Of a stretch of DNA of 64,000 nt, positions 1-64,000 are shown in pieces. A program made the position numbers and the translations under genes. The stretch is from Kineosporia succinea (GTDB lineage Bacteria > Actinomycetota > Actinomycetes > Actinomycetales > Kineosporiaceae). The DNA lies in contig NZ_JAUSQZ010000001.1 in assembly GCF_030811555.1 (NCBI RefSeq), positions 4,337,241 to 4,401,240 of the forward strand, given 5' to 3'. The notes under the pieces are model-generated. The model worked only from the letters and a program-made list of their open reading frames with translations, was not told the DNA's origin and did no database searches. Each line of letters opens with the position of its first letter. Position 1 is the stretch's first letter.

Positions 1-69
1 GCTACGAGGGGCCCCACCAGCCACGCCCAGCCGACGCCCCGGGCACCTCCTCGCCACGGCAGCGACTGA
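1..69 (+). CDS. C-terminal fragment of an unidentified upstream gene
   Basis: Frame 1 is open from the first base to a TGA at 67-69 and would encode 22 residues rich in Pro, Ala and Arg. It ends 15 nt before the recO start, as expected for an upstream gene in the same direction. The fragment is too short to identify, and a chance open frame cannot be excluded at this base composition. Confidence 0.3.
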   Translation, partial: ATRGPTSHAQPTPRAPPRHGSD

Positions 70-84
70 TGAAACACGTCCTTG

Positions 85-945
85 ATGGCGCGCACCTATC
101 GTGACGATGCGATCGTCCTGCGGGCCCAGAAACTGGGCGAGGCCGATCGCATCGTCACGCTCCTCACCCGGGAGCACGGGCGGGTGCGGGCCGTGGCCAA
201 GGGCGTGCGCAAGACCATGTCGCGGTTCGGCGCCCGCCTCGAGCCGTTCATGCTCATCGACGTGCAGCTGCACGAGGGCCGCTCGCTCGACACGGTCAAC
301 CAGGTCGAGACGATCGGCGCCTACGGCCTGACCATCGCCGCCGACTACGCCCGCTACACCGCGGCGACCGCGATGCTGGAGACGGCCGAGCGGCTCACCG
401 AGACCGAGCGGGAGCCCGCGCTGCAGCAGTTCCTGCTGCTGGCGGGCGGTCTGCGCACCCTGTCGCAGGACCTGCACGAGCCCGGCCTGGTGCTCGACGC
501 GTACCTCATCCGGTCGCTGTCGGTCGCGGGCTGGGCGCCGAGTTTCACCGACTGCGCGCGGTGCGGCCAGACCGGCCCGCACCGCGCCTTCGCGCTGGGC
601 ATGGGGGGCTCGGTGTGCCCGTCGTGCCGTCCGCCGGGTTCGGCCGCGCCGCACCCGGAGACCCTGCAGCTGCTGAGCGCTCTGCTCACGGGTGACTGGC
701 CGTTCGCGGACGCCACGGAGGCCCGCCGCCGTCGTGAGGCCAGTGGGCTGGTGGCGGCCTACCTGCAGTGGCACGTGGAGCGGAGGGTGCGCTCGCTGCG
801 CTGGGTGGAGCGTGAGGGCGACCGGCCCTCGATCGAGGTGCCGACCGGGCCGATGCTGCCGACGATCGACGTGGCCCGGATCGAGCGGGCCCAGGCCGCG
901 GTGGCGCCACCGGAGACCACGCAGACGCCGAACCCGCCGTTCTGA
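85..945 (+). CDS. recO: DNA repair protein RecO
   Basis: RecO is the mediator that, with RecR, helps load RecA onto SSB-coated single-stranded DNA in RecF-pathway repair. The 286-aa product has the N-terminal OB-fold signature ([20 protein letters not shown]) followed by a helical domain. Four cysteines in CxxC...CxxC spacing (about C157, C160, C178, C181) match the zinc site of many RecO proteins. ATG at 85 is preferred; an in-frame TTG lies directly before it at 82. The length is normal and the recO-uppS order is typical of actinobacteria. Confidence 0.95.
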
Positions 946-1021
946 GCACGATCACGGCAAAACGGTTGGGGGGAGTACGATTCTGGCCGCCCGCCGACAC
1001 CGCTCGTGAAGAGGTCCTGCC

Positions 1022-1837
1022 TTGGCGCTCCGCCGTCGCCAGTCGCTGCCCGTCCGCACCGCCCCGCCGGTCGCGCCGCCGCCGCACCCCTCCGGGGCGA
1101 AGCCGCCCGCGATTCCCCAGGAGCTGGTGCCGGGTCACGTCGCCGTGGTCATGGACGGCAACGGCCGCTGGGCCAACGACCGTGGCCTGAGCCGCACCGA
1201 GGGCCACAAGATGGGCGAGGCCTCGCTGCTCGACGTGGTGGCCGGCGGCATCGAGATCGGCGTCAAGCACATCTCCGCCTACGCCTTCTCCACCGAGAAC
1301 TGGAAGCGCTCGCCGGAGGAGGTGCGCTGGCTGATGGGCTTCAACCGGGACGTGATCCGGCGCCGGCGCGACCAGATGCACGAGTGGGGTGTGCGGGTGC
1401 GGTGGGCGGGACGCCGCCCGAAGCTGTGGGCCAGCGTGATCAAGGAGCTCGAGATCGCCGAGGAGCTCACCCGCGGCAACGACACGATCACCCTGACGAT
1501 GTGCGTGAACTACGGCGGCCGGGCCGAGATCGCCGACGCCACGCGCGCGATCGCGCAGCTCGTGGCCCAGGGCAAGATCGACCCCGACCGCATCGACGAG
1601 CGCACGGTGCAGAAGTACCTGGACGAGCCCGACCTGCCCGACGTCGACATGTTCCTGCGCTCGTCGGGTGAGCAGCGCACGTCGAACTTCATGCTCTGGC
1701 AGAGCGCCTACGCCGAGCTGGTGTTCATGGATGTGCTGTGGCCGGACGTCGACCGGCGCACCCTCTGGGAGGCCGTCGAGATCTACGCCAGGCGTGACCG
1801 CCGTTACGGCGGAGCCGTGGACAAGCCCACGGAATAG
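1022..1837 (+). CDS. uppS: Isoprenyl transferase (undecaprenyl/decaprenyl diphosphate synthase family)
   Basis: This cis-prenyltransferase condenses isopentenyl diphosphate onto an allylic diphosphate to make the polyprenyl carrier lipid for peptidoglycan. The product is 271 aa. The P-loop-like motif [10 protein letters not shown] carries the catalytic Asp near residue 45, and the C-terminal [15 protein letters not shown] and [14 protein letters not shown] blocks are family hallmarks. The first 40 residues are a basic, Pro-rich extension. The start is TTG at 1022, 5 nt after an AAGAGG ribosome-binding site. Chain length of the product (C50 or C55) cannot be told from sequence alone. Confidence 0.93.
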
Positions 1838-1852
1838 TGAGAACCGTTCTCA
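1838..1852. promoter_or_regulatory. Candidate Zur box upstream of rpmG
   Basis: TGAGAACCGTTCTCA is a perfect 6-3-6 inverted repeat that starts directly after the uppS stop codon and lies 52 nt before the rpmG start. It resembles the actinobacterial Zur operator (TGAAAATnATTTTCA type). A possible -10, TAACCT, follows at 1856-1861, so a bound repressor would block the promoter. The zur gene itself lies just downstream, which strengthens the assignment. Binding is inferred, not shown. Confidence 0.65.
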
Positions 1853-1904
1853 GGTTAACCTCCATGCAACCCGGACCGGCCGGGCGCGTGAAGGAGTGAT
1901 CGAG

Positions 1905-2072
1905 ATGGCGAGCCGCACCGAACTGCGACCGATCGTGAAGATGCGTTCGACGGCGGGCACCGGGTACACCTACGTCACCCGCAAGAACCGCCGCAACAGC
2001 CCCGACCGGCTGGTGCTGCGCAAGTTCGACCCGGTGGTCCGGCAGCACGTGGAGTTCCGCGAATCCCGCTGA
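1905..2072 (+). CDS. rpmG: 50S ribosomal protein L33, zinc-independent (C-minus) form
   Basis: L33 is a small protein of the large ribosomal subunit. The 55-aa product has the L33 core ([20 protein letters not shown]) but no cysteine, so the two CxxC zinc motifs of the C-plus form are missing. Such C-minus paralogues are usually repressed by Zur and replace the zinc form under zinc limitation. The Zur-like palindrome upstream and the adjacent zur gene fit this. The ATG at 1905 follows AAGGAG. A perfect hairpin terminator follows the gene. Confidence 0.92.
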
Positions 2073-2089
2073 CCCCACCAGCAGCGAAC

Positions 2090-2133
2090 GGTGGACGCGC
2101 CTGCCCGACCCGGGCAGGCGCGTCCACCATTTT
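2090..2133. terminator. Bidirectional terminator between rpmG and zur
   Basis: An 18-bp perfect stem (GGTGGACGCGCCTGCCCG at 2090-2107 and its complement at 2111-2128) has a 3-nt loop and is followed by ATTTT on the + strand. It lies between the convergent rpmG and zur genes and can serve both. Confidence 0.85.
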
Positions 2134-2140
2134 GTGTGCT

Positions 2141-2542
2141 CTAGACGGCGAGCCGAGCCTGGCACTCGGCGCAGATGCCGGTGATCTCCACGACGTGGTC
2201 GACGTCGGCGAACCCGTTGGCGGCGGCCACCTTCTGCGCCCACTTCTCGATCGAGGGAGCCTCCACCTCGACCGTGCGCCGGCACAGACGGCAGAGCAGG
2301 TGGTGGTGGTGACCCCGGCTGCAGCGACGGTAGACGGCCTCGTTCTCGGCGGTCTTCAGCACGTCGACCTCGCCGTCCTCGGCGAGCTGCTGCAGGGTGC
2401 GGTAGACCGTGGCCAGGCCCACCCCGTCGCCGGTGTCGCGCAGGATGGTGTGCAGCTGCTGTGCGCTGACGAACTCCGTCACCTGGTCGAGCGCCGTGGA
2501 GACGGCCACCCGCTGCTTGGTCTCTCGCCGGTTGGTGCTCAT
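2141..2542 (-). CDS. zur: Fur-family regulator, probably the zinc uptake repressor Zur
   Basis: The 133-aa product has an N-terminal winged helix (DGVGLATVYRTLQQLAEDGEV) and a C-terminal dimerisation domain. Metal-ligand motifs are the histidine cluster GHHHHLLC, a CxxC at CRLC and a second CxxC at CAEC, the structural zinc site of the family. Zur rather than Fur is favoured by position (recO-uppS-zur-glyS is the usual actinobacterial zur locus) and by the Zur-like box before the adjacent C-minus L33 gene. A possible -10 (TAACAT on the minus strand, 2558-2563) lies 16 nt before the start. Confidence 0.88.
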   Translation of the reverse strand: MSTNRRETKQRVAVSTALDQVTEFVSAQQLHTILRDTGDGVGLATVYRTLQQLAEDGEVDVLKTAENEAVYRRCSRGHHHHLLCRLCRRTVEVEAPSIEKWAQKVAAANGFADVDHVVEITGICAECQARLAV

Positions 2543-2604
2543 AGGCCGAAGCTTGTCATGTTAGGGCACCCTCAGGGGAGTCCGGTTCGCGCTGGGCGCA
2601 GCAG

Positions 2605-2610
2605 TAACGT
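2605..2610 (+). promoter_or_regulatory. Candidate -10 element (leaderless) for the ABM-domain gene
   Basis: TAACGT lies 13 to 8 nt before the GTG at 2618. There is no Shine-Dalgarno sequence, so transcription probably starts at or next to the start codon. Confidence 0.45.
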
Positions 2611-2617
2611 TGGTGGG

Positions 2618-2947
2618 GTGTTCGTCGTCACCCGGTACCGCGTCCCCACCCACGAGTGGGACGAGTTCCGCGCCCTCGCGCGAGAGGCGCTGGTCGCGCT
2701 CACCGAGCGCCCGGGCTGCCTCGACGCCCGGGTGAGCCGCTCGATCGACGAGAGCGACCTGTGGGTGCTCTCCACCCGCTGGGAGACCGTGGGTGCCTAC
2801 CGCCGGGCCCTCTCGCACCCGGAGGTGAAGGTGCGCGCCGTGCCGCTCATGTACCGCTGCATCGACGAGCCGACCGCGTTCGAGGATCTCGTCACCTGGG
2901 GAGCCGGGGGCGTCGAGGACCACGAAAGTGACTTGATCGTCGACTAG
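2618..2947 (+). CDS. Antibiotic biosynthesis monooxygenase (ABM)-domain protein
   Basis: The 109-aa product is a single dimeric alpha-beta barrel of the ABM type: beta strand FVVTRYRVP, helix [16 protein letters not shown], then [15 protein letters not shown] and the [20 protein letters not shown] block. Such proteins act as small cofactor-free monooxygenases or as ligand-binding stress proteins, and the substrate cannot be predicted. Start GTG at 2618 is chosen because the upstream extension has no ABM similarity and a -10-like hexamer fits a leaderless start. It lies divergent to zur. Confidence 0.8.
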
Positions 2948-3027
2948 GTCAGGAGCACCCTGAGAACGCGCGTACGCTACGACGCGTCAGTTTTCAAGAG
3001 TCGTCCACCGACACCCAGCCGGATGGA

Positions 3028-4428
3028 GTGAGCCGTTCCGTGGCCGCCAAGCAGGAATCCCGCCTCGAAGCCGTCGTCAGTCTCAGCAAGCGCCGGGGGT
3101 TCGTCTTCCCCAGCGGCGAGATCTACGGCGGTACCCGCTCTGCGTGGGACTACGGCCCGCTCGGTGTCGAGCTGAAGGAGAACATCAAGCGCCAGTGGTG
3201 GCGCTACATGGTCACGAGCCGCGACGACATCGTCGGCCTGGACTCGTCCGTGGTTCTCCCGCGCGCGGTCTGGGAGGCGTCGGGTCACGTCGACGTGTTC
3301 ACCGATCCGCTGGTCGAGTGCCAGTCGTGCCACCGCCGCTACCGGGAAGACCACCTCCTCGAGGAGTTCGAGGAGAAGAAGGGCCGCCCGGCCACCTCGA
3401 TCGCCGAGATCGCCTGCTCGAACTGCGGCACCCGGGGCGCCTGGACCGAGCCCAAGCAGTTCTCCGGCCTGATGAAGACCTACCTCGGTGTCGTCGAAGA
3501 CGAGTCCGGCATGGCCTACCTGCGTCCCGAGACGGCGCAGGGCATCTTCGTGAACTTCAAGAACGTCTACCAGGCCGCCCGCCGCAAGCCGCCGTTCGGC
3601 ATCGGCCAGATCGGCAAGTCGTTCCGCAACGAGATCACGCCGGGCAACTTCATCTTCCGCACCCGTGAGTTCGAGCAGATGGAGATGGAGTTCTTCGTCG
3701 AGCCGGGCACGGACGAAGAGTGGCACCAGTACTGGATCGACCGCCGGATGGCCTGGTACACGGATCTCGGCATCAGCGCCGACAACCTGCGCCTGTACGA
3801 GCACGCCAAGGAGAAGCTCTCCCACTACTCCAAGCGCACGGTCGACATCGAGTACCGCTTCGGTTTCACCGGCTCGGAGTGGGGCGAGCTCGAGGGCATC
3901 GCCAACCGCACCGACTACGACCTGCGCACGCACAGCGAGAAGTCGGGCTCCGATCTGAGCTTCTTCGACCAGGCGAGCAACACGCGCTACCTGCCCTACG
4001 TGATCGAGCCGGCCGCCGGTCTCACCCGGTCGCTGATGGCGTTCCTGGTCGAGTCGTACACCGAAGACGAGGCGCCCAACACCAAGGGCGGCGTCGACAA
4101 GCGCACGGTGCTCAAGCTCGACCACCGTCTGGCCCCGGTCAAGGCCGCGGTGCTCCCGCTGTCGCGCAACGCCGACCTGTCGCCGAAGGCCCGCGACCTG
4201 GCGGCCGAGCTGCGCCGCAACTGGAACGTGGACTTCGACGACGCGCAGGCCATCGGCCGTCGCTACCGCCGTCAGGACGAGATCGGCACGCCGTACTGCA
4301 TCACCGTCGACTTCGAGACGCTGGAAGACGACGCGGTCACCATCCGCTCACGCGACACGATGGACCAGGAGCGCGTGCCCCTGGCCGGGGTCACGCAGTG
4401 GCTGGCGACCCGTTTGATCGGCGCCTAG
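3028..4428 (+). CDS. glyS: Glycyl-tRNA synthetase, dimeric class II type
   Basis: The enzyme charges tRNA-Gly with glycine. The 466-aa product matches the homodimeric eukaryote/actinobacteria-type GlyRS: N-terminal [15 protein letters not shown], motif 2 around [21 protein letters not shown], motif 3 near the [11 protein letters not shown] block, and a C-terminal anticodon-binding domain from about residue 370. Two zinc-ribbon CxxC pairs (CQSC, CSNC) sit in the insertion near residues 98-135. The start may be GTG 3028 or GTG 3040; GGATGGAG at 3021-3028 fits the second slightly better. A terminator follows directly. Confidence 0.96.
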
Positions 4429-4440
4429 GTCTCCTCCGGA

Positions 4441-4471
4441 AAGGCCCCCGCCTCCCGGCGGGGGCCTTTCT
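4441..4471 (+). terminator. Intrinsic terminator after glyS
   Basis: AAGGCCCCCGCC (4441-4452) pairs with GGCGGGGGCCTT (4457-4468), leaving a 4-nt loop and a short T run. It sits 12 nt after the glyS stop. Confidence 0.85.
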
Positions 4472-4582
4472 CGTGGGCCTGACCAGCGGGGTATCTCTCA
4501 CGGTCTCGGTCCGGTCACAGAAAGTGGCTGCCGGTAAGGGTTTTGATGCCAACTCGCGATCAGGAGTGACGTTCCGTTCGGG

Positions 4583-4588
4583 TACATT
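4583..4588 (+). promoter_or_regulatory. Candidate -10 element (leaderless) for the first HEAT-like gene
   Basis: TACATT lies 12 to 7 nt before the GTG at 4595, with no Shine-Dalgarno sequence between. This spacing is typical of leaderless actinobacterial transcripts. Confidence 0.5.
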
Positions 4589-4594
4589 TCGCCC

Positions 4595-6652
4595 GTGCTC
4601 AATCCGCTGGACGCCGTCGACTGGTCTTCGCTGACCCATGCCTACGGCGAGGCGGACGACGTTCCCGGGCTGATCGGGCAGCTGGCGGACGACGACTGGC
4701 AGCCGGCCGCCGACGACCTCGCCTCGCTGCTCGTGCCCGGCGACGAGCTGTTCCCGGCGACCGTGGTGGCGCTGCCGTTCCTGGTCGAGGTCGCGCTCGA
4801 CCCGCAGGCCGGTGGCCGGGTCGGTGCCCTGCAGCTGCTCGGCGTCTACGGCCGGTCGCTGATGGACGGTGTGGGCCCGGAATTCCTGCTGGCCGAAGCT
4901 TTCGCGGGGCTGGGGGAGTCGGCCCGGGCCGCCCTGCCGCTGGCCGGCGACGCCGATCCGGAGGTCCGCGCCGCGCTCTACCGGGCCGCCGTCACCTGGC
5001 CGGACCCGGTCGCGACCCTGCGCGGAAGGCTTGCCGCGGAAGACGATTCACAGGCCCTGGTGGCGCTGGCCGAGTCGCTGGGCCGGCTCGGCGCGCTGAC
5101 GCCCGGCGACCTGGAGGCCCTGCTCGGCAGCGGCCAGGACGACGTGGTGTTCGCCGTCGCCTGGTCGGCCGTGGTGTCGGGCCGCGACCTGCCCGGTGCG
5201 GTCGAGCACCTGGTGAGACTGTGGCCGGAACAAGCGTATTCGGAGGACCACGACCCGCTGGGGCGCCTCGTGCGGGCGGCCGGGGCCCGGGCCGTTCCGG
5301 TGCTCGGCGCGCTCGACCGGGTCGCCGTCGGCGAACTGGCCTGGGCCTGGCACGATCTCGCGCTGATCTCCCGCGCGGCCGGCGAGGTGGCCGCGGCCGC
5401 CCTGGTGTCGCTGGCGTCAAGGGTCGAAAGTCACGATCTCGAGGACTATCTCGGGGCCCTGATCCCGCTGCTGCCCTACCCGGGCGCCGGTGACGCGCTG
5501 GCCCGCCTCGACCCCGGCTCCCCGGAGGACCAGGCGGCGCTCGCGGTCGCGCTCTTCGCCGTTCGTGACCCGCGCTGGCTGGCCGCCGCCCGCGACGCCA
5601 CCGCCGCGTCCTCCCCGCCCTATCTCAGCATCGGCGGCAACTCGGTCGACTTCGCCACCGCGCTGGCCTCTTTCGGCTGGCCCGAGCCCGGTCTCGCCGA
5701 CCTGGCGCGCACCGCGATCGCGGCCTGGCCCGACACCGTCGACACCTGGACCGGTCTGCTCACCCCGCTGCCGCCGTCGTCCGCGACGGTGGACGTGCTG
5801 CTCGGCTCGGTCGGTCCCGTCGGGGTGCCGTCGAAGCAGGCCATGCGGCTGCTGGCCCACGCCGCCGCGCTGCAGCCCGACGTGTTCGATGCGGCCAGTT
5901 ACGCTGCGGTGCGAGATCTTCCGGTGCCGGGCGGGGACGCCGGGGCCTGGCTGCTCGTCACCCAGGCCCTGCTCGGGGCGGGGGACCAGGGCGGGTTCGG
6001 CCGGGCCTGGCGCATGAGTGAGTCCGGGCCGGGGGAGGACGAGCTGCTGCGGATCTGGGCCTCTCACGCGCCCTCCCCGGAGCTCGACGCGGTGTGTCTG
6101 GAGCTGGTCACGCGGAGCAACTGGGGCGTGTACCGCAGTCGCGCCGTGCAGGTGGCGGCGCTGGAGATCCTTTTCGGGCGGGACGGTTCCGCGCCCTCGG
6201 CGGAGCTGGATCAGGCCTGGTCGGCGCTGCTCGGGCTGCTCGACGTGGCCGGGCCCGCGCTCGGTGCCGCGGTGGCACTCGGCAACCGGCTCGTGGTGGC
6301 CCGTCCGGAGCTTCGCGAGGCTTGGCTGACGTGCCTTCGGGACCTGGCCGTGGACGGGCAGCCGGTGGCGGTCGAGGCCCTGCAGGTACTCGGTGACGTA
6401 CCGCCCGAACACGCGCTCGACCTGGCCGTTCAGGCGGTGCGGGCGGCGGCGGGCACACGTCGTGCCCTGGAGGTGGTGCCGGCCGCGGCCCGGGTGATCC
6501 GCGATGCGGTGGCCGAACGGCCCGACCTGCGGTCGGCGGTCGGGTGGGAGCTGGAGGGGTTGGTGGGTTCCGACCAGAGGACGTTGGTACCCGACGACAT
6601 TGCGGCCGACAGTCGGCTGGTGGGCACCTTGAGAGACACGCTGAGCGCTTAG
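4595..6652 (+). CDS. HEAT-repeat-like protein, paralogue 1 of 4
   Basis: The 685-aa product has no signal peptide, membrane span or catalytic motif. It begins with a block shared by all four paralogues: DW(S/P)SLTHAYG, DVPxLIxxL, then ATVVALPFLVEVALD and GALQLLGVYG. The rest is made of Ala- and Leu-rich helical pairs with recurring Pro or Asp turns (for example LAGDADPEVRAALYRAAVTWPDP), as in HEAT or alpha-solenoid proteins, which bind other proteins. Related actinobacterial proteins with this N-terminus have no function known to me. The next paralogue follows after 24 nt. Confidence 0.75.
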   Translation: MLNPLDAVDWSSLTHAYGEADDVPGLIGQLADDDWQPAADDLASLLVPGDELFPATVVALPFLVEVALDPQAGGRVGALQLLGVYGRSLMDGVGPEFLLAEAFAGLGESARAALPLAGDADPEVRAALYRAAVTWPDPVATLRGRLAAEDDSQALVALAESLGRLGALTPGDLEALLGSGQDDVVFAVAWSAVVSGRDLPGAVEHLVRLWPEQAYSEDHDPLGRLVRAAGARAVPVLGALDRVAVGELAWAWHDLALISRAAGEVAAAALVSLASRVESHDLEDYLGALIPLLPYPGAGDALARLDPGSPEDQAALAVALFAVRDPRWLAAARDATAASSPPYLSIGGNSVDFATALASFGWPEPGLADLARTAIAAWPDTVDTWTGLLTPLPPSSATVDVLLGSVGPVGVPSKQAMRLLAHAAALQPDVFDAASYAAVRDLPVPGGDAGAWLLVTQALLGAGDQGGFGRAWRMSESGPGEDELLRIWASHAPSPELDAVCLELVTRSNWGVYRSRAVQVAALEILFGRDGSAPSAELDQAWSALLGLLDVAGPALGAAVALGNRLVVARPELREAWLTCLRDLAVDGQPVAVEALQVLGDVPPEHALDLAVQAVRAAAGTRRALEVVPAAARVIRDAVAERPDLRSAVGWELEGLVGSDQRTLVPDDIAADSRLVGTLRDTLSA

Positions 6653-6663
6653 GGACGGTTCGC

Positions 6664-6669
6664 TACTGT
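6664..6669 (+). promoter_or_regulatory. Candidate -10 element (leaderless) for the second HEAT-like gene
   Basis: TACTGT lies 13 to 8 nt before the ATG at 6677, with no ribosome-binding site. It sits between the stop of paralogue 1 and the start of paralogue 2, so these two genes may be transcribed separately. Confidence 0.45.
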
Positions 6670-6676
6670 TCGGCCC

Positions 6677-8830
6677 ATGATCCCGAGCGCGGACCCGGTC
6701 GACTGGCCGTCTCTTACCCACGCCTACGGTCCGGCGACGGACACCCCGGAGCTCATCGGGCAGTTGTGGGGTCGGGACTGGCCGGACGCGGTCGAGGCGC
6801 TGTACGGCTCGATCCTGCATCAGGGCGGGATCTACCCGGCGACGGTGGCGGCGATGCCGTCGCTGGCCGCGGTGGCCCAGGAGAAGGAGGCGCCGGGGCG
6901 ACTCGGGGCGCTGCAGCTGCTGAGTGTCTACGGGGAGGCCGTGCTCGGGCTCGGGCCGGAGCACGATCTGCTGACGGCCGCCCTCGACACGCTGGAACGC
7001 GTGGCACTCGACCTGCTGCCGCTGACGGCCGATCTCGACCCGGAGGTCAGGATGGCCGTCTATGAGTGTTCGGCTCACTGGACGGTTGTTCGCGACACCG
7101 ACGCGGTGGCCGCGGCGCTGCGGGAACGGCTTGCCGTGGAGACGGATTCGGCCGCGCGGGTGGCGCTGATGGAACCGCTGGCCCGGCACGGCCTGCTCAC
7201 CGGGGAGGCCCTGGACGCTCTGACCGACGACGACGTGCGGTTCGCCGCGGTCTGGTCGGCCGTGGCGCTGGGGCTCGACCTGCCCGGGGCGCTCGAGGAG
7301 CTGGCCCGGCTCTGGCCGGTGCACGCGCAGGAGTACCCGACGTCCGATCCGGCCGGTTCGCTGGAGCTGATGGTGCAGGCGGCGGGGGCGCGGGCGGTGC
7401 CGGTGCTGCTGCGGTTGGCCTCGGTGGACGATTCCGGGCTCACGGCCGAGGATCTCGCGTACTGCTGGTGCCAGGTCGCGGACCTGTCGCGGCCGGCGGG
7501 GCGTTCGGCGGTGGACGGATTGCTGGCCGTCGTGGAGGGTCTCGCGGGGGCAGGGCGCGAAACCGAAGAGCTGGCGGCCGTGGTGGCGGCGCTCGGATAC
7601 GTGCTGCCGGGATCGCCCGAGCGCACGGCCGAGGTCTGTGACGTGGTGGCCGCGCTCGACGCCGAGGGCGGCCCGGAACTCGAGGCGGCCCGCATGGTGA
7701 TGCTTTTCGGGGCCCGGGACGAGCGCTGGGCCCGGGGCGGCGCCAACCTCACCGAGGCCGCGGAGCTGCCCGGCGTGAACGTCGGCGACACGCAGCTGGC
7801 CCTGCCCGCGGCGCTGACCGGTTTCCGGACGATGCGTTCGGTGGCCTGGGCCGAGGCCGGGCTGCTCGACCTGATCGCCCGCGCCACCGCCGCCTGGCCG
7901 GCCCGGGCCGGGCAGTGGGTGCCGGTGCTGGCCCAGCTGCCGCCCTCGCGTGCGGTGGTGCACCAGCTGATCGCGGTGCTGGGGGCCGACCCCCGCCCGG
8001 GCGCCGAGGTGCTCGCCGGTCTGGCCGCGCGGCACCCCGAGGCCTTCGACGACGACCTGCGGGCCCGGGCGATCGAAGCGTTGGCCGCTCAGAGTGTGCA
8101 GCGCAATGAGGACGAGGCCTGGTTGCTGGCAGCCCGCGCCGCGATTACCCGCGACCCGGACGGTTTCGAGCCGGCCTGGCGTCTGGGCGCGGCTGGTTTC
8201 GCGGCCGAGAAGCTGCTGGCGGTGTGGTCGGCCTTCCCGTCACCGGCCCTGATCCGGGTGTGCCGGGGTCTGACCGCCGAGAAGGTGCGGCGCTCGTACC
8301 CGGGCCGGGCGGTGCAGCTGGCGGCGGTCGAGGTACTGATGGCCCAGCCTCTCGAAGAGCACGAGGATCTGGTCTGGCCGGCGCTGCTGGCCCAGGCCGA
8401 CGCCGCGGGCCCTCCGCTGGAGACCACGCTGCCCCTGGGCCATCGTGTCGTGGCGAAAAGGCCCGCCCGGCTCCCCGAATGGCTCGACCTTCTGCGAGAC
8501 ATCGCCACGAACGGCCGCGAGTCGTGGGCCGGACGTGACCAGGCCGCCCGGGCCCTGGCCCTCGACCACCTGGCGGCCCTGGGCGCCCTGACCCCCGACG
8601 AGGCGGTGGAGCAGGCGCTGTCCCTGCAGATCGGGACGCCCGGCACCGCCGCGGTGGTCGAGTCCATGGCCCGGGTACTGCACCGGGCCGTCGTCGACCG
8701 CCCCGACCTGCGGGAACGGGCGGCGACGCACCTGGCCCCGCTCCTGAAAGGTGACCACCGCATTCCCTCCGCGGGCGCGCCGGAAGCCGATGCCCGACTC
8801 GTCCTCACGCTCGAAAAGGCCTTGGTGTGA
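6677..8830 (+). CDS. HEAT-repeat-like protein, paralogue 2 of 4
   Basis: The 717-aa product opens with the family block (DWPSLTHAYG, then SILHQGGIYPATVAAMPSLAAVAQ and GALQLLSVYG) and continues as an alpha-solenoid-like series of short helix pairs. Near the C-terminus are LLRDIATNGRESWAGRDQAA and the conserved tail TPGTAAVVESMARVLHRAVV ... RPDLRERAATHLAPLL. It is probably cytosolic. The stop overlaps the GTG start of paralogue 3 by 4 nt (GTGA), so paralogues 2, 3 and 4 are translationally coupled. Confidence 0.75.
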   Translation: MIPSADPVDWPSLTHAYGPATDTPELIGQLWGRDWPDAVEALYGSILHQGGIYPATVAAMPSLAAVAQEKEAPGRLGALQLLSVYGEAVLGLGPEHDLLTAALDTLERVALDLLPLTADLDPEVRMAVYECSAHWTVVRDTDAVAAALRERLAVETDSAARVALMEPLARHGLLTGEALDALTDDDVRFAAVWSAVALGLDLPGALEELARLWPVHAQEYPTSDPAGSLELMVQAAGARAVPVLLRLASVDDSGLTAEDLAYCWCQVADLSRPAGRSAVDGLLAVVEGLAGAGRETEELAAVVAALGYVLPGSPERTAEVCDVVAALDAEGGPELEAARMVMLFGARDERWARGGANLTEAAELPGVNVGDTQLALPAALTGFRTMRSVAWAEAGLLDLIARATAAWPARAGQWVPVLAQLPPSRAVVHQLIAVLGADPRPGAEVLAGLAARHPEAFDDDLRARAIEALAAQSVQRNEDEAWLLAARAAITRDPDGFEPAWRLGAAGFAAEKLLAVWSAFPSPALIRVCRGLTAEKVRRSYPGRAVQLAAVEVLMAQPLEEHEDLVWPALLAQADAAGPPLETTLPLGHRVVAKRPARLPEWLDLLRDIATNGRESWAGRDQAARALALDHLAALGALTPDEAVEQALSLQIGTPGTAAVVESMARVLHRAVVDRPDLRERAATHLAPLLKGDHRIPSAGAPEADARLVLTLEKALV

Positions 8831-9444
8831 AACCCGACTCCTCGACGCTCACCCACGCGTACGGGAGCGCCGAGGAGATCCCCGACCTGATCGAAGAACT
8901 GCGTGGCGAGGACCGGGAGGTCGCGGGCTTCCGGCTCGACATGTCGATCCTGCACCAGGGCAGCGTGTACTCGGCCACCGTCGCGGCCCTCCCGCTCCTG
9001 GCCGACGTGGCTCTGGACCGCCGGGCGCAAGGGCGCTCCGAGGCGCTGAGTCTGCTGCGGTGCTCCGGCCACGTGGCGCGGGAAGGACTGGCTGAAGTGG
9101 CGCAGACTCTGTTGCCGCTGGCCGATGACCCCGATCCGGCGGTGCGCCTGGCCCTTGACGGTGGGGCGCTGCTCGACCTGGGCGAGATCGAGCCGGAGGA
9201 GGTCGCCGACCGGCTCCTGCCCGCGGTGACCGACCCGGGCACAGCCGCCGTGATTCCGGCCGCGGCCCCGGTGCTGAAGCGGGCGCTCGCCCAGGACCAG
9301 GGCCTGCGTGCACGGGCCCGGCAGGCGCTCGAACCCGTTCCGCGGTCGGACAAACGGTTCTTACCGACCCGGGAAGACATCGGGCTGGACCTGTGTCTGG
9401 TGAGCACACTCGAAGACGATGTGGTGGGAGAAGTCAGGCCATGA
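8827..9444 (+). CDS. HEAT-repeat-like protein, paralogue 3, internally deleted
   Basis: The 205-aa product keeps both ends of the family and lacks the middle. The first 75 residues (STLTHAYGSAEEIPDLI, MSILHQGSVYSATVAALPLL) match the N-terminus of its neighbours. The last 95 (ALDGGALLDLGEIEPEEVA, then DPGTAAVIPAAAPVLKRALA) match the C-terminal 95 residues of paralogue 2. About 500 residues are missing in between while the frame is kept. It could be a decayed copy, or a short functional form since both overlaps with its neighbours (GTGA and ATGA) are intact. Confidence 0.7.
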   Translation: MKPDSSTLTHAYGSAEEIPDLIEELRGEDREVAGFRLDMSILHQGSVYSATVAALPLLADVALDRRAQGRSEALSLLRCSGHVAREGLAEVAQTLLPLADDPDPAVRLALDGGALLDLGEIEPEEVADRLLPAVTDPGTAAVIPAAAPVLKRALAQDQGLRARARQALEPVPRSDKRFLPTREDIGLDLCLVSTLEDDVVGEVRP

Positions 9445-11615
9445 GCGAGAACCTCGACTGGGACACCCTTTCGCACGCCTACGGTGGCGCGGGCGATGTT
9501 CCGGACCTGATTCGGGCGCTGCGCGACGAGGACTGGGAAGAGGCGTGCGGTGAACTGCACGGCTCCATCCTGCATCAGGGCAGCGTGTACCCGGCGACCG
9601 TGGCGGCGCTGCCGTTCCTGGTCGAGATCGGGCTCGACGAGACCGCTCCCGGGCGCACGGGTGCGTTGCAGTTGCTGGAGGCGTACTGCGCCGCGATTCA
9701 GGCCGGTTCCGGGCGCAATCCGATGTACCTGCCCGAGGGCACCGACATGGAGCGCTTCGACCAGGACACCCGGGCCGGGGCGGACGACGTCATGCGGGCC
9801 CTGCTGCCGCTGGCCCACGACGGTGATGCGGAGATCCGGGCGCAGATCTACGACAACGCCTGCTACTGGGAACCGGCTCCGGAGCTGAGTGCGGTTCTGC
9901 GCGAACGGTTCACGGCCGAGACCGAGGCGTATCCGCGCGTGCGGCTGATGGAACCACTGGCCCGGCACGGTCTCCTGACGGGGGTCGAACTTCAGTCCAT
10001 GGTGGACGCGGGGCAGGACGACGCGGTCTTCGCGGCGGTTTGGTCGGCGCTCGCGTTGGGTGTCGAACTGCCCTCCGGGCTGGACCTTCTCGTACGGCTG
10101 TGGCCCGAGCAGTCGCCCGCCTACCCCAATGTCCACGTCGACTCGCTGTCCGTGCTCACGGCCGAGGCCGGGGCCCGAGTCGTCCCGTTGCTGCACCGAC
10201 TTCGGTCGCAGGTCGAAGCGGGTGACCGGGCCGAGGCCTGGGCCCTGATCGCGGAACAGTCCCGGGCCGCCACCCCGGCCGCTCTGGACGCACTGGTCGA
10301 GCTGCTGGCCGAACCGCGCGACGCCGCCACCGCTCAGCGGGTGGTGAACGCCGTGATCCGGGTGCAGGCCGAGGCCGGGCAGAAGGCCCCGGCCCTGGCC
10401 GACGGGTGTGCGCGTCTGCTGCCCCTGGCCGAGAACGACGTCACCCTGCGGACGACGATCTCGGGCGCGCTCTTCCTGCTGCACGACGTGCGCTGGGCCG
10501 AGCCCGCCCGGTCGGTCGTGGCGGTGGGCGAGCGGGTGACGGTGGCCGAGGGGCCGGGAATCAGCAGGACCTACCCGAGTTTGCTGGCCGGCTGGCCCGC
10601 CCGCCGCCGGGAGGTGGCGTGGGCGCAGGACGACCTGATCGAGGTGGCCCGGTCGGCCCTCGCGGCCGATCCCTCGGCGGCCGGCACCTGGGCCGAACTG
10701 CTCGGGCTGCTGCCGCCGTCGACCGCGGCGGTCGATGTGCTGGTGGGAGCGCTGCGCGTTGACGACCTCGATGTAAAGGCCGCGGTGCTGCGTACATTGG
10801 GGGCACAGGCGGTCGCCGACCCGCAGACGTTCAGCCCGGCCGCCCAGGTGACGCTGGCCGCGCACCCGTTTCTCGATCACCCCGGCGGGGCCTGGCTCCT
10901 CACCGTGCAGGCGCTGCTCGACCGGCCGGTGCGGGCTTCGGTGTTCTCGCAGGTCTGGGCCCTGGGCCGGGACGCCCTCGGTGACCGGGACCTGCTGCGG
11001 ATCTGGTCGGCGTACCCGTCACCTGCTCTGGAGTCGGCCTGCGCGGAACTGCTCGCGGGCGAGGCGGCCACCTCGTTCCCGGGACGACACCGGCAGCTGA
11101 CCGGCGCGTCCCTCATGATCGAAATCGGGAGGGCCCCCGAAACCTGGCCCACCGTGCGGGCGATCGTAGACACGGCCGGTGAGCCGATGGCGGCCGGAGC
11201 ACGGACCGCCGCCCGGGTCGTGGAGGCCGAACCCGCTCTGCGCGGCGACTGGCTCGACCTGCTGCGGGACATCGCGGAGAACGGCCGCGAGACCTGGAGC
11301 GGCCTGGACCCGGTGGCGTCGGCGGTGGCCGCCGGGCACCTCTTCGACCTCGGTGAGCTGAGTGGGCAGGAGACGGTCGAGCGGGTGCTGCGGGTCGAGG
11401 CCCGTGCGGTGGTGCAACACGAGAGCGCGGCGGTGACCCCGGTGGTGGCCGACGTACTCACGCGGGTGCTGGCTCGGCATCCCTCTCTCCGGGAACCGGT
11501 GGCTCAGGGGCTGGACGTGTTCCTGAACGGTGACGAACGCCTGCCCAGTCACTCGGACGGCCTCGAATGGGACGTGCTGCTCACCCGGCAGTTGAGGGCT
11601 GTGCTGAACGGGTGA
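9441..11615 (+). CDS. HEAT-repeat-like protein, paralogue 4 of 4
   Basis: The 724-aa product starts with LDWDTLSHAYGGAGDVPDLI and GSILHQGSVYPATVAALPFL and is closest in length and sequence to paralogue 2; both share MEPLARHGLLTG, LLRDIAENGRETWSGLD and the same C-terminal tail. ATG 9441 overlaps the previous stop as ATGA, and GGGAGAAG upstream is a good ribosome-binding site, so this start is preferred over the in-frame GTG at 9393. Function is unknown; the fold suggests a protein-binding scaffold. Confidence 0.75.
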   Translation: MSENLDWDTLSHAYGGAGDVPDLIRALRDEDWEEACGELHGSILHQGSVYPATVAALPFLVEIGLDETAPGRTGALQLLEAYCAAIQAGSGRNPMYLPEGTDMERFDQDTRAGADDVMRALLPLAHDGDAEIRAQIYDNACYWEPAPELSAVLRERFTAETEAYPRVRLMEPLARHGLLTGVELQSMVDAGQDDAVFAAVWSALALGVELPSGLDLLVRLWPEQSPAYPNVHVDSLSVLTAEAGARVVPLLHRLRSQVEAGDRAEAWALIAEQSRAATPAALDALVELLAEPRDAATAQRVVNAVIRVQAEAGQKAPALADGCARLLPLAENDVTLRTTISGALFLLHDVRWAEPARSVVAVGERVTVAEGPGISRTYPSLLAGWPARRREVAWAQDDLIEVARSALAADPSAAGTWAELLGLLPPSTAAVDVLVGALRVDDLDVKAAVLRTLGAQAVADPQTFSPAAQVTLAAHPFLDHPGGAWLLTVQALLDRPVRASVFSQVWALGRDALGDRDLLRIWSAYPSPALESACAELLAGEAATSFPGRHRQLTGASLMIEIGRAPETWPTVRAIVDTAGEPMAAGARTAARVVEAEPALRGDWLDLLRDIAENGRETWSGLDPVASAVAAGHLFDLGELSGQETVERVLRVEARAVVQHESAAVTPVVADVLTRVLARHPSLREPVAQGLDVFLNGDERLPSHSDGLEWDVLLTRQLRAVLNG

Positions 11616-11627
11616 ACGCGTACCGCC

Positions 11628-11656
11628 CATGACACTTGTCATGCGCGGATCATGAC
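11628..11656. promoter_or_regulatory. Candidate operator: CATGAC inverted repeat plus a third half-site
   Basis: CATGAC (11628-11633) and GTCATG (11638-11643) form a perfect 6-bp inverted repeat with a 4-nt spacer. A third CATGAC follows at 11651-11656. The site lies 45-73 nt before the ABC ATPase gene. Palindromes of the form ATGACAnnTGTCAT are common operators of DesR/LiaR-like response regulators, so the regulator encoded at 14635-15429 is the likely ligand. That link is an inference. Confidence 0.45.
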
Positions 11657-11700
11657 GGGCGCCATCCTCCCGGCCCGCGGCCGGAGGCCAGCCTTGAGAC

Positions 11701-12636
11701 ATGGACACACCAGCGAACTCCGGTTCCGCGGTCGTCGGTTTCGCGACCGACCCGACCACACCGTCCGCCATCGTGCTCGAGGGTCTCACCAAGACCTTCG
11801 GGACGGTGACGGCCGTGAACGGCCTCGACCTGCGCATCGGGGCGGGTGAGGTGGTCGCGTTCCTCGGGCCGAACGGGGCCGGCAAGACGTCGACGATCGA
11901 CATGCTGCTCGGGCTCAGCCGTCCGGACGGTGGCTCGGTGAAGGTGTTCGGGCTGGACCCGGCGGAAGCCGTGGCCCAGGGCCGGATCGCGGCCGTCATG
12001 CAGACCGGGGGGCTGCTGAAAGACCTGACCGTGCGGGAGACCGTGCAGCTGAACGCGTCGCTGTACCGGGAGGCCAGGCCGGTGCGGGAAGTGCTGGAGC
12101 GGGCCGGGATCGAGGAGATCGCCGGGCGCCGGGTGGGGAAGTGCTCGGGAGGGGAGCAGCAGCGTCTGCGGTTCGCGCTGGCGCTGCTGCCGGAGCCGGA
12201 CCTGCTGGTGCTCGACGAGCCGACGACCGGCATGGATGTCGAGGCCCGGCGCGCCTTCTGGGGTGCGATCCGGCAGGACGCCGCGGCCGGCCGCACGATC
12301 CTGTTCGCCACGCACTACCTGGACGAGGCCGATGCGTACGCCGACCGGATCGTGATGATCCGCAAGGGTGCGGTGGTGGCCGACGGTACCGCGTCGCAGA
12401 TTCGGGGCATGGCCTCGGGACGGCAGGTGCGGGCCGTGCTGCCGGGGGCCGACCAGGTGGCCCTGGCCGCACTGCCCGGCGTCACCTCGGTTCAGCAGCA
12501 GGGCGATTCGGTCACGCTGCGGTGCAACGACTCGGACGCGGTGCTGCGGTACCTGGTCACTCGCACCGACGCGCACGACTTCGAGGTCACCTCACGCAAT
12601 CTCGAGGACGCCTTCATCGCACTCACCACTTCCTGA
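11701..12636 (+). CDS. ABC transporter ATP-binding protein (ABC-2 type exporter)
   Basis: The 311-aa product is the nucleotide-binding subunit of an exporter. It has Walker A GPNGAGKTS near residue 57, the Q-loop at MQTGG, signature CSGGEQQRLRFALAL, Walker B LLVLDEPTTGMD, and the H-loop ATHYLDEAD. A C-terminal regulatory extension of about 80 residues follows the core. The permease gene begins 12 nt downstream, and a two-component system follows, the usual arrangement of regulated drug or lipid exporters. The exported substrate cannot be named. Confidence 0.92.
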   Translation: MDTPANSGSAVVGFATDPTTPSAIVLEGLTKTFGTVTAVNGLDLRIGAGEVVAFLGPNGAGKTSTIDMLLGLSRPDGGSVKVFGLDPAEAVAQGRIAAVMQTGGLLKDLTVRETVQLNASLYREARPVREVLERAGIEEIAGRRVGKCSGGEQQRLRFALALLPEPDLLVLDEPTTGMDVEARRAFWGAIRQDAAAGRTILFATHYLDEADAYADRIVMIRKGAVVADGTASQIRGMASGRQVRAVLPGADQVALAALPGVTSVQQQGDSVTLRCNDSDAVLRYLVTRTDAHDFEVTSRNLEDAFIALTTS

Positions 12637-12648
12637 GGGGTTTTCACG

Positions 12649-13401
12649 ATGTCTGTCACTGCTGTGCGGGGGCCGGTCACCTTCAGCCCCACCTACCTGG
12701 TGCTGGAACTGCGCCGGGCACTGCGCAACCGGCGCACGATGATCTTCCTGCTGATCATGCCGCCGGTGTTCTTCCTGCTCTTCGGGCACGGGTACAAGGA
12801 CAGCGAACCGGCCGCGTTCGCCTACGTGATGGTGAGCATGGCGGTCTACGGCGCCATGATCGCGACCACCTCGATCGGAGCTCAGGTCTCGGTGGAACGG
12901 TCGCAGGGCTGGACCCGTCAGCTGCGCCTGACCTCGTTGCGGCCCACCGGTTACGTGCTCACGAAGGTCGGTGCCGCACTGATTCTCGGGGTGGTGCCGA
13001 TCCTCATCGTGCTCGGGGTGGGGGCCTCGATGGGGGCGCAGCTGAGTGCGGGGGAGTGGATCTCGGTGGCCGTGCTGAGCTGGTTCTGCTCGCTCGTGTT
13101 CGCGGCGTTCGGGCTGTTCATCGGCTATCTGATCCCGGCCGAGAACGCGATGCAGTTCATGGGGCCGGTGCTGGCGCTGATGAGCTTCTTCGGAGGGCTC
13201 TTCCAGCCTCTCGACCAGATGCCGCAGGCCCTGCAGGACATCGCGCCGTGGATGCCGACCTACGCGGTGGGGCTGGTGGCCCGCAGCCCGATCACCGACT
13301 CCGGGCTGACCGTTGCGCACGTGGCGGATCTTCTGCTCTGGACGGCGGTTTTCGTGGCGGGGACGGCGGTGCTGTTCCGTCGGGACACGAAGCGGGTCTG
13401 A
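12649..13401 (+). CDS. ABC-2 type transporter permease
   Basis: The 250-aa membrane protein partners the ATPase directly upstream. Six hydrophobic segments are visible: MIFLLIMPPVFFLLFG, AYVMVSMAVYGAMIA, AALILGVVPILIVLGVG, VAVLSWFCSLVFAAFGLFIGYL, FMGPVLALMSFFGGLF and LLLWTAVFVAGTAVLF. The N-terminal YLVLELRRALRNRRTMIF and the FQPLDQMPQALQDIAPWMP stretch are typical of ABC-2 permeases. The ATG at 12649 follows GAGGGG. Confidence 0.9.
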   Translation: MSVTAVRGPVTFSPTYLVLELRRALRNRRTMIFLLIMPPVFFLLFGHGYKDSEPAAFAYVMVSMAVYGAMIATTSIGAQVSVERSQGWTRQLRLTSLRPTGYVLTKVGAALILGVVPILIVLGVGASMGAQLSAGEWISVAVLSWFCSLVFAAFGLFIGYLIPAENAMQFMGPVLALMSFFGGLFQPLDQMPQALQDIAPWMPTYAVGLVARSPITDSGLTVAHVADLLLWTAVFVAGTAVLFRRDTKRV

Positions 13402-13459
13402 TGCTTGTCGGTGGGGGCTTGTACGGTTCTGGTTGTCGGATTGAGGGAGGGGGTTCGGT

Positions 13460-14638
13460 ATGAGTGTGGACATGGGTTCGCGCCGGGTGGTGCGTATCGG
13501 GCCCCTCTCGTTCTCGGCCCGGTGGCTGCTCACCCTGGTCTGGCTGTTCTACCTGCACGACACCTTCACCGTGGCCATCCATCTGGATCCGGTTGCCCGG
13601 CGGGTGGTCTCGCTCGTTCTGCTGGTGGGGTTCTGCCTCCTCTACGGCTACGGATTCAGCATCGCCCGGGTCTCACAGTGGCGGGCCCGCGACGTCGGGC
13701 CGGTGGTGCGGGGCTCGGTGGTGGTGGGCGCGCTGGCGCTCACGCTGGCCGTGACGCTGCTGGTCGGGCAGACCGGGCTGGCGCTGCTGGTCTACGACGC
13801 GGTGATGGCGATCATGCTGCTGCGTGCGGAGGTGGCGCTGGGCACGGTGGTCGCGCTGATCGCGGCGGTGGAGATCACCGCGCGCACGGTGCCGGGCTGG
13901 GAGGAGCAGAACGGCCTCGCCATCGCCCTGGTGCTGGCGTCGGTGGCGGTCTGGGGGATCTCGCAGATGATCGCGCGCAACGTCGAGCTGGCCCAGGCGC
14001 AGCAGGAGATCGCGCGGCTGGCGGTGTCCCGTGAGCGCGACCGGTTCGCCCGTGACCTGCACGATCTGCTCGGGCACACGCTGACCGTGATCACGATGAA
14101 GTCCGAGCTGGCCGGGCGTCTGGTGCCGCTGGCGCCGGAGCGGGCCGAGCAGGAGATCGCCGAGGTGGAGCGGCTGGCCCGCGACGCGCTGGCCGACGTG
14201 CGGGCGGCGGTGGCCGGGTACCGGGAGGTCACGCTGGCCACGGAGCTGGTGTCGGCGCGCACGGCGCTCGACGCGGCGGGCATCGTGGCCGAGCTGCCCA
14301 GTGCCGTCGACGAGGTGCCGGGTGAACGCCGGGAGCTGTTCGGGTGGGCGGTGCGGGAGGGCGTGACGAACGTGGTGCGGCACTCCGGGGCCGAGCGCTG
14401 CCGGGTGGTGCTGAGCCGGAACTGCGTGGAGATTGTGGACGACGGGGTGGGGGTTTCGGGGTCGGGCGGGGGATCCGCTGAGCTCGAGCACGAGGCGAGC
14501 ACCAGTGCTTCTCACTCCGTTCCGGCGGGTGGTCAGGGCCTGCGAGGTCTGCGGGAGCGTGCTGAGGCGGTCGGCGCGGGGGTGTCGGTGGGGCACGGGG
14601 ACGCGGGGCGCGGGTTTCGGTTGCGGGTGGGGTGGTGA
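13460..14638 (+). CDS. Two-component sensor histidine kinase (HisKA_3 type)
   Basis: The 392-aa kinase has about five N-terminal transmembrane segments (residues 15-165) with no large extracellular domain, a short coiled coil, then the HisKA_3 dimerisation box RDRFARDLHDLLGHTLTVIT with the phospho-accepting His near residue 200. The ATPase N-box is EGVTNVVRHSGAERC, followed by IVDDGVGV and GQGLRGLRERAEAVGAGVSV. This is the DesK/LiaS/NarX-like class that senses membrane state. It follows the ABC exporter genes and overlaps the response regulator by 4 nt if that gene starts at 14635. Confidence 0.9.
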   Translation: MSVDMGSRRVVRIGPLSFSARWLLTLVWLFYLHDTFTVAIHLDPVARRVVSLVLLVGFCLLYGYGFSIARVSQWRARDVGPVVRGSVVVGALALTLAVTLLVGQTGLALLVYDAVMAIMLLRAEVALGTVVALIAAVEITARTVPGWEEQNGLAIALVLASVAVWGISQMIARNVELAQAQQEIARLAVSRERDRFARDLHDLLGHTLTVITMKSELAGRLVPLAPERAEQEIAEVERLARDALADVRAAVAGYREVTLATELVSARTALDAAGIVAELPSAVDEVPGERRELFGWAVREGVTNVVRHSGAERCRVVLSRNCVEIVDDGVGVSGSGGGSAELEHEASTSASHSVPAGGQGLRGLRERAEAVGAGVSVGHGDAGRGFRLRVGW

Positions 14639-15429
14639 CCGCACGAGAGGCCCGCACCGGACGAGAACCGGTGCCCGGGCGAGAACCCGGGGCTGGGCGA
14701 GAGGCCGTGACTGGACCAGAGGCCGGGGCTGGGCGAGAGGCCGGGGCTGGCCGAGGGAGTCGGCCTGAACGAGAGCGGATGAGTGAACGGGAGCTCGTGA
14801 ACGATCCTGAGGCGGGGCGCATCCGGCTGCTGCTGGCCGACGACCAGGCGATGGTGCGCGGGGCGCTGGCCGCGTTGCTCGGGCTGGAGCCCGATCTCGA
14901 GGTCGTGGCCGAGGTGGGCCGGGGCGACGAGGTGGTGGCCGCGGCGCTGGGCAGCGGGGCACAGGTGGCGCTGGTCGACGTGGAGATGCCCGGGCAGGAC
15001 GGCATCGCCGCCACCCGGGAGCTGCGGGCGGCCGTGCCGGGGTGCCGGGTGCTGATCGTCACCACGTTCGGGCGGCCGGGGTACCTGCGGCGGGCGATGG
15101 AGGCGGGGGCGAGCGGGTTCGTCGTGAAAGACACACCGGCCCGCCAGCTCGCCGATGCCGTGCGGCGGGTGCACCAGGGACTGCGGGTGGTCGATCCGGC
15201 GCTGGCGGCGGAGTCGCTGACGGCCGGGGCCAGTCCGCTGACCAGCCGCGAGACCGAGGTGCTGGAGGCCGCGCGCGACGGCGGCACGGTCGCCGACCTG
15301 GCCGGCAAGCTGCACCTGAGCGCGGGCACGGTGCGCAACCACCTGTCGTCGGCGATCGGCAAGACCGGCGCCCGCACCCGCGCCGAGGCGGTCCGGGTCG
15401 CCGAGGAGAACGGATGGCTGCTGCGCTGA
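14635..15429 (+). CDS. LuxR/NarL-family response regulator
   Basis: The receiver domain (IRLLLADDQAMVRGALAALL, phospho-acceptor Asp in VALVDVEMPGQDG, Lys in VVKDTPARQ) is followed by a LuxR-type helix-turn-helix (LTSRETEVLEAARDGGTVAD, then LHLSAGTVRNHLSSAIGKTG). It is the partner of the kinase at 13460 and probably controls the ABC genes. Two starts are possible. GTG 14635 overlaps the kinase stop (GTGA) and adds a 48-residue extension of R-E-x-x-x-G hexapeptides. ATG 14779 gives a regulator of normal length (216 aa) with the tandem repeat left untranslated. Confidence 0.88.
   Translation: MTAREARTGREPVPGREPGAGREAVTGPEAGAGREAGAGRGSRPERERMSERELVNDPEAGRIRLLLADDQAMVRGALAALLGLEPDLEVVAEVGRGDEVVAAALGSGAQVALVDVEMPGQDGIAATRELRAAVPGCRVLIVTTFGRPGYLRRAMEAGASGFVVKDTPARQLADAVRRVHQGLRVVDPALAAESLTAGASPLTSRETEVLEAARDGGTVADLAGKLHLSAGTVRNHLSSAIGKTGARTRAEAVRVAEENGWLLR
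14641..14759 (+). repeat. 18-bp tandem repeat at the kinase-regulator junction
   Basis: About 6.6 imperfect copies of an 18-bp unit (best form GGGCGAGAGGCCGGGGCT, 14731-14748) run from 14641 to 14759, directly after the kinase stop codon. In the frame of the response regulator each unit encodes a hexapeptide such as REPGAG or REAGAG. The period is a multiple of three, so copy-number change would keep the frame. Confidence 0.85.
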
Positions 15430-15468
15430 CCCGCCGACCCGCCGACCCGCCGACCCGCCGACCCGCCG
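15429..15468 (+). repeat. Octanucleotide tandem repeat, five copies of ACCCGCCG
   Basis: Five perfect head-to-tail copies of ACCCGCCG begin at the last base of the response-regulator stop codon. The repeat lies between the regulator and the HAD gene and is outside any supported coding sequence. Confidence 0.9.
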
Positions 15469-15524
15469 CATCCGGCCAGGGCGACCTGCTGCGCGGAACG
15501 ACGTCGAGGGGGAAGAATTGGATC

Positions 15525-16226
15525 ATGACGGAGTTCGACGCGATCCTGTTCGACGCCGGCGGCGTGCTGCTCCTGCCCGATCCGGGGATGACGGGTCCGC
15601 TGGTGGCCCCGTTCGGCGGCTCGACCGATCCCGAGACCCTGCGCCGGGCCCACTTCGCCGGCGCCCACGCCATGGACCTGGCCCGCGAGGAGGGGGAGGA
15701 GTCCGACTGGCGGGCCTACGCGAGCGCCTTCCTGCGGGCCGCCGGGGTGGCCACCACCGACAAGCGCATCGAGAGCTTCGTCGAGGGCTTCGGCAACACG
15801 CGGTGGCAGCACCCGATGCCCGAGGCCGCCCGCACCCTGCTCGCTCTCGAAGAGCGCAACGTGCCGATCGGCATCGTCTCCAACGCCGAGGGGCAGGTCG
15901 AGGGCGACCTGGCCCGGCTCGGCATCTGCGGTGTCGACACCCCGGGCACCGCCCGGGTGGTCTGCGTGGTCGACTCGCACGTGGTCGGTGTCCGCAAACC
16001 CGACCCCGCGATCTTCCGGCACGCTCTCGACGCCCTGGGGCTCGACGCGTCCTCACGCATCGCCTACGTGGGCGACACCGTGTTCTACGACGTCCGCTCG
16101 GCCACCGCGGCCGGGCTCACGCCCCTGCTGCACGACCCCTACGGCCTGCACGCGGCCGACCCGCATCCGAGCGGGCCGCACCGGGTGCTGCCGCAGCTGA
16201 GCGATCTGCTGAGCTACGTGGCGTGA
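15525..16226 (+). CDS. HAD-superfamily hydrolase
   Basis: The 233-aa product has the HAD core: nucleophile Asp in ILFDAGGVLLLP, motif II in IGIVSNAEG, Lys of motif III in RKPDPAIFRHALDALG, and motif IV in YVGDTVFYDVRSATAAGL. A helical cap lies between residues about 25 and 95. The second Asp of the usual DxD motif is Gly here (DAGG), a variant seen in many uncharacterised HAD proteins and one that makes the exact reaction uncertain. The ATG at 15525 follows GAGGGGGAAG. Confidence 0.85.
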   Translation: MTEFDAILFDAGGVLLLPDPGMTGPLVAPFGGSTDPETLRRAHFAGAHAMDLAREEGEESDWRAYASAFLRAAGVATTDKRIESFVEGFGNTRWQHPMPEAARTLLALEERNVPIGIVSNAEGQVEGDLARLGICGVDTPGTARVVCVVDSHVVGVRKPDPAIFRHALDALGLDASSRIAYVGDTVFYDVRSATAAGLTPLLHDPYGLHAADPHPSGPHRVLPQLSDLLSYVA

Positions 16227-16237
16227 CGGTGGCGTGA

Positions 16238-16666
16238 CTACTGCAGGTCGGGCCGCTGCGTGACCAGCCGGTCGATGTTGCGCAGCGTCTCGTCCAGCCC
16301 GGCGTTGATCGTGTCCGGGTCGTCGTGCTCGGTGTGCAGGGTGACGGCCAGCTGAGCGCCCGGCCCCGAGGCCGTGACCTGCAACGATCCGCCGTAGTCA
16401 TGGTCGTTCAGGGCGGGCGTGCCCCACGAGATGGACCGGTTGTCCGCGTCCACCGCGAACGAGGCGTTCGACTCGACCTTCTCCGGATGTCCCGATTGCG
16501 TGGCCTCGGCCGGCACCTCGGCGGTCACGTGCACCTCGTCGCCGGTGGCGGAGTGGGCACTGGTCAGGCCGGAGAAGTAGGTGGGCAGGTTCTCCACCCG
16601 GGACAGGTAGTCGAACAGGTCGTCCGGGCTGGCTTCGATCGTGAGGGTGCGCTGGTACTCGGGCAT
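16238..16666 (-). CDS. SRPBCC (START-like) superfamily protein
   Basis: The 142-aa product has a polyketide-cyclase/START-like pattern: N-terminal strand YQRTLTIEASPDDLFDYLSRVENLPTYFSG, central beta strands, and a C-terminal helix DETLRNIDRLVTQRPDL. Such proteins bind hydrophobic ligands in an internal cavity. ATG 16666 is chosen because GGGAGG lies 7 nt upstream; the longer open frame to 16765 overlaps the dusB promoter region. It is convergent with the HAD gene and divergent from dusB. Confidence 0.75.
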   Translation of the reverse strand: MPEYQRTLTIEASPDDLFDYLSRVENLPTYFSGLTSAHSATGDEVHVTAEVPAEATQSGHPEKVESNASFAVDADNRSISWGTPALNDHDYGGSLQVTASGPGAQLAVTLHTEHDDPDTINAGLDETLRNIDRLVTQRPDLQ

Positions 16667-16760
16667 TTCAGACCTCCCGGAGGGGACTCGATGCCCCCAG
16701 CCTCCAACAGCCGGCGCAGCCCGCAAGGGGAGCTGGTCGGGCCGTGGCCGGAACGTGGGA

Positions 16761-16766
16761 GACAAT
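16761..16766 (+). promoter_or_regulatory. Candidate -10 element (leaderless) for dusB
   Basis: GACAAT lies 13 to 8 nt before the GTG at 16774, which is the start that gives the conserved DusB N-terminus. No Shine-Dalgarno sequence is present. Confidence 0.4.
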
Positions 16767-16773
16767 GGGACAC

Positions 16774-17976
16774 GTGACAGCTCTGCAGGTCGGCCCCCAC
16801 CGCGTCGCCACCCCCGTCGTACTCGCCCCGATGGCGGGCATCACCAACACGGCGTTCCGGCGGCTGTGCCGTGAGCAGATGGCGGCCGAGGGCGGCGAGG
16901 GGCTGTTCGTCAGCGAGATGGTCACGTCACGGGCCCTGATCGAGCGCAACGACGAGTCGATGCGCCTGATCCAGCACGATCCCGACGAGAACCCGCGCAG
17001 CGTGCAGCTCTACGGCGTCGACCCGGTGACGGTCGGGGCCTGCGTGAAGATGCTGCTCGACGAGAACCGCGCCGACCACATCGACCTCAACTTCGGCTGC
17101 CCGGTGCAGAAGGTCACCCGCAAGGGCGGGGGAGCGGCCCTGCCCTGGAAGGCCGACCTGTTCCGGGCCATCGTCTCGGCCGCGGTGAAGGCGGCCACGC
17201 CGCACGGGGTGCCGGTCACGGTGAAGATGCGCAAGGGCATCGACGCCGACCACCTGTCGTACCTCGACGCCGGGCGCATCGCCGAGGACGAGGGCGTCGC
17301 CACGGTCGCGCTGCACGGCCGCACGGCCGCCGAGTACTACTCCGGCCAGGCCGACTGGTCGGCGATCGCGAAGCTCAAGCAGGCCGTCACCAGCATCCCG
17401 GTGCTCGGTAACGGCGACATCTGGTCGGCCGACGACGCGGTGCGCATGATGGCCGAGACCGGTGCCGACGGGGTGGTCGTGGGTCGCGGGTGCCTGGGCC
17501 GGCCGTGGCTGTTCGCCGACCTGGCCGCCGCCATGAACGGCCGCTCCGAGCGTCTGGAGCCGGGTCTGGGCTACGTGCTCGACACCATGCGCCGCCACAT
17601 CCAGCTGCTCACCGAGCACTACGACGGTTACGAGAAGCCCTACAAGAAAACCGGTCACGACGCCGAGAGCAATGCCGAGAACCGGGCCTGCCGCGACTTC
17701 CGCAAGCACATCGCCTGGTACTTCAAGGGTTACGTGGTGGGCAAGGAGATCCGCACCGGCCTGGCCATGATCAGTTCGCTGGCCGAGTTCGACGAGCTCG
17801 CCGGCCAGCTCGACGGCAGCCAGCCCTACCCGGGCGAGGGCGCCGAGGGGCCGCGCGGCCGGGCGGGGTCGCCGCGTCAGGTGTCGCTGCCGGCCGGCTG
17901 GCTCGACAGCCGCGAGATCGACGCGGAATTCACCCGCGTGCTGCGTGAGGCGGAACTGTCCGTTTCCGGAGGGTGA
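16774..17976 (+). CDS. dusB: tRNA-dihydrouridine synthase
   Basis: The FMN enzyme reduces uridines in the tRNA D-loop. The 400-aa product has VVLAPMAGITNTAFRRLCRE at the N-terminus, the catalytic Cys in NFGCPVQKVTRKGGGAALP, the FMN phosphate-binding segment VPVLGNGDI, and ADGVVVGRGCLGRPWLF. The C-terminal helical domain contains RDFRKHIAWYFKGY. GTG 16774 is preferred; an in-frame ATG at 16765 overlaps the -10-like sequence. The stop overlaps a possible GTG of the dgt gene. Confidence 0.93.
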   Translation: MTALQVGPHRVATPVVLAPMAGITNTAFRRLCREQMAAEGGEGLFVSEMVTSRALIERNDESMRLIQHDPDENPRSVQLYGVDPVTVGACVKMLLDENRADHIDLNFGCPVQKVTRKGGGAALPWKADLFRAIVSAAVKAATPHGVPVTVKMRKGIDADHLSYLDAGRIAEDEGVATVALHGRTAAEYYSGQADWSAIAKLKQAVTSIPVLGNGDIWSADDAVRMMAETGADGVVVGRGCLGRPWLFADLAAAMNGRSERLEPGLGYVLDTMRRHIQLLTEHYDGYEKPYKKTGHDAESNAENRACRDFRKHIAWYFKGYVVGKEIRTGLAMISSLAEFDELAGQLDGSQPYPGEGAEGPRGRAGSPRQVSLPAGWLDSREIDAEFTRVLREAELSVSGG

Positions 17977-18041
17977 CAGGCTCCAGCAACAGCCCGCAGG
18001 TGCCGACAGAGAGCACGGGCCCGCGGGACGAGGAGGAAGCA

Positions 18042-19298
18042 GTGAGCCGGTTCTACCACGGGCCCGAGGTGGGTTATGCCTTCGAGGATCAGCAGCGCTG
18101 GTACCCGGAGCCGCCCAAAGATCCGCGCCGGGGCGAGTTCTCGCGCGACCGTGCCCGGGTGGTGCACTCGTCGGCGCTGCGCCGGCTGAGCGCCAAGACC
18201 CAGGTGGTGGGCCCGCACTCGGACGAGTTCGTGCGCAACCGCCTGACCCACAGCCTCGAGGTGGCGCAGGTCGGGCGAGAGCTGGCCTCGGCCCTGGGCT
18301 GTGATCCGGACGTCGTCGACACGGCCTGCCTGGCGCACGACCTCGGGCACCCGCCGTTCGGTCACAACGGTGAGACTGCTCTCGACGAGATCTGTTCGGG
18401 CGTGGGTGGTTTCGAGGGCAACGCGCAGACGCTGCGGGTGCTCACGCGTCTCGAGCCCAAGGTGATGGGTCCGCGACGTCCGCACGGGCTCAACCTGACC
18501 CGTGCGTCCCTCGACGCCGTGGCGAAATACCCGTGGCGCAGCGGGGAATCGCCGCAGGAGGGCTCGCGCAAGTTCGGCGTCTACGACGACGACCTCGAGG
18601 TGTTCGGCTGGCTGCGCACCGGCGCTCCCGACCGGCACCGCTGCATCGAGGCCCAGGTGATGGACCTGGCCGACGACGTGGCCTACAGCGTGCACGACGT
18701 GGAAGACGCGGTGGTCTCGCTGCGTCTGGACCCGCGCCTGCTCACCGACGACGACGAGGCCGCCCGCGTGGTGGAACAGGTGCGGGCCTGGTACCTGCCG
18801 CACGTGCCGGAGAGCGACCTGCTCGAGGGCCTGAACCGGCTGCGCCGGCTGCCCGCGTGGGTCACCGGCTTCGAGGGCGACTACGCCTCGCTGGCCGCCC
18901 TGAAGAACATGACGTCGCAGCTCATCGGCCGTTTCGTGCGCTCGGTGGAAGAGGCCACCCGGGAGGTCTCGGGCGACGGGCCGCTCACCCGCTACTACGC
19001 CGATCTGGTGGTGCCGAAGGAGACCGAGATCGAGATCGCGGTGCTCAAGGGGCTGGCCGTGGTCTACGTGATGACCGTCGAAGACCGTCAGCCGCTCTAC
19101 ACCCGGCAGCGAGAACTGCTGATGGAGCTCACCCAGGTGCTCGAAGACCGGGCTCCGAAGGTGCTCGACCTGCCGTTCGCCCTGGCCTGGAACGAGGCCG
19201 CCGACGACGCGGGCCGGCTGCGGGCCGTGATCGACCAGGTCGCGAGCCTCACCGACGCCCGGGCCGTGGCCTGGCACCACGAGCTCCTTCCCAACTGA
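18042..19298 (+). CDS. dgt: Deoxyguanosinetriphosphate triphosphohydrolase-like protein
   Basis: This HD-domain enzyme splits dNTPs to nucleoside and tripolyphosphate. The 418-aa product has the RDRARVVHSSALRRLSAKTQV start motif, the first metal-ligand His in RNRLTHSLEVAQVG, and HD in ACLAHDLGHPPFGHNGE, with the later Asp in MDLADDVAYSVHDVEDA. GTG 18042 is chosen because AGGAGGAA lies 3 nt upstream. GTG 17973, which overlaps the dusB stop by 4 nt, would add 23 poorly conserved residues. dusB-dgt-dnaG is a common actinobacterial order. Confidence 0.92.
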   Translation: MSRFYHGPEVGYAFEDQQRWYPEPPKDPRRGEFSRDRARVVHSSALRRLSAKTQVVGPHSDEFVRNRLTHSLEVAQVGRELASALGCDPDVVDTACLAHDLGHPPFGHNGETALDEICSGVGGFEGNAQTLRVLTRLEPKVMGPRRPHGLNLTRASLDAVAKYPWRSGESPQEGSRKFGVYDDDLEVFGWLRTGAPDRHRCIEAQVMDLADDVAYSVHDVEDAVVSLRLDPRLLTDDDEAARVVEQVRAWYLPHVPESDLLEGLNRLRRLPAWVTGFEGDYASLAALKNMTSQLIGRFVRSVEEATREVSGDGPLTRYYADLVVPKETEIEIAVLKGLAVVYVMTVEDRQPLYTRQRELLMELTQVLEDRAPKVLDLPFALAWNEAADDAGRLRAVIDQVASLTDARAVAWHHELLPN

Positions 19299-19359
19299 GA
19301 GCGATTTGACGTGCTTTTGTGCTGCACGAAGCATTTCCGGGCATGAACGCCTGACACTC

Positions 19360-19376
19360 TTCGGTCACCGACCGAA
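19360..19376. repeat. Inverted repeat TTCGGTC-ACC-GACCGAA
   Basis: A perfect 7-bp inverted repeat with a 3-nt loop lies between dgt and the small membrane-protein gene, 20 nt before that start. It may be an operator or a weak terminator; no T run follows. Confidence 0.4.
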
Positions 19377-19396
19377 CGTGGACAGGCAGGCGAGGC

Positions 19397-19768
19397 GTGA
19401 GCACTGGCGGCACCGACTTCTTCCAGAACCGCACCAGCTACGACAGTCCCCGCCGGGGGCTGGAGAGCCCCCGCGACCGGGAGAGGCTGAGAACCGGGAG
19501 CCAGCCGATCACTGCGGCGCCGGGCCCGGAGACCGGTTCGCAGACCGTCATCCGCTCGCAGATCATGCCCGCCCGCAGCATCACCTGGGGCACGATGGCC
19601 AAGATCACCCTGGCCATCTACTTCGCCGTCATGATGGTGCTGGTCACGCTCGCCCTGGTCGCGTTCATCCTGATGCGCCTGGCCGTGAGCTTCGCGAGCG
19701 ACCAGATCGAGGAGTTCAAGATCAACTGGCAGACCACCTCGGCTCCGGTGTCCTCGCCCGGTTCGTGA
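19397..19768 (+). CDS. Small single-pass membrane protein of unknown function
   Basis: The 123-aa product has a polar, Arg- and Ser-rich N-terminal half without clear domain, one transmembrane helix (about residues 70-97, ITLAIYFAVMMVLVTLALVA), and a short tail of about 26 residues. It starts at GTG 19397 after AGGCGAGG. It sits between dgt and dnaG and ends 17 nt before dnaG. I do not recognise the family. Confidence 0.6.
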   Translation: MSTGGTDFFQNRTSYDSPRRGLESPRDRERLRTGSQPITAAPGPETGSQTVIRSQIMPARSITWGTMAKITLAIYFAVMMVLVTLALVAFILMRLAVSFASDQIEEFKINWQTTSAPVSSPGS

Positions 19769-19773
19769 AGAAC

Positions 19774-19779
19774 TAGAAT
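19774..19779 (+). promoter_or_regulatory. Candidate -10 element (leaderless) for dnaG
   Basis: TAGAAT lies 12 to 7 nt before the GTG start of dnaG at 19786 and begins just after the upstream stop codon. No ribosome-binding site separates them. Confidence 0.5.
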
Positions 19780-19785
19780 CACCGG

Positions 19786-22101
19786 GTGAGGATCCGCCGC
19801 GAAGACGTAGAAGCAGTTCGCGAGCGGTCCCGCATCGACGAGGTCGTCGGCGAGTACGTCACGCTCCGCACCGCCGGCATCGGCGCGCTGAAGGGGCTGT
19901 GCCCGTTCCACGACGAGAAGACGCCGTCCTTCAACGTGCGGCCGACCGTGGGTTTCTACCACTGCTTCGGCTGCCAGAAGGGCGGCGACGTCATCTCCTT
20001 CGTGATGGAGATCGACCACCTGTCGTTCGCCGAGGCGGTCGAGCGGCTGGCCCAGCGCATCGGCCTGCAGCTGCGGTACGAAGACGAGTCGGGCAACGAG
20101 GGCAAGCGTCCCGACCAGGCGGGCGTCAACCAGCGCCGGCGGCTGCTCGAGGCCAACCGGATGGCCGAGCAGTTCTACATCGAGCAGCTGGGCACCTCGC
20201 CCGAGGCCTCGATCGGCCGGCAGTTCCTGGTCGACCGCGGCTTCGACCAGGCCGCGGCCGCGCACTTCGGGGTCGGGTTCGCGCCGCGCGGGGGTGAGGT
20301 GCTCACCCGGCACCTGACCGGGCGCGGGTTCACCGGCGACGAACTGGTCTCGGCGGGCATCTCCGGGCAGGGGCGGCGTGGGCTCTACGACCGCTTCCGC
20401 GGCCGGCTGATCTGGCCGATCCGCGACGTCACGGGCGGCACGCTCGGCTTCGGCGCGCGGCGGCTGTTCGACGACGACACGATCGAGGCCAAGTACCTCA
20501 ACACCCCCGAGACGAGCCTCTACAAGAAGTCGCACGTGCTCTACGGCGTCGACCTGGCCAAGCGGGAGATCGCCAAGAACCACCAGGTGGTCGTGGTCGA
20601 GGGCTACACCGACGTGATGTCGTGCCACCTGGCCGGCGAGACCACCGCGGTCGCCACCTGCGGCACCGCCTTCGCCGCCGACCACATCCGCATCGTGCGG
20701 CGCCTGATCGGCGACGAGCGCAACTCCGACGGCCGGGTCATCTTCACGTTCGACGGTGACAAGGCCGGGCAGAACGCGGCGCTCAAGGCCTTCGAAGACG
20801 ACCAGAAGTTCGTCTCACAGACCTACGTCTCGATCGCCCCCAGCGGCATGGACCCCTGTGACCTGCGGCTCCGGCACGGCAACGAGGCGGTGCGCGAGCT
20901 GATCGCGGGCCGTCGCCCGATGTTCGAGTTCAAGATCGAGTCGATCATCAACGGGGTCGACCTCAGCACGGTCGAGGGGGGTGCCCGGGCGCTGCGGCTG
21001 GCCGCGCCCGTCGTCGCGAACATCCGCGACGAGGTGATCCGCCTGGGCTACGCGGTCAAGCTCGCGGGCATGCTCGGCATGGACGAGGAGCTGGTGCGTC
21101 AGTCGGTCGCGCGGGCCCAGCGGGCAGGGGCTGTCGGCGGTGGCAACGGTGGACGCGCCGAGCAGTCCGGGGGCAACAAGGCCTCCGGGGGTGGCCGGCA
21201 GTGGAACAACCGGCGGAACGAGGGGCCGGCCGGGGGAATTCAGCAGCCCGACGGGTCGTGGCAGATGCCCGACGGCACCTACATCCTGCCGCCCGAGCCG
21301 AAGAAGGGCTGGAAGGGCAAGGACGGCAAGGGCGGTAAGGGCGGCGGCAACTGGGGTGAGCGGGACCGTCAGCGCTGGAACAACGGCGAGGGCAAGACCG
21401 GTTTCAGCGGCGGCCAGAACGTCAACGGCGGCCAGAACTTCAACGGGGGCCAGAACTTCAGCGGCGGCAACTCGTGGGACGAGCCGCCGCCCGAGGACAT
21501 GCCCCCGCCCGAAGACGAGCCGCCGTACGACGCGTACGAGAACCACGGCGGGCCGGTGACACCCGGCACCACCACGTCACCCACACAGGTGCCCGAAACG
21601 CCCCGTCGTCCACCGCGTCCCACATTGTCGCGCCCCGACCCCCGCGACAAGAACGCGGCGATCGAGCGGCAGGCGCTGGAGTGCATGCTGCAGGTGCCGC
21701 GCCTGGTGCCGTCGGCCGAGACCGACGCGCTGCCCGCCGACACCTTCCAGACCCCGCTCTACCGGGCGATTCACGAGGCGATCCGGGGCGCGGGCGGGAT
21801 CGCGGTCGCGGTCGGCCTGACCGAGGCGGCCTGGGTGGCCCTGGTGCAGGACTTCGCCCCCGACCCGGTCGTCCCGATGATCACCGAGCTGGTGGTGGCG
21901 CCGCTGCCCACGCTCGAAGACGAGGTGGCGCTCGCCCGCTACGCCGCGGGCATGATCCTGCACATCGCCGAAGCCCAGCTGGCGCGCGAGATCTCGTCGC
22001 TCAAGGCGGCCTGGCAGCGCGGTGAGGACGTCGGGATGCGGGTCATGGAGCTCGAGATCGCCAAACGTGCTCTCTCCGAGCGGAAGCACGGTGTGACCTG
22101 A
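19786..22101 (+). CDS. dnaG: DNA primase DnaG with an extended low-complexity linker
   Basis: DnaG makes the RNA primers for DNA replication. The CHC2 zinc domain has C39, H42, C60 and C63 (GLCPFHDEKT, HCFGCQKGGD). The catalytic core includes VSAGISGQGRRGLYDRFRGR and LGFGARRL, and the Toprim motifs are VVVVEGYTDVM and FTFDGDKAGQ. The C-terminal helicase-binding domain starts near residue 625 (ALECMLQVPRLV). At 771 aa it is well over the usual 600-640. The excess is a linker at residues about 450-620 made of Gly, Asn, Lys and Pro runs with NGGQNF repeats. Confidence 0.95.
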   Translation: MRIRREDVEAVRERSRIDEVVGEYVTLRTAGIGALKGLCPFHDEKTPSFNVRPTVGFYHCFGCQKGGDVISFVMEIDHLSFAEAVERLAQRIGLQLRYEDESGNEGKRPDQAGVNQRRRLLEANRMAEQFYIEQLGTSPEASIGRQFLVDRGFDQAAAAHFGVGFAPRGGEVLTRHLTGRGFTGDELVSAGISGQGRRGLYDRFRGRLIWPIRDVTGGTLGFGARRLFDDDTIEAKYLNTPETSLYKKSHVLYGVDLAKREIAKNHQVVVVEGYTDVMSCHLAGETTAVATCGTAFAADHIRIVRRLIGDERNSDGRVIFTFDGDKAGQNAALKAFEDDQKFVSQTYVSIAPSGMDPCDLRLRHGNEAVRELIAGRRPMFEFKIESIINGVDLSTVEGGARALRLAAPVVANIRDEVIRLGYAVKLAGMLGMDEELVRQSVARAQRAGAVGGGNGGRAEQSGGNKASGGGRQWNNRRNEGPAGGIQQPDGSWQMPDGTYILPPEPKKGWKGKDGKGGKGGGNWGERDRQRWNNGEGKTGFSGGQNVNGGQNFNGGQNFSGGNSWDEPPPEDMPPPEDEPPYDAYENHGGPVTPGTTTSPTQVPETPRRPPRPTLSRPDPRDKNAAIERQALECMLQVPRLVPSAETDALPADTFQTPLYRAIHEAIRGAGGIAVAVGLTEAAWVALVQDFAPDPVVPMITELVVAPLPTLEDEVALARYAAGMILHIAEAQLAREISSLKAAWQRGEDVGMRVMELEIAKRALSERKHGVT

Positions 22102-22655
22102 TGAAACTGATTCCCCGTCTGCCCCGGAAGGCCGTCATGCCCGAGGGCATGTCCGAGTCCCTCGGCCTCGACGAGCCGGGCACGCCGCGTCTGCTGGCCT
22201 GGTCGATCCTGGTCGGCGGGGGAGCGGCCGCGGCCACCACCCGGGACCTGCGCATCGTCACCCCGCGCGGCGAGCGGATGGTGCGCAGCTGGGACGCGGT
22301 GGATCAGGCCGTCTGGGAGCAGAACTCGCGCATGCTGGTGATCTGGTGGGTCGACACCCGCAAGACCACCCCGCTGGAGATCCAGGACGATGTGGGCCGG
22401 CTGCCCGAGGTGGTGCGTGAGCGCGTGCAGTCGTCGGTGGTGCTGAGCGCGAGTGTGCCCATGCCGCGCGGCAAACCGGCCCGGGTGGCCCTGCGCCGAG
22501 ACCCGGACGGGCAGCTGATCGCCCAGTCGATCCTGCCGCCGGGCGTGAAGGCCGAAGATCCGCGGGTGCGGGCCGTGATCGAGGCGGCGCTCGCCGACCT
22601 CTGGGCCGACGCCGGTGAGCGGGAACTGAACGCCGGTGCACCCCCGGCCCTCTGA
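22101..22655 (+). CDS. Conserved hypothetical protein downstream of dnaG
   Basis: The 184-aa product starts at ATG 22101, overlapping the last base of the dnaG stop (TGATG), so it is translationally coupled to dnaG. It has strands such as GTPRLLAWSILVGGGAAAATT and RMLVIWWVDTRKTTPLEI, and a C-terminal helix VRAVIEAALADLWADAGER. No signal peptide or membrane span is seen. I do not recognise a characterised family; the position suggests a housekeeping actinobacterial protein. Confidence 0.6.
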   Translation: MKLIPRLPRKAVMPEGMSESLGLDEPGTPRLLAWSILVGGGAAAATTRDLRIVTPRGERMVRSWDAVDQAVWEQNSRMLVIWWVDTRKTTPLEIQDDVGRLPEVVRERVQSSVVLSASVPMPRGKPARVALRRDPDGQLIAQSILPPGVKAEDPRVRAVIEAALADLWADAGERELNAGAPPAL

Positions 22656-22685
22656 GCCAGACGATCGAAAGGCAACACCCTCCTC

Positions 22686-23309
22686 ATGGACAACGGCTAC
22701 GGCGGCCCGGAGAGCTACGACCCGGAGTACGGCGCGCCGCTGGCCCACAACTGGAACTTCGAGAGCCGGCGGCGGCCCGCCCCGTCGCCGGACGCCTCCG
22801 CCGAGGAATCGCTCACCGTCGAGGAGCCGGCCACCGTCGAGCATCCGCACGACCCGCTGGCCGACCGCGAGCTGACGTTCCTGCTCGGGGCCGCCTACCA
22901 GGCGATCCTGGCCTCCTCGGGCGCCGAGATGCACACGGCGGGCTACGACGGCCTGCGCCCGGTGCACGACACGATCCTGCACACGCTGCACGAGGGCGGG
23001 CACACCAGCGGGGAGCTCGCCGAGGTGCTCGGGATCAGCCAGAAAGAGACCGTGCAGCTCATCCGCGACCTGGAGAAGCGCGGTCATCTGCGTCAGGCCC
23101 CGCACCCCTCGGGCGGGCGGCGCGTGCTCTACGTGCTCACCGACAAGGCCCAGCAGCACCTGCGGGCGGCGGGCTACGTGCAGGCCCGGCTCGAGACCCG
23201 TCTGGTCGAGAAGGTCGGCGCCGAGGGCATGAGCGAGCTGCGCTCGCGTCTGGCCCAGCTGGTGCGGGCGCAGGTGGGCGACGAGGTGCCCCCACCGCGC
23301 TTCTCCTGA
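22686..23309 (+). CDS. MarR-family transcriptional regulator
   Basis: The 207-aa product has a winged helix-turn-helix of MarR type: LRPVHDTILHTLHEGGHTSG, recognition helix around ELAEVLGISQKETVQLIRDL, wing APHPSGGRRVLYVLTD, then a long dimerisation helix. The first 60 residues are polar and probably disordered. It follows the dnaG operon after 30 nt and precedes the DGPF/ECF42 pair. The effector is unknown. Confidence 0.8.
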   Translation: MDNGYGGPESYDPEYGAPLAHNWNFESRRRPAPSPDASAEESLTVEEPATVEHPHDPLADRELTFLLGAAYQAILASSGAEMHTAGYDGLRPVHDTILHTLHEGGHTSGELAEVLGISQKETVQLIRDLEKRGHLRQAPHPSGGRRVLYVLTDKAQQHLRAAGYVQARLETRLVEKVGAEGMSELRSRLAQLVRAQVGDEVPPPRFS

Positions 23310-23326
23310 AAGTTTCTCGCGGACGG

Positions 23327-23353
23327 TGTCGAGAACGCCGGGTGCCGATCGTC
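23327..23353 (+). promoter_or_regulatory. Candidate ECF42-type promoter for the DGPF gene
   Basis: TGTCGA (23327-23332) and CGTC (23350-23353) are separated by 17 nt and lie about 57 nt before the GTG of the DGPF gene. As I recall, ECF42 sigma factors of Streptomyces venezuelae recognise TGTCGA at -35 and CG(A/T)C at -10, which this matches exactly. The ECF42-like sigma gene is the second gene of the unit, so autoregulation is likely. Confidence 0.6.
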
Positions 23354-23409
23354 GGGTTGAGTGAGGCTGGCCATCGAGGTCCCGGCCCACTCGACGAAAG
23401 GGCATTCCC

Positions 23410-23799
23410 GTGCGCTACCTGATCCTGCTCAAGGCCGCCGAGAACCAGCTGGGCGGCACCCCTCCGCCGGAGCTGTTCGCCGAGATCGCGAAGCTCGGGG
23501 AGGAGGCGACGAAGGCCGGTGTGCTGCTCGACACCGCTGGGCTCACCCCCTCGGCCGCCGGTACCCGGGTGTCGCTGGAGGACGGGAAGATCAGTGTCAC
23601 CGACGGCCCGTTCACCGAGGCCAAGGAGACCATCGTCAGCTACGCCATGTACGAGCTGCGCAGCCAGGAGGAGGCCGTCGAGTGGACGCGGCGGTTCCTT
23701 CAGGTGCACGTGGACTTCTGGCCGGGCTGGGAGGGCTCGTCCGAGATCCGCCGGGTGATGGGGCCGGAGGACTTCGGTGCGGCTTTCGCCCCGGAGTGA
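23410..23799 (+). CDS. YciI-like DGPF-domain protein
   Basis: The 129-aa product is a single YCII/DGPF domain: MRYLILLKAAENQ at the N-terminus, the family motif TDGPFTEAKETIVSYAMYEL, and EEAVEWTRRFLQVH. The fold is ferredoxin-like and dimeric; its biochemical role is not known. DGPF proteins are the standard genomic partners of ECF42 sigma factors, one of which follows after 12 nt. The start is GTG 23410. Confidence 0.88.
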   Translation: MRYLILLKAAENQLGGTPPPELFAEIAKLGEEATKAGVLLDTAGLTPSAAGTRVSLEDGKISVTDGPFTEAKETIVSYAMYELRSQEEAVEWTRRFLQVHVDFWPGWEGSSEIRRVMGPEDFGAAFAPE

Positions 23800-23811
23800 T
23801 TCACTGCGGGG

Positions 23812-25041
23812 ATGCCGTCCCCGCACGCCCTGATCGAAGGCGTCTTCCGGGTCGAGGCCACGCGGATCGTCGCCTCCGTCGCCCGGATGGTGCGCGACGT
23901 CGGCGTGGCCGAGGAGATCGCCCAGGACGCGCTGGTCACCGCGCTCGAGCAGTGGCCGGTGAAGGGCACGCCCGACAACCCGGCGGCCTGGCTGATGACG
24001 ACGGCGCGCAACCGGGCGATCGACCGGATCCGACGTGAGGCGCGGCTGGCCGAGAACCTGGTCGAGCTCGGCCACCGGCTGCCTTCCGACGTCGTTCCCG
24101 AGATCGACACCATCGAGGACGACGTGCTGCGGCTGGTCTTCGTCACCTGCCACCCGGTGCTGGCCCCCCAGAACCGGGTGGCACTGGCGTTGCGTCTGCT
24201 CGGTGGTCTCACCACCGCCGAGATCGCCCGTGCCTACCTGGTGCCGGAAGCCACCGTGGCGCAACGCATCACCCGGGCCAAGCGCACCCTGGCCGAGAAG
24301 AAGGTGCCGTTCGAGGTGCCCGCTGGCGACGAGCGGCCGGCCCGCCTGGCGTCGGTGCTCGAGGTCGTCTACCTGATCTTCAACGAGGGCTACTCGGCCA
24401 GTTCCGGCGACGACCTGCTGCGTCCCGCCCTCTGCCACGACGCCCTGCACCTGGGGCGCACCCTCGCCGCCCTGATGCCCGCCGAACCCGAGGTGCACGG
24501 TCTGCTCGCCCTTCTCGAGCTGCAGGCCTCTCGCTTACGGGCCAGAACGGGGGACGACTCGGCACCGGTTCCGCTCGACCGCCAGAACCGCGCGCGGTGG
24601 GACCAGTGGCTGATCCGGCGAGGGCTGGCCGGACTCGAGAAGGCCCAGGGGCTGGGCGGCACCTTCGGGCCGTACACGCTGCAGGCCGCGATCGCGGCCG
24701 AGCACGCCAGGGCCCGCACCCCCGACGACACCGACTGGATGCGGATCGCCGCGCTCTACCAGGTCCTGCTCGGGGCACTGCCGACGCCGGTGGTCGCGCT
24801 GAACCGGGCCGTCGCGCTCGGCCGGGCCCTGGGCCCGCAGGCCGGGCTGGACGCCGCCGACGCCCTGGCCGGTGAACCCGCCCTGCGCACGTACCCCCTG
24901 CTGCCCGGGGTGCGCGCCGACCTGCTGGCCCGGCTCGGCCGCATCGACGAGGCCCGGGCCGAGTTCGAGCGGGCGGCCGCGATGACCGGCAACGTCTCCG
25001 AGCGGGAGGCCCTGCTGTCGCGGGCGCGTGAACTCCCGTAA
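23812..25041 (+). CDS. ECF sigma factor of the ECF42 group
   Basis: The 409-aa product is an alternative sigma factor with a C-terminal extension. Sigma-2 is seen at VGVAEEIAQDALVTALEQWP and AAWLMTTARNRAIDRIRREA, sigma-4 at ALALRLLGGLTTAEIARAYL and VAQRITRAKRTLAEK. About 210 further residues form a TPR-like helical domain (for example VALNRAVALGRALGPQAGLD), the mark of ECF42. There is no anti-sigma gene nearby, as usual for this group. It is coupled to the DGPF gene. Confidence 0.9.
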   Translation: MPSPHALIEGVFRVEATRIVASVARMVRDVGVAEEIAQDALVTALEQWPVKGTPDNPAAWLMTTARNRAIDRIRREARLAENLVELGHRLPSDVVPEIDTIEDDVLRLVFVTCHPVLAPQNRVALALRLLGGLTTAEIARAYLVPEATVAQRITRAKRTLAEKKVPFEVPAGDERPARLASVLEVVYLIFNEGYSASSGDDLLRPALCHDALHLGRTLAALMPAEPEVHGLLALLELQASRLRARTGDDSAPVPLDRQNRARWDQWLIRRGLAGLEKAQGLGGTFGPYTLQAAIAAEHARARTPDDTDWMRIAALYQVLLGALPTPVVALNRAVALGRALGPQAGLDAADALAGEPALRTYPLLPGVRADLLARLGRIDEARAEFERAAAMTGNVSEREALLSRARELP

Positions 25042-25102
25042 CGATGCGTCGTCGATTTCATCTGATCGACCCAAGCCGGAACACGAGAGGCGTTACGTCT
25101 CC

Positions 25103-25108
25103 TAAGGT
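25103..25108 (+). promoter_or_regulatory. Candidate -10 element (leaderless) for the membrane-protein gene
   Basis: TAAGGT lies 12 to 7 nt before the GTG at 25115, and no Shine-Dalgarno sequence is present. Confidence 0.45.
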
Positions 25109-25114
25109 CTGGCT

Positions 25115-26380
25115 GTGCTGAAAGCGGTGAGTGGGGCGTTCGTCGTGGTGGGGTCGGGATGCCGGCTCTGGCTGCGGCACTGGCCGGTGCTGCTGTCCAT
25201 CGCGCTGTTCGCCCTGGCCGCCCGCAACGGCGCGCTCTGGGCCTCGGTCCGGATCAGCGATTTGAACAACACCGCGGGCATCTTCACCCTGGTGCTGGCC
25301 CCGCTCGCGACCGTGACCGGCATCGTGCTCATGCTCTACACGCTGCGCCGGTCGCTGCCCGCCATCAGCGACGCGGCCGCGGTGGTCGCGCCCCTCGACC
25401 CGGTGCGGCACCGTGAGCGCCGTCTCCTCGACGTGCTGGCCAGCGTGCTCGTGCCGTTCCTGGCGGTGTACGCGGCCTACGGGTTCCTCGAGGAGGACAC
25501 CGACCGCTACCTCAACGCGCTGCTCGGTGAGGAGTTCGCGCAGAACGACTACTTCTCCGGGCTCGCCGGGGTCAGCAACAACCTCGACCGCTTCGAGATC
25601 GGCGGCCCGTGGGTCGAGATCGGGGTCGTGGCCGGGGCGATCGTGCTCCGGTTCGTCCTGGCCAAGCTCGAGGGCCGGCGGCGGTGGGTGGGCCTGGCCT
25701 TCGTCGGGGCCTACGTGGAGGCGCTCTGGCTGGTCGCGGTCACCGTGCGGCTGACCAGCTACCAGGACGCGGCCTGGGCCTGGGCCGAGAGCCGGCGCGG
25801 GGTGGAGATGTTCGTCGGCGGCTGGGAGGCGATGCTGCGGCAGCTCGGCCCGGTCGCCGGGGCCGTCGACGCGGCCGGTGCCTGGACCCTGGACCTGATC
25901 TCCAGCGTCGACTCCCTGGTCGTGGTGCCCGTCGCCTGGCTCACGGTCGGTGCGGTGGTCTACGGGCACCAGCTGGTTCCGCCGCCGAACCCGCCGGAAC
26001 CCCGCATCCTGCGCGTCGTTCCGGGCCCGGTGCGGCGTGCGGGCACCGAGATGCTGGGGGAGGTGGCCGAGCGGTTCACCGGCCTGTTCGGCGGGCTGCG
26101 TCAGCTCGCGGTGGCCGGGCTCGGCCCGATGATCGTGTTCGGCCTGGCCTTCCTGGCCTCGCAGCGGCTCGAGGACGGCCTGCGCGAACTGGCCCGCCTG
26201 CTGCTCGGCCCGCGACCGGCCACCGTCTGGCTGGGGTTCGCGCCGCACATCGACATCGTGACCCGGGCGATCGGCCTCAGCGTCACGATGTGCCTGCTGG
26301 CCGCGGCGATCGAGCGGGTGCTGTCGCACACCGTTCCCGTGGACCCTGCGGCTCAGGAGCCGGTCAGTTCGCCGTCCTGA
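25115..26380 (+). CDS. Polytopic membrane protein of unknown function
   Basis: The 421-aa product has about eight to nine hydrophobic segments, including HWPVLLSIALFALAARNG, FTLVLAPLATVTGIVLML, LLDVLASVLVPFLAVYAAYG, VVAGAIVLRFVLAKL, AFVGAYVEALWLVAVTV, SLVVVPVAWLTVGAVVYG, LAVAGLGPMIVFGLAFLA and IGLSVTMCLLAAAIERVL. No transporter or enzyme motif is recognised. Its 3' end overlaps the convergent gene at 26364 by 17 nt. The start GTG 25115 is supported by the leaderless -10. Confidence 0.65.
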   Translation: MLKAVSGAFVVVGSGCRLWLRHWPVLLSIALFALAARNGALWASVRISDLNNTAGIFTLVLAPLATVTGIVLMLYTLRRSLPAISDAAAVVAPLDPVRHRERRLLDVLASVLVPFLAVYAAYGFLEEDTDRYLNALLGEEFAQNDYFSGLAGVSNNLDRFEIGGPWVEIGVVAGAIVLRFVLAKLEGRRRWVGLAFVGAYVEALWLVAVTVRLTSYQDAAWAWAESRRGVEMFVGGWEAMLRQLGPVAGAVDAAGAWTLDLISSVDSLVVVPVAWLTVGAVVYGHQLVPPPNPPEPRILRVVPGPVRRAGTEMLGEVAERFTGLFGGLRQLAVAGLGPMIVFGLAFLASQRLEDGLRELARLLLGPRPATVWLGFAPHIDIVTRAIGLSVTMCLLAAAIERVLSHTVPVDPAAQEPVSSPS

Positions 26381-27011
26381 AGGCGATGTACTCCGGCATC
26401 TCCCACCACAGGTCGACCTCGGTGAGCTTCGCGCTCGCGGGAACCACCCAGACCGGCGTGACCGTGTACGAGGCCGGCCGCGGCTGCTCGTCCGCCGCGG
26501 GCATGCGGAGTTCCTTCATCAGGACGACGGGCCCGGGGGAGTCGGCGGGGACGCAGGGCGACGTCGGCTGGCCGCCGGCGGCCAGGGTCGCCACGTAGCT
26601 GTAGCGGTTGCCCGCGTCGTCGCGCAGGGCCATCGAGCAGCCGGTGAGAGACGTGGCCGGGTCGGCCCGCACCGACAGCGTCACCCGCACCGCGACCGCG
26701 CCGTCGGGCAGCTGGTAGTCCATCGAGCCGGTGGCCTCCGCCGCGGACAGCGGTTCCACCGCGTCCAGGCGGGCTTTCAGCGACATCGTGTGCTCGCCGT
26801 CGGTCAGCTCGTAGGGCTGCGAGTAGGCGAACCACTCACCCTGCGCGGCCGGCCGGGCCTCGTGCAGCTCGGAGTCCCACCAGTACGTCTTCACCCGGTC
26901 CGAGCTGGCCGCCAGCGCGCACAGCAGCGCGATCGGCAGCACCCCGAGACCCCAGCGGTTGCGGGTGAGCCAGCCCAGCTCACGGTCGAGGTGGCGGATC
27001 GACCTGCTCAC
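26364..27011 (-). CDS. Single-pass protein with a predicted exported beta-rich domain
   Basis: The 215-aa product has a short basic N-terminus, one transmembrane or signal-anchor segment (WGLGVLPIALLCALAAS, residues about 20-36), and about 175 residues of predicted beta structure with two cysteines (near residues 124 and 152) that may form a disulfide. A third cysteine lies in the anchor. It is the last of three minus-strand genes with the same plan (29717, 27150, 26364). I do not recognise the family. Confidence 0.6.
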   Translation of the reverse strand: MSRSIRHLDRELGWLTRNRWGLGVLPIALLCALAASSDRVKTYWWDSELHEARPAAQGEWFAYSQPYELTDGEHTMSLKARLDAVEPLSAAEATGSMDYQLPDGAVAVRVTLSVRADPATSLTGCSMALRDDAGNRYSYVATLAAGGQPTSPCVPADSPGPVVLMKELRMPAADEQPRPASYTVTPVWVVPASAKLTEVDLWWEMPEYIAFRTAN

Positions 27012-27056
27012 GACCCGCTCACCGTCCCCGTCTGATGGCCGCCTGCTTCACGCCGT

Positions 27057-27121
27057 GCGCACGATCTCCGGGCGCACGATCTCGGCGCACGAGCCTCACG
27101 CACGAGCCTCACGCACGAGCC
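27057..27121. repeat. Short tandem repeats between two minus-strand genes
   Basis: The 138-nt gap holds two copies of GCGCACGATCTC and then 2.7 copies of the 13-bp unit GCACGAGCCTCAC (27087-27121), followed by degenerate CACGATCCCG copies. It lies between the start of the gene at 27011 and the stop of the gene at 27150. No hairpin with a T run is visible. Confidence 0.6.
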
Positions 27122-27149
27122 CGTCTCACGATCCCGTCACGATCCCGGC

Positions 27150-29720
27150 TCACGACGAGGTGACCGGGCCCTCGCAGGCGCTCGCCGACGCGGCCGTCGT
27201 GGCCGCGTCCTGCACACCCGGGGCCAGGTCGGAGCTGTCGCCCACCACGACCGACCGGTCGTTGCCGCTCCACGACCGCACCTCCTCGGCGGTGACGCCG
27301 AGATCGATGTCGGTCATGTCGTCCTGGTCGAGGTAGGTGCTGTTCAGAGCGATGCGCAGCCGGGCACCGGGCACCGCGTCGGCCGGCATCTCGACCGCCA
27401 CGGTGGCGTAGCGGGCGATACCGACCTGGGCGATGCCCGGTTCCCACGAACCCCGGCCGTTGGTGGTCGGCCGGAACAGGCGTCCCTGACGGTCTTCGAT
27501 CGCCGCGTACTGCAGGGTGGCGGTCTCGCCCCGGGCCACGATCTTCACCGGCACGGTGACGAACACACCGGGCGAGCGGAAGCTGAACCGGTCGTAACCC
27601 GCCGTCAGGCACGAGGAACCGGACACCGACGTCGCCGTCACCTCGGCGTAGCGCAGCTCGACCGGCTTGCCCACCGACCCCTGCTGCTTGAACAGCGGGA
27701 TGAAGTCCGGGTCGTCCTTGCCGAACTGGGTGACGAACCGGCCCACCGCCAGCGCCGCGATCAGCAGCACCACGACCACGATCACGCGCCCGGCGGTCAC
27801 CTTCTTCTGGCCCGGCGTCTCCCGCGGATGACGGGGGCCGCCGTGCCAGTTCGGGTCGCGGCGAGGGTTGGCGGCGCCGTAGACCGGTTCCGGTCCGCCG
27901 AGCAGCCGGGGGCCGCCCTCGTCCCAGTAGCGCTCGTCCCAGTCCTTGGCATCGCGGCTCTGGGGCTCGCGCGGGGTGGGCTCGCGCCCTCCCAGGTCGC
28001 GGCTGACCGAGCCGGCCAGCTCGGGCGGCACGACCGCTCCGGACCGGCCGGGGTGACGGGCCTGACCGGCCTGACCGGCCTGACCGGCCTGACCGGCCTG
28101 GCCGGCTCGGTCCGGCGGGCCGGGCTGACCCGGCTGCTGGGGGTCGTCCTGTTCCTGCTGCCAGTCGTCGTCCCACGGACGCACCGAGCGGTTCTGCTGC
28201 CCGAAACCCCCCGGCTGACGCGGCTGCTCACCTGACCCGGCGTAGCCGCCGAGCTGCTGGGCGGGCTGGACCTGCTGCCAGCCCGGAGCCCCCTCAGGGC
28301 CCTGGTCGCCGGCGTCCGGGGCCTCGTCCCAGTCGGACACCGGCGGCTGCGAGCCCGTCTGGTAGTCCTCGAACGACGACCATTCGACCTGCTGGAAGCC
28401 GGCCGGTGCGGTCTGCGGGTACTCCGGGTCCTGGTAGGGGGTGGCGTACTCGATGCGGCCGCTCGGGGGCTGCTGGTAGTCGCCGTAGTCACCTGTCCGG
28501 TACTCGCCCTGGTTCGGCTCCCGCCAGTCCTGAGCGACCGGGTCCTGCCAGTTCTGAGCGACCGGGTCCTGCCAGGTCTGGGCACCCGGCTGCTGAGCCT
28601 GGGCGCCGGAGTCCTGCCAGTTCTGGTCACCGGAGTCCTGCCAGCTGGGCGTTTCGGACCGGGGCTGGGCGCCGGAGTCCTGCCAGCTAGCCGTGCCGGA
28701 CTGAGCCTGTGCACCCGAGTCCTGCCAGTTCTGGGCACCCGGCTGCGGAGTCTGCGCCCCGGAGTCCTGCCGGCCACCGTCGTTCTGCTCGGGCGGCGGC
28801 CAGGAACCCAACTGCCCCGCACCCTGCCCGGATGCCGGCCCCGGCCAGGGAGCCTCGGACGGATCCGGACGCGTCGCGGATCCCGGCTGCGGCCAGGCAT
28901 TTCCGCCGACCTGCTCGCCGGCCCCGGACTGCCACGGAGCCTGCCCCGCCTGCTGCCCCTGAGGACCGGACTGCTGCCACCCCGGACCCCCCTCCGGCCC
29001 GGCGGAACCCGGCGCGACAGCCGAACCCGGCTGCGCCCCGGAACCGGGCTGGACAGCTGAGTCCCACGGTGCCGCCTGCCCCGGACGACGGGTCGGCCCG
29101 GAGTGCGGCCCGGAGTCCCGCGCCACCGGCCCGCCCTGGCCGACGGGCCCCGAAGACTGACTCACGGGCCCGGAGGACTGGCCCAGCGGCCCGGAAGGAT
29201 GACTCGCAGGCCCCGAAGACCGGCCCACCGGTCCCGAAGGCTGCCCCGACGCCCCAGGTCCACCCGGCGCAGCACCAGGTCGACCCGGCACGACGCCAGG
29301 TCCACCCGGCTCGCCCACCGGACCCCGCGCGTCCCAACGCGCCGCCTGCTGCTCACTCGCCGCCTGCCGCGCACCGCTGAAGAACGCGCTGCCCCCGGCC
29401 GTGGCCGGGTACGACACCGGCGGCTCGTACTTCGTGCCGGACTGCCGCGAGTCCGCCGCGAACAGTCCTCCGGAGTCCGGGCCCGAGTCGTTGCTGAACG
29501 CCGCCGCCGCACCGGCCCACTGCTGGTGCGCGTTCTCGCGCGGGCGCTCGCCGTCCGGCCGCTCCCACCCGTTCGCGAGCGGGATCGGCCGCCCGGTCAC
29601 GTCGCGGTACACCGGCTGCAGGTCGGCGTCGCCCTCCTTGGGCGTGGCCGTGGCGGTCGGGTCGTCGTTCGGCCCGGTCACCGCCAGGGCCGGCCGGGAC
29701 CAGTCGTTCTGGCTGCTCAA
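27150..29720 (-). CDS. Large Gln/Pro/Gly-rich single-pass protein with an exported C-terminal domain
   Basis: The 856-aa product has a long disordered N-terminal part (residues about 1-630) rich in Gln, Gly, Pro and Ser, with imperfect WQDSGAQ repeats near residues 330-400 and a QAG run near 540. A transmembrane helix (RVIVVVVLLIAALAVGRFV) lies near residue 645, followed by an exterior domain of about 190 residues (VELRYAEVTATSV, GVFVTVPVKIVARGETATLQ) that resembles DUF4352-like domains. The start overlaps the stop of the gene at 29717 by 4 nt. The function is unknown. Confidence 0.7.
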   Translation of the reverse strand: MSSQNDWSRPALAVTGPNDDPTATATPKEGDADLQPVYRDVTGRPIPLANGWERPDGERPRENAHQQWAGAAAAFSNDSGPDSGGLFAADSRQSGTKYEPPVSYPATAGGSAFFSGARQAASEQQAARWDARGPVGEPGGPGVVPGRPGAAPGGPGASGQPSGPVGRSSGPASHPSGPLGQSSGPVSQSSGPVGQGGPVARDSGPHSGPTRRPGQAAPWDSAVQPGSGAQPGSAVAPGSAGPEGGPGWQQSGPQGQQAGQAPWQSGAGEQVGGNAWPQPGSATRPDPSEAPWPGPASGQGAGQLGSWPPPEQNDGGRQDSGAQTPQPGAQNWQDSGAQAQSGTASWQDSGAQPRSETPSWQDSGDQNWQDSGAQAQQPGAQTWQDPVAQNWQDPVAQDWREPNQGEYRTGDYGDYQQPPSGRIEYATPYQDPEYPQTAPAGFQQVEWSSFEDYQTGSQPPVSDWDEAPDAGDQGPEGAPGWQQVQPAQQLGGYAGSGEQPRQPGGFGQQNRSVRPWDDDWQQEQDDPQQPGQPGPPDRAGQAGQAGQAGQAGQARHPGRSGAVVPPELAGSVSRDLGGREPTPREPQSRDAKDWDERYWDEGGPRLLGGPEPVYGAANPRRDPNWHGGPRHPRETPGQKKVTAGRVIVVVVLLIAALAVGRFVTQFGKDDPDFIPLFKQQGSVGKPVELRYAEVTATSVSGSSCLTAGYDRFSFRSPGVFVTVPVKIVARGETATLQYAAIEDRQGRLFRPTTNGRGSWEPGIAQVGIARYATVAVEMPADAVPGARLRIALNSTYLDQDDMTDIDLGVTAEEVRSWSGNDRSVVVGDSSDLAPGVQDAATTAASASACEGPVTSS
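28060..28105. repeat. 9-bp tandem repeat encoding Gln-Ala-Gly
   Basis: Five near-perfect copies of GCCTGACCG run in the coding region of the 856-aa protein and encode a QAG repeat on the minus strand. The unit is a multiple of three, so copy-number change would keep the frame. Confidence 0.75.
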
Positions 29721-30535
29721 GCGGTCACCTCCGGTGCGGAGGCGGCGATCAGCCGGGTCGCCGTGTTCGTGGTGTCCGTCCCCGCGTTGGTCAAGGTTTC
29801 TGTCTCTGCATCTGTCGTCGGTTCGGTCGGGGCCGCCGGATCGTCGCCCGAGGAGGCCGCGCTGCTCCGGACCGGGAGGGTCGACTCGGCCACGACGGCC
29901 GCGTCGAACCAGCTCTCGGTGCCCTGGAACGTGTCGTCTCGGAGGGTGTGTCCGACGAGCTGGACCGTGACCTGGTCGGGGGCCTCGGTCGTGCCGCGCT
30001 GTTCGTACAGGAACGCGGCCTCATAGGATATTCCGGGCTGCAGCGGGTTCAGGTCACCGCTGTCGGCGTAGTGCAGCAACTGGTCGGCCCGGTGCCGGTC
30101 GGTGCGGTCGTCGTCGGCCAGCGTGCTGGTGTCCAGCTCGGGCTCGCTGACGAGACCGTCGACGCCGTTCACGGTGACGGCCTCCCGGGCGTAGAAGGGC
30201 TCAAGGGTTTCGTCGCTGGTGTTCTTGACGTCCGCGACGATCGCCAGCCAGCGACTCCCATTCTCCACGGTGTAGACGCCCGGGAGCTCGTCCGCCCACA
30301 CCAGACGCTTGATCGTGATCTCGAACGGGTCGGCCCGCATGGTCGTGCCGACCTTCACCGGCGTCGATTCGCCACTGCCCTCGGCCTCTTCCAGACCACC
30401 GAAGGCCGCGGTCACGCCCAGGATCACGGCGGTCGCGCCCACGCCGAAGGTGCGCAGCGGCTGTTCGAGCAGCCTCTGCGCCACGCCGCTGCGTTCGGCG
30501 GCGGGGGTTTCGGGGGGCACGGATGGTAAGGACAT
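29717..30535 (-). CDS. Membrane-anchored protein with an exported DUF4352-like domain
   Basis: The 272-aa product has one N-terminal hydrophobic segment (TFGVGATAVILGVTAAFGG) and then an exterior beta domain: VKVGTTMRADPFEITIKRLV, SRWLAIVADVKNTSDETLEP, YEAAFLYEQRG and VQLVGHTLRDDTFQGTESWF. This pattern is that of DUF4352-like immunoglobulin-fold domains. The C-terminus is a Thr/Ala-rich tail. ATG 30535 is chosen because TAGAAT lies 14-9 nt upstream (leaderless). The longer open frame to 30604 would overlap that promoter. Confidence 0.7.
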   Translation of the reverse strand: MSLPSVPPETPAAERSGVAQRLLEQPLRTFGVGATAVILGVTAAFGGLEEAEGSGESTPVKVGTTMRADPFEITIKRLVWADELPGVYTVENGSRWLAIVADVKNTSDETLEPFYAREAVTVNGVDGLVSEPELDTSTLADDDRTDRHRADQLLHYADSGDLNPLQPGISYEAAFLYEQRGTTEAPDQVTVQLVGHTLRDDTFQGTESWFDAAVVAESTLPVRSSAASSGDDPAAPTEPTTDAETETLTNAGTDTTNTATRLIAASAPEVTA

Positions 30536-30543
30536 CGGGACGG

Positions 30544-30549
30544 ATTCTA
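30544..30549 (-). promoter_or_regulatory. Candidate -10 element for the 29717-30535 gene
   Basis: On the minus strand TAGAAT lies 14 to 9 nt before the ATG at 30535. It probably drives the overlapping pair 29717 and 27150 as one transcript. Confidence 0.45.
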
Positions 30550-30629
30550 GGGACATGCCCCCGTTGTGGTGTGTGATTCTCCTGCGAATGACTGGCCGGA
30601 GCATCGCCGTTGCAGAGCGTGAGTGGATG

Positions 30630-32165
30630 TCACACGTCGAAGTTCACGCCCTGTGCGAGCGGAAGCTCACCGCTGTAGTTCACCGTGTTCGTGGCCCGGC
30701 GCATGTAGGCCCGCCAGGCGTCCGAGCCCGACTCGCGCCCGCCGCCGGTCTCCTTCTCACCGCCGAACGCCCCGCCGATCTCCGCGCCCGACGTGCCGAT
30801 GTTCACGTTGACGATGCCGCAGTCCGAGCCCTCGGCCGAGGTGAACAGTTCCGCCTCGGCCTGGTCGCGGGTGAACACCGATGACGAGAGTCCCTGCGGA
30901 ACGGCGTTGTTCAGGGCGATGGCCTCGGTGAAGTCGTCGTAGGGGATCACGTAGAGCAGGGGTGCGAAGGTCTCGGCGTGCACGATCGGCGTCTGCCCGG
31001 GCATCCGCACCAGGGCCGGCCGCCGGTAGTACGCGTCCGGCGCCTCGTTCTCGAGCTCGCGCCCGCCGCCGGCCACCAGGGTCCCGCCCTGGTGCTCGGC
31101 CTCCCGAAGGGCGCGGTCGAGGGCCGAGCTCGAGGACGCGTCGAGCAGCGGCCCGACGAGTGTCCCCTCCGCGGTCGGGTCGCCGAGGGGGAGCCGTTCG
31201 TAGACGTCCACCAGCCGCTTCGTCAGCTCGTCGACGACGCTGCGGTGGGCGATGACCCGGCGCATCGTGGTGCAGCGCTGACCGGCGGTTCCCGCGGCCG
31301 AGAAGACGATTCCGCGTACGGTCAGGTCGAGGTCGGCCGACGGTGTGACCACCGCGGCGTTGTTGCCGCCGAGTTCCAGCAGGCTGCGGCCGAACCGCTG
31401 GGCCACGACCGGCCCCACCGACCGGCCCATCCGGGTCGAGCCGGTGGCGCTGACCAGGTCGACGCCCGGGTGCGCGGCCAGCTGCTCGCCGACCGGACCG
31501 TCGCCCAGCACCACCTGGGACACGTCGTCGGGATGGCCGCCCTCCCGCAGCGCGCGCCGCAGCAGCGCGTGCGCCGCGAGTGCGGTGAACGGTGTCTTCT
31601 CCGACGGTTTCCAGATCACCGGGTCGCCGCAGACCAGCGCGACGGCGGTGTTCCACGACCAGACCGCCACCGGGAAGTTGAACGCGCTGATGACCCCGAC
31701 CACGCCGAGCGGGTGCCAGGTCTCCATCAGCCGGTGCCCCGGCCGCTCGGACACCATCGTGCGGCCGTACAGCTGCCGCGAGAGACCGACCGCGAAGTCG
31801 CAGACGTCGATCATCTCCTGCACCTCGCCGAGGGCCTCGGAGGTTATCTTGCCCGCCTCCAGGCTCACGAGCGTGCCCAGGTCGGCCTGGTGCTCGGTCA
31901 GCAACTGCCCGAACCGCTTGATCACGGCACCCCGGGCCGGGGCCGGAACCCGCCGCCACGCGACGAAAGCCGTGCGCGCCCGGGCGACCGAGTCGTCCAC
32001 CATCGGGCCCGACGAGAAGGTGACGCCCCCGATCGGCAGCCCGTTGACGGGGGAGTGGACGGGATGATCGCCCGCCATCAGGGTGGTCTCGACGCCGCAG
32101 GCCTCGGCGGCCGTGCGGGCACGCCGGGTGAGGGTCTCGGATCCGGGGATGCTGCTGGTCGTCAT
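30630..32165 (-). CDS. Aldehyde dehydrogenase, ALDH7 (alpha-aminoadipic semialdehyde dehydrogenase) type
   Basis: This NAD(P)-dependent enzyme probably oxidises L-2-aminoadipate semialdehyde (in equilibrium with piperideine-6-carboxylate) in lysine breakdown. The 511-aa product has VISAFNFPVAVWSWNTAVAL, the cofactor motif SATGSTRMGRSVG, the catalytic Glu in LLELGGNNAA, the catalytic Cys in GTAGQRCTTMRR, and the ALDH7-typical C-terminus GGAFGGEKETGGGRESGSDA. It begins 12 nt after the oxidase gene, with GGGAG upstream, so the two form an operon. Confidence 0.85.
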   Translation of the reverse strand: MTTSSIPGSETLTRRARTAAEACGVETTLMAGDHPVHSPVNGLPIGGVTFSSGPMVDDSVARARTAFVAWRRVPAPARGAVIKRFGQLLTEHQADLGTLVSLEAGKITSEALGEVQEMIDVCDFAVGLSRQLYGRTMVSERPGHRLMETWHPLGVVGVISAFNFPVAVWSWNTAVALVCGDPVIWKPSEKTPFTALAAHALLRRALREGGHPDDVSQVVLGDGPVGEQLAAHPGVDLVSATGSTRMGRSVGPVVAQRFGRSLLELGGNNAAVVTPSADLDLTVRGIVFSAAGTAGQRCTTMRRVIAHRSVVDELTKRLVDVYERLPLGDPTAEGTLVGPLLDASSSSALDRALREAEHQGGTLVAGGGRELENEAPDAYYRRPALVRMPGQTPIVHAETFAPLLYVIPYDDFTEAIALNNAVPQGLSSSVFTRDQAEAELFTSAEGSDCGIVNVNIGTSGAEIGGAFGGEKETGGGRESGSDAWRAYMRRATNTVNYSGELPLAQGVNFDV

Positions 32166-32177
32166 CGGGCTCCCAAC

Positions 32178-33359
32178 TCAGATCACGTTGTGCTCCGGAC
32201 GGAGCTGTTGGTTCGCGAAACGCTCGGCGGACAGGCCACTCACGTCGATCACCGGGGCCTGACCCAGGTAGAGGTCACGCATGACCTCACCGGCGGCCGG
32301 GCCCATCAGGAAGCCGTGCCCGGAGAAACCGGTGCAGTAGAGGAAACGTGAGACGCCGGGAGCCTCGCCGATCAGCGCGTTGTGGTCGGGCGTCATCTCG
32401 TAGAGCCCGGCCCAGCCCCGGCGGATGCCGACCGAGCCCAGCGACGGCACCCGGCGGGACATGGCCGAGGCCAGGTCGTCGAGCCAGTCCGGGGTCGATC
32501 TCTGGTCGAAGCCCCAGGTGTCGTGCTTCTCGGCGCCACCCAGGAGCAGGCCCCCGCCCTCGCGGTGGAAGTAGAACGAGGTGCCGAAGTCGATGGTGAA
32601 CGGCAGGTCGGGCGGCAGGTCGGGAATCGCGGTGCTGACGGCGATCTGGCGGCGCAGCGGACGCACCGGCAGGTCGACGCCGGCCCAGTCGCCGATGCGG
32701 CCCGACCACGCCCCGGCCGTGCAGATCACGGCGCCGGTGCGGATGCGCCCGGCCGGGCTGAGCACCGCCTGGATCTCGCCGTCCTCCACGAACATCCCGG
32801 TCGCGGGCGTGCCGGTCATGATCGTGACACCGAGTTTCCGCGCCGCCCCGGCGTATCCGGCCACCACCGACTCCGGCGTGCAGTGCCCGTCGTCCGGTGA
32901 GAACAGCGCCCCCGTGAGGCCTTCGGTGCTGATCAGCGGCGAAAGACGCTGTGCCTCGGCGACGTCGATCATCCGGCTGGCCACCCCCAGGGCGTTCTGC
33001 AGGTCCACGCCCGCCGAGAACGCCTCCACGTCGGTGTCGTCGTCGAGCAGGAAGAGGTAGCCGCTGCGCTCGAGGTCGATCTCCTGGCCGAAGTCCTGCC
33101 GGAAGCGCCGCAGCGTCTCCAGACCCCGCTGACCGAGCTGGATGTTCACGGCGTCGGAGAACAGCGCCCGTACCCCGCCCGCCGCCTTGCCGGTGGAACC
33201 GCTGCCGAGCTGCCCGCTCTCCAGCACCACCACGTTCTCCACCCCGGCCGCCGCGAGGTGGTAGGCCGTGCTCAGGCCCATCACCCCGCCGCCGATCACG
33301 ACCACATCGGCCTGAGCAGGAGGAACGGGACGCGGCGAGCGTGAGGACGGGGTGGCCAT
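32178..33359 (-). CDS. FAD-dependent oxidoreductase of the DAO family
   Basis: The 393-aa product has the dinucleotide motif DVVVIGGGVMGLSTAYHLAA with a following acidic residue, GSGSTGKAAGGVRALF, and the C-terminal GLYEMTPDHNALIGEAPGVS and CTGFSGHGFLMGPAAGEVM blocks. These fit glycine/D-amino acid oxidases and sarcosine oxidase beta-like enzymes acting on secondary or cyclic amines. With the ALDH7 gene downstream it could feed an aldehyde or imine to that enzyme. A -10-like TACCAT (33365-33370, minus strand) lies close before the ATG, so this pair may have its own promoter. Confidence 0.85.
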   Translation of the reverse strand: MATPSSRSPRPVPPAQADVVVIGGGVMGLSTAYHLAAAGVENVVVLESGQLGSGSTGKAAGGVRALFSDAVNIQLGQRGLETLRRFRQDFGQEIDLERSGYLFLLDDDTDVEAFSAGVDLQNALGVASRMIDVAEAQRLSPLISTEGLTGALFSPDDGHCTPESVVAGYAGAARKLGVTIMTGTPATGMFVEDGEIQAVLSPAGRIRTGAVICTAGAWSGRIGDWAGVDLPVRPLRRQIAVSTAIPDLPPDLPFTIDFGTSFYFHREGGGLLLGGAEKHDTWGFDQRSTPDWLDDLASAMSRRVPSLGSVGIRRGWAGLYEMTPDHNALIGEAPGVSRFLYCTGFSGHGFLMGPAAGEVMRDLYLGQAPVIDVSGLSAERFANQQLRPEHNVI

Positions 33360-33404
33360 GTGTCATGGTACGAAATCGCCGGGCGGAAGAGCAGTGGCCC
33401 GGCA

Positions 33405-36400
33405 TCAGCCGTCGGCCTCGACGGACGCCAGGTCGAGCGTCCCGTCCGGCCCGATCCGCACGTTGCCGAGCCGGTCCGACCACACCGACTGCTGGGCGTC
33501 GTACCAGAGCGGGATCACGGGCATCGGCTCCGCGAGCAGCGCCTCGGCCTGCCGGTAGGTCTCCAGGGCGTCGTGCGGGTCCTGCTCGTCGGCGCGGGTG
33601 ATGAGCCGGTCGAACTCCCGGCTCGACCACCGCGTACGGTTCGAGCTGGAGCTGGTGACGTAGGGCGCCTCGACGAAGTTCTGGATGTGCGGGTGGTCCA
33701 TGCCCCAGGAGCCGTGGAAGAGCCCGCTGATCGCGGCGTCGCCCTGGGCGTCCATGTACTCGGCGTTGGTCGGGTAGGCCTTCTTCTCGCAGGCCAGGCC
33801 CAGGGTCTCGGTGATGTCGCGGCAGATCGCGCCGGCCGTGCGGGCGGCGTCCGGCCGGGTGGCGTCGTAGCTGAACGAGACCGGGCCGTCGAAATCCGTG
33901 GCGGCCAGGTACTTCCGGGCGGCGTCCGGGTCGTAGGTGCACAGTTCGCCGCAGGCGCCCGGCCGGTAGCCGTACGCGACCGGTGACACCCACCCGGTCG
34001 CGGGAATCCGGCTGCCGGAGAGAACGCCGGCGGCGATGGTGTCGCGGTCGATCGCCGTCGAGAACGCCTTGCTCAGGTCCGGGTCGTCACGGTAGGCGGG
34101 GTCGTACTGCGGCACCATCACGAATTCGACCGTACCGAGCGCCTTGTCGGCGAAGTGCCCCGGGTGGTCGGTGCGGTAGCGGTTGCCGGCCCGGTCGTCG
34201 GCCGGTACCTGAGCCATGAAGTCCAGGTCGCCGCTGAGGGTCTCGTCGTAGGCGGCGTCGTCGGAGGGGTAGGTGCGCAGCCTCACCTCGGCGACCCGGG
34301 CCTGGTCGTCGCCTCCGTAGCGGGGCCAGCGGGTCAGCGTCGCCGAGGTTCCGGAGTCCGGGGCGGGGGTGAACACGAACGGGCCGTTGCCGACGGGGTG
34401 TTCGCCGAACGCCTCCGGGTCCTCGAAGAACACCGGCGGCAGGGGGGAGAACGCCGTGGAACCGAGCACCGACGGGAAGTATGACTGCGGGTTCTCGAGT
34501 TCGATCGTGAACTCCTGGCTGTTCACCTTTTTCAGCCCGGACAGGGTGCGGGCGGACGGTTCCGGCGCCTCCTGCGGCCCGCCTCCGTCGGGGTCGGGCG
34601 GGTTCAGGGCGGCGTAACCCACGATCGAGGCGAAGTAGTAGTTGTTCAGAGCCGCGTTCGGCCCGTAGGCGGCCCAGTTCCAGGCGTCGACGAAGCTGTC
34701 GGCGTCCACGAGCGAACGGTCGTGGAAGAGCTGGTCCGGCTTCAGCCGCACGTGCCAGATCCGGCTGTCGTCGGAGGTGACGGACTCGGCCATCGCCATC
34801 CGCGGCTCGGCGGAGCCCGGATCGGCGCGCACCAGGCCCCGGAACACGCTGCCGACGATCTGCAGGCCGCCGGGTTCCTGGGTGTGGGCCGGGGTCAGCG
34901 GGTTTCGCGGCTCGTCGAGGTAGAGGGTGATGCCGGCGTCCGGGTCGCCCCCGGCCGAGGGAGATCCACCGGGGTCCTGGGGCCAGAAGATCACCGCGAT
35001 CACCGAGATCAGGGCGACGGCGCCGGCGACGATCAGGATCCAGCCCCTGCGGTTGCGGGCGCTTCTCGGGGCACCTGGTTTCGGGGTGGCGGGTTTCGGG
35101 GTGCCTGGTTTCGGGGTGGCGGGTTTCGGGGTGGCGGGTTTCGGGGTGGCGGGTTTCGGGGTGGCCGACGGGGGACGCGTCGGTCGGGACGGGGTGTCGG
35201 GTGCCGGCTCGGGTGGGTCGAGACTCTCACGGGTTCCTCGCACCGGCAGCGGTTTCGAGCCGGCCGGGCCGATCACCTCGATGCTGGTGCCCAGCTCCTG
35301 CCCGGGCTCGGGAGCCCATTCCAGGGTGAGCTGCTCGTCGCGGCGCACCACCCGGACGTGCTCGTCGGGGGCGAGGGACAGGGTGGCCAGGGCCAGGGGC
35401 GGGCCACTGATGGCGACCAGGCGCCGTACCGGGGCGTCGAACGTGGAGGGCACAGTGCCGAAATCGACGTGGTCGGGCGCCAGGACGACCTCGAGCGTGT
35501 CCAGGGCCCGCCGGGCGGCGTCGCTGACGGCGCGGCTGTCGTCGGTGGTGAGTTCGCCCAGGAGCCGCCGGGCGCTCTCGGCCGCCGACAACTCGGAACC
35601 CCTGGCCAGGCGGCCCAGTTCGGTCACGGCGGCCTCACGCACCGCGGTGTAGGCGTCGCGCGCGAGCTCCGGGAGCCGTTCGGGCAGCGGCCCGGGGCGC
35701 ACGACCCGGTTCGGGTTCCGGGCGATCGAGATCGTGCCCCGGACGTCGAACTCCCACTTGCTCGGCGTCTGGTTCGGGGTACGCCGCCGTACCTCCTCGT
35801 GCACGTAGTCGTAGAGCTCGGGGAGGGAGACGAACCCGTCGTCGTCGGCGTCCGCCTCACCGGTGCGGATGCCCCGCACCAGGGAGTCGGTGAACAGCGA
35901 GGGACCAGGGCCGGAGGAGTCCCGCAGCGACTCGCCCTCGAGGGCGTACTCCATCGCGGTGGACGCCGTGATCACGACGTAGCCGTGCCCCTGGCCCACT
36001 CCCGCCGTCGCGGCCTCGGGCAGCTCCTCGGCCAGGTGTTCGCGCAGGTCGACGTCGCCGGGGGTGCGGGCGGTGACCCCGCGCTCGAAGGCCCCGCCGT
36101 AGCAGCAGTCGAGCAGGAGCACGACGCGCCGGGCCCGGCTGCGGCGGATCAGGCGGTTGATCAGCGCGGTGTCGACCGCGGTGGTCTCCAGGAAGTCGGC
36201 CCGGGTGTCGCGGGTGGCCAGGAAGAGGCGGCCGGCGGTGTCTTTCAGCCCGTGGCCGGAGAAGTGGATGAGCACGAGGTCGTCGGGCGAGCGGTCGTGC
36301 AGCACCTCCTGCACGCGGCGCTGCACCCGGTCGGCGGGCTCGTTGTGCAGCAGGTCGGTCTCGAAGTCGCCGAGCTCGGGATCGCCGAGCACCTCGTCGA

Positions 36401-36497
36401 GCGCGGCGATGTCGACGGCCGGGCTCTCGAGGGCGCGAAGGCCCGGGTGGTCGTGCTGGTCGGTGGCGATGAGCAGCGCCAGACGCCGCCCGGTCAC
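33405..36497 (-). CDS. Caspase-like protease fused through a membrane span to an oligopeptide-binding domain
   Basis: The 1030-aa product has five parts. Residues 1-255 are a peptidase C14 (caspase-like) domain with the catalytic His82 in LVLIHFSGHGLKD and Cys132 in VVLLLDCCYGGAF. Residues about 270-360 are short helices of HEAT type. Residues about 365-435 are a beta-rich domain (VDFGTVPSTFDAP). A (TPKPA)6 linker leads to one transmembrane helix (about 486-507, GWILIVAGAVALISVIAVIF). Residues about 515-1025 are an SBP_bac_5-like domain (NPLTPAHTQEPGGLQIVGSV, MAESVTSDDSRIWHVRLKPD). The likely topology is caspase inside, peptide-binding domain outside. The GTG start overlaps the EACC1-like gene by 4 nt. 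The caspase part matches the EACC1-associated caspase family; the fusion is unusual. Confidence 0.85.
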   Translation of the reverse strand: MTGRRLALLIATDQHDHPGLRALESPAVDIAALDEVLGDPELGDFETDLLHNEPADRVQRRVQEVLHDRSPDDLVLIHFSGHGLKDTAGRLFLATRDTRADFLETTAVDTALINRLIRRSRARRVVLLLDCCYGGAFERGVTARTPGDVDLREHLAEELPEAATAGVGQGHGYVVITASTAMEYALEGESLRDSSGPGPSLFTDSLVRGIRTGEADADDDGFVSLPELYDYVHEEVRRRTPNQTPSKWEFDVRGTISIARNPNRVVRPGPLPERLPELARDAYTAVREAAVTELGRLARGSELSAAESARRLLGELTTDDSRAVSDAARRALDTLEVVLAPDHVDFGTVPSTFDAPVRRLVAISGPPLALATLSLAPDEHVRVVRRDEQLTLEWAPEPGQELGTSIEVIGPAGSKPLPVRGTRESLDPPEPAPDTPSRPTRPPSATPKPATPKPATPKPATPKPGTPKPATPKPGAPRSARNRRGWILIVAGAVALISVIAVIFWPQDPGGSPSAGGDPDAGITLYLDEPRNPLTPAHTQEPGGLQIVGSVFRGLVRADPGSAEPRMAMAESVTSDDSRIWHVRLKPDQLFHDRSLVDADSFVDAWNWAAYGPNAALNNYYFASIVGYAALNPPDPDGGGPQEAPEPSARTLSGLKKVNSQEFTIELENPQSYFPSVLGSTAFSPLPPVFFEDPEAFGEHPVGNGPFVFTPAPDSGTSATLTRWPRYGGDDQARVAEVRLRTYPSDDAAYDETLSGDLDFMAQVPADDRAGNRYRTDHPGHFADKALGTVEFVMVPQYDPAYRDDPDLSKAFSTAIDRDTIAAGVLSGSRIPATGWVSPVAYGYRPGACGELCTYDPDAARKYLAATDFDGPVSFSYDATRPDAARTAGAICRDITETLGLACEKKAYPTNAEYMDAQGDAAISGLFHGSWGMDHPHIQNFVEAPYVTSSSSNRTRWSSREFDRLITRADEQDPHDALETYRQAEALLAEPMPVIPLWYDAQQSVWSDRLGNVRIGPDGTLDLASVEADG
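35077..35165 (-). repeat. 15-bp tandem repeat encoding the Pro-Lys-Pro linker
   Basis: Six near-identical 15-bp units (plus-strand form GGTTTCGGGGTGGCG) encode TPKPA or TPKPG repeats just before the transmembrane helix of the caspase fusion. The unit length keeps the frame, so the linker can lengthen or shorten without breaking the gene. Confidence 0.85.
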
Positions 36498-36970
36498 GGG
36501 GTGCGGTCGGGCGGGGCCTGGCCACCGGGGGCGGTGCCGGCCGGGGGCCCGGCCTGAGCTTGGGGCCCGGCCTGAGCTTGGGGCCCGGTCGCGGGCCCGG
36601 CCTGGTCTCCCGACCGGACGAACTCGTCGATCAGCCGGTCCTGCTGCTGGCGGTCGATGCCGGTCAGCACGATGCGGCGGTCACCGATGGACAGTTCCGC
36701 GGTGCGTGCGGCCTCGCGCGCCCCGAGCCAGCCGCGCACCGCGCCGAGCACCAGCTCGAACAGCGGGACCGAGTTCTGCAGGGTGAGGATCAGCCCGCCC
36801 ACGGTGACCGGGTCGACGGCCCGGGTGCGGTCGGGAGCCTCGCCCGGAATCGGCTCCAGCGCATCGAGATCCAGCGCGTGCAGGTCTTCGCGCAGCGCGA
36901 TCACGGAGAGTTCGAAGGCCTCGGGCGACGAGCCCGCGTCGGTCAGGACCACCGTGATCACCGTCGGCAT
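36494..36970 (-). CDS. EACC1-like component of a caspase conflict system
   Basis: The 158-aa product has the pattern I associate with EACC1 (effector-associated constant component 1): strand TVITVVLTDAG, helix AFELSVIALREDLHAL, strand, a hydrophobic helix TVGGLILTLQNSVPLFELVLGAVRGWLGA, strands AELSIGDRRIVLTGI, a helix QQQDRLIDEFV, and a Pro/Gln-rich tail (GPQAQAGPQAQAGPPAG). EACC1 proteins are encoded next to caspase, trypsin or TIR effectors in actinobacterial conflict systems. It overlaps the caspase gene by 4 nt (GTGA). The ATG follows GAGGGGG. The molecular role is unknown. Confidence 0.75.
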   Translation of the reverse strand: MPTVITVVLTDAGSSPEAFELSVIALREDLHALDLDALEPIPGEAPDRTRAVDPVTVGGLILTLQNSVPLFELVLGAVRGWLGAREAARTAELSIGDRRIVLTGIDRQQQDRLIDEFVRSGDQAGPATGPQAQAGPQAQAGPPAGTAPGGQAPPDRTP

Positions 36971-37221
36971 CGTTCCCCCTCACCCGATGGACAAGTCGGG
37001 CAAAGGCTATGACATCGATGGTCTTCGTGTCCCCCGAACGACCGGTGAGGGTTCCGCGAGGGGTGACCACCACGTCCATCATCGGGCGGCATCGAGCACT
37101 GACTCTGTGTGCCGAGCGGCTGGCCCGATCGGGTGGCCGGGCCCCTCGGGCTCAGGCCCGCCGGGCGTGCCCCCGATCCAGAACCGGACGCTGGATGGGG
37201 GATCCGGGGCGAGGAGACGTG

Positions 37222-39777
37222 GTGCCGACGCTGGCTGCTCGTGCCCTCGTGGTCGTTCTCACCGCGGCGGTGGCCTCGCTGCTGGGCTGGGCCGGGCTCG
37301 GGCCGCTGGAGGACGCGTCGGCCTGGGAGCCGGTCTGGTGGCCGCTGTCCGGGTTCGGGGCCGTGCTTCTGGTGTTCGCGTCCCGGCGGTTCTGGCCCTG
37401 GATCGTGGCCGGTCTGGCGCTCGGGTCGTCGACGATCGTGCTCTTCCTCGAGCCGGACCTGGTGAATCTCGGCGGTCTGGTGGCCGGTCTGGTCGAGAAC
37501 GTGCTGATCGCCCTGCTGCTGCGCCGGCTGCGGCCGCGCAGCGCGCTCGACGAGTCGCTGCTCGACACCGTGCGGGTACTGGTCAGCGTGCTGGCCGGGA
37601 GCGCCGTGGCATCGGTGGCGTTCGCCGTCGTCGGGGCCTCGAGCGACCGCACGCTCCTCAGCCTGTGGTCGGAGTTCACCCGTAACCACCTGCTGGCCCT
37701 GATGCTGGTCTCGCCGTGCCTGGCCGTGAGCATCGACCGCGACGAACTCCTCCTCGAGCTGCGCGAGCACCGCCGGAACCTGGAATGGCTGGCCCAGCTG
37801 GGAATCTCGGCCGGGATCACCGCCCTGGTCTTCCTCACCTACCAGGGCGTGGTGGGGTCGTCGATCCTGGTACTGCCGCTGATCTGGGGTGCCCTGCGAC
37901 TCGGGCCGCTGCGCACGATGATCACGCTGCTGGTGATCGCGACCCTGAGCACGCTCGGCACCAATCACGGTCTGGGCTCGATCGCGGCCCGGGGGAGCGG
38001 CGCCGAGGAGGTGCTGACGCTGCAGGTGGCACTGGGCGTGCTGGCCCTGACCACGATGGTGACGTCGGTGGTCGGGCGGCTGCGGGAGCGGGCGATGGCG
38101 CTGGTCGAGGAGCGCACCGGTGACCTGAACATGGCCGAGCGGGTGGCCGGGATGGGCTCGGCGCGGTGGGATCCCGCGACCGGGCGCACGATCTGGAGCG
38201 AAGGGCTGCACCTGCTGCTCGGCACCGACCCGGGACACGTGCGCCCGAGCCCGGAGGAGTACCTCACCCGGATCCACCCGGACGACCTGGAACGGGTCAG
38301 TGAGGACGTCGGACGGCTGGCGCGGGAGGGGAGGGCGTACACGCTGGAGTACCGGATCGTGCGGGACGACGGCGAGACCCGGGACGTGGTGCTGCGCACC
38401 GCGACCGAGCGCCGCCCCCGTCTTCACTCCGTCTTCACGGTGGTGCAGGACGTCACCCAGGCCCGCGCCGCGGCCGCCGAGGTGCGCCGCGCGCACGACG
38501 AGCTGGCCGCGGTGCTGGACGCCGTGACCGGCACCGCGATCCTCGGCGTGGGCGGACCCGACGGCCTGGTCACGTTCTTCAACATCGGGGCCGAGAACCT
38601 GTTCGGCTACCGCGCCGACGAGGTGATCGGGAAGCTCACGGCGCTGCAGATGCACGCACCCGACGAGCACCAGCCGGCCGGCGGGGAGCACCCGTTCGCC
38701 ACGATCACCACCGCCCTCGACGAGCAGGGCGCCTACTCCGAGCAGCGCACCTTCCTGCGCAAGGACGGCTCGATGTTCCCCGGGCAGCTGACGGTGACCG
38801 CCCAGCAGGGGCCCGACGGGCGCCCTCTCGGCTTCATCGGTGTGATCACTGACCTCAGCCGGGTGCTGACGACCCAGGAAGAGCTGGCGGAGAGCGAGAA
38901 ACGGTTCCGGCTGGCGTTCGACACCTCGCCGATGGGGATGGCGATCGTGTCGCTGGAGCCGGAGAGCGCGGGCCGGCTGCTGCGCGTCAACGGGGCCCTG
39001 AGCGAGTTCGCCGGGATCAGTGAGGAACGCATGGTCGGGGCGCCGGTGGGTGACTTCCTGCGTGACGGCGGGCAACTGCACGAGGCGATGGCCAACATCG
39101 CCGAGATGGTCGCCGGGCAGAGGGAGTCGTTCACCTCGGAACGCCACCTGGTGCGCCCGGACGGAGGGCAGCGCTGGGGCCGGATCTCGGCCTCGGCGGT
39201 GCGGCCCGACGGGGACCGGGAGCCCTACCTGATCATGCTGGTCGAGGACATCACGGCCCGCAAGGAACTCACCGAGCGGCTGCAGCACGAGGCCGCGCAC
39301 GACTCGCTGACCGGCCTGCCCAACCGCCTGCACCTGCACCGCCAGCTGGAACGCGAGCTGCGGGAACGGCATTCGGGGCACGTCGCGGTGCTGTACCTGG
39401 ACCTGGACGGGTTCAAGGCGGTGAACGACCTGCAGGGGCACGGCGCCGGGGACGAGCTGCTGGTGCAGGTGGCCGACCGGATCGCGGCGTCGGTGCGTTC
39501 GTCCGACGTGGTGGCCCGGCTCGGTGGGGACGAGTTCGCGGTGCTGTGCCCGGGAGTGCCCGACGTCGGCACCGCGATGCGGATCGGCTGGAGCGTGCTG
39601 GCGGCGCTGTCGCGGGAGTTCGACCTGAGCGAGACCCGGGCCCGGGTGGGCGCGAGCATCGGGGTGGCCGTGGCGATCGAGGGGGACACCGGTCCCGACC
39701 TGCTGCACGCGGCCGATCAGGCGATGTACGCGGCCAAGCGGGCGGGGAAGGGGCGGGTGCAGCTGAACGCGCGGTGA
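37222..39777 (+). CDS. Diguanylate cyclase with MASE1 and PAS sensor domains
   Basis: The 851-aa product makes cyclic di-GMP. Residues about 5-300 are a MASE1-like membrane sensor with about eight helices. Three PAS-type domains follow (AGMGSARWDPATGRTIWSEG; ILGVGGPDGLVTFFNIGAEN; FRLAFDTSPMGMAIVSLEPE). The C-terminal GGDEF domain has the intact active site ARLGGDEFAVL, and the inhibitory I-site RSSD lies five residues before it. No EAL domain is present. GTG 37222 is chosen for the GAGGAG 6 nt upstream; the open frame extends to 37009 without similarity. It is divergent from the EACC1/caspase pair. Confidence 0.88.
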   Translation: MPTLAARALVVVLTAAVASLLGWAGLGPLEDASAWEPVWWPLSGFGAVLLVFASRRFWPWIVAGLALGSSTIVLFLEPDLVNLGGLVAGLVENVLIALLLRRLRPRSALDESLLDTVRVLVSVLAGSAVASVAFAVVGASSDRTLLSLWSEFTRNHLLALMLVSPCLAVSIDRDELLLELREHRRNLEWLAQLGISAGITALVFLTYQGVVGSSILVLPLIWGALRLGPLRTMITLLVIATLSTLGTNHGLGSIAARGSGAEEVLTLQVALGVLALTTMVTSVVGRLRERAMALVEERTGDLNMAERVAGMGSARWDPATGRTIWSEGLHLLLGTDPGHVRPSPEEYLTRIHPDDLERVSEDVGRLAREGRAYTLEYRIVRDDGETRDVVLRTATERRPRLHSVFTVVQDVTQARAAAAEVRRAHDELAAVLDAVTGTAILGVGGPDGLVTFFNIGAENLFGYRADEVIGKLTALQMHAPDEHQPAGGEHPFATITTALDEQGAYSEQRTFLRKDGSMFPGQLTVTAQQGPDGRPLGFIGVITDLSRVLTTQEELAESEKRFRLAFDTSPMGMAIVSLEPESAGRLLRVNGALSEFAGISEERMVGAPVGDFLRDGGQLHEAMANIAEMVAGQRESFTSERHLVRPDGGQRWGRISASAVRPDGDREPYLIMLVEDITARKELTERLQHEAAHDSLTGLPNRLHLHRQLERELRERHSGHVAVLYLDLDGFKAVNDLQGHGAGDELLVQVADRIAASVRSSDVVARLGGDEFAVLCPGVPDVGTAMRIGWSVLAALSREFDLSETRARVGASIGVAVAIEGDTGPDLLHAADQAMYAAKRAGKGRVQLNAR

Positions 39778-39809
39778 CGCGTGAGGTCAGCCGGGCCCCA
39801 CAACGACGA

Positions 39810-39831
39810 AAGGGACCCTGTCGGGTCCCTT
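39810..39831. terminator. Terminator between the GGDEF gene and the tRNA remnant
   Basis: AAGGGACCC (39810-39818) and GGGTCCCTT (39823-39831) form a 9-bp stem with a TGTC loop. It serves the GGDEF gene and was probably also the terminator of the minus-strand tRNA gene. Confidence 0.8.
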
Positions 39832-39834
39832 CGC

Positions 39835-39875
39835 TGGCTCCCCCCACTGGACTTGAACCAGTAACCCTGCGGTTA
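39835..39875 (-). other. 3'-terminal fragment of a tRNA-Asn gene; left prophage attachment site
   Basis: On the minus strand these 41 nt are the 3' part of a tRNA: last anticodon base U, CCGCAG of the anticodon stem, the T arm ACTGG-TTCAAGT-CCAGT, the acceptor strand GGGGGGA, discriminator G and CCA. Asn (GUU) is favoured by the U-A-A after the presumed GU, by G73 and by an acceptor that would start UCCCCCC. The 5' half is absent; phage-like sequence and an integrase follow. The intact gene should be rebuilt at the other prophage end, beyond 64000. Confidence 0.75.
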
Positions 39876-40071
39876 CTCATCCTTGCAGGTAGTGAAGATA
39901 TCTGAATCCCGCTCGATTCCAACGTATTCGGGCGCCGATGGTCCAGTAGATCGCCCGATTGCCCCGGTCATACCCCTCCGAACGGATGAGGTCGAAGTCA
40001 CCAAACGGGTGAGCATTCGAACAGGTGTACGAAAAATTTCGATGATCTCTATACAGGCGAGGGCGGTCTGA
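39876..40071. other. A+T-richer phage arm between attL and the integrase
   Basis: No gene is supported in these 196 nt. The sequence is visibly richer in A+T than the flanking chromosome and carries a CGAAA-AA-TTTCG inverted repeat at 40030-40041 and a possible -10 (TATACA, 40050-40055) for the integrase. It is where arm-type integrase sites would be expected. Confidence 0.5.
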
Positions 40072-40974
40072 GTGAGAGTCAGGGGCATGACGAAATCGAC
40101 ATGGATTCGTGTCACTGACGCCTACCGTGAGGAACTTCTCGCCGCCGGGGGATCTCCCGGCTCTGTCCGGGTCAGAAGCGTCCATCTGCGCAAACTCGAG
40201 CGCGAGCTCGAGGCCGCGGGGTACAGCAGCCCCCTGAACGCCACCCGGCAGGACCTGCTGAGCTTCATGGCCAACTCCCGGTGGTCGCCGGAGTACCGGC
40301 GCTCGATCCGCTCCACGGTGGTCGGTGTGTACGCCCTGGCGGCCGCCGACGACATGCGGGCCATCCCGGTCAACCCGGCCGACCGCTTGCCTCGTGTCCG
40401 GGTGCCGATGGGCGTGCCGCGGCCGGCCTCGGACGAGCAGATCGAGTGGGCCCTCGACCGGGCTGACGAGCGCATCTGGCTCGCGATCATGCTCGGCGCG
40501 GTGCCGGGCCTGCGTCGTGCTGAGATCGCCGGGGTGCACGTCGACCACCTGCGCGCCGGCAAGCTGTGGATCAAGGGCAAGGGGGGCAAGGAGCGGGAGG
40601 TGCAGGTGCCGCGCGTGATCGGCGACCGCATCCGGTCACAGGCCCACCCGCAGTTCGGGTGGGCCTTCCCGAACTGCTCACCGATGCACCCGCAGTTCCA
40701 CGGCCGGCACCTCAGCCCCGACCGCATCGGCCACCTGGTCGGCGGCGCACTGCCGAAAGGGGTCACGACGCACCAGCTGCGGCATGCGGCCGCCAGCTAC
40801 CTGCACAACACGTGCGGACTGTCGATGGAGGAGCTGCGGATCGTGCTCGGGCACGCGAGCATCAGCACCACGCAGCGGTACGTGCGGGCGAACACCGCCC
40901 GGGCCGACCAGGCGCTCGAGGGCGCAGCGACCAGATTCGTGCGGCGGCCGGTCCTGCGCTCAATTCCGGCCTGA
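40072..40974 (+). CDS. int: Phage tyrosine recombinase (integrase)
   Basis: The 300-aa product has an N-terminal SAM-like core-binding domain (YREELLAAGGSPGSVRVRSV) and the catalytic residues of tyrosine recombinases: Arg in VPGLRRAEIAGV, the Lys strand KLWIKGKGGKEREV, HxxR in THQLRHAAASYLH, His in VLGHASISTTQ and the Tyr in RYVRANT. It lies 200 nt from the tRNA remnant, as expected for the enzyme that integrated this element. At 300 aa it is XerD-sized and lacks a separate arm-binding domain. GTG 40072 follows GGCGAGGG; ATG 40087 is an alternative. Confidence 0.9.
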   Translation: MRVRGMTKSTWIRVTDAYREELLAAGGSPGSVRVRSVHLRKLERELEAAGYSSPLNATRQDLLSFMANSRWSPEYRRSIRSTVVGVYALAAADDMRAIPVNPADRLPRVRVPMGVPRPASDEQIEWALDRADERIWLAIMLGAVPGLRRAEIAGVHVDHLRAGKLWIKGKGGKEREVQVPRVIGDRIRSQAHPQFGWAFPNCSPMHPQFHGRHLSPDRIGHLVGGALPKGVTTHQLRHAAASYLHNTCGLSMEELRIVLGHASISTTQRYVRANTARADQALEGAATRFVRRPVLRSIPA

Positions 40975-41072
40975 CTCAAGATCTCTACGACAATTGCGAA
41001 TAGCGCGGGCCGCCAGGCTGGACCCCCGGCGACCCGCTGGCACCGAGACCCCCAAGGAGGGTACGAGCCGCA

Positions 41073-41165
41073 ATGAGAATGCACTCTGCGCCTGTGAAGC
41101 GCCACTACGCCACCCCTAGAAGCGCGTTAAGACGTCCACATGACGGCAGTCCGCTGCTGATGTAG
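41073..41165 (+). CDS. Possible small protein gene (30 aa)
   Basis: An ATG preceded by the strong ribosome-binding site AAGGAGGGT (41054-41062) opens a 30-codon basic reading frame (start MRMHSAPVKRHY) that ends at TAG 41163-41165, 15 nt before a strong terminator. The signal arrangement is that of a real small gene, but the product has no recognisable feature. Confidence 0.35.
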   Translation: MRMHSAPVKRHYATPRSALRRPHDGSPLLM

Positions 41166-41180
41166 CGACACTGCACCAGG

Positions 41181-41220
41181 AAGGGCCCCGACCGAGCGGG
41201 ATGCGGTCGGGGCCCTTCTA
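41181..41220. terminator. Strong terminator after the integrase region
   Basis: AAGGGCCCCGACCG (41181-41194) pairs with CGGTCGGGGCCCTT (41204-41217) around a 9-nt loop, followed by CTA. It separates the rightward int unit from the leftward DUF397 gene and can act on both. Confidence 0.85.
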
Positions 41221-41251
41221 TGTGCGTCGTGCTACTCGCTCAGCCTCAGCC

Positions 41252-41461
41252 TCAGGCGAGGTGGTCGAGCTCGCCGGCCTTCGCGCCGGCCACCCAAGCT
41301 GCGAATGCGGTGCCGTTGAGGTGCAGCGTCGGGCCGTGCCCGTGCTGCTTGGTGTCTCGCACCTCGACGTTGGCGGTCCGCCTCATCTCGACACAGCTGT
41401 TCGCTTGAGCGCTCTTCTGAGCCTTGATCCACGTAGAGGGATCGGGGGCGTCTGCCGTCAT
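41252..41461 (-). CDS. DUF397 protein (Scr2/BldB-like)
   Basis: The 69-aa product has the DUF397 pattern: WIKAQKSAQANSCVEMRRT, VEVRDTKQHGHGPTLHL and TAFAAWVAGAKAGEL. DUF397 proteins, which include BldB, are encoded beside XRE-DUF5753 regulators and have been described as the toxin-like half of Scr1/Scr2-type pairs. The ATG at 41461 overlaps the regulator stop at 41458 by 4 nt, so it is the second gene of a coupled pair. Confidence 0.85.
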   Translation of the reverse strand: MTADAPDPSTWIKAQKSAQANSCVEMRRTANVEVRDTKQHGHGPTLHLNGTAFAAWVAGAKAGELDHLA

Positions 41462-42285
41462 TCCTGAATCTCCTTGAGCGGGATTGCTTTTCGGCGAATC
41501 ACGCCGAAAAGGCGGGCGTACTCCTCGACCTGACTCGGGATGTCCCAGTACCTCCCTTCGAGCGCCGACTCTGTGTAGACCACATGCGGGTATCTGCCGT
41601 CGGACTGCAGCACCGTGAATGCACCTGTCATCCACGGGTGCAGGCCGCATGAGTAGGCCCACACGCGGATTTCGATGCCCTTCTGTCGGGAGAGGCGCGA
41701 CAGGTGGGCAAGCTGCTCGGACATCACCTGCGGAGAGCTCAATCGGGCCCGCAGCACGGCCTCGTGGAGCACGAACCGCAACGTCGGGCGGTCCTGGCGG
41801 GCGAAAATGCGTTGCTGTCGCTCGAGGCGGAAAGACAGCCTCTGACGGCGTGTCTCAGCGCTTGCACGCGAGTCCAGGTTGATCAGGTGCTCGGCGTAGG
41901 CCGGTGTCATCAGCAGGGCGGGCAGGATCTCCGGGGCGTAGTCGAGCAGCCCGGTCGTCGCAGCCTCGAGATCGGCCAGCATCGACACAGGGGACGGGAT
42001 GGCGTCGCGGTACCGATCTGCCCAGCCGGGATCCTTAGCACCCCGCGCCAGTGCGAGCAGGTCGTCTGCTTCGGAGTCGCTCAGCTTGTAAATCCTTGCC
42101 ATCTCGAGGACTTGGCCAGTTTTCACGGAGGTGTGGGCGTTCTCGATGCGTGAGATCGTCATTTCGTGCATGCCGATTAGGCCGGCGACATCTTCTTGTG
42201 TCAGCTCGGCGTGCTCACGTGCCTCCTTCAGTAGCTTCGCGAGTTGGCGCTGAGCGAGTGAGACGTGCTTGGTTGTGGCCTTCAC
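41458..42285 (-). CDS. XRE-family regulator with DUF5753 domain (Scr1/WhiJ-like)
   Basis: The 275-aa product has an N-terminal helix-turn-helix (LLKEAREHAELTQEDVAGLI, GMHEMTISRIENAHTSVKTG) and a C-terminal DUF5753 domain (IPSPVSMLADLEAATTGLLD, ILPALLMTPAYAEHLI, RLERQQRIFARQDRPTLRFV). It is the antitoxin-like partner of the DUF397 gene. GTG 42285 is chosen because AAGGGGG lies 5 nt upstream and an operator-like palindrome covers the alternative ATG at 42339. The gene probably represses its own promoter. Confidence 0.85.
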   Translation of the reverse strand: MKATTKHVSLAQRQLAKLLKEAREHAELTQEDVAGLIGMHEMTISRIENAHTSVKTGQVLEMARIYKLSDSEADDLLALARGAKDPGWADRYRDAIPSPVSMLADLEAATTGLLDYAPEILPALLMTPAYAEHLINLDSRASAETRRQRLSFRLERQQRIFARQDRPTLRFVLHEAVLRARLSSPQVMSEQLAHLSRLSRQKGIEIRVWAYSCGLHPWMTGAFTVLQSDGRYPHVVYTESALEGRYWDIPSQVEEYARLFGVIRRKAIPLKEIQE

Positions 42286-42330
42286 CGGTGCCCCCTTGGT
42301 CCCATCCGTGGCTTTCAGTGTGCCGTGATT

Positions 42331-42349
42331 ACCCAACATTTTGTTGGGT
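42331..42349. promoter_or_regulatory. Candidate operator of the Scr1-like regulator
   Basis: ACCCAAC-ATTTT-GTTGGGT is a perfect 7-bp inverted repeat with a 5-nt A+T spacer, between the divergent regulator gene and the gene at 42419. The spot is typical for an XRE regulator controlling itself and its divergent neighbour. Confidence 0.5.
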
Positions 42350-42418
42350 TGTTTTTCTGTTGCCCCAAGCGCAACCGTTTGTAGGCACGAACTTACTGGA
42401 CGTAGGGGAGTAGCGGGG

Positions 42419-42841
42419 ATGCTTACACGGGGAAGTGCAAGTGCAATGCCGCCCGAAAGGGCTGGCGCTAGAACTGGAATCGACACCAGACCGCCGCCCG
42501 CCGCTGGTGCACTCGCCCTGCGGCTGTCGATGATCGAGGAAATCAGCAACGTCGTTGCACGGCTGCGTGACGAGACGAAACCGTCCCCGGTCGATCTGCC
42601 GGATGACGTCGACCCCGCCGTCGGCCGGCGTCGAGCTCGGCATGCGCTCACCGCCGTGGTCGAGGTCCTCGAGCAGCATCCGGCCGACGACATGGGACGC
42701 TGCAAGCGCTGCCGACGCCGAGCGATCTGCCCCGCCGGCGAGCTCGTGCGTCAGTACGTCCTCGGCTGGATGGTCACCGGTGGTCTGGCTGATCGTCGCG
42801 AGGGCGACCCCGCCGCAGTGTCCACCCGGCGCCTGTCGTGA
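42419..42841 (+). CDS. Hypothetical phage protein with a Cys motif
   Basis: The 140-aa product is read from ATG 42419, preceded by AGGGGAG. After a low-complexity N-terminus it has helices MIEEISNVVARLRDETKP and HALTAVVEVLEQHPADD and a cysteine motif MGRCKRCRRRAICPAGELVR (CxxC plus a third Cys), which may bind zinc. It is divergent from the XRE regulator and overlaps the next gene by 4 nt (GTGA). I do not recognise the family. Confidence 0.6.
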   Translation: MLTRGSASAMPPERAGARTGIDTRPPPAAGALALRLSMIEEISNVVARLRDETKPSPVDLPDDVDPAVGRRRARHALTAVVEVLEQHPADDMGRCKRCRRRAICPAGELVRQYVLGWMVTGGLADRREGDPAAVSTRRLS

Positions 42842-43110
42842 CTGCGGCACCGAGGCGGCGTGTAGACCAGCTGCGCATCCAGCAGCTCCGCGACGACGTC
42901 GAGGCGCACCTGCGTGCGGCCGGCGTGCGGCCGCTGCTCGTGGCGCCCGCCGGGATCGGCAGCTCCTCCCTCGAGGTAATCCTGCAAAGCACGCGCGGCG
43001 ACCAGGAGCGCGCGCTCGAGGTGGTCCGCCAGGTCGAGGGCGTGCGTGAAGCTGAGTTCCGTCGAGACACGCAGGCGCCCTCGATCATGAGCGTCGAGCT
43101 GCGCTACTAG
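42838..43110 (+). CDS. Hypothetical small phage protein
   Basis: The 90-aa product starts at a GTG that overlaps the previous stop, so the two genes are coupled. It has an Arg-rich helix (RRRVDQLRIQQLRDDVEAHL), a small strand region (GVRPLLVAPAG) and a C-terminal helix RALEVVRQVEGVREAEF. No domain is recognised. Confidence 0.55.
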   Translation: MTAAPRRRVDQLRIQQLRDDVEAHLRAAGVRPLLVAPAGIGSSSLEVILQSTRGDQERALEVVRQVEGVREAEFRRDTQAPSIMSVELRY

Positions 43111-43283
43111 ACCCCGCTGCCCCGGCACGTCCCTCCCGCCCAGATGTCGGGGCAGCGGTCAGACCTCCCGCGACGGCGCGCCTGACGTTCGGCGCCCCCC
43201 GCGGGAGGACCCACCACCTGCAGGCCGACGGGGGCTGCCTGCGGGGCTGTGAAGGGCGTCGCGATCCGGGCGACCGACGCCGG

Positions 43284-43322
43284 CAGGGACGGGCCCCAGC
43301 GGGAGTCTCGGGCCCGTCCCTG
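43284..43322. terminator. Hairpin, probable terminator
   Basis: CAGGGACGGGCCC (43284-43296) pairs with GGGCCCGTCCCTG (43310-43322) around a 13-nt loop, downstream of the gene pair ending at 43110. No T run follows, which is common in high-G+C terminators. Confidence 0.6.
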
Positions 43323-43405
43323 CGAATTGAGCCCGCCCGCCCCCGGCACACGGATGATGCCGGACGCCCAGCGGGAGCACGGGACGCTGACGGGGCATCA
43401 GCGTC

Positions 43406-43451
43406 ACAGCGAGGGGATGGACCGCACTTGAGCGGCCCGTCCCCTCGCTGT
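43406..43451. terminator. Second hairpin, terminator or structured leader
   Basis: ACAGCGAGGGGA (43406-43417) pairs with TCCCCTCGCTGT (43440-43451). Inside the loop CCGC and GCGG can pair too, giving a two-part stem. It lies before the promoter-like region of the gene at 43585. Confidence 0.5.
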
Positions 43452-43584
43452 GCGCTCTGAAACCATCTGAAACGACACTGGTTTCGCACTGCACTCATAA
43501 AAAATGGCTGTTGTGAAACAAGTTACGTTGATCCAATCTCTTACGTGTGGCCACACAAGCAAATCCACGCCGAAGGGAAGACAG

Positions 43585-44115
43585 ATGACCATCATTGACG
43601 CCCCCGCTTCGCGGGTCGGCCGGACACTGATCTCGGATCAGCTCTTCGAGAGGCTCACCGCCCGCATCCGGGCCGAGCACCCCGAGCTCGCCGAAGGCAT
43701 GCCCGAGCGCATCATGGACCAGGCCCTCGGATTCCTCGGGACCTGCGCCGTCACCGACCGGGCAATCGGGCCGAGCGACCTCGTCGACATCGGCTGGCAC
43801 ACGTTCATCCTGTACACCAGGGAGTATCAGGCCTTCTGCGATCAGGTCGCGGGCCGGTTCATCCACCATGTGCCCGACGACCTGCCGGTCGACACGGAGA
43901 CTCTGCCGATCCCGGATGATCTGCCGAGCGGCGAGCCCCGGCCGGCGGAAGCACCGCGCCTGTCCGACTCCATCACCGCCATCCGGCAGGCCGGGTACTC
44001 GATCGACATGCCCCTGTGGCGTGGCGAGGCGGCCTGCGACTCCGGCGGCGACGGCAGCGGCACCGGGTCGTGCTCGCAGTGTCACCAGGGGTGCACCGAC
44101 AGTCCCAAGCCGTAA
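43585..44115 (+). CDS. Glycine-rich-domain (GRDP)-like protein
   Basis: The 176-aa product has the motif DLVDIGWHTFILYTREYQAF and GRFIHHVPDD, the core of proteins annotated as glycine-rich domain-containing in actinobacteria. Upstream is a helical part (SDQLFERLTARIRAEHPELA). The C-terminus is Cys- and Gly-rich (CDSGGDGSGTGSCSQC) with four cysteines, perhaps a metal site. ATG 43585 follows AAGGGAAG; the open frame from 43504 has no ribosome-binding site. A 17-bp hairpin and an APH-fold kinase gene follow. The function is unknown. Confidence 0.7.
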   Translation: MTIIDAPASRVGRTLISDQLFERLTARIRAEHPELAEGMPERIMDQALGFLGTCAVTDRAIGPSDLVDIGWHTFILYTREYQAFCDQVAGRFIHHVPDDLPVDTETLPIPDDLPSGEPRPAEAPRLSDSITAIRQAGYSIDMPLWRGEAACDSGGDGSGTGSCSQCHQGCTDSPKP

Positions 44116-44120
44116 CCACC

Positions 44121-44162
44121 GTGCTGCGGCGTACGGCATAGTCTCGCCGTACGCCGCAGCAC
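44121..44162. terminator. 17-bp hairpin between the GRDP-like and kinase genes
   Basis: GTGCTGCGGCGTACGGC (44121-44137) and its exact complement (44146-44162) enclose an 8-nt loop. It lies 5 nt after one stop and 16 nt before the next start, so it could terminate, attenuate or protect the transcript. No T run follows. Confidence 0.6.
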
Positions 44163-44178
44163 CACCCAGGGGGACGAG

Positions 44179-44991
44179 ATGCGCACGCAGTGGCACCAGC
44201 TTCCGGCCGACGTTCGATCCGCCATCGAGCAACACGTCGGCGATCTGCGAGAGGTGACGCATGTGGCTGCCGGGTCGTCCTCTGACCTCGTCGCGATCTT
44301 GCACACGCGTACGGGCTCGGTCTTCTGCAAGGGGACCGCGATCGACAACCCGCAGGCGTGGATGCATCGCCGCGAGGCCGTGCTGAACCCGCACGTGCCG
44401 CGCGATCTCGCCCCGCGTCTGCGCTGGCAGGTAGCCGCCAGCGGCTGGCTCGTGACTGGATTCGACCGCGCGCCCGGCCGCCACGTCGACATCGCACCGG
44501 ACTCGGCCGACCTGCCCCTGCTCACGGCCACCCTGACAGCGATGTCCACTACGCCAGCCCCGGGCCCGCCGGTCAAGATCCTGACCGCCGGTGAACGGTG
44601 GGGCGGCCGCATCAGCCCTGAGCTGCTTGCCGGCGACGTGCTGGTGCACTCGGACGTCACCCCGAAGAACTTCCTCGTCGACGACGCCCACGGGCGGATC
44701 GCGGTGGTCGACTGGTGCACGCCGGTGCGCGGCGCTGCCTGGATCGACACGGCGCTCATGATCGTGCGGCTCATTCGAGCCGGGCACACACCGGCGCAGG
44801 CCGAGGCGTGGGCCGCCCAGGTCCCGGCGTGGGCCGACGCCACCCCGACCACAGTGACCCTGTTCGCTCGAGGGACCGCCGACCGGATCGCCGCGACCAA
44901 CGCCCAGACACCGGCCGTGCACCTGCGGGAGCTGGCGGCGGCCGCCGACGCGTGGGCTCGCCACCGCGCGGCGGAACCGGCGCACGTCTGA
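44179..44991 (+). CDS. APH-fold phosphotransferase family protein
   Basis: The 270-aa product has the aminoglycoside-phosphotransferase/choline-kinase catalytic loop HSDVTPKNFLVDD (His, Asp and Asn in the expected order) and the following metal Asp in IAVVDWCTPVRGAAWID. The N-terminal lobe has GSSSDLVAILHTRTGSVFCKG with the ATP-contacting Lys. The substrate cannot be inferred; resistance is only one option. It is the last rightward gene of the module and stops just before a bidirectional terminator. Confidence 0.8.
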   Translation: MRTQWHQLPADVRSAIEQHVGDLREVTHVAAGSSSDLVAILHTRTGSVFCKGTAIDNPQAWMHRREAVLNPHVPRDLAPRLRWQVAASGWLVTGFDRAPGRHVDIAPDSADLPLLTATLTAMSTTPAPGPPVKILTAGERWGGRISPELLAGDVLVHSDVTPKNFLVDDAHGRIAVVDWCTPVRGAAWIDTALMIVRLIRAGHTPAQAEAWAAQVPAWADATPTTVTLFARGTADRIAATNAQTPAVHLRELAAAADAWARHRAAEPAHV

Positions 44992-45006
44992 CCGGCAAAC
45001 GACGAA

Positions 45007-45043
45007 ACGCCCCGGCCCGCATTGTGCGGGCCGGGGCGTCGTT
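45007..45043. terminator. Bidirectional terminator between the accessory module and late genes
   Basis: ACGCCCCGGCCCGC (45007-45020) pairs with GCGGGCCGGGGCGT (45026-45039) around a 5-nt loop, between two convergent units. It ends the rightward kinase transcript and the long leftward late operon. Confidence 0.85.
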
Positions 45044-45060
45044 CGTTGCGAAAGAGAAAG

Positions 45061-46413
45061 TTACCAGCCGGACTTGAGGGCCCCGAGAACCTCGGACCGC
45101 CAGTTCGGGTTGGCGTCGATCGTGTGGTTGAGCTCCTTCGGTGCGCCCTCGTGATCGTAGATCGTGAAGTAGGCGAGGCCGGCGCCCTTGTTCTTCCGGA
45201 TGTAGTCGACCATCCGGCGGGCGAACCCTGCGCCGTCGCCGCCGTAGTCCTTCGACGCTGGGTTCGCCGGGCCGGTCTCGTCCACCGACCATTGCGCGCC
45301 CATCACCGAGGCCAGAGCCCGCTGCGACGTCAGCCCCGGCACCTGAGCAACCGCGGCCGCCCAACCCGCGTCGTCGTTCTGCGGCGGCCAGAAGTTGTAG
45401 TGATCCAGGCCCACGATGTTCGTGGCCCCGGGCACGAACACGTCGGCCCCGGTGACCCGGTTCGCTGTCTGCGGGCCCTTGTTCGCTGTCTGCGCCCACA
45501 GTGGCTTGGTGATCCCGGCGGCCCGGAAGGTGGTCACCGTGACGAGCCACGCGGCCTTGAACAGCGCGGCTCCCCCGTTCGTGGTCGACCACGCGTACCA
45601 GACGCCGTTGTACTCCCAGCACAGCCGCAGCACGACGTTCTCGCGGTTGAGTCCGTACTTCAGGATGAGCGCCGCGATCTTGCGGTGCAGCGCGACGTAG
45701 CCGCCCTTCGCGGCCTTCGCGTTCATCCCGGAGCCCTCGGATTCCGGCGCCCACGGCAGGCTGATCACGACCACGCGTCCGGTCGCCGCGATCTCGCCGG
45801 CCTGCCGCCAGAACTGCTCGTTGAGGAACCGTTCCTCGGTCTCGCGCCACGCGTAGGTGAGCAGCCCGTCGACCTGCACCCCGTACTTCCGTTCCCACGC
45901 GGTCAGCTCGGTCAGGGTCTGCGGCCCGAACACGATCACGTTGGTGCCGGTCTTGGATCGACCGACCGGGGCGAGCTTTCCCGGGGTGCCCGGGGCCGGC
46001 GGATCGACCGGCTTGGGTTCCGGCAACGTCGTCACCGAGATCTCGCCCAGGGCCAGATCGGCCCCGTCCGCGCCGATCGCGTCAACGCCGAACGTGTAGC
46101 GGGTCTCGGCCTTGAGCTTGAGGAAGGTGTGCGCGGTCGCCGGTGCCGTCAGGGTCTCTCGCCAGATTCCGTGCCCGTCCCGGTCGACGCCGTCCCGGAC
46201 CAGCACGTAGGACGTGGCCCCGGGCACCGGCTCCCAGGCCAGCGCGACGCCCTGCTCGGTGGTCTGCGTGACCCGCGGCTTGATCGTGCCCACGGCCGGC
46301 GCTTCGGGCTCCGGGTCGGCCGGCTGCAGACCGGCCGCCCACCCGGCGGCCGCGGCCGCCAACGTGTCCTGCAGCTGCTCGAGCTGCTCGTCGGTGAACT
46401 CCCGAGGTGTCAC
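45061..46413 (-). CDS. Fibronectin III plus GH26-like glycoside hydrolase, phage-encoded
   Basis: The 450-aa product starts with a short helix, then an FnIII domain (residues about 40-130: RVTQTTEQGVALAWEPVPGA, ETRYTFGVDAIGADG), a Pro-rich linker, and a TIM-barrel-like domain from about 150. In it, LRLCWEYNGVWYAWSTTNG (Glu near 267) resembles the acid/base motif of GH26 mannanases, and QWSVDETGPAN (Glu near 377) could hold the nucleophile. It probably cuts a host surface glycan. It is the last gene of the late operon, after the holin-like genes, and its GTG overlaps the previous stop. Confidence 0.65.
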   Translation of the reverse strand: MTPREFTDEQLEQLQDTLAAAAAGWAAGLQPADPEPEAPAVGTIKPRVTQTTEQGVALAWEPVPGATSYVLVRDGVDRDGHGIWRETLTAPATAHTFLKLKAETRYTFGVDAIGADGADLALGEISVTTLPEPKPVDPPAPGTPGKLAPVGRSKTGTNVIVFGPQTLTELTAWERKYGVQVDGLLTYAWRETEERFLNEQFWRQAGEIAATGRVVVISLPWAPESEGSGMNAKAAKGGYVALHRKIAALILKYGLNRENVVLRLCWEYNGVWYAWSTTNGGAALFKAAWLVTVTTFRAAGITKPLWAQTANKGPQTANRVTGADVFVPGATNIVGLDHYNFWPPQNDDAGWAAAVAQVPGLTSQRALASVMGAQWSVDETGPANPASKDYGGDGAGFARRMVDYIRKNKGAGLAYFTIYDHEGAPKELNHTIDANPNWRSEVLGALKSGW

Positions 46414-46763
46414 AGCCTTCCGCCTCTCTCGCGGTACTCGCGCATCGCCGCGGTGATGCGCTTGCTCAGCTCGTCAGGGGTGTCCAGCGGTGCCGTCAGC
46501 CTGATAGTCAGCGGCCCGTCGGTCTCGGGCAGCGGCAGGTCGGTCTGCCGGTTCCCGAGGCCGTAGCCCTGCACCAGCGGGGTCACGGCGGCCAGTGCGC
46601 CGGTGAGGGCCAGGGCCAGGACGGCGCCGAGCTCGGCCTGCCCCTCGAGCCACGGCACGAGCTCGGTGCCGGCCCAGGACAGGCCGCCAGCGGCGAGCAC
46701 CAGGGCGGCGTGCCGGACGGGCAGCGGCAGGCGCGCGATGCGATCGGTGATGGATCTGGACAT
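46410..46763 (-). CDS. Holin-like small membrane protein
   Basis: The 117-aa product has two hydrophobic segments (HAALVLAAGGLSWAGTELV and LGAVLALALTGALAAVTPLV) and a charged C-terminal tail (ELSKRITAAMREYRERGGRL). Size, topology and position after the endolysin gene fit a holin, which would form the membrane lesion that releases the endolysin. It overlaps the glycosidase gene by 4 nt. Confidence 0.6.
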   Translation of the reverse strand: MSRSITDRIARLPLPVRHAALVLAAGGLSWAGTELVPWLEGQAELGAVLALALTGALAAVTPLVQGYGLGNRQTDLPLPETDGPLTIRLTAPLDTPDELSKRITAAMREYRERGGRL

Positions 46764-46774
46764 GGTGAGGCCTC

Positions 46775-47167
46775 CTACAGGTGGTGCGGGTCGGGGGCAG
46801 GCATCGTGAATCCGGGGGGCCAGGACAGCTCGAGCTGCGTCACCCGGCTGTTTGCCCGTGCAAGAGAACGTGATTGGTCAGAGAGTGTGGACTCGAGATC
46901 GGCGATGCGCTGGTCACGCTCGCTGACCTGCCGCCGTAGGCCGTCCACCTCGGTACGAAGTCCGTCGACCTCGGTCCGCAGACCGGACACCTGTGCCTTC
47001 AGGGCGTCGACGGCCTCGGTCCATCCTTCCTCGCCGCGGCTCTCCCGCTCGGCGCGCCGCTCGATCCACACCTTGATCGTCGGCCCGAAGATGAAGGTGA
47101 TCGCCGCGACCAGGACCGAGGCGGCCCCGGCGGCGAGGGGGACGACGAGCTCAGGAGACACTCGCAC
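46775..47167 (-). CDS. Membrane-anchored coiled-coil protein of the lysis module
   Basis: The 130-aa product has one N-terminal transmembrane helix (LVVPLAAGAASVLVAAITFI) followed by a coiled coil (residues about 45-110) with heptads VDALKAQVSGLRTEVDGLRT. Such proteins occur in actinophage lysis cassettes as holin-like or spanin-like accessory proteins. It starts inside the end of the previous gene (17-nt overlap). Confidence 0.6.
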   Translation of the reverse strand: MRVSPELVVPLAAGAASVLVAAITFIFGPTIKVWIERRAERESRGEEGWTEAVDALKAQVSGLRTEVDGLRTEVDGLRRQVSERDQRIADLESTLSDQSRSLARANSRVTQLELSWPPGFTMPAPDPHHL

Positions 47168-47570
47168 CGCCTCGGGCCTGCAGGTGGATCATCGCGAGGG
47201 TCACAACGACCCGGTAGACAAGCAGCCCGGTCGCGGCGATGAGCGCGGCTGCGAGGGCGTATTGGCCAGAAGTGGAGTGGCCCAGCAGCAGTGCGCACGC
47301 CCAGGAGATGAATCCGCCGGCCGAGAGGCTGCAGCCCGCGAGCTTGAGCCGTAGCCAGCCCGACAGCGTGCCGATCGCCGAGCTCACGCCGCCTAGGCCG
47401 ATCAGTGCGGGCCAGAGCCACTCGAGCGTTCCCAGGGCCAGCGCGAGCGAGGCCGGCGCGCCCCGGCTGGCCATGACGGCCGCCACGATCAGCAGGCCGT
47501 CGCAGGCGACCTCGGAGCCGCGGGCGGCCGCCGTCGCCCAGGGCGGGAACGGGGGCGACGGGAAGGTCAC
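47151..47570 (-). CDS. Polytopic membrane protein of the lysis module, holin candidate
   Basis: The 139-aa product has about four hydrophobic helices (ACDGLLIVAAVMASRG, LEWLWPALIGLGGVSSAIG, LSAGGFISWACALLLG, YALAAALIAATGLLVYRVVV). It directly follows the endolysin gene with a GTGA overlap. It is a second holin candidate beside the gene at 46410; which one sets lysis timing cannot be told. Confidence 0.55.
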   Translation of the reverse strand: MTFPSPPFPPWATAAARGSEVACDGLLIVAAVMASRGAPASLALALGTLEWLWPALIGLGGVSSAIGTLSGWLRLKLAGCSLSAGGFISWACALLLGHSTSGQYALAAALIAATGLLVYRVVVTLAMIHLQARGGASVS

Positions 47571-48286
47571 TCGCGGGCCCGCAGGATCTTGAGGATCTCG
47601 GCCTGCTGCGCGTTGGTCGAGGCGACCAGGGTGCGCACCTCACGCAGCAGCTTGTAGAGCCGGAAGAGCCCGGGGCCGCCCCACTTCAGGATGTAGAGCA
47701 GCGAGACCTCGGCGTCCGCCTTGCGCGGGATGTCGGGCATGGTCATCTCGGCAGCGTCGGCCGGGGTCAGCTTCGTCTGCGCGAGCATGCCCTCGGTGAA
47801 CAGCTGCTTGCCGTCGATCTTCGTGTCGGCCATGTCGATCGTCTCCTTCCCCGGGGTGGCGCTCTGCCATCCCCAGCTGCGCCCGTCGTCGTAGCGGCCC
47901 TTCGATGCCAGCACCGAGACGTGCACGTGCTTCGTGTGGCTGTTCGGGCCGGAGTACGGCCTCCACGACCAGTTTTCGCGGGTACCAGAGCAGATGCGCC
48001 GGTCGCTGATGATGTACTTCACGCGGGTCTCGGTGCCGGCCTTGCAGCGCGCGCGCAGCCAGGCCGCGAAGCTCGAGGCGTCGAACCCGGCGCCCGGATC
48101 GTCTGTGAAGTCCCGGGCGGTCACCACGCCGATGCCGGCGTCCTGCACCCACGGGTTGTGGTCGCTTTCCCGGCTGGCGTGCGCGGCGTCGCCGATGCCG
48201 CCGTCGCTGTCCTTCGACCGCTGCGGGGATCGACCGTTGATCTCGGCCAGCAGCTTGTCCAGGCTCTTCGCCATTCTCCAAGCCAT
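47567..48286 (-). CDS. Endolysin, M15-like peptidase
   Basis: The 239-aa product carries the zinc-peptidase pattern of D-Ala-D-Ala carboxypeptidase-type endolysins: His in ASRESDHNPWVQD, Asp in VTARDFTDDPGAGFD, and the C-terminal His pair in SHTKHVHVSV. These would cut peptidoglycan cross-links for host lysis. The C-terminal 90 residues form a separate helical region (GKQLFTEGMLAQTKLTPADA, LYKLLREVRTLVASTNAQQA), perhaps for cell-wall or membrane association. The ATG at 48286 follows GGAGAG. Confidence 0.8.
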   Translation of the reverse strand: MAWRMAKSLDKLLAEINGRSPQRSKDSDGGIGDAAHASRESDHNPWVQDAGIGVVTARDFTDDPGAGFDASSFAAWLRARCKAGTETRVKYIISDRRICSGTRENWSWRPYSGPNSHTKHVHVSVLASKGRYDDGRSWGWQSATPGKETIDMADTKIDGKQLFTEGMLAQTKLTPADAAEMTMPDIPRKADAEVSLLYILKWGGPGLFRLYKLLREVRTLVASTNAQQAEILKILRARE

Positions 48287-48297
48287 GATCGCTCTCC

Positions 48298-48714
48298 CTA
48301 CTCGAATCGGTCGATCTCACGGGCCTCGGTGCCGTCCCAGTCGCCCCAGGGGTATGCGGGCGACAGGTCGAGCTCATCGATCGAGGCCTTCGCCGCGGCC
48401 ACGTAGTCCGGGCCCGAGATCCGGATCAGCCGGCGGAGGTGCATGCGCGTCATGAGCACGCCGTCCTCGACCTGCGCGGTGACCGTGCCCTCGGTGAGCA
48501 CGCCGTCCTCACGGCGGATCCGCAGGGGATCGGTGCCGTTCCAGCCGTCGACGCCGGCCGGGAACCCCCAGTCGTTACCGAGCAGCCAGGTCAGCAGGTG
48601 CGCCAGCGCGGCGGGCTGCGGTGCGGTCATCGGGATCGGGTCGACGCTGCCGCCGCTGGCCCCGGACAGCTCGAGGTACGTCTCGCCGCTGTCGTGAATG
48701 ATTTTCGCGAGCAC
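48298..48714 (-). CDS. Hypothetical phage protein upstream of the endolysin
   Basis: The 138-aa product has a beta-rich N-terminus (AKIIHDSGETYLELSGASGG), a helix PAALAHLLTWLLGNDWGFP, and further strands (GVLTEGTVTAQVEDGVLMTR). It lies between a tail-fibre-like gene and the endolysin. I do not recognise the family; a minor tail or virion role is possible by position. Confidence 0.55.
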   Translation of the reverse strand: MLAKIIHDSGETYLELSGASGGSVDPIPMTAPQPAALAHLLTWLLGNDWGFPAGVDGWNGTDPLRIRREDGVLTEGTVTAQVEDGVLMTRMHLRRLIRISGPDYVAAAKASIDELDLSPAYPWGDWDGTEAREIDRFE

Positions 48715-48722
48715 TGCTCTCC

Positions 48723-49268
48723 TTAGCTTGTGCCGATGAGGATGGCCTGAATACCGGTGCGACGAATGCCCAGGATCAGGCCCAGGTTTCCGCCGCTGTT
48801 CTGATAGGCGAACATCTCGATGTAGTCACCCGCGCTGAAGACGCGCGACCAGTTCTGCTCTAGAACAGTGTTTTTCCCTGCGGTGGCAGCTGCCGCAGTG
48901 GCTTCCGACATCAGGGACCCGCCGGTGTAAAGACCGTTCGCATTGAGGCGCGTCTCGCACGCACGGAAGCCAGTTGCATTCGGCTCGAACGTCATTCGCG
49001 CGGTGACCTGATATCGACCCGCGGTCTGAAAAACGATCCGGCTGTTCGACGTGGCGTTGTCGTGCATCCCGTCTCGGTCAAAGTCCTCCGTCTCCATGCC
49101 GATCGCGTTCGACCAGGACGCGGTGGAAATGGTGGCGGTCGCGGCCGACCTGTACGCGGACACCGCCGGCGGGTTCAGCAGGTAATCGAGGTAGTCCTTC
49201 ACTGCGTTCCGGTCGGACGCGGTGGCCCGCTGGCCCGCAGTCACATAAGGCAGTGTGGGGATGGGCAT
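48723..49268 (-). CDS. Putative tail fibre or receptor-binding protein
   Basis: The 181-aa product starts with a short attachment-like segment (PYVTAGQRATASDRNAVKDY, LDYLLNPP) seen in actinophage tail proteins. A jelly-roll-like domain of alternating strands follows (RIVFQTAGRYQVTARMTFEP, TVLEQNWSRVFSAGDYIEMF, LGLILGIRRTGIQAILIG), similar to C1q/TNF-like phage domains. It sits next to the minor tail gene. The receptor is unknown. Confidence 0.6.
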   Translation of the reverse strand: MPIPTLPYVTAGQRATASDRNAVKDYLDYLLNPPAVSAYRSAATATISTASWSNAIGMETEDFDRDGMHDNATSNSRIVFQTAGRYQVTARMTFEPNATGFRACETRLNANGLYTGGSLMSEATAAAATAGKNTVLEQNWSRVFSAGDYIEMFAYQNSGGNLGLILGIRRTGIQAILIGTS

Positions 49269-49269
49269 C

Positions 49270-51456
49270 TCAGGCTCCGTATCCGGCTTGGGGGTACAAC
49301 TGCACGGCGGTGCCGGCCGCGTGCGCCCGGGCCACGGAGCCCAGGACGCCGCGCACGACCGTCACGGTCTGCGGGCTGGTCGCGGACGCTGGCGCACTCG
49401 GCACCTGCATGTACTCGCCGTTGACGTGCAGCCAGAGCGGGTACTGACCGGCTGCGGCCGTCAGCACCGGCCCGGACGCGGTGGTGATCGTCAGGGCCGT
49501 CGCGGTGGCGCTGATCGCGCCGATGGTCGCCTGCACACCGTCGAAGTCGTACCGGCCGTAGACCGCGTCGTCGTAGACGAGCTCGGCCGGGGTGTCGGCC
49601 GGCACCGTGTTGAAGACGATCCGGCAGGACTGCTGCAGGCCGCCGGTGCCGGTCTCGAGCTCGCCCCACTCTTCCTTCCATCCGATGATGTGCACGTCCC
49701 TGTAGGCGTACCCGAACTGGCTTGCCTCGAGCCCCTGCAGGCGCACCCGCACGCCCGGGCGCAGCTGCGTCAGCACCCAGGACCACAGATCCTGCACCGC
49801 CGATCCGACGTCGACACCGAACTGCGAGATCCGGAGCCGACGGCCCCGGCGCACGTACCAGGCAGCCAACGACCGGGAGTCAGCCGGAGAGACGGTGAAG
49901 GCATCGACGCTGGATCCGTCGCGGCGCTCCCTTGTCTCCATGACGGAATCCACGAAAGTCCCGTCACCGAGCGGTGATTGGACGGTCTGTCGGGTCGGAT
50001 TTTCCTGCGCGCCCCGCCGCCACACCTGCCCGGCATCGACGTCGTCGTCCGGGCCGACCGTGAGCGTCAGGCTGACCGTGGTCGGCCGCATCTGCGTGCC
50101 GTCGATCAGCTCGACCACGTCGTCCGCGTACCGGGTCCACAGCATGCCTGAGACCGTGCGAGCGAGGACCTGAGCGACGTCCGTGACCGACTGGCCGATG
50201 CTCGAGCCCTGCGCGACGTTCCGGAGGGTCCCGTCGCCGGTGTACGCCGCCGAGAACCCGCCCCAGACAGCGTAATCGCCCAACCACCTGTCGGTGGCCG
50301 TGCTGATGTTGTTGTTCTGGCTGTACCTTTCGAAACCGCTGCCCGCCCCCGTCGACATGATCACGCAGGCCACCGACATCGGGACGCTGCGCGCCTTGAT
50401 GTTCCCCACCGCGGCCCCGTTGGCCTTGGTCGCGAAGTTGGGCTTCATGTCGCCGGCGAACACGATGTAGCTGCAGGCCGCCGTGTCGACCGGGACCAGG
50501 CCGCCGAACGAACCGCCTGTGAAGCTGTCGTAGGCCAGATAGCCGGGATTCGTTGTGTCGCCCGGGTTTGCCGACAGGTAGAAGGAGTGCCAGGCACCGT
50601 CCACCGGGCCGGTGTCCATCACGTAGAAGGAGGTAGCGACCCCGGCCGGGGTGAACGCGTACTCGAAACGCAGCTGCGGGTTGGCGTTAGCGAGGGTGAC
50701 CCGCCACAGCAGGTTGTAGCTCGCGTCGAAACCGGCCGCGATCACGCCCACGTCGTCCAAGGGAGGGGCCGTACCGAGAGGGAGCCGAAACCAGAAGCCC
50801 AGCGAAAACAGTGGGCTCACGCTGGTGGCCTGCGACTGGCAGACCAGCACGGGCCCGCGAGCCTTGTTCGGCCTGAAGTCGACTGCGCCCTCGACGGCCA
50901 GCCCGGCCGGCTCGATGTAGCTGCAGGCGCCGCGGCCGTCCTTTGGGTCGACCATCGTGGCCGAGCTCCGCCCGTCGACCGGCTTGCCGACGTTGTGCGG
51001 GCGCCGCGGCCGGCCGTTCGTGATGAACGGCCAGGCGTCGAACCAGCCGGGCGCGCTTGACCGGAACCGCTCGATCGTGTCCGAGTCCATGGCACGCCGA
51101 GCTAGGCCGCCGGTCCGGTCCAGCGCGGTAATGGTCACGGTCGAAAGACGTTGATCAGTATCGGTGTTCACGACCCATGTCTTGATCCGGAACACGCCGC
51201 GCCGGTAGGTCGTCGCGTTGTGCACGATCGACCACCGGCAGCGGATGCCCTCCTGAATGCGGTCCCAGTACGGGGACAGCGGGTTGTCCGGCGTGAACCT
51301 GCCATCGTAGTTCTCGAGGCTGGCCCGGATGCTGCCAGGGCCGCCGTCGTCGCCCCAGTTGCTCGACCCGAACTCAACTTCGACCCCGGGCTGAGTCCAG
51401 GCCGTGACATCGGTCCAGACTCCGCTCGTGAACTCAATTTCCAGGACGCCCGGCAC
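49270..51456 (-). CDS. Minor tail protein with a laminin-G-like insert
   Basis: The 728-aa product begins with WTDVTAWTQPGVEVEFGSS and GSIRASLENYDGRFTPDNPL, the pattern of actinophage minor tail proteins after the tape measure. Residues about 165-350 resemble a concanavalin A/LamG jelly roll (LFSLGFWFRLPLG, TNPGYLAYDSFTGGSF), suggesting sugar binding. The C-terminal part (QYPLWLHVNGEYMQVPS) is another domain typical of these proteins. GTG 51456 overlaps the tape-measure stop by 1 nt. Confidence 0.75.
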   Translation of the reverse strand: MPGVLEIEFTSGVWTDVTAWTQPGVEVEFGSSNWGDDGGPGSIRASLENYDGRFTPDNPLSPYWDRIQEGIRCRWSIVHNATTYRRGVFRIKTWVVNTDTDQRLSTVTITALDRTGGLARRAMDSDTIERFRSSAPGWFDAWPFITNGRPRRPHNVGKPVDGRSSATMVDPKDGRGACSYIEPAGLAVEGAVDFRPNKARGPVLVCQSQATSVSPLFSLGFWFRLPLGTAPPLDDVGVIAAGFDASYNLLWRVTLANANPQLRFEYAFTPAGVATSFYVMDTGPVDGAWHSFYLSANPGDTTNPGYLAYDSFTGGSFGGLVPVDTAACSYIVFAGDMKPNFATKANGAAVGNIKARSVPMSVACVIMSTGAGSGFERYSQNNNISTATDRWLGDYAVWGGFSAAYTGDGTLRNVAQGSSIGQSVTDVAQVLARTVSGMLWTRYADDVVELIDGTQMRPTTVSLTLTVGPDDDVDAGQVWRRGAQENPTRQTVQSPLGDGTFVDSVMETRERRDGSSVDAFTVSPADSRSLAAWYVRRGRRLRISQFGVDVGSAVQDLWSWVLTQLRPGVRVRLQGLEASQFGYAYRDVHIIGWKEEWGELETGTGGLQQSCRIVFNTVPADTPAELVYDDAVYGRYDFDGVQATIGAISATATALTITTASGPVLTAAAGQYPLWLHVNGEYMQVPSAPASATSPQTVTVVRGVLGSVARAHAAGTAVQLYPQAGYGA

Positions 51457-53654
51457 TAGATCGACCCACCTTGGAAAGTCCCCACCGGGATCGACCCGCC
51501 GTTCGACTTGTACTCGGACATCGCCTTGATGAGCGCCTTCGCGATCTGCTCCGGCGTCCCGAACGGGGCGTTGATGTTGATCGTCAGCCCGCCGCCACCG
51601 CCCGAGCTGCCGCCTACGCTCGAACGGGTCTTCTTCGGTGCGTGCCTGCTGGTGATGTCAGCGATCTCGCCGCGGGCTCCGGCGAGCCGGTTGGCGATGC
51701 TCTCCTTGGTCGCGCTCGTCCTTCCGAGAGCACCTGCCCTGCTCACCGTGGCCAGGACAGACGACCCCTTCCGGGCGACCGTCAGCGCGGCGCTCATCTC
51801 CTTGCTGACTCCCGGGGCGCCCTTCCGGATGCCGGAAGCCACCAGATCCATCAACCTCTTGCCGGCGCCGCCGTTGTTCCAGTTCTTCAGAGGGCCGGTG
51901 CGGATCGGGGATCCGGGGAGCATGCCCTTGATCCGGCCGAGCCCGGACTTCACGGCGTCGACGGCACCGCCCATCGCGTTCGTGATGCCTCGGGTGAGCC
52001 CCTTGATCAGCTGCGCGCCAGCGTTGTAAAGCGCGCTAGGGCTGAAGATTGAGCGGATCTTGCCCAGGATGTCGCGGGCCTTCGTGACGATCGTCTGCAG
52101 CAGCTCCCGATGCCGCTGCACCGCAGTCCGCACGAATCCGGTAACTGCCGACCAAACCCGCTGCGCGGCAGTCGAGATCGCCCGCCAGGCGCCTACGGCG
52201 AAGCTTCGCAGACCCGAGAGGATCGCGCGCACCGTACCGATGTAGAAGCGCACGTAGCCTGCAATGAGCTTGAACGCGAGCTGAGCCGCGACCTGAACGG
52301 CTTTCCAGACGACCTCTCCGACCCGCTGGATCGCGGGCCACGCTTTCGCCCACAGCTGCTGAAACCACGTGGTGCGCTTAGCGATCACCACGACGATCGC
52401 CACGAGCGCCGCGATCGCGATCACCACCAGACCGATGGGGTTCGCGCTCATCGCAGCGTTCAGGAGCCACTGTCCCGCCGTCCAGACCTTGGTGGCCACA
52501 GCGGCGAGGGTCGCGTAGCCGTTGTAGGCGGCCATCGCCACCTGGTACGCCACGAATCCCGCGACGATCGCGGTCAGCACCGGCGGCGGCACCGCAGCGA
52601 TGAGCTGAGCCAGGGCCCCCGCGATCGCGAGGGACACAGGGGCCAGCGGCGTGACCGCCTGAACCAGAGTCACCAGCGACGTCCCGATCGACGTCAGCAG
52701 CGACATGAGGGCAGGGCCCTGGGAGCTGGTGTAGCTGACGAACGTGGTCCAACCGCCACCCTGACCGAACGCGGCGAGCTTCCCGGACATCTGGGTCAGC
52801 CAGATCAGAAAGCCCTGTCCCTGCCCCGCAGAGAGCTTGAACAGAGGGCCGAAGCCGCGGGCCAGATTCCGCAGAATTACCTCGAAGCTCGCGAACGCTC
52901 CGGTGGCCTGCGCCGACAGGAAAAGCACCAGATCCCTCAGGCCGCCCGAGTCGGCCCACTCCTTCAGCCTGTCCAGGAATCCGCCGGCCGATCGGGCAGC
53001 AACGTCGAAAAGCGGCTGAGCCTCGGCGAGCCCAGCCTTGATCAGCCCATACCCCTGGCTCAGGATCCCGTACGTGGCCGGCTTGTTCTTGTCGACGAAC
53101 CCCTGCCACGCGGCAGCCATCGATCGGTACTCCTGCACCGCCTGACGCTGCTTCGGCGGCATCAGCGCCAGGGCGTCGGCATATTCCTGCTGCGCCTTCG
53201 TCTGAGCCTTGAGTGCGGCCGTCCGGGCCTCGCCGTCGCCTCGCTGCGTAGCAGATGCCGCAGCCTGGTTCGCAGCGTCGATCTTCTCCTGCAGCGAATC
53301 CAGATCGTCTGCTGACTCCTTCACCTCTTCGAGGGTCGAGGTGAAGACGGCACCGAAGAGCTTCCCGGCCGCGCCGGCCCCGGCCAGCGCCCCCGTCAGC
53401 CCGACGACCAGCGGCACGGCCGCGGCCACGCCCGGCACGATCGCGGGGCCGATCAGGGCGCCAGCCACGGCCAGCGCCTTAAACTCGAACGCGGCCTTCT
53501 CAGCGCTGTCCCCGGCCTTGTCGAGGCCCTCGCTCGAGTCGGCGCCGGCCTTCTTCGCCTTGCGGCCGGCCCGGTCGAGGTTGTCGGCGAACTTGTTGAG
53601 GCCGCGGTCGGAGTGGTCCCGAACGATGAGGTCGAAGGATAGGCTCTCGCTCAT
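51456..53654 (-). CDS. Tail tape measure protein
   Basis: The 732-aa product sets tail length. It has an N-terminal helical region (LNKFADNLDRAGRKAKKAGA), a coiled part (DDLDSLQEKIDAANQAAASA), hydrophobic segments in the middle (PVSLAIAGALAQLIAAVPPP; IGLVVIAIAALVAIVVVIAK), a Trp-rich segment and the TMP-like C-terminus (MLPGSPIRTGPLKNWNNGGA). At roughly 0.15 nm per residue a tail of about 110 nm is expected. It directly follows the frameshifted chaperone genes. Confidence 0.88.
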   Translation of the reverse strand: MSESLSFDLIVRDHSDRGLNKFADNLDRAGRKAKKAGADSSEGLDKAGDSAEKAAFEFKALAVAGALIGPAIVPGVAAAVPLVVGLTGALAGAGAAGKLFGAVFTSTLEEVKESADDLDSLQEKIDAANQAAASATQRGDGEARTAALKAQTKAQQEYADALALMPPKQRQAVQEYRSMAAAWQGFVDKNKPATYGILSQGYGLIKAGLAEAQPLFDVAARSAGGFLDRLKEWADSGGLRDLVLFLSAQATGAFASFEVILRNLARGFGPLFKLSAGQGQGFLIWLTQMSGKLAAFGQGGGWTTFVSYTSSQGPALMSLLTSIGTSLVTLVQAVTPLAPVSLAIAGALAQLIAAVPPPVLTAIVAGFVAYQVAMAAYNGYATLAAVATKVWTAGQWLLNAAMSANPIGLVVIAIAALVAIVVVIAKRTTWFQQLWAKAWPAIQRVGEVVWKAVQVAAQLAFKLIAGYVRFYIGTVRAILSGLRSFAVGAWRAISTAAQRVWSAVTGFVRTAVQRHRELLQTIVTKARDILGKIRSIFSPSALYNAGAQLIKGLTRGITNAMGGAVDAVKSGLGRIKGMLPGSPIRTGPLKNWNNGGAGKRLMDLVASGIRKGAPGVSKEMSAALTVARKGSSVLATVSRAGALGRTSATKESIANRLAGARGEIADITSRHAPKKTRSSVGGSSGGGGGLTININAPFGTPEQIAKALIKAMSEYKSNGGSIPVGTFQGGSI

Positions 53655-53830
53655 TTGTCAGCCTTCCTCAGTTCTTTCGCCGTGCTGACGAACGCGTCGA
53701 ACTCGTCGACGAGCAGCTCGTCGACTTCGCGGGGGATCAGGTGGAAGTGGTACGCCAGGTCGACGAGGAACTCCGCCCTCAGGCGGGCGTACTCGTCGGC
53801 TGCTCGGAACTCGTACTGGCGGGAGTTCCC
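53651..53830 (-). CDS. Frameshift extension of the tail assembly chaperone (gpT-like)
   Basis: A 59-codon frame, shifted -1 relative to the upstream chaperone, encodes an acidic helical segment (ADEYARLRAEFLVDLAYHFH, REVDELLVDEFDAFVSTAKE) that ends as AAATGA over the tape-measure start. It has no start codon of its own, so a -1 ribosomal frameshift from the upstream gene is the likely way to make it, as in lambda G-GT. The best slip point is GGGAACT (minus strand, 53824-53830), which gives the GNSRQYEF join. Confidence 0.65.
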   Translation of the reverse strand, partial: GNSRQYEFRAADEYARLRAEFLVDLAYHFHLIPREVDELLVDEFDAFVSTAKELRKADK

Positions 53831-54153
53831 GCGGGGTCGGCCGGCGCCGACCCGGCCGTAGGGTCCGGCTCGCCCTCGCCCTGGTCTTCGGTCTCGTCGT
53901 CTTCGGCGAGGTCGTCGGGCACGTGAATGTCGAAATCGTCGATGGCAAGCCGCTCGAACGCCTTGGCGGTCAGGGTCTTGTTCTGCCGGCGGACCGCGAA
54001 GAAGCAGGACATCAGAGCACGGGTTCCGTTCCCGACCTCGGCGAAGTCGAGGTCGAGGTGCCGCTGCGCCCAGAGCACCTCGCCCACGGTCGGCCTTTCG
54101 ATCATCACGTACTCTTTGCCGTCGGGCTTATACGTGAAGTGAATCGCGACCAC
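53779..54153 (-). CDS. Tail assembly chaperone (gpG-like)
   Basis: The 124-aa product (MVAIHFTYKPDGKEYVMIER, VGEVLWAQRHLDLDFAEVGN) has size, position and composition of siphovirus tail assembly chaperones: between the tail tube region and the tape measure, with an acidic, Pro/Thr-rich C-terminus. It binds the tape measure during tail assembly. GTG 54153 lies 1 nt after the previous stop. It is extended by -1 frameshifting near 53830. Confidence 0.75.
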   Translation of the reverse strand: MVAIHFTYKPDGKEYVMIERPTVGEVLWAQRHLDLDFAEVGNGTRALMSCFFAVRRQNKTLTAKAFERLAIDDFDIHVPDDLAEDDETEDQGEGEPDPTAGSAPADPAGTPASTSSEQPTSTPA

Positions 54154-54154
54154 G

Positions 54155-54691
54155 CTATTTCTCCAGTTCCTGCAGCGCTTTTCGCGCCGCTTCTCGAATC
54201 CTCTTGATGGCGGCCGGGCCATGTTCGCTGACTGCCCGGTCGAACCACCCTGCCGGGGTTATCTTTTGAGTGACCCAGGCGGAGGTGTTGCCGAATACCG
54301 GGTGGCGCCACTGTCCCTTGTTCGTCGCCCTGATCAGGGCCCGCTGAGACTCGGGCAGGTACTTCCCGTCGACCCGTACGCGGACCCCGGTCCGGAATCC
54401 CGAGTAGGTGATCTTGCGGGTGACGCCCTTGGCGATTGACTCTCGTAGGCCGGTTTTCCCGGTCGCGCCCCGCTTGGATCGGGCGGCGTTGGCGGCACCG
54501 CGCTGAGCAGCGCCACCGCCGCGGACCCCTCGCACCTGTGTGCCCTTGATGTTCGCCTTCGCGGCCCGCTCGATCGGGGCTGTCGCGTCCTTGATCTCCT
54601 TGGACAGCGTGCGCTTGATCTGCGGTGGTGCGCCTTTCATTCGAGCGATGACCCGCTCGAACTCTTTCGAGGGGGTGAGCTCGACGTCCAT
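54155..54691 (-). CDS. HK97 gp10-like tail completion protein
   Basis: The 178-aa product has the gp10-like start MDVELTPSKEFERVIARMKG and APPQIKRTLSKEIKDATAPI, a basic Gly/Ala-rich middle, and C-terminal helices (AAIKRIREAARKALQELEK). These proteins act at the head-tail join or tail terminus. ATG 54691 overlaps the tail tube stop by 1 nt (TGATG). Its position after the tail tube gene is less usual than before it. Confidence 0.65.
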   Translation of the reverse strand: MDVELTPSKEFERVIARMKGAPPQIKRTLSKEIKDATAPIERAAKANIKGTQVRGVRGGGAAQRGAANAARSKRGATGKTGLRESIAKGVTRKITYSGFRTGVRVRVDGKYLPESQRALIRATNKGQWRHPVFGNTSAWVTQKITPAGWFDRAVSEHGPAAIKRIREAARKALQELEK

Positions 54692-55701
54692 CAGAGTGCC
54701 GTGTCCGCGGTCCGGTAGCCGATGTAGAACAGATCGTGGGTGTTGTTGTAGGTCACCTTGCCGGTGATGCCGACGACTGCCGTCTCGTCCGCCATCCCTG
54801 GCGTGACCGGGCTCTCGAGGAACAGCTGCGGGATCGCCACTTGCAGCTGGCTGTTGCCGGATCCCACGACCTCGGTAGTGGTGTGCGTGACGGTGACCGG
54901 CAGGCCGGTGCCGGCCAGATATGCCGTGCGCAGGGTCGTGTCGTTGTACTCGACGTCGGCTGTGAACTCGGGCTCGAGGATGCCCACAGTCGGCTGGTTG
55001 CGACCGCCCAGCACCCACCGTTCGATGTCCGCGTTCTGCTCCCACTCGAGCTTCCACGAGCGGATCGCACCGAACGGAGTCAGGCCGCTGGCCAGCGTGG
55101 TGGTGGTCGGCGCGACCAGGGTGCCGCCGACCCCCGCAGCGCCCTGGGAGTGGTCGAAGAGGTACGACGCAGCGGTGTACGACGCCACTGCCAGCGGCAC
55201 TCCGGTCTGATACGAGCGCGCGTCGAAAGTCACCTGCACCGTGAGGATGTCGTCCTCGGGGCACTCGATCTCCGCCGAAACCGCAGTGCAGCCGCCGAAG
55301 GTTTCGGTGTCGACCGTGCCGTCGTTGCGCACCTTGGCCAATTGGATCGTGTACGACTTGGGCATCACGGTGCCGGGGATGCTCGGCGTGAAAAGCTGCA
55401 GGCTGCCGCCGGTGATCGCGGTGACCGTGCCCGCTCCTGCGGCGGCCTCGAGCAGCAGACCGAACTGCCGGCTCCCGGCCTCGGCCTTGATGACGACTTC
55501 GCCCTGACCGATGGGCAGCACGCGCCGATCGCCGCGGAACCCACGGCGGGTGCTGACCATGACGCCCTGGCCCTGGCGCTGCCGGGTGTCCCAGTTGCCC
55601 TCGGTGCCGTCGAGGTACGGCACGAACCGATCAACGGTAACCGGCGTGTTGTAAGAACTTTCGGCCTTGATGCCGACCTGGTGTTCCATCCTGTTGGCCA
55701 T
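54691..55701 (-). CDS. Major tail (tube) protein
   Basis: The 336-aa product has the actinophage tail tube pattern: EHQVGIKAESSYNTPVTVDR, FVPYLDGTEGN, long beta stretches (TVMPKSYTIQLAKVRNDGTV, TAVSAEIECPEDDILTVQV) and LEWEQNADIERWVLGGRNQP. It would stack as hexameric rings around the tape measure. The gene follows the connector genes and precedes the gp10-like gene. Confidence 0.8.
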   Translation of the reverse strand: MANRMEHQVGIKAESSYNTPVTVDRFVPYLDGTEGNWDTRQRQGQGVMVSTRRGFRGDRRVLPIGQGEVVIKAEAGSRQFGLLLEAAAGAGTVTAITGGSLQLFTPSIPGTVMPKSYTIQLAKVRNDGTVDTETFGGCTAVSAEIECPEDDILTVQVTFDARSYQTGVPLAVASYTAASYLFDHSQGAAGVGGTLVAPTTTTLASGLTPFGAIRSWKLEWEQNADIERWVLGGRNQPTVGILEPEFTADVEYNDTTLRTAYLAGTGLPVTVTHTTTEVVGSGNSQLQVAIPQLFLESPVTPGMADETAVVGITGKVTYNNTHDLFYIGYRTADTAL

Positions 55702-55704
55702 GCG

Positions 55705-55971
55705 TCAGGCCTCCGTTCGCGGTGCAGAGAGATCGGCGGGGCCGAGCTCGGGGTCGATCCACACGTCGTGCTGAGCCAGCAGGCCTCGGCCGGGGTCGGT
55801 CATGTGCGTGGTCCGCGGTTCCCAGGTCGGTGGCTCGCCGGCCACCTCGTCCGGGAGCTCGACGTCCCGGCCGACCTCGACCCGGGTGTCGAGCCCGTAG
55901 TCGGCCAGCACCGGGACGATGCGGCACTCTCCCGGCTGCAGCGCCGGGTCGATCAGTCTTACGGTTCGCAC
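55705..55971 (-). CDS. Small hypothetical connector-region protein
   Basis: The 88-aa product (RLIDPALQPGECRIVPVLAD, GRDVELPDEVAGEPPTWEPR) is acidic and Pro-rich with no clear domain. It starts at GTG 55971, 4 nt after the previous stop, and ends 3 nt before the tail tube gene, so it belongs to the late operon. Small genes of this kind are common in the head-tail joining region. Confidence 0.6.
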   Translation of the reverse strand: MRTVRLIDPALQPGECRIVPVLADYGLDTRVEVGRDVELPDEVAGEPPTWEPRTTHMTDPGRGLLAQHDVWIDPELGPADLSAPRTEA

Positions 55972-55975
55972 CGGA

Positions 55976-56500
55976 TCACACCCTTGTCTTGTACGTGATG
56001 GTGAACAGCTGTGAGGCGGTAAAGCCCTCTTGCACAGCGCTTTGCGTCAGTGACCCGCCGGTCACGTAGGTGAGGGTTCGGTGCCCGCCGACGGTCGCGG
56101 ACGTGTCGATCCCGAGGCTCGGATCCGTCCTGCAGATCCCTGCGACGGCAGAGACGAGCTGCAGCGCCTGGTCTCGGGCCGCCTTGGGGGAGTCAGCCCA
56201 TTGCGCCGTGCCCAGGCACACGAGCCGGGTCGTTTCGTCTCGGGGACGCACGTCTCGGGCGATGGAGCCCGCGACCCAGTCGGTATCGGCTGCAGGCGAG
56301 GGGCTGCCTCGGTCGCCGGACCACCCGATGATCAGGTGTCGGCCGCGGGTGTTGCTCTCCAGGGGCAGCCACTCCGGGCCGTCCCACACGAGAACGTCGT
56401 CGCTCTCTTCGCACGTGCCCGGGTCGGCGAAACCGGGCAGCGCACGGCACCGCGCGAGCAGTGCATCGATGACCTGACCGGTGCGGATCTGGTCGGGCAT
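55976..56500 (-). CDS. Putative tail terminator or head closure protein
   Basis: The 174-aa product has an N-terminal helix (GQVIDALLARCRALPGFADP), a central strand region, the helix ARDQALQLVSAVAGICRTDP and a C-terminal strand (GFTASQLFTITYKTR). This alpha-beta pattern, length and position between the connector and tail tube fit a tail terminator-like protein. The assignment rests mainly on context. Confidence 0.55.
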   Translation of the reverse strand: MPDQIRTGQVIDALLARCRALPGFADPGTCEESDDVLVWDGPEWLPLESNTRGRHLIIGWSGDRGSPSPAADTDWVAGSIARDVRPRDETTRLVCLGTAQWADSPKAARDQALQLVSAVAGICRTDPSLGIDTSATVGGHRTLTYVTGGSLTQSAVQEGFTASQLFTITYKTRV

Positions 56501-56516
56501 GATCTCTCCCCTCTCG

Positions 56517-57344
56517 TCAGGCGATCGCGAGGCGCCGCAGCTTGAAGTACGCGTCGAGTTCGAGCGGGGTCAGGCTCTGCACGATCGCGGAAAGGTCCTC
56601 TGCGCCGATGTCTTCCGGCGGCAGGGACGGGGTCTGCTGCGCCTGCAGCCACATCCGCTTGATCCCGGACAGGCACATCTTGCGCACGACCGGGTCGAGC
56701 ACCATGTCGCCGGCGCGGTAGGTGATCGTGGTCCGGCCGGCGCCCCAGGCCTGCGAGGTCGTCCACCCGTAGCGGGTCTCGACGATGCCGTCGGTCCGCA
56801 TCCGGTAGGTGCCGGGATCGGCGACGATCCCGTCGACGTCGACCGAGAGGATCTGCTGCGCCGGGCCCTGGCGCAGGATCACCGAGCCGCCGGTCTGGTG
56901 CACCTCGGTGATGGTCCGCGGGGTCAGTACCCGGTTGAGGTCGAGCTCGACCGCGCGGGAGGCCACCAGGACGTACCAGCGCAGCCGCTCGAGGTCGGCC
57001 GCGCTGGTGCACGGGCGCAGGCCGCGCAGCGCCTCCTGCGCCTCGACGAGCGAAACCAGGCGCGGGCCGTCCGCCTCGACGTTGTAGACGTCCGCCTGCA
57101 CGCCGCTGTTCACGCCGGTGGCGATCCACCGATAAGAGTGCAGACCGGCCACCGTGGTCGGCACGTCGCACGTGTACAGCCCGATGCTCGGATGCTCCAC
57201 GGTCAGGTCAGCCGGGGACGAGAGCGTCGTCAGCCCGTCCGGCAGCGTGACGACGAGCCGCATGTCGCCCGGGTCGCTGAGCGCGCCGGTATCGGGCCGG
57301 GTGACCTTGCACGTGAGGGGCACCAGGTCGCCGACCTCGATCAT
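56517..57344 (-). CDS. Head-tail connector with an N-terminal Ig-like domain
   Basis: The 275-aa product has two parts. Residues about 1-92 look like an immunoglobulin-like domain (VPLTCKVTRPDTGALSDPGD, HPSIGLYTCDVPTTVAGLHS). Residues about 95-275 match gp6-like connector proteins (LVSLVEAQEALRGLRPCTSA, LRWYVLVASRAVELDLNRVL, DPVVRKMCLSGIKRMWLQAQ). The ATG overlaps the upstream stop by 4 nt. Ig-like domains are common on virion surfaces, but the fusion to a connector is unusual. Confidence 0.65.
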   Translation of the reverse strand: MIEVGDLVPLTCKVTRPDTGALSDPGDMRLVVTLPDGLTTLSSPADLTVEHPSIGLYTCDVPTTVAGLHSYRWIATGVNSGVQADVYNVEADGPRLVSLVEAQEALRGLRPCTSAADLERLRWYVLVASRAVELDLNRVLTPRTITEVHQTGGSVILRQGPAQQILSVDVDGIVADPGTYRMRTDGIVETRYGWTTSQAWGAGRTTITYRAGDMVLDPVVRKMCLSGIKRMWLQAQQTPSLPPEDIGAEDLSAIVQSLTPLELDAYFKLRRLAIA

Positions 57345-58960
57345 GTCCGTCCTCCGCTCATGGTGGTGCTCGGGCCCATCCCGATCTGCATCCCGGTGCC
57401 GGCGCCCTGCCCGGTGGTCAGCACGCCGCGGGTGTGGAGCTCGCCATCGACGATCAGCAGCGCCGCGCTCTCGAGCAGCAGGCTCGAGTCAGCGCCGATC
57501 AGGCTGGTCGCGATCGTCAAGAGCGAGGCCTCGGCCAGCACCGCCGCGTCCGACCGCGCGATCAGTGCCGCCAGCGCCGCCGGCTGCTCGGCCAGACCCA
57601 GCACGTCGGCGGCCGCCACAGCGGCTGCCACAGCGGCAGACTCGGCCAGCGCGACAACGTCTGTGACCGCCAGATAGGCGCCGAGCTCGGCCACGTCCGT
57701 GACGGTGAGAGCGTCGGCGGCCGCCAGCACGGCGGCCAGCGCCGAGGCCTCCGCCAGGGCGGCCGCGTCGCCGGCCGCGACCATGCCGTCAGCGCCGAGG
57801 CTGGCAGTCTCGGTCAGCGACCAGGTGTCGGTGGCGGCCGCTGCCACACTGCCCGACGTGGTGCCCTCGGCCAGGGCCAGAGAGTCGGCCCGGTCGAGCA
57901 GCACCAGCAGCTGCGCCGCCTCGGTGAGCGCCGCCAGGTCGGCGCCGGCCACCGTGGCGGCCACTGCCGCTGCCTCACCGAGCGCCGCGCCGTCGGCGGC
58001 CGCCGGGCTGCTGCCCGCGTTGAGCGTCGCGCCTTCTGTCAGGGCTGCGTCGTCGGCCGCGGTGAGTGTGGCGGCCGCGGCCGCCGTCTCGGTCAGCGTG
58101 GCTGTGTCTGTGACCGCCAGAGCGAGTTCCGGCGGGCCCTCGGTCTGCGCGGCTGTGTCCGACGCTGCCACGACCACGGTCAGTGCCGCGGCCTCAGTGA
58201 GGGTGGCTGTGTCCGTGCGCGCCAGTGCCGCCACCAGCGTGACCGACTCGGCCACACCGGCGGTGTCGGTGCTGCCGGTCGTGCTTTGCAGCCCGGTGAC
58301 GCTGTCGGCCAGTGTGCTCGTGTCGGTCACCGCGCTGGCGCGCTGCAGCTGCGCGGCGTCGGTCAGCGTGGTGGTGTCGCCCGCGGCCTTGGTGGTGGGC
58401 ACGGGCGGGTTGTTGACGTTGTCGAACGCGGCCGGGCCGGGAGCCGGGTCAGCCGCGTTCCAGTAGCCCGCGTAGATGACGGGTTTGACCGCCGACCAGA
58501 CGCCGGTGGCGGCCCACGAGCCCTTGTTGGTCCACGAGATGCCGTCGTTGCTGTAGTCCCAGCTGATGACACCAGCGGCCTCGCGGAACCGGACCCACAT
58601 GCCGGCCACGTACGGCACGCCGCCGGTGCCGATGAGGCTGTCGACGCCTGCGGTTTCCCTGACGGCGAAGACGTTCCCGGTGTTGTCCCAGTTCCATCGG
58701 ACGTGGTTGGTCTCGTCGACGTTGAGGGCCACGAAGACGCCGGCGGACGGGGTGCCGATGGCGGGCACCGAGACCAGCTGGATGGTGAACGAGCTGCTCG
58801 TCAGGTCCCACGTCACCTGCGAGGTGAACCCCGGGAACGCGCCGGTCGGAGTGATCTGGACTTGCCCGCCGGTGACGAGCGGGTTGGTGCCGGCGATGCC
58901 GGCCCACTTCGTTCCGTCGGCGGTGTCGAAAGTGTCGACCAGGGTGTCGAGCTTGGCCAC
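57341..58960 (-). CDS. LamG-like plus 17-repeat Ala/Thr-rich virion protein
   Basis: The 539-aa product has an N-terminal concanavalin A-like domain (residues about 1-180: VDTFDTADGTKWAGIAGTNP, WDYSNDGISWTNKGSWAATG). About 17 repeats of some 18 residues follow (residues about 195-505), with consensus D-x-x-x-L-(T/A)-E-x-A-x-L and spacers of Ala and Val, for example DTATLTEAAALTVVVAAS. A short Gly/Thr-rich tail ends the protein. It lies between capsid and connector genes, so a capsid decoration or head fibre role is likely. It overlaps the connector gene by 4 nt. Confidence 0.65.
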   Translation of the reverse strand: MAKLDTLVDTFDTADGTKWAGIAGTNPLVTGGQVQITPTGAFPGFTSQVTWDLTSSSFTIQLVSVPAIGTPSAGVFVALNVDETNHVRWNWDNTGNVFAVRETAGVDSLIGTGGVPYVAGMWVRFREAAGVISWDYSNDGISWTNKGSWAATGVWSAVKPVIYAGYWNAADPAPGPAAFDNVNNPPVPTTKAAGDTTTLTDAAQLQRASAVTDTSTLADSVTGLQSTTGSTDTAGVAESVTLVAALARTDTATLTEAAALTVVVAASDTAAQTEGPPELALAVTDTATLTETAAAAATLTAADDAALTEGATLNAGSSPAAADGAALGEAAAVAATVAGADLAALTEAAQLLVLLDRADSLALAEGTTSGSVAAAATDTWSLTETASLGADGMVAAGDAAALAEASALAAVLAAADALTVTDVAELGAYLAVTDVVALAESAAVAAAVAAADVLGLAEQPAALAALIARSDAAVLAEASLLTIATSLIGADSSLLLESAALLIVDGELHTRGVLTTGQGAGTGMQIGMGPSTTMSGGRT

Positions 58961-58989
58961 AGCACCCCCTGCGCGATTCGTTGGGCCGG

Positions 58990-59026
58990 GGGTGTCGGTG
59001 GGGTTACCCGCTCCCCACCGACACCC
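58990..59026. terminator. 14-bp hairpin inside the late operon
   Basis: GGGTGTCGGTGGGG (58990-59003) pairs with CCCCACCGACACCC (59013-59026) around a 9-nt loop, between two leftward late genes. No T run follows; it may be a partial terminator or RNA-stability element. Confidence 0.5.
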
Positions 59027-59039
59027 GGTCCGGGGTGTG

Positions 59040-59714
59040 TCAGGCCAGCGTCAGGGTGAGCGTCAGCTGCCAGCTCGAGGCGCTGGTCTTGGTGCCGAGC
59101 GATTCGACCTTGCGGTTGAGCATCCGGCCCGTGGCAGCCGTTGCCGAGTTGAAGATGCCCCACTCCTGCCAGGCCCAGTTCGCGGCCGCAGTACCGAAGG
59201 TGGCCCGGAAGGCAATCGAGGCCGAGGCCAGCACGGTGCCGTCGGTGTGCTGCGGATACGTGGCATCCATCGCGACACGCGTCTTGTTCGTGGCCGCCTG
59301 CAGGTCGGTCTGGGTGGCAGCGGCCGCCGTCGTCGAGTCACCGACACCGACCGCGGCCCGGGCGTTGGAGTAGTACGTCAGCGCCTGATCGGCTGTGGCA
59401 CTGCCATTTCCGATGAGCGTCTGCCACTGAACGGACGCGCCGCCGTACATCAGCAAATTGCCGTCGACCTCGGTGACGTCCGGCTCGACACCGAGGTCGG
59501 TCAGCAGCCGGTGCTGCGCCTCGCCCCAGCCCTGCAGCCCGTGGCGGCCGGCCACCTCGAGCGACCGGATCTCGTCGCGGACTTTGTGGCTTGTGGCATG
59601 TGGCACGGTCAGGCGCGAAAGGCGCGCGTGGCAGTGCCATCTGACAGCGTCGTGTCGGTGTGTATCGGCGGCGAGCGTGGCGCCCTCGCCGAGTCGGTGC
59701 GCGTCATGTCGCAC
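59040..59714 (-). CDS. Phage virion-associated protein of unknown function
   Basis: The 224-aa product starts at GTG 59714, 5 nt after GAAAGGACC. After a His-rich N-terminus come VRDEIRSLEVAGRHGLQGWG, NLLMYGGASVQWQTLIGNGS, AWQEWGIFNSATAATGRMLN and a C-terminal strand SSWQLTLTLTLA. Similar proteins occur in actinophage structural modules, some annotated as tail or capsid-associated, but I cannot name a role. Strong hairpins lie on both sides of the gene. Confidence 0.6.
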   Translation of the reverse strand: MRHDAHRLGEGATLAADTHRHDAVRWHCHARLSRLTVPHATSHKVRDEIRSLEVAGRHGLQGWGEAQHRLLTDLGVEPDVTEVDGNLLMYGGASVQWQTLIGNGSATADQALTYYSNARAAVGVGDSTTAAAATQTDLQAATNKTRVAMDATYPQHTDGTVLASASIAFRATFGTAAANWAWQEWGIFNSATAATGRMLNRKVESLGTKTSASSWQLTLTLTLA

Positions 59715-59738
59715 GGGGTGGTCCTTTCGGTGCGTGCG

Positions 59739-59778
59739 GGCCGGTCGGCCCGGGGTGGTGATGCCGGGCCGACCGGCC
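59739..59778. terminator. 15-bp hairpin inside the late operon
   Basis: GGCCGGTCGGCCCGG (59739-59753) pairs with CCGGGCCGACCGGCC (59764-59778) around a 10-nt loop, just after the gene ending at 59786 in the direction of transcription. It lacks a T run and may act as an attenuator. Confidence 0.5.
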
Positions 59779-59785
59779 GGGTGCG

Positions 59786-60187
59786 CTACTTGCTCGAGGT
59801 GCTGCCGGACTTGGCCGACGTCGACGACTGCGCGGTGTCGGCCGGGTCGTCCGTGAACTTCTCGTCGATGACCCGCGCCGCAGCCGCTTCGGCGGCCTTC
59901 GCCGCCGCCTCGTGCTTGCGCAGCCGTTCCTCGATCACGGGATCCTGACCGAGGTCCTCGATCTCGTCGGTCGCCGCCGCGGTTCGCTCGGCCTGGTCAA
60001 CCGCCGAGACGGCCTGTTGCGCGAACTGCTCGCGGGCCTGCTCGAGGGCAACCTCGCGGTCACCGATGATCTCGAATCCCGCGGTCTGGTCGGGGGTTCC
60101 GTCCGCGCGCAGAGAGAGCATCTGCACCCGGTCGTGGTCGCCGTGCGCGGGAGTCGGCACGGCCGTGTTCGCCTTGGCGTCAGCCAT
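59786..60187 (-). CDS. Hypothetical phage protein after the capsid gene
   Basis: The 133-aa product has a small beta part (HDRVQMLSLRADGTPDQTAG, FEIIGDREVALEQAREQFAQ) followed by an Ala/Glu-rich helix (QAERTAAATDEIEDLGQDPV, RLRKHEAAAKAAEAAAAR) and a Ser/Thr tail. It follows the major capsid gene in the late operon. No family is recognised; small proteins here are often head-associated. Confidence 0.55.
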   Translation of the reverse strand: MADAKANTAVPTPAHGDHDRVQMLSLRADGTPDQTAGFEIIGDREVALEQAREQFAQQAVSAVDQAERTAAATDEIEDLGQDPVIEERLRKHEAAAKAAEAAAARVIDEKFTDDPADTAQSSTSAKSGSTSSK

Positions 60188-60226
60188 GGTGGTGGGTCCT
60201 TCCTGGTCGCTACGTCAGGGGCCGGG

Positions 60227-61471
60227 TCAGCTCGCCGGGCCCTGCAGAACCTTGAAAGCGGACGCGTTCTGCAGCGTGCCGTCCGCGCGGGTGAAGGCGA
60301 AGAAGCCGACCTGCAGGTAGTCGGCGTAGCGCTCGTCGAGACGGATGAGCTTCTGGTCCTGCACGACCCGCGCCACGTACGCCTCGCGGATCGAGCCGAA
60401 CCCCAGCGACTTCGAGGCGATCGCCTCGGTGGCCATGTCGTTGTTCAGGATGAACGGGTAACCCATCAGGTTCGACGGGACACCGGCCTGCAGAGAGGGC
60501 TCCCACAGGGGCCGGTTCTGCCCGTCGAGCATCTTCCGGGCCGCCTTCCGGGCGCTCTGGTGACCCATGAACTTCAGGTCGGACAGGCCGCCGTAGGCCG
60601 GGTCGAGCGACTCGACCAGGTCGACCAGCGCGGCGTAGTTGACGCCGCCGGTCGCGGCGAACGTGCCGCTGGTGGTGGCGCCCACGGTGGCGTTCGTGAC
60701 GATGCCGTCGGGCTGAGCGGTTCCGGTGCCGACGGTGTAGTGCGCGTTCAGGATCCGGCCGAGCCGCTCGCCGAGGCGCTTGGCGAGCCAGGCCTCGAAC
60801 CGCGGGTTGTCCTGCATCAGCTGGTAGCTGACGCGCACCAGCTTCGACGTGTACATGTACGCGTCCAGCGAGTTGGTGCCGAGAGTGACGTCCTGCTCGG
60901 TGATCTGGCTGTTCTCCGCGAGGATCGCACCGACGTTGCCGGTGTCGTCGTTGGTCGGCCACGGGATGTTCGCGCCCGTGGTCGTCTCCAGAACCTCGGC
61001 CTCCTGCAGCATCGGTCCGAAGAACCGCATCTGCTGGATGATCTGGTCACGGAACGCCGGGGGGATGGTGTACCCACCGGCGGCGGGGGTGGTGCCGGCC
61101 GCGTTCTTCGGCTGCTCGAACCGAGCGCGCATCAGCTTCTTGTCGTCCGCCTCGAGCTCGGCCAGACCACCGTGGACGTAGCGGTTGAAAGCCCGCTCGT
61201 AAGCGGCGTCTTCCTCGGAGGTGATGTCGCCCGTGCTGGCCACGACCCCGGCGCGGTTGACCACCGAACCGGCGTTCTGCGCGGCTGCGATCTTGAGGAA
61301 CTTCTCGGCCGTCGCGATGACCTCGTCCGCCTGGTCGTAGGCGATCTCGGCCTTCACGTAGGTGGCCTTGTCCTCGCCGGACGGGTCGTTGCCCGTCCGC
61401 TGCATGATCTCCTTCATCGTCTCCCACGCGCGTGCACGGGCGTCGATGCGGTCCTGAAGGTCAGGTGCCAC
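60227..61471 (-). CDS. Major capsid protein, HK97 fold
   Basis: The 414-aa product has an N-terminal helical delta-like domain (residues about 1-100, LQDRIDARARAWETMKEIMQ) that the prohead protease would remove. The HK97 core follows: GYTIPPAFRDQIIQQMRFFG, WPTNDDTGNVGAILAENSQI, LVRVSYQLMQDNPRFEAWLA, HYTVGTGTAQPDG and a C-terminal strand LQVGFFAFTRADGTLQNASA. No separate scaffold gene is seen, in line with the delta domain acting as scaffold. It follows the protease gene. Confidence 0.92.
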   Translation of the reverse strand: MAPDLQDRIDARARAWETMKEIMQRTGNDPSGEDKATYVKAEIAYDQADEVIATAEKFLKIAAAQNAGSVVNRAGVVASTGDITSEEDAAYERAFNRYVHGGLAELEADDKKLMRARFEQPKNAAGTTPAAGGYTIPPAFRDQIIQQMRFFGPMLQEAEVLETTTGANIPWPTNDDTGNVGAILAENSQITEQDVTLGTNSLDAYMYTSKLVRVSYQLMQDNPRFEAWLAKRLGERLGRILNAHYTVGTGTAQPDGIVTNATVGATTSGTFAATGGVNYAALVDLVESLDPAYGGLSDLKFMGHQSARKAARKMLDGQNRPLWEPSLQAGVPSNLMGYPFILNNDMATEAIASKSLGFGSIREAYVARVVQDQKLIRLDERYADYLQVGFFAFTRADGTLQNASAFKVLQGPAS

Positions 61472-61536
61472 GGTTGTTTCCTCTCATCGGTCAGGGATCG
61501 CACCGGCGCCCCTCGTGGGCCCGGTTGCTCAGGGGG

Positions 61537-62376
61537 TTAGGCGCTGGCGAGCTGTCGGGCCTCGCGGGCCCGGAACCGTGCCAGCAGATCGGGATCGCTC
61601 TCGGTGCGCGCGGGAGCGGTGGGTTCGGGTGCCCGCGGGGTGTTCGCGGGCAGCGGCGGTGGCGTGTAGTCCGGCGCCGGTGCGGTCGGCGCCTTCTTCC
61701 CCCGGGCCTTGAACATGCCGGCGAGGTCGTAGCTGGCCTTCGCGGTCTCGGCGGCCGCCGGGTCGGTGCCGTCGTCGACGCGGTCGGCGAGGCCGGCCTC
61801 GACGGCTTCGGCCGCGGAATACCACTTCTCCTCGACCATGACGGCGCGCCAGTCCTCGACGGTGCCGCCGGCCTTGCGCTGGTAGACGCTCGCGATGTTG
61901 TTGGACAGGGCGTCGAGCCGGTCGGCCATGAACCGCATGTCGGCGGCCGGGCCCATCACGATGCCCCAGGCGTCGTGGATCATGAGCTCGGTGTTCTCGC
62001 TCATCACGACCTCGTCGGCGCCGGTCGCGATGAAACTGGCGGCGCTGGCGGCCAGGCCGTCGACCACGGCCACGACCCGGGCCGGGTGAGCTCGGAGCGC
62101 GTTCAGGATCGCGATGCCCTCGTAGACCTCGCCGCCGGGGGAGTTGATGTGCAGCCGGATCTCTTCGGTCCCCTCGGGCAGCTCGCCCAGCGCGGTCAGG
62201 AACTCCTTCGCGCTGACGCCCCAGATCCCGCCCCAGCTGTCAATCGGGTCGTACAGGAACAGCTTTGCCGATCCTGCTGCCTCGCCGTCCTCGACCATGA
62301 GCTCGGCGCGGATCGGGGTGCGCTGGCGGTTGACCGGGTTCGCGCGGCCGTGGAATCGGTAGAGGGTGTCACGCAT
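61537..62376 (-). CDS. ClpP-like prohead maturation protease
   Basis: The 279-aa serine protease has the ClpP fold: strand EEIRLHINSPGGEVYEGIAI, the catalytic Ser in VDGLAASAASFIATG, the catalytic His in NTELMIHDAWGIVMG, and the following helix with the expected acidic residue near DRLDALSNN. It would cleave the delta domain of the capsid during maturation. It lies between portal and capsid genes, the usual order, and its start overlaps the small Cys-protein gene. Confidence 0.9.
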   Translation of the reverse strand: MRDTLYRFHGRANPVNRQRTPIRAELMVEDGEAAGSAKLFLYDPIDSWGGIWGVSAKEFLTALGELPEGTEEIRLHINSPGGEVYEGIAILNALRAHPARVVAVVDGLAASAASFIATGADEVVMSENTELMIHDAWGIVMGPAADMRFMADRLDALSNNIASVYQRKAGGTVEDWRAVMVEEKWYSAAEAVEAGLADRVDDGTDPAAAETAKASYDLAGMFKARGKKAPTAPAPDYTPPPLPANTPRAPEPTAPARTESDPDLLARFRAREARQLASA

Positions 62377-62548
62377 CGGGCGCCCCTTCCTCGGTGACGT
62401 TGTGGACCTCGTGACGGCATCCGGCGCACAGCAGCCGCGGCAGCGCGAGGACGCCGGGGGCTGCCTCGGCGATCGGCACGCTGGTGTCGGCCGGGGCCGG
62501 GCACGAACTGTTCAGGCAGCGGACGGGCAGGTTCGTTGCGACGATCAT
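62369..62548 (-). CDS. Small Cys-motif protein between portal and protease
   Basis: This 59-aa gene starts at ATG 62548, overlapping the portal stop by 4 nt (ATGA), and ends inside the start of the protease gene, so all three are coupled. The product begins MIVATNLPVRCLNSSCPAP and contains RLLCAGCRHEVHN. The four cysteines plus histidines look like a small zinc ribbon. The function is unknown; it could be a virion or regulatory protein. Confidence 0.65.
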   Translation of the reverse strand: MIVATNLPVRCLNSSCPAPADTSVPIAEAAPGVLALPRLLCAGCRHEVHNVTEEGAPDA

Positions 62549-63834
62549 GCGGGCACCGTTTCTTCGTCATCAGGGTCCGCAGCCGGGTCGGGCGCGGGTG
62601 GTTCGGGCTCCGGATCCGGCGCGGGCTCGGCGCCGAGCGGGCCGAGGTTCAGCGGGACGTAGTAGGCGTCGCCGCCCTCGATCGGGTCCCAGTCCTCGAG
62701 CGCACGGATCTCGTTGGGGGAGATGGAGCCGAGGTGGAACAGCTCGCGGTAGAAGGCGCCTCGCGCGGCGGTATCACCGCGGAGCAGTCCGGCCCGGGTG
62801 TACTTCGCGTAGACCGGTTCCGGGCGGATGGTTTTCGTCATCCGCTGCTCGACTCGCACCAGGTACCGATCGAGCGTGTAGGTGATGAACCCGCGGTTCT
62901 GCGTTTCGATCCCGGTGCCCCAGCTGGTGCTCTTCTCGGTCTGCATCAGCATGTGCGGTGGGATCCCGTACCACCGGGCGATATCGGTGATCTGGAATTC
63001 GCGGGTCTCGAGGAACTGTGCGTCGGCAGGCGCGATCGTCAGCTGCGTGTAGGTCGCTCCCGACCCGACGACTCGGATGTCGTGCGCGCCGTCGAGGCCT
63101 TCGTGGGCGCCCATCTTCCACAACGCCTTGAGCCGGGTGGCCTCGGCCTGGTCGAGGCGCTGCTCGGTCTGCAGCATGCCGGTCGCGAGGCTGCCGTTTC
63201 CGAAGAACGTGCCGCCGAACTCTTCGGCGGCCATGCCCAACGCGATCGCCTGTCGCGCCATCCGGATCGGCGAGCAGCCGACCGTGCCGTCATACCCGAA
63301 ACCGGGGATGTGCAGGATCGTCTTGTCGGAGCGGATCGCCCGCGGGTCGGTGTTCCCGTCGAGGACGTACATTTTCGTGCCGTCGTCGGCCCGGCCGGCC
63401 TTCACCCGGTTCGGGTTGATCCACCACAGCTCGGCCAGCGCCCCGGCCTGGTTGTGCAGCTTCATCAGGTACGCGTTGCCGTGCAGGCACAGTGACCCGT
63501 AGACCAGCTCCCACAGCTCGTACGGGGTCAGGTCCGGGTGCGGGTTATCGAGCAGCGCAGCGGCCCGGCCTGAGCTCAGCGGCTGCCGGCTGCTGCCCTT
63601 CTTGCTGTACGCGTGCAGCGGCAGACCCGCGCACGTGCCCGAGATCAGATTCACGGCCTGCCAGACCGCTGACTGTCCGAGCGCGCTCTTCTCGGTCACC
63701 GGGCGGCCTGTGAACGTGCCCGGGGCTCCGCCGATCATCGTCACGATGGCGTCGGAACTGATCGGCACGGCCGGGTTCTGCAGGCTGGCCCGGGGCCCGC
63801 GCAGGGTCGCCGCGGCGCGGCTGATGAGATCCAT
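62545..63834 (-). CDS. Portal protein, HK97 type
   Basis: The 429-aa product forms the dodecameric DNA channel at the capsid vertex. It has the HK97-portal pattern: SALGQSAVWQAVNLISGTCA, LWELVYGSLCLHGNAYLMKL, ILHIPGFGYDGTVGCSPIRM, ARQAIALGMAAEEFGGTFFG, TREFQITDIARWYGIPPHML and TYTLDRYLVRVEQRMTKTIR. The C-terminus is Pro/Asp-rich and probably disordered. The terminase genes are expected further right, beyond the window. Confidence 0.92.
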   Translation of the reverse strand: MDLISRAAATLRGPRASLQNPAVPISSDAIVTMIGGAPGTFTGRPVTEKSALGQSAVWQAVNLISGTCAGLPLHAYSKKGSSRQPLSSGRAAALLDNPHPDLTPYELWELVYGSLCLHGNAYLMKLHNQAGALAELWWINPNRVKAGRADDGTKMYVLDGNTDPRAIRSDKTILHIPGFGYDGTVGCSPIRMARQAIALGMAAEEFGGTFFGNGSLATGMLQTEQRLDQAEATRLKALWKMGAHEGLDGAHDIRVVGSGATYTQLTIAPADAQFLETREFQITDIARWYGIPPHMLMQTEKSTSWGTGIETQNRGFITYTLDRYLVRVEQRMTKTIRPEPVYAKYTRAGLLRGDTAARGAFYRELFHLGSISPNEIRALEDWDPIEGGDAYYVPLNLGPLGAEPAPDPEPEPPAPDPAADPDDEETVPA

Positions 63835-63836
63835 GA

Positions 63837-64000
63837 TCAGCCCTTGCTCTCGTCGGCGGCCGAGGCCTCACGCTCCGGAACCCGAAGACGCAGCTGCAGC
63901 CGGACCCCCGAGAGCGCGAGCGACAGGAACAGAGCGACGCAGGCCCCAGCCAGCAGCGCCCAGCGGGCGCCGAACGTCGCGGCGAACATGACCAGCAGCG
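63837..64000 (-). CDS. C-terminal part of a membrane protein upstream of the portal gene
   Basis: The frame is open from the window edge to TGA at 63837-63839 and encodes at least 53 residues. They form a hydrophobic helix (LLVMFAATFGARWALLAGAC, continuing VALFLSLALSG) and a charged tail (RLRVPEREASAADESKG). It ends 2 nt before the portal start, so it belongs to the same operon. The start lies outside the window. Small membrane proteins at this place are seen in some actinophages; the role is unknown. Confidence 0.55.
   Translation of the reverse strand, partial: LLVMFAATFGARWALLAGACVALFLSLALSGVRLQLRLRVPEREASAADESKG

What the first reader, a model, noticed from the sequence alone, without database searches (positions are those of the whole stretch)
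33405..36497. Caspase-like protease fused across the membrane to an oligopeptide-binding domain
One 1030-aa frame joins an intact caspase dyad (His82, Cys132), helical and beta domains, a repeat linker, one membrane helix and a complete SBP_bac_5-like domain. SBP domains normally feed ABC importers; here no permease or ATPase is nearby. The architecture suggests a one-component receptor in which binding of an extracellular peptide activates a cytoplasmic protease, perhaps for regulated cell death, phage sensing or developmental signalling.
Basis: partly seen in the sequence, partly recalled or inferred. Interest (0 to 1): 0.88.

Follow-up and report, generated by a model that had tools for sequence, protein, structure and literature searches.

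The report
Caspase receptor with peptide-binding outer domain
A bacterium carries an inserted two-gene cassette whose main protein joins an internal caspase-type protease, through one membrane helix, to an outside domain related to its genus's own peptide-import protein; it belongs to a published class of predicted conflict systems and looks like a membrane sensor whose trigger could be tested.

Summary
One intact 1030-aa frame (minus strand, 36497 to 33405) has an EACC1-type caspase (NCBIfam NF047832, 156 bits, cut-off 140) with its His82/Cys132 dyad, a middle region, a Pro/Lys/Thr linker, one membrane helix and a complete DppA-type SBP_bac_5 domain. It matches EACC1-like genes beside dozens of such caspases, so this is an EACC1-caspase two-gene system (Kaur et al. 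2020), a class whose text already mentions TM plus extracellular periplasmic-binding-protein tails. The class is therefore not new.

New here: (1) the ectodomain is sister to the genus's own DppA, on a very long branch, keeping two documented peptide-pocket residues; (2) a second, distant SBP_bac_5 tail occurs in another family and SBP_bac_11-like tails in four more loci (at least 6 of 112 caspase frames have SBP tails); (3) the pair sits in about 3.7 kb absent at this site in 5 of 5 congeners.

Best reading: a conflict or cell-death switch in which the SBP ectodomain senses an outside peptide, or acts as bait, and gates the caspase. Domain identity is shown; topology, ligand, signalling and outcome are inferred.

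The parts
36494..36970 (-). EACC1-like partner gene (158 aa, P0002); its stop overlaps the caspase start by 4 bp (GTGA)
   Evidence: phmmer with P0002 matches 66 ORFs upstream of other caspase frames at E<=0.01, best 2.2e-21; alignment A3; 16 of 23 members of A3 match PF19953 EACC1, P0002 itself does not
33405..36497 (-). caspase - middle region - linker - TM - SBP_bac_5 fusion, 1030 aa, GTG start
35763..36488 (-). EACC1-associated caspase (C14) domain, residues 4-245
   Evidence: Pfam and NCBIfam matches
36252..36254 (-). catalytic His82 codon (SGHG)
   Evidence: alignment of 53 rows and A2
36102..36104 (-). catalytic Cys132 codon (DCCYGG)
   Evidence: alignment of 53 rows and A2
35208..35735 (-). 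middle region, residues 255-430 (HEAT-like helices then Ig-like strands by eye only), shared with some other EACC1-type caspases
   Evidence: matches of residues 1-429 run to residue 370-421 in several relatives; no Pfam family; single-sequence model too poor to use
35058..35225 (-). Pro/Lys/Thr repeat linker, residues 425-480
   Evidence: sequence
34992..35048 (-). single transmembrane helix, residues 484-502, Arg-rich on the N-terminal side, no Cys within residues 440-560
   Evidence: hydropathy; sequence
33408..34922 (-). SBP_bac_5 / DppA-type peptide-binding ectodomain, residues 526-1030
   Evidence: Pfam, phmmer to Mtb DppA chains, best E 2.7e-58, model pLDDT 93.7, fold matches
33705..33707 (-). 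Trp931 codon, equivalent of Mtb DppA W442 (peptide pocket)
   Evidence: alignment; W in 54 of 54 other SBP rows; role in Mtb DppA from passages of PMC6751184
33696..33698 (-). Asp934 codon, equivalent of Mtb DppA D445 (peptide pocket)
   Evidence: alignment; D in 54 of 54 other SBP rows; passages of PMC6751184
33376..37096 (.). approximate extra DNA carrying the EACC1-caspase pair between the DAO gene and the GGDEF gene; right edge uncertain (37096 to about 37213)
   Evidence: DAO and GGDEF are direct neighbours in 5 of 5 congeners; flank similarity ends at 33375-33381 and resumes at 37096-37213 or beyond, depending on the congener, weakly before 37213

Best explanation
This is an EACC1-caspase two-gene system whose variable C-terminal module is a membrane helix plus a peptide-binding ectodomain captured from a DppA of its own lineage. 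Proposed working: the caspase waits in the cytoplasm, held off by EACC1 and the middle region at the membrane. The DppA-type clam-shell outside closes on a short peptide, from prey, phage-lysed neighbours, a competitor or cell-wall turnover. Closure is passed through the helix and the linker, and the caspase is released to cut itself and/or host targets, giving death or dormancy of the cell. Shown: gene pair, domain order, intact catalytic and pocket residues, complete SBP fold, extra DNA at this site. Inferred: topology, ligand, signalling across the membrane, substrate and outcome.
For: EACC1-type caspase above the curated cut-off with both catalytic residues kept. An EACC1-like partner overlaps the start by 4 bp. 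Complete DppA fold; among Mtb DppA chains the apo transporter form 8wd9 superposes better (rmsd 2.6) than the tripeptide-bound 7jls (5.8). Trp931/Asp934 kept, and 57 of 68 columns conserved at 90% or more kept despite a very long branch. TM-SBP tails recur: 2 SBP_bac_5 and 4 SBP_bac_11-like found among 112 caspase frames. The pair lies in about 3.7 kb missing at this site in 5 of 5 congeners, and such caspases are patchy (12 of 78 relatives at E<=1e-20; 19 of 396 phylum genomes at E<=1e-25; own genome counted in both), as conflict systems often are. Kaur et al. 2020 put EACC1-caspase pairs among predicted conflict systems.
Against: No experiment. A single TM helix offers no known route (to my knowledge) for SBP closure to reach a caspase. 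11 of 68 conserved SBP columns are changed, including Tyr to His next to Asp934, so ligand choice may have drifted or been lost. Kaur et al. read the variable tails as effectors and EACC1 as the possible sensor. P0002's best 19-residue hydropathy is only 1.61 (range 1.21-2.23 in the 23 aligned members), so its membrane insertion is uncertain. No other locus examined has an orthologous caspase-DppA fusion, so conservation cannot vouch for this pairing.
Confidence: 0.45

Rival explanations
1. Integrated bait: the ectodomain is a decoy copy of the host's own DppA. A phage, predator protein or peptide antibiotic that engages or enters through the Dpp importer touches the decoy and fires the caspase. 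Ligand binding is not needed, only surface likeness.
For: The fused SBP is sister to the genus's DppA (100/100 support; 50-53% identity), and the own-genome DppA sits in an operon with two permease and two ATPase genes. The second fusion, L222, has its nearest kin among 100 genomes of its family at 49-55%, in frames of 621-710 aa that are too short for such a fusion, and four more distant ones (30-43%) in its own genome. Other EACC1-type caspase tails found here look like housekeeping proteins: HSP70 (L211, L215), penicillin-binding transpeptidase (L205), FtsK (L159).
Against: Only 51% identity and a long branch: a bait should resemble its original. Many tails are not obvious housekeeping proteins (helicase-like AAA, RDD, WD40, STAND, kinase).
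Confidence: 0.22
2. Effector release, as Kaur et al. proposed for the class: EACC1 senses a membrane event, the caspase cuts its own chain in the linker, and the tail (here TM-SBP) is the deployed part, for instance capturing peptides or jamming the Dpp importer.
For: Published model for the class; a flexible linker lies between caspase and helix.
Against: A cut in the linker frees the caspase, not the membrane-held SBP; an SBP outside has no obvious toxic action; no Cys lies near the helix, so a lipoprotein form is not likely.
Confidence: 0.12
3. Ordinary peptide or nutrient signalling: a developmental or quorum-type receptor, not defence.
For: The SBP_bac_5 pheromone receptor PrgZ is a sequence and fold relative.
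Against: At this site the pair is present in one of six genus genomes and sits in extra DNA, unlike a conserved developmental regulator; the partner family is a predicted conflict family.
Confidence: 0.1
4. A decaying or chance fusion with no settled function; the SBP is drifting.
For: End branch 0.94 against 0.01-0.12 in the six genus DppAs; letter make-up differs; single instance of this pairing among the loci examined.
Against: Frame open over 1030 codons with coding-like GC pattern; both catalytic residues, both pocket residues and 57 of 68 conserved SBP columns kept; SBP tails recur.
Confidence: 0.08

Closest known systems
EACC1-caspase two-gene system ('System 4', Kaur et al. 2020, eLife 9:e52696, PMC7159879; passages read)
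   Same: 5' EACC1 gene, 3' gene with N-terminal caspase and variable tail; some tails are TM plus extracellular periplasmic-binding protein
   Different: Here the tail is identified as SBP_bac_5/DppA-type and placed next to the genus's own DppA. Fig. 7C and the source data of that paper were not available, so it is unknown whether an SBP_bac_5 tail was among its examples
NCBIfam NF047832 'caspase, EACC1-associated type'
   Same: Caspase domain scores over the curated cut-off
   Different: The model covers only the caspase domain, not the ectodomain
Mycobacterium tuberculosis DppA (Rv3666c; 6e3d, 6e4d, 7jls, 8wd9)
   Same: Full-length sequence and fold match; W442/D445 equivalents kept
   Different: A substrate-binding protein of an ABC importer; here the domain is tethered to a caspase. 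Heme-site R179 aligns with Val here
EACC2-caspase systems with extracellular CHASE2 tails (Kaur et al. 2021, PMC8195603; passages)
   Same: Constant caspase part with sensory extracellular tails
   Different: Other constant component and other sensor domain
Canu caspase-nuclease defence (PMC12799240; passages)
   Same: Bacterial caspase with Ig-like region in tested phage defence
   Different: Three-gene system with a nuclease; the words EACC, transmembrane and substrate-binding do not occur in its main text

Membership tests
EACC1-caspase two-gene system | EACC1-associated-type caspase at the N terminus of the 3' gene | tested here: met
   NF047832 156.4 bits over 140
EACC1-caspase two-gene system | 5' partner gene of the EACC1 family | tested here: met
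   Met by homology, not by direct profile score: P0002 itself has no Pfam or NCBIfam hit and is not among the genome's 5 PF19953 matches at E<=1, but it matches 66 ORFs upstream of other caspase frames, and 16 of 23 aligned members match PF19953
EACC1-caspase two-gene system | single conserved TM helix in EACC1 | tested here: inconclusive
   best 19-residue hydropathy of P0002 is 1.61, below the 1.8 I used for TM calls; aligned members range 1.21-2.23
EACC1-caspase two-gene system | variable C-terminal module | tested here: met
   helicase-like AAA, RDD, WD40, FtsK, kinase, STAND, HSP70, transpeptidase, SBP_bac_11, SBP_bac_5 among relatives
EACC1-caspase two-gene system | role in a biological conflict | not testable with these tools
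   prediction only, in Kaur et al. 2020
Caspase (C14) peptidase | His-Cys dyad in HG and DxC motifs | tested here: met
   (motif names recalled)
Caspase (C14) peptidase | proteolytic activity | not testable with these tools
   needs assay
SBP_bac_5 / DppA peptide-binding protein | complete two-lobe fold | tested here: met
SBP_bac_5 / DppA peptide-binding protein | peptide-pocket Trp and Asp (W442/D445 of Mtb DppA) | tested here: met
SBP_bac_5 / DppA peptide-binding protein | encoded with an ABC permease and ATPase | tested here: not met
   none among the 18 neighbouring frames scanned; the genome's own DppA does sit in such an operon. So it is not an importer component by context
Mtb DppA heme-binding type | Arg179 of the heme cleft | tested here: not met
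   aligned position is Val; role of R179 from PMC6751184 passages

The most novel reading that the evidence does not exclude
The variable tails of EACC1 caspases are not effectors but sensors or integrated baits, repeatedly copied from the host's own exposed or essential proteins. This locus would be a clear membrane case: a species-specific cassette that displays a diverged copy of its genus's peptide importer subunit outside the cell and couples its engagement to a caspase, an outside-in bacterial death receptor.
Probability: 0.25. Interest if true: 0.78.

Novelty: new member of a known kind. Interest (0 to 1): 0.47.

Why it matters
Most bacterial caspases with a tested immune role act inside the cell on inside signals (my general knowledge). 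A caspase wired to an outside peptide-binding domain would be a bacterial counterpart of a death receptor. The captured domain comes from a well-studied fold with a defined pocket and has an identified paralogue in the same genome, so the sensor, bait and effector readings of a whole predicted class can be separated by simple tests.

Tried and rejected
Frameshift or assembly artefact: rejected; one open frame with coding-like third-position GC in all six slices, single contig.

Orthologous caspase-DppA fusions elsewhere: none found in what was examined. The window SBP searched against all ORFs of 109 loci with caspase frames, by phmmer and by an HMM of 99 DppA-type SBPs plus the window, gave only the window. 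That HMM missed the divergent SBP_bac_5 of L222, which Pfam found; a joint HMM then found window and L222 only. The four longest SBP frames outside the own genome (G188, G162, G153, G094; 810-1313 aa) were fetched and hold no caspase match. Plasmids: 1084 records matched, none with one place covering 80% of the query; all 30 listed cover the SBP half only. Of 138 relatives in genome contigs, 80 loci were kept and none of the 80 has a caspase match.

Limits of the tail survey. The 112 frames are those that match a caspase HMM made here (E<=1e-5), not all over the NCBIfam cut-off; three loci (L161, L180, L243) give two frames each, so there are 109 loci. Long frames and other chosen places were fetched preferentially, so proportions are not unbiased. 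One search scanned 50 tails but lists only the 25 commonest of 104 families; 30 fetched tails were shown singly. 45 of 112 frames had no P0002-like partner by phmmer: some loci are cut, some partners look more divergent by eye, some may lack one.

Full-length structure from a single sequence: mean pLDDT 37, useless. The HEAT-like and Ig-like naming of the middle region is by eye and untested.

Heme sensing as in Mtb DppA: disfavoured, Arg179 is Val.

Whether the fused SBP's excess change is relaxed or positive selection: not tested; one sequence only. Target-site repeats at the insertion edges were not looked for.

Full report
Observation. The 1030-aa frame lies on the minus strand from 36497 (GTG) to 33405. 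Pfam finds Peptidase_C14 at residues 4-245 and SBP_bac_5 at 565-948. NCBIfam names the caspase 'EACC1-associated type' with 156.4 bits over a cut-off of 140. PADLOC gives a general caspase match (E 2.7e-8). His82 and Cys132 are the conserved dyad: H in 49 of 53 and C in 51 of 53 rows, window and fragments included. A hydrophobic helix at 484-502 follows a Pro/Lys/Thr repeat and an Arg-rich stretch. Codon-position GC shows one coding frame over all six slices.

The missing partner. A 158-aa gene at 36494-36970 overlaps the caspase start by 4 bp. It has no direct family hit, and the genome's five PF19953 matches at E<=1 do not include it. Yet phmmer with it, at E<=0.01, matches 66 ORFs lying just upstream of other caspase frames, best E 2.2e-21. 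67 of 112 caspase frames, the window included, have such a partner; in 28 of these 67 a 4-bp overlap is possible. In an alignment of 23 of these proteins, 16 match the Pfam EACC1 family. I take the locus to be an EACC1-caspase pair. Kaur et al. describe a conserved TM helix in EACC1; P0002's most hydrophobic 19 residues average 1.61, which is borderline.

What is in print. Kaur et al. [quoted passage not shown] They read tails as effectors and EACC1 as a possible sensor. The paper's figure and source data were not available, so the type of PBP is unknown to me. A search for 'EACC1' found 13 papers, ten listed, of which these authors' two are the ones on this subject. Searches joining caspase with EACC1, solute-binding, periplasmic-binding or phage-defence terms showed no other description in their listings (two searches listed 8 of 38 and 8 of 27 papers). 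So the architecture class is published and I saw no experimental test of it.

Survey. EACC1-type caspases occur in 12 of 78 relatives (E<=1e-20), 35 of 394 class genomes (query residues 1-429, E<=1e-15) and 19 of 396 phylum genomes (E<=1e-25), the own genome counted in each; and, with query residues 1-429 at E<=1e-30, in 64 of 295 genomes of one genus and 57 of 250 of one family. I fetched loci with 112 caspase frames in 109 loci, the window included; not every match was fetched, and long frames were preferred. Tails vary: of 50 tails scanned, 13 carry AAA_12/AAA_11 helicase-type domains, 6 RDD and 5 WD40. Tails shown singly include FtsK, nSTAND1, protein kinase, DEAD helicase, HSP70 and penicillin-binding transpeptidase. 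SBP tails: SBP_bac_11 by Pfam in L183, L185 and L186, with L184 matching their HMM though not Pfam; SBP_bac_5 in L222 (E 4.3e-28) and in the window. That is at least 6 of 112.

Two separate SBP_bac_5 tails. L222 is over the NF047832 cut-off (169.3 bits) and has an EACC1-like gene upstream. Its SBP is far from the window's: best BLAST E 2.1, 16% identity over 405 columns in a profile-profile alignment at 99% probability. Its nearest relatives among 100 genomes of its family are 49-55% identical and lie in frames of 621-710 aa; its own genome has four more, at 30-43%.

The extra DNA. In 5 of 5 congeners the DAO gene (69-87% identity) and the GGDEF gene are direct divergent neighbours, with no EACC1 or caspase match at E<=1e-10 in the 11-kb stretches. 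In the window, flank similarity stops at 33375-33381 and resumes between 37096 and 37213 or a little beyond, depending on the congener. The pair therefore sits in about 3.7 kb of extra DNA. Two congeners carry other EACC1-type caspases elsewhere (G003, G004). Loss in all five congeners is possible but less simple than gain. The ectodomain's closeness to genus DppA suggests that the fusion arose in or near this genus.

Mechanism. By inference, the caspase is cytoplasmic and the SBP outside: Arg-rich side before the helix, and SBPs of this family act outside. I favour a ligand-gated switch (0.45). The bait reading (0.22) is the boldest that the data allow: both SBP_bac_5 tails have their nearest kin in the host's own lineage, and some other tails resemble host proteins. 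Against it stand the low identity and the many tails that are not obvious housekeeping proteins. Effector release fits poorly, because a linker cut would free the caspase and leave the SBP in the membrane.

Verdict. Real, intact and well annotated; a new member of a known kind with an informative ectodomain.

Noticed in passing
window 40072-63834: Tyrosine integrase at 40072-40974 (+) and, on the minus strand, phage structural genes: tape measure 51456-53654, minor tail 54691-55701, major head 60227-61471, portal 62545-63834. A siphovirus-type prophage seems to start about 3 kb from the EACC1-caspase pair; no tRNA in the window.
   Followed up: partly
window 37009-37230: The listed start of the GGDEF gene (37009) lies in or at the edge of the extra DNA; the reading conserved in two congeners begins at an in-frame GTG at 37222, so the true start is probably there.
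   Followed up: partly
L137 (own genome C1:885118-885741): A second, more divergent EACC1-like caspase (86 bits, under the cut-off) fused to a protein kinase domain, with no EACC1-like gene recognised upstream.
   Followed up: partly
L211, L215, L205, L159: EACC1-type caspases whose tails are HSP70 (two), a penicillin-binding transpeptidase and FtsK: relatives of housekeeping proteins, of interest for a bait reading of the class.
   Followed up: no
own genome C1:2234370-2235890: A third DppA-like SBP (38% to the window SBP); the longer query's match reads through one in-frame TGA, the shorter query's match holds none.
   Followed up: no
window 44179-44991: Weak APH phosphotransferase family match (1.3e-5) between the integrase and the phage structural genes.
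   Followed up: no
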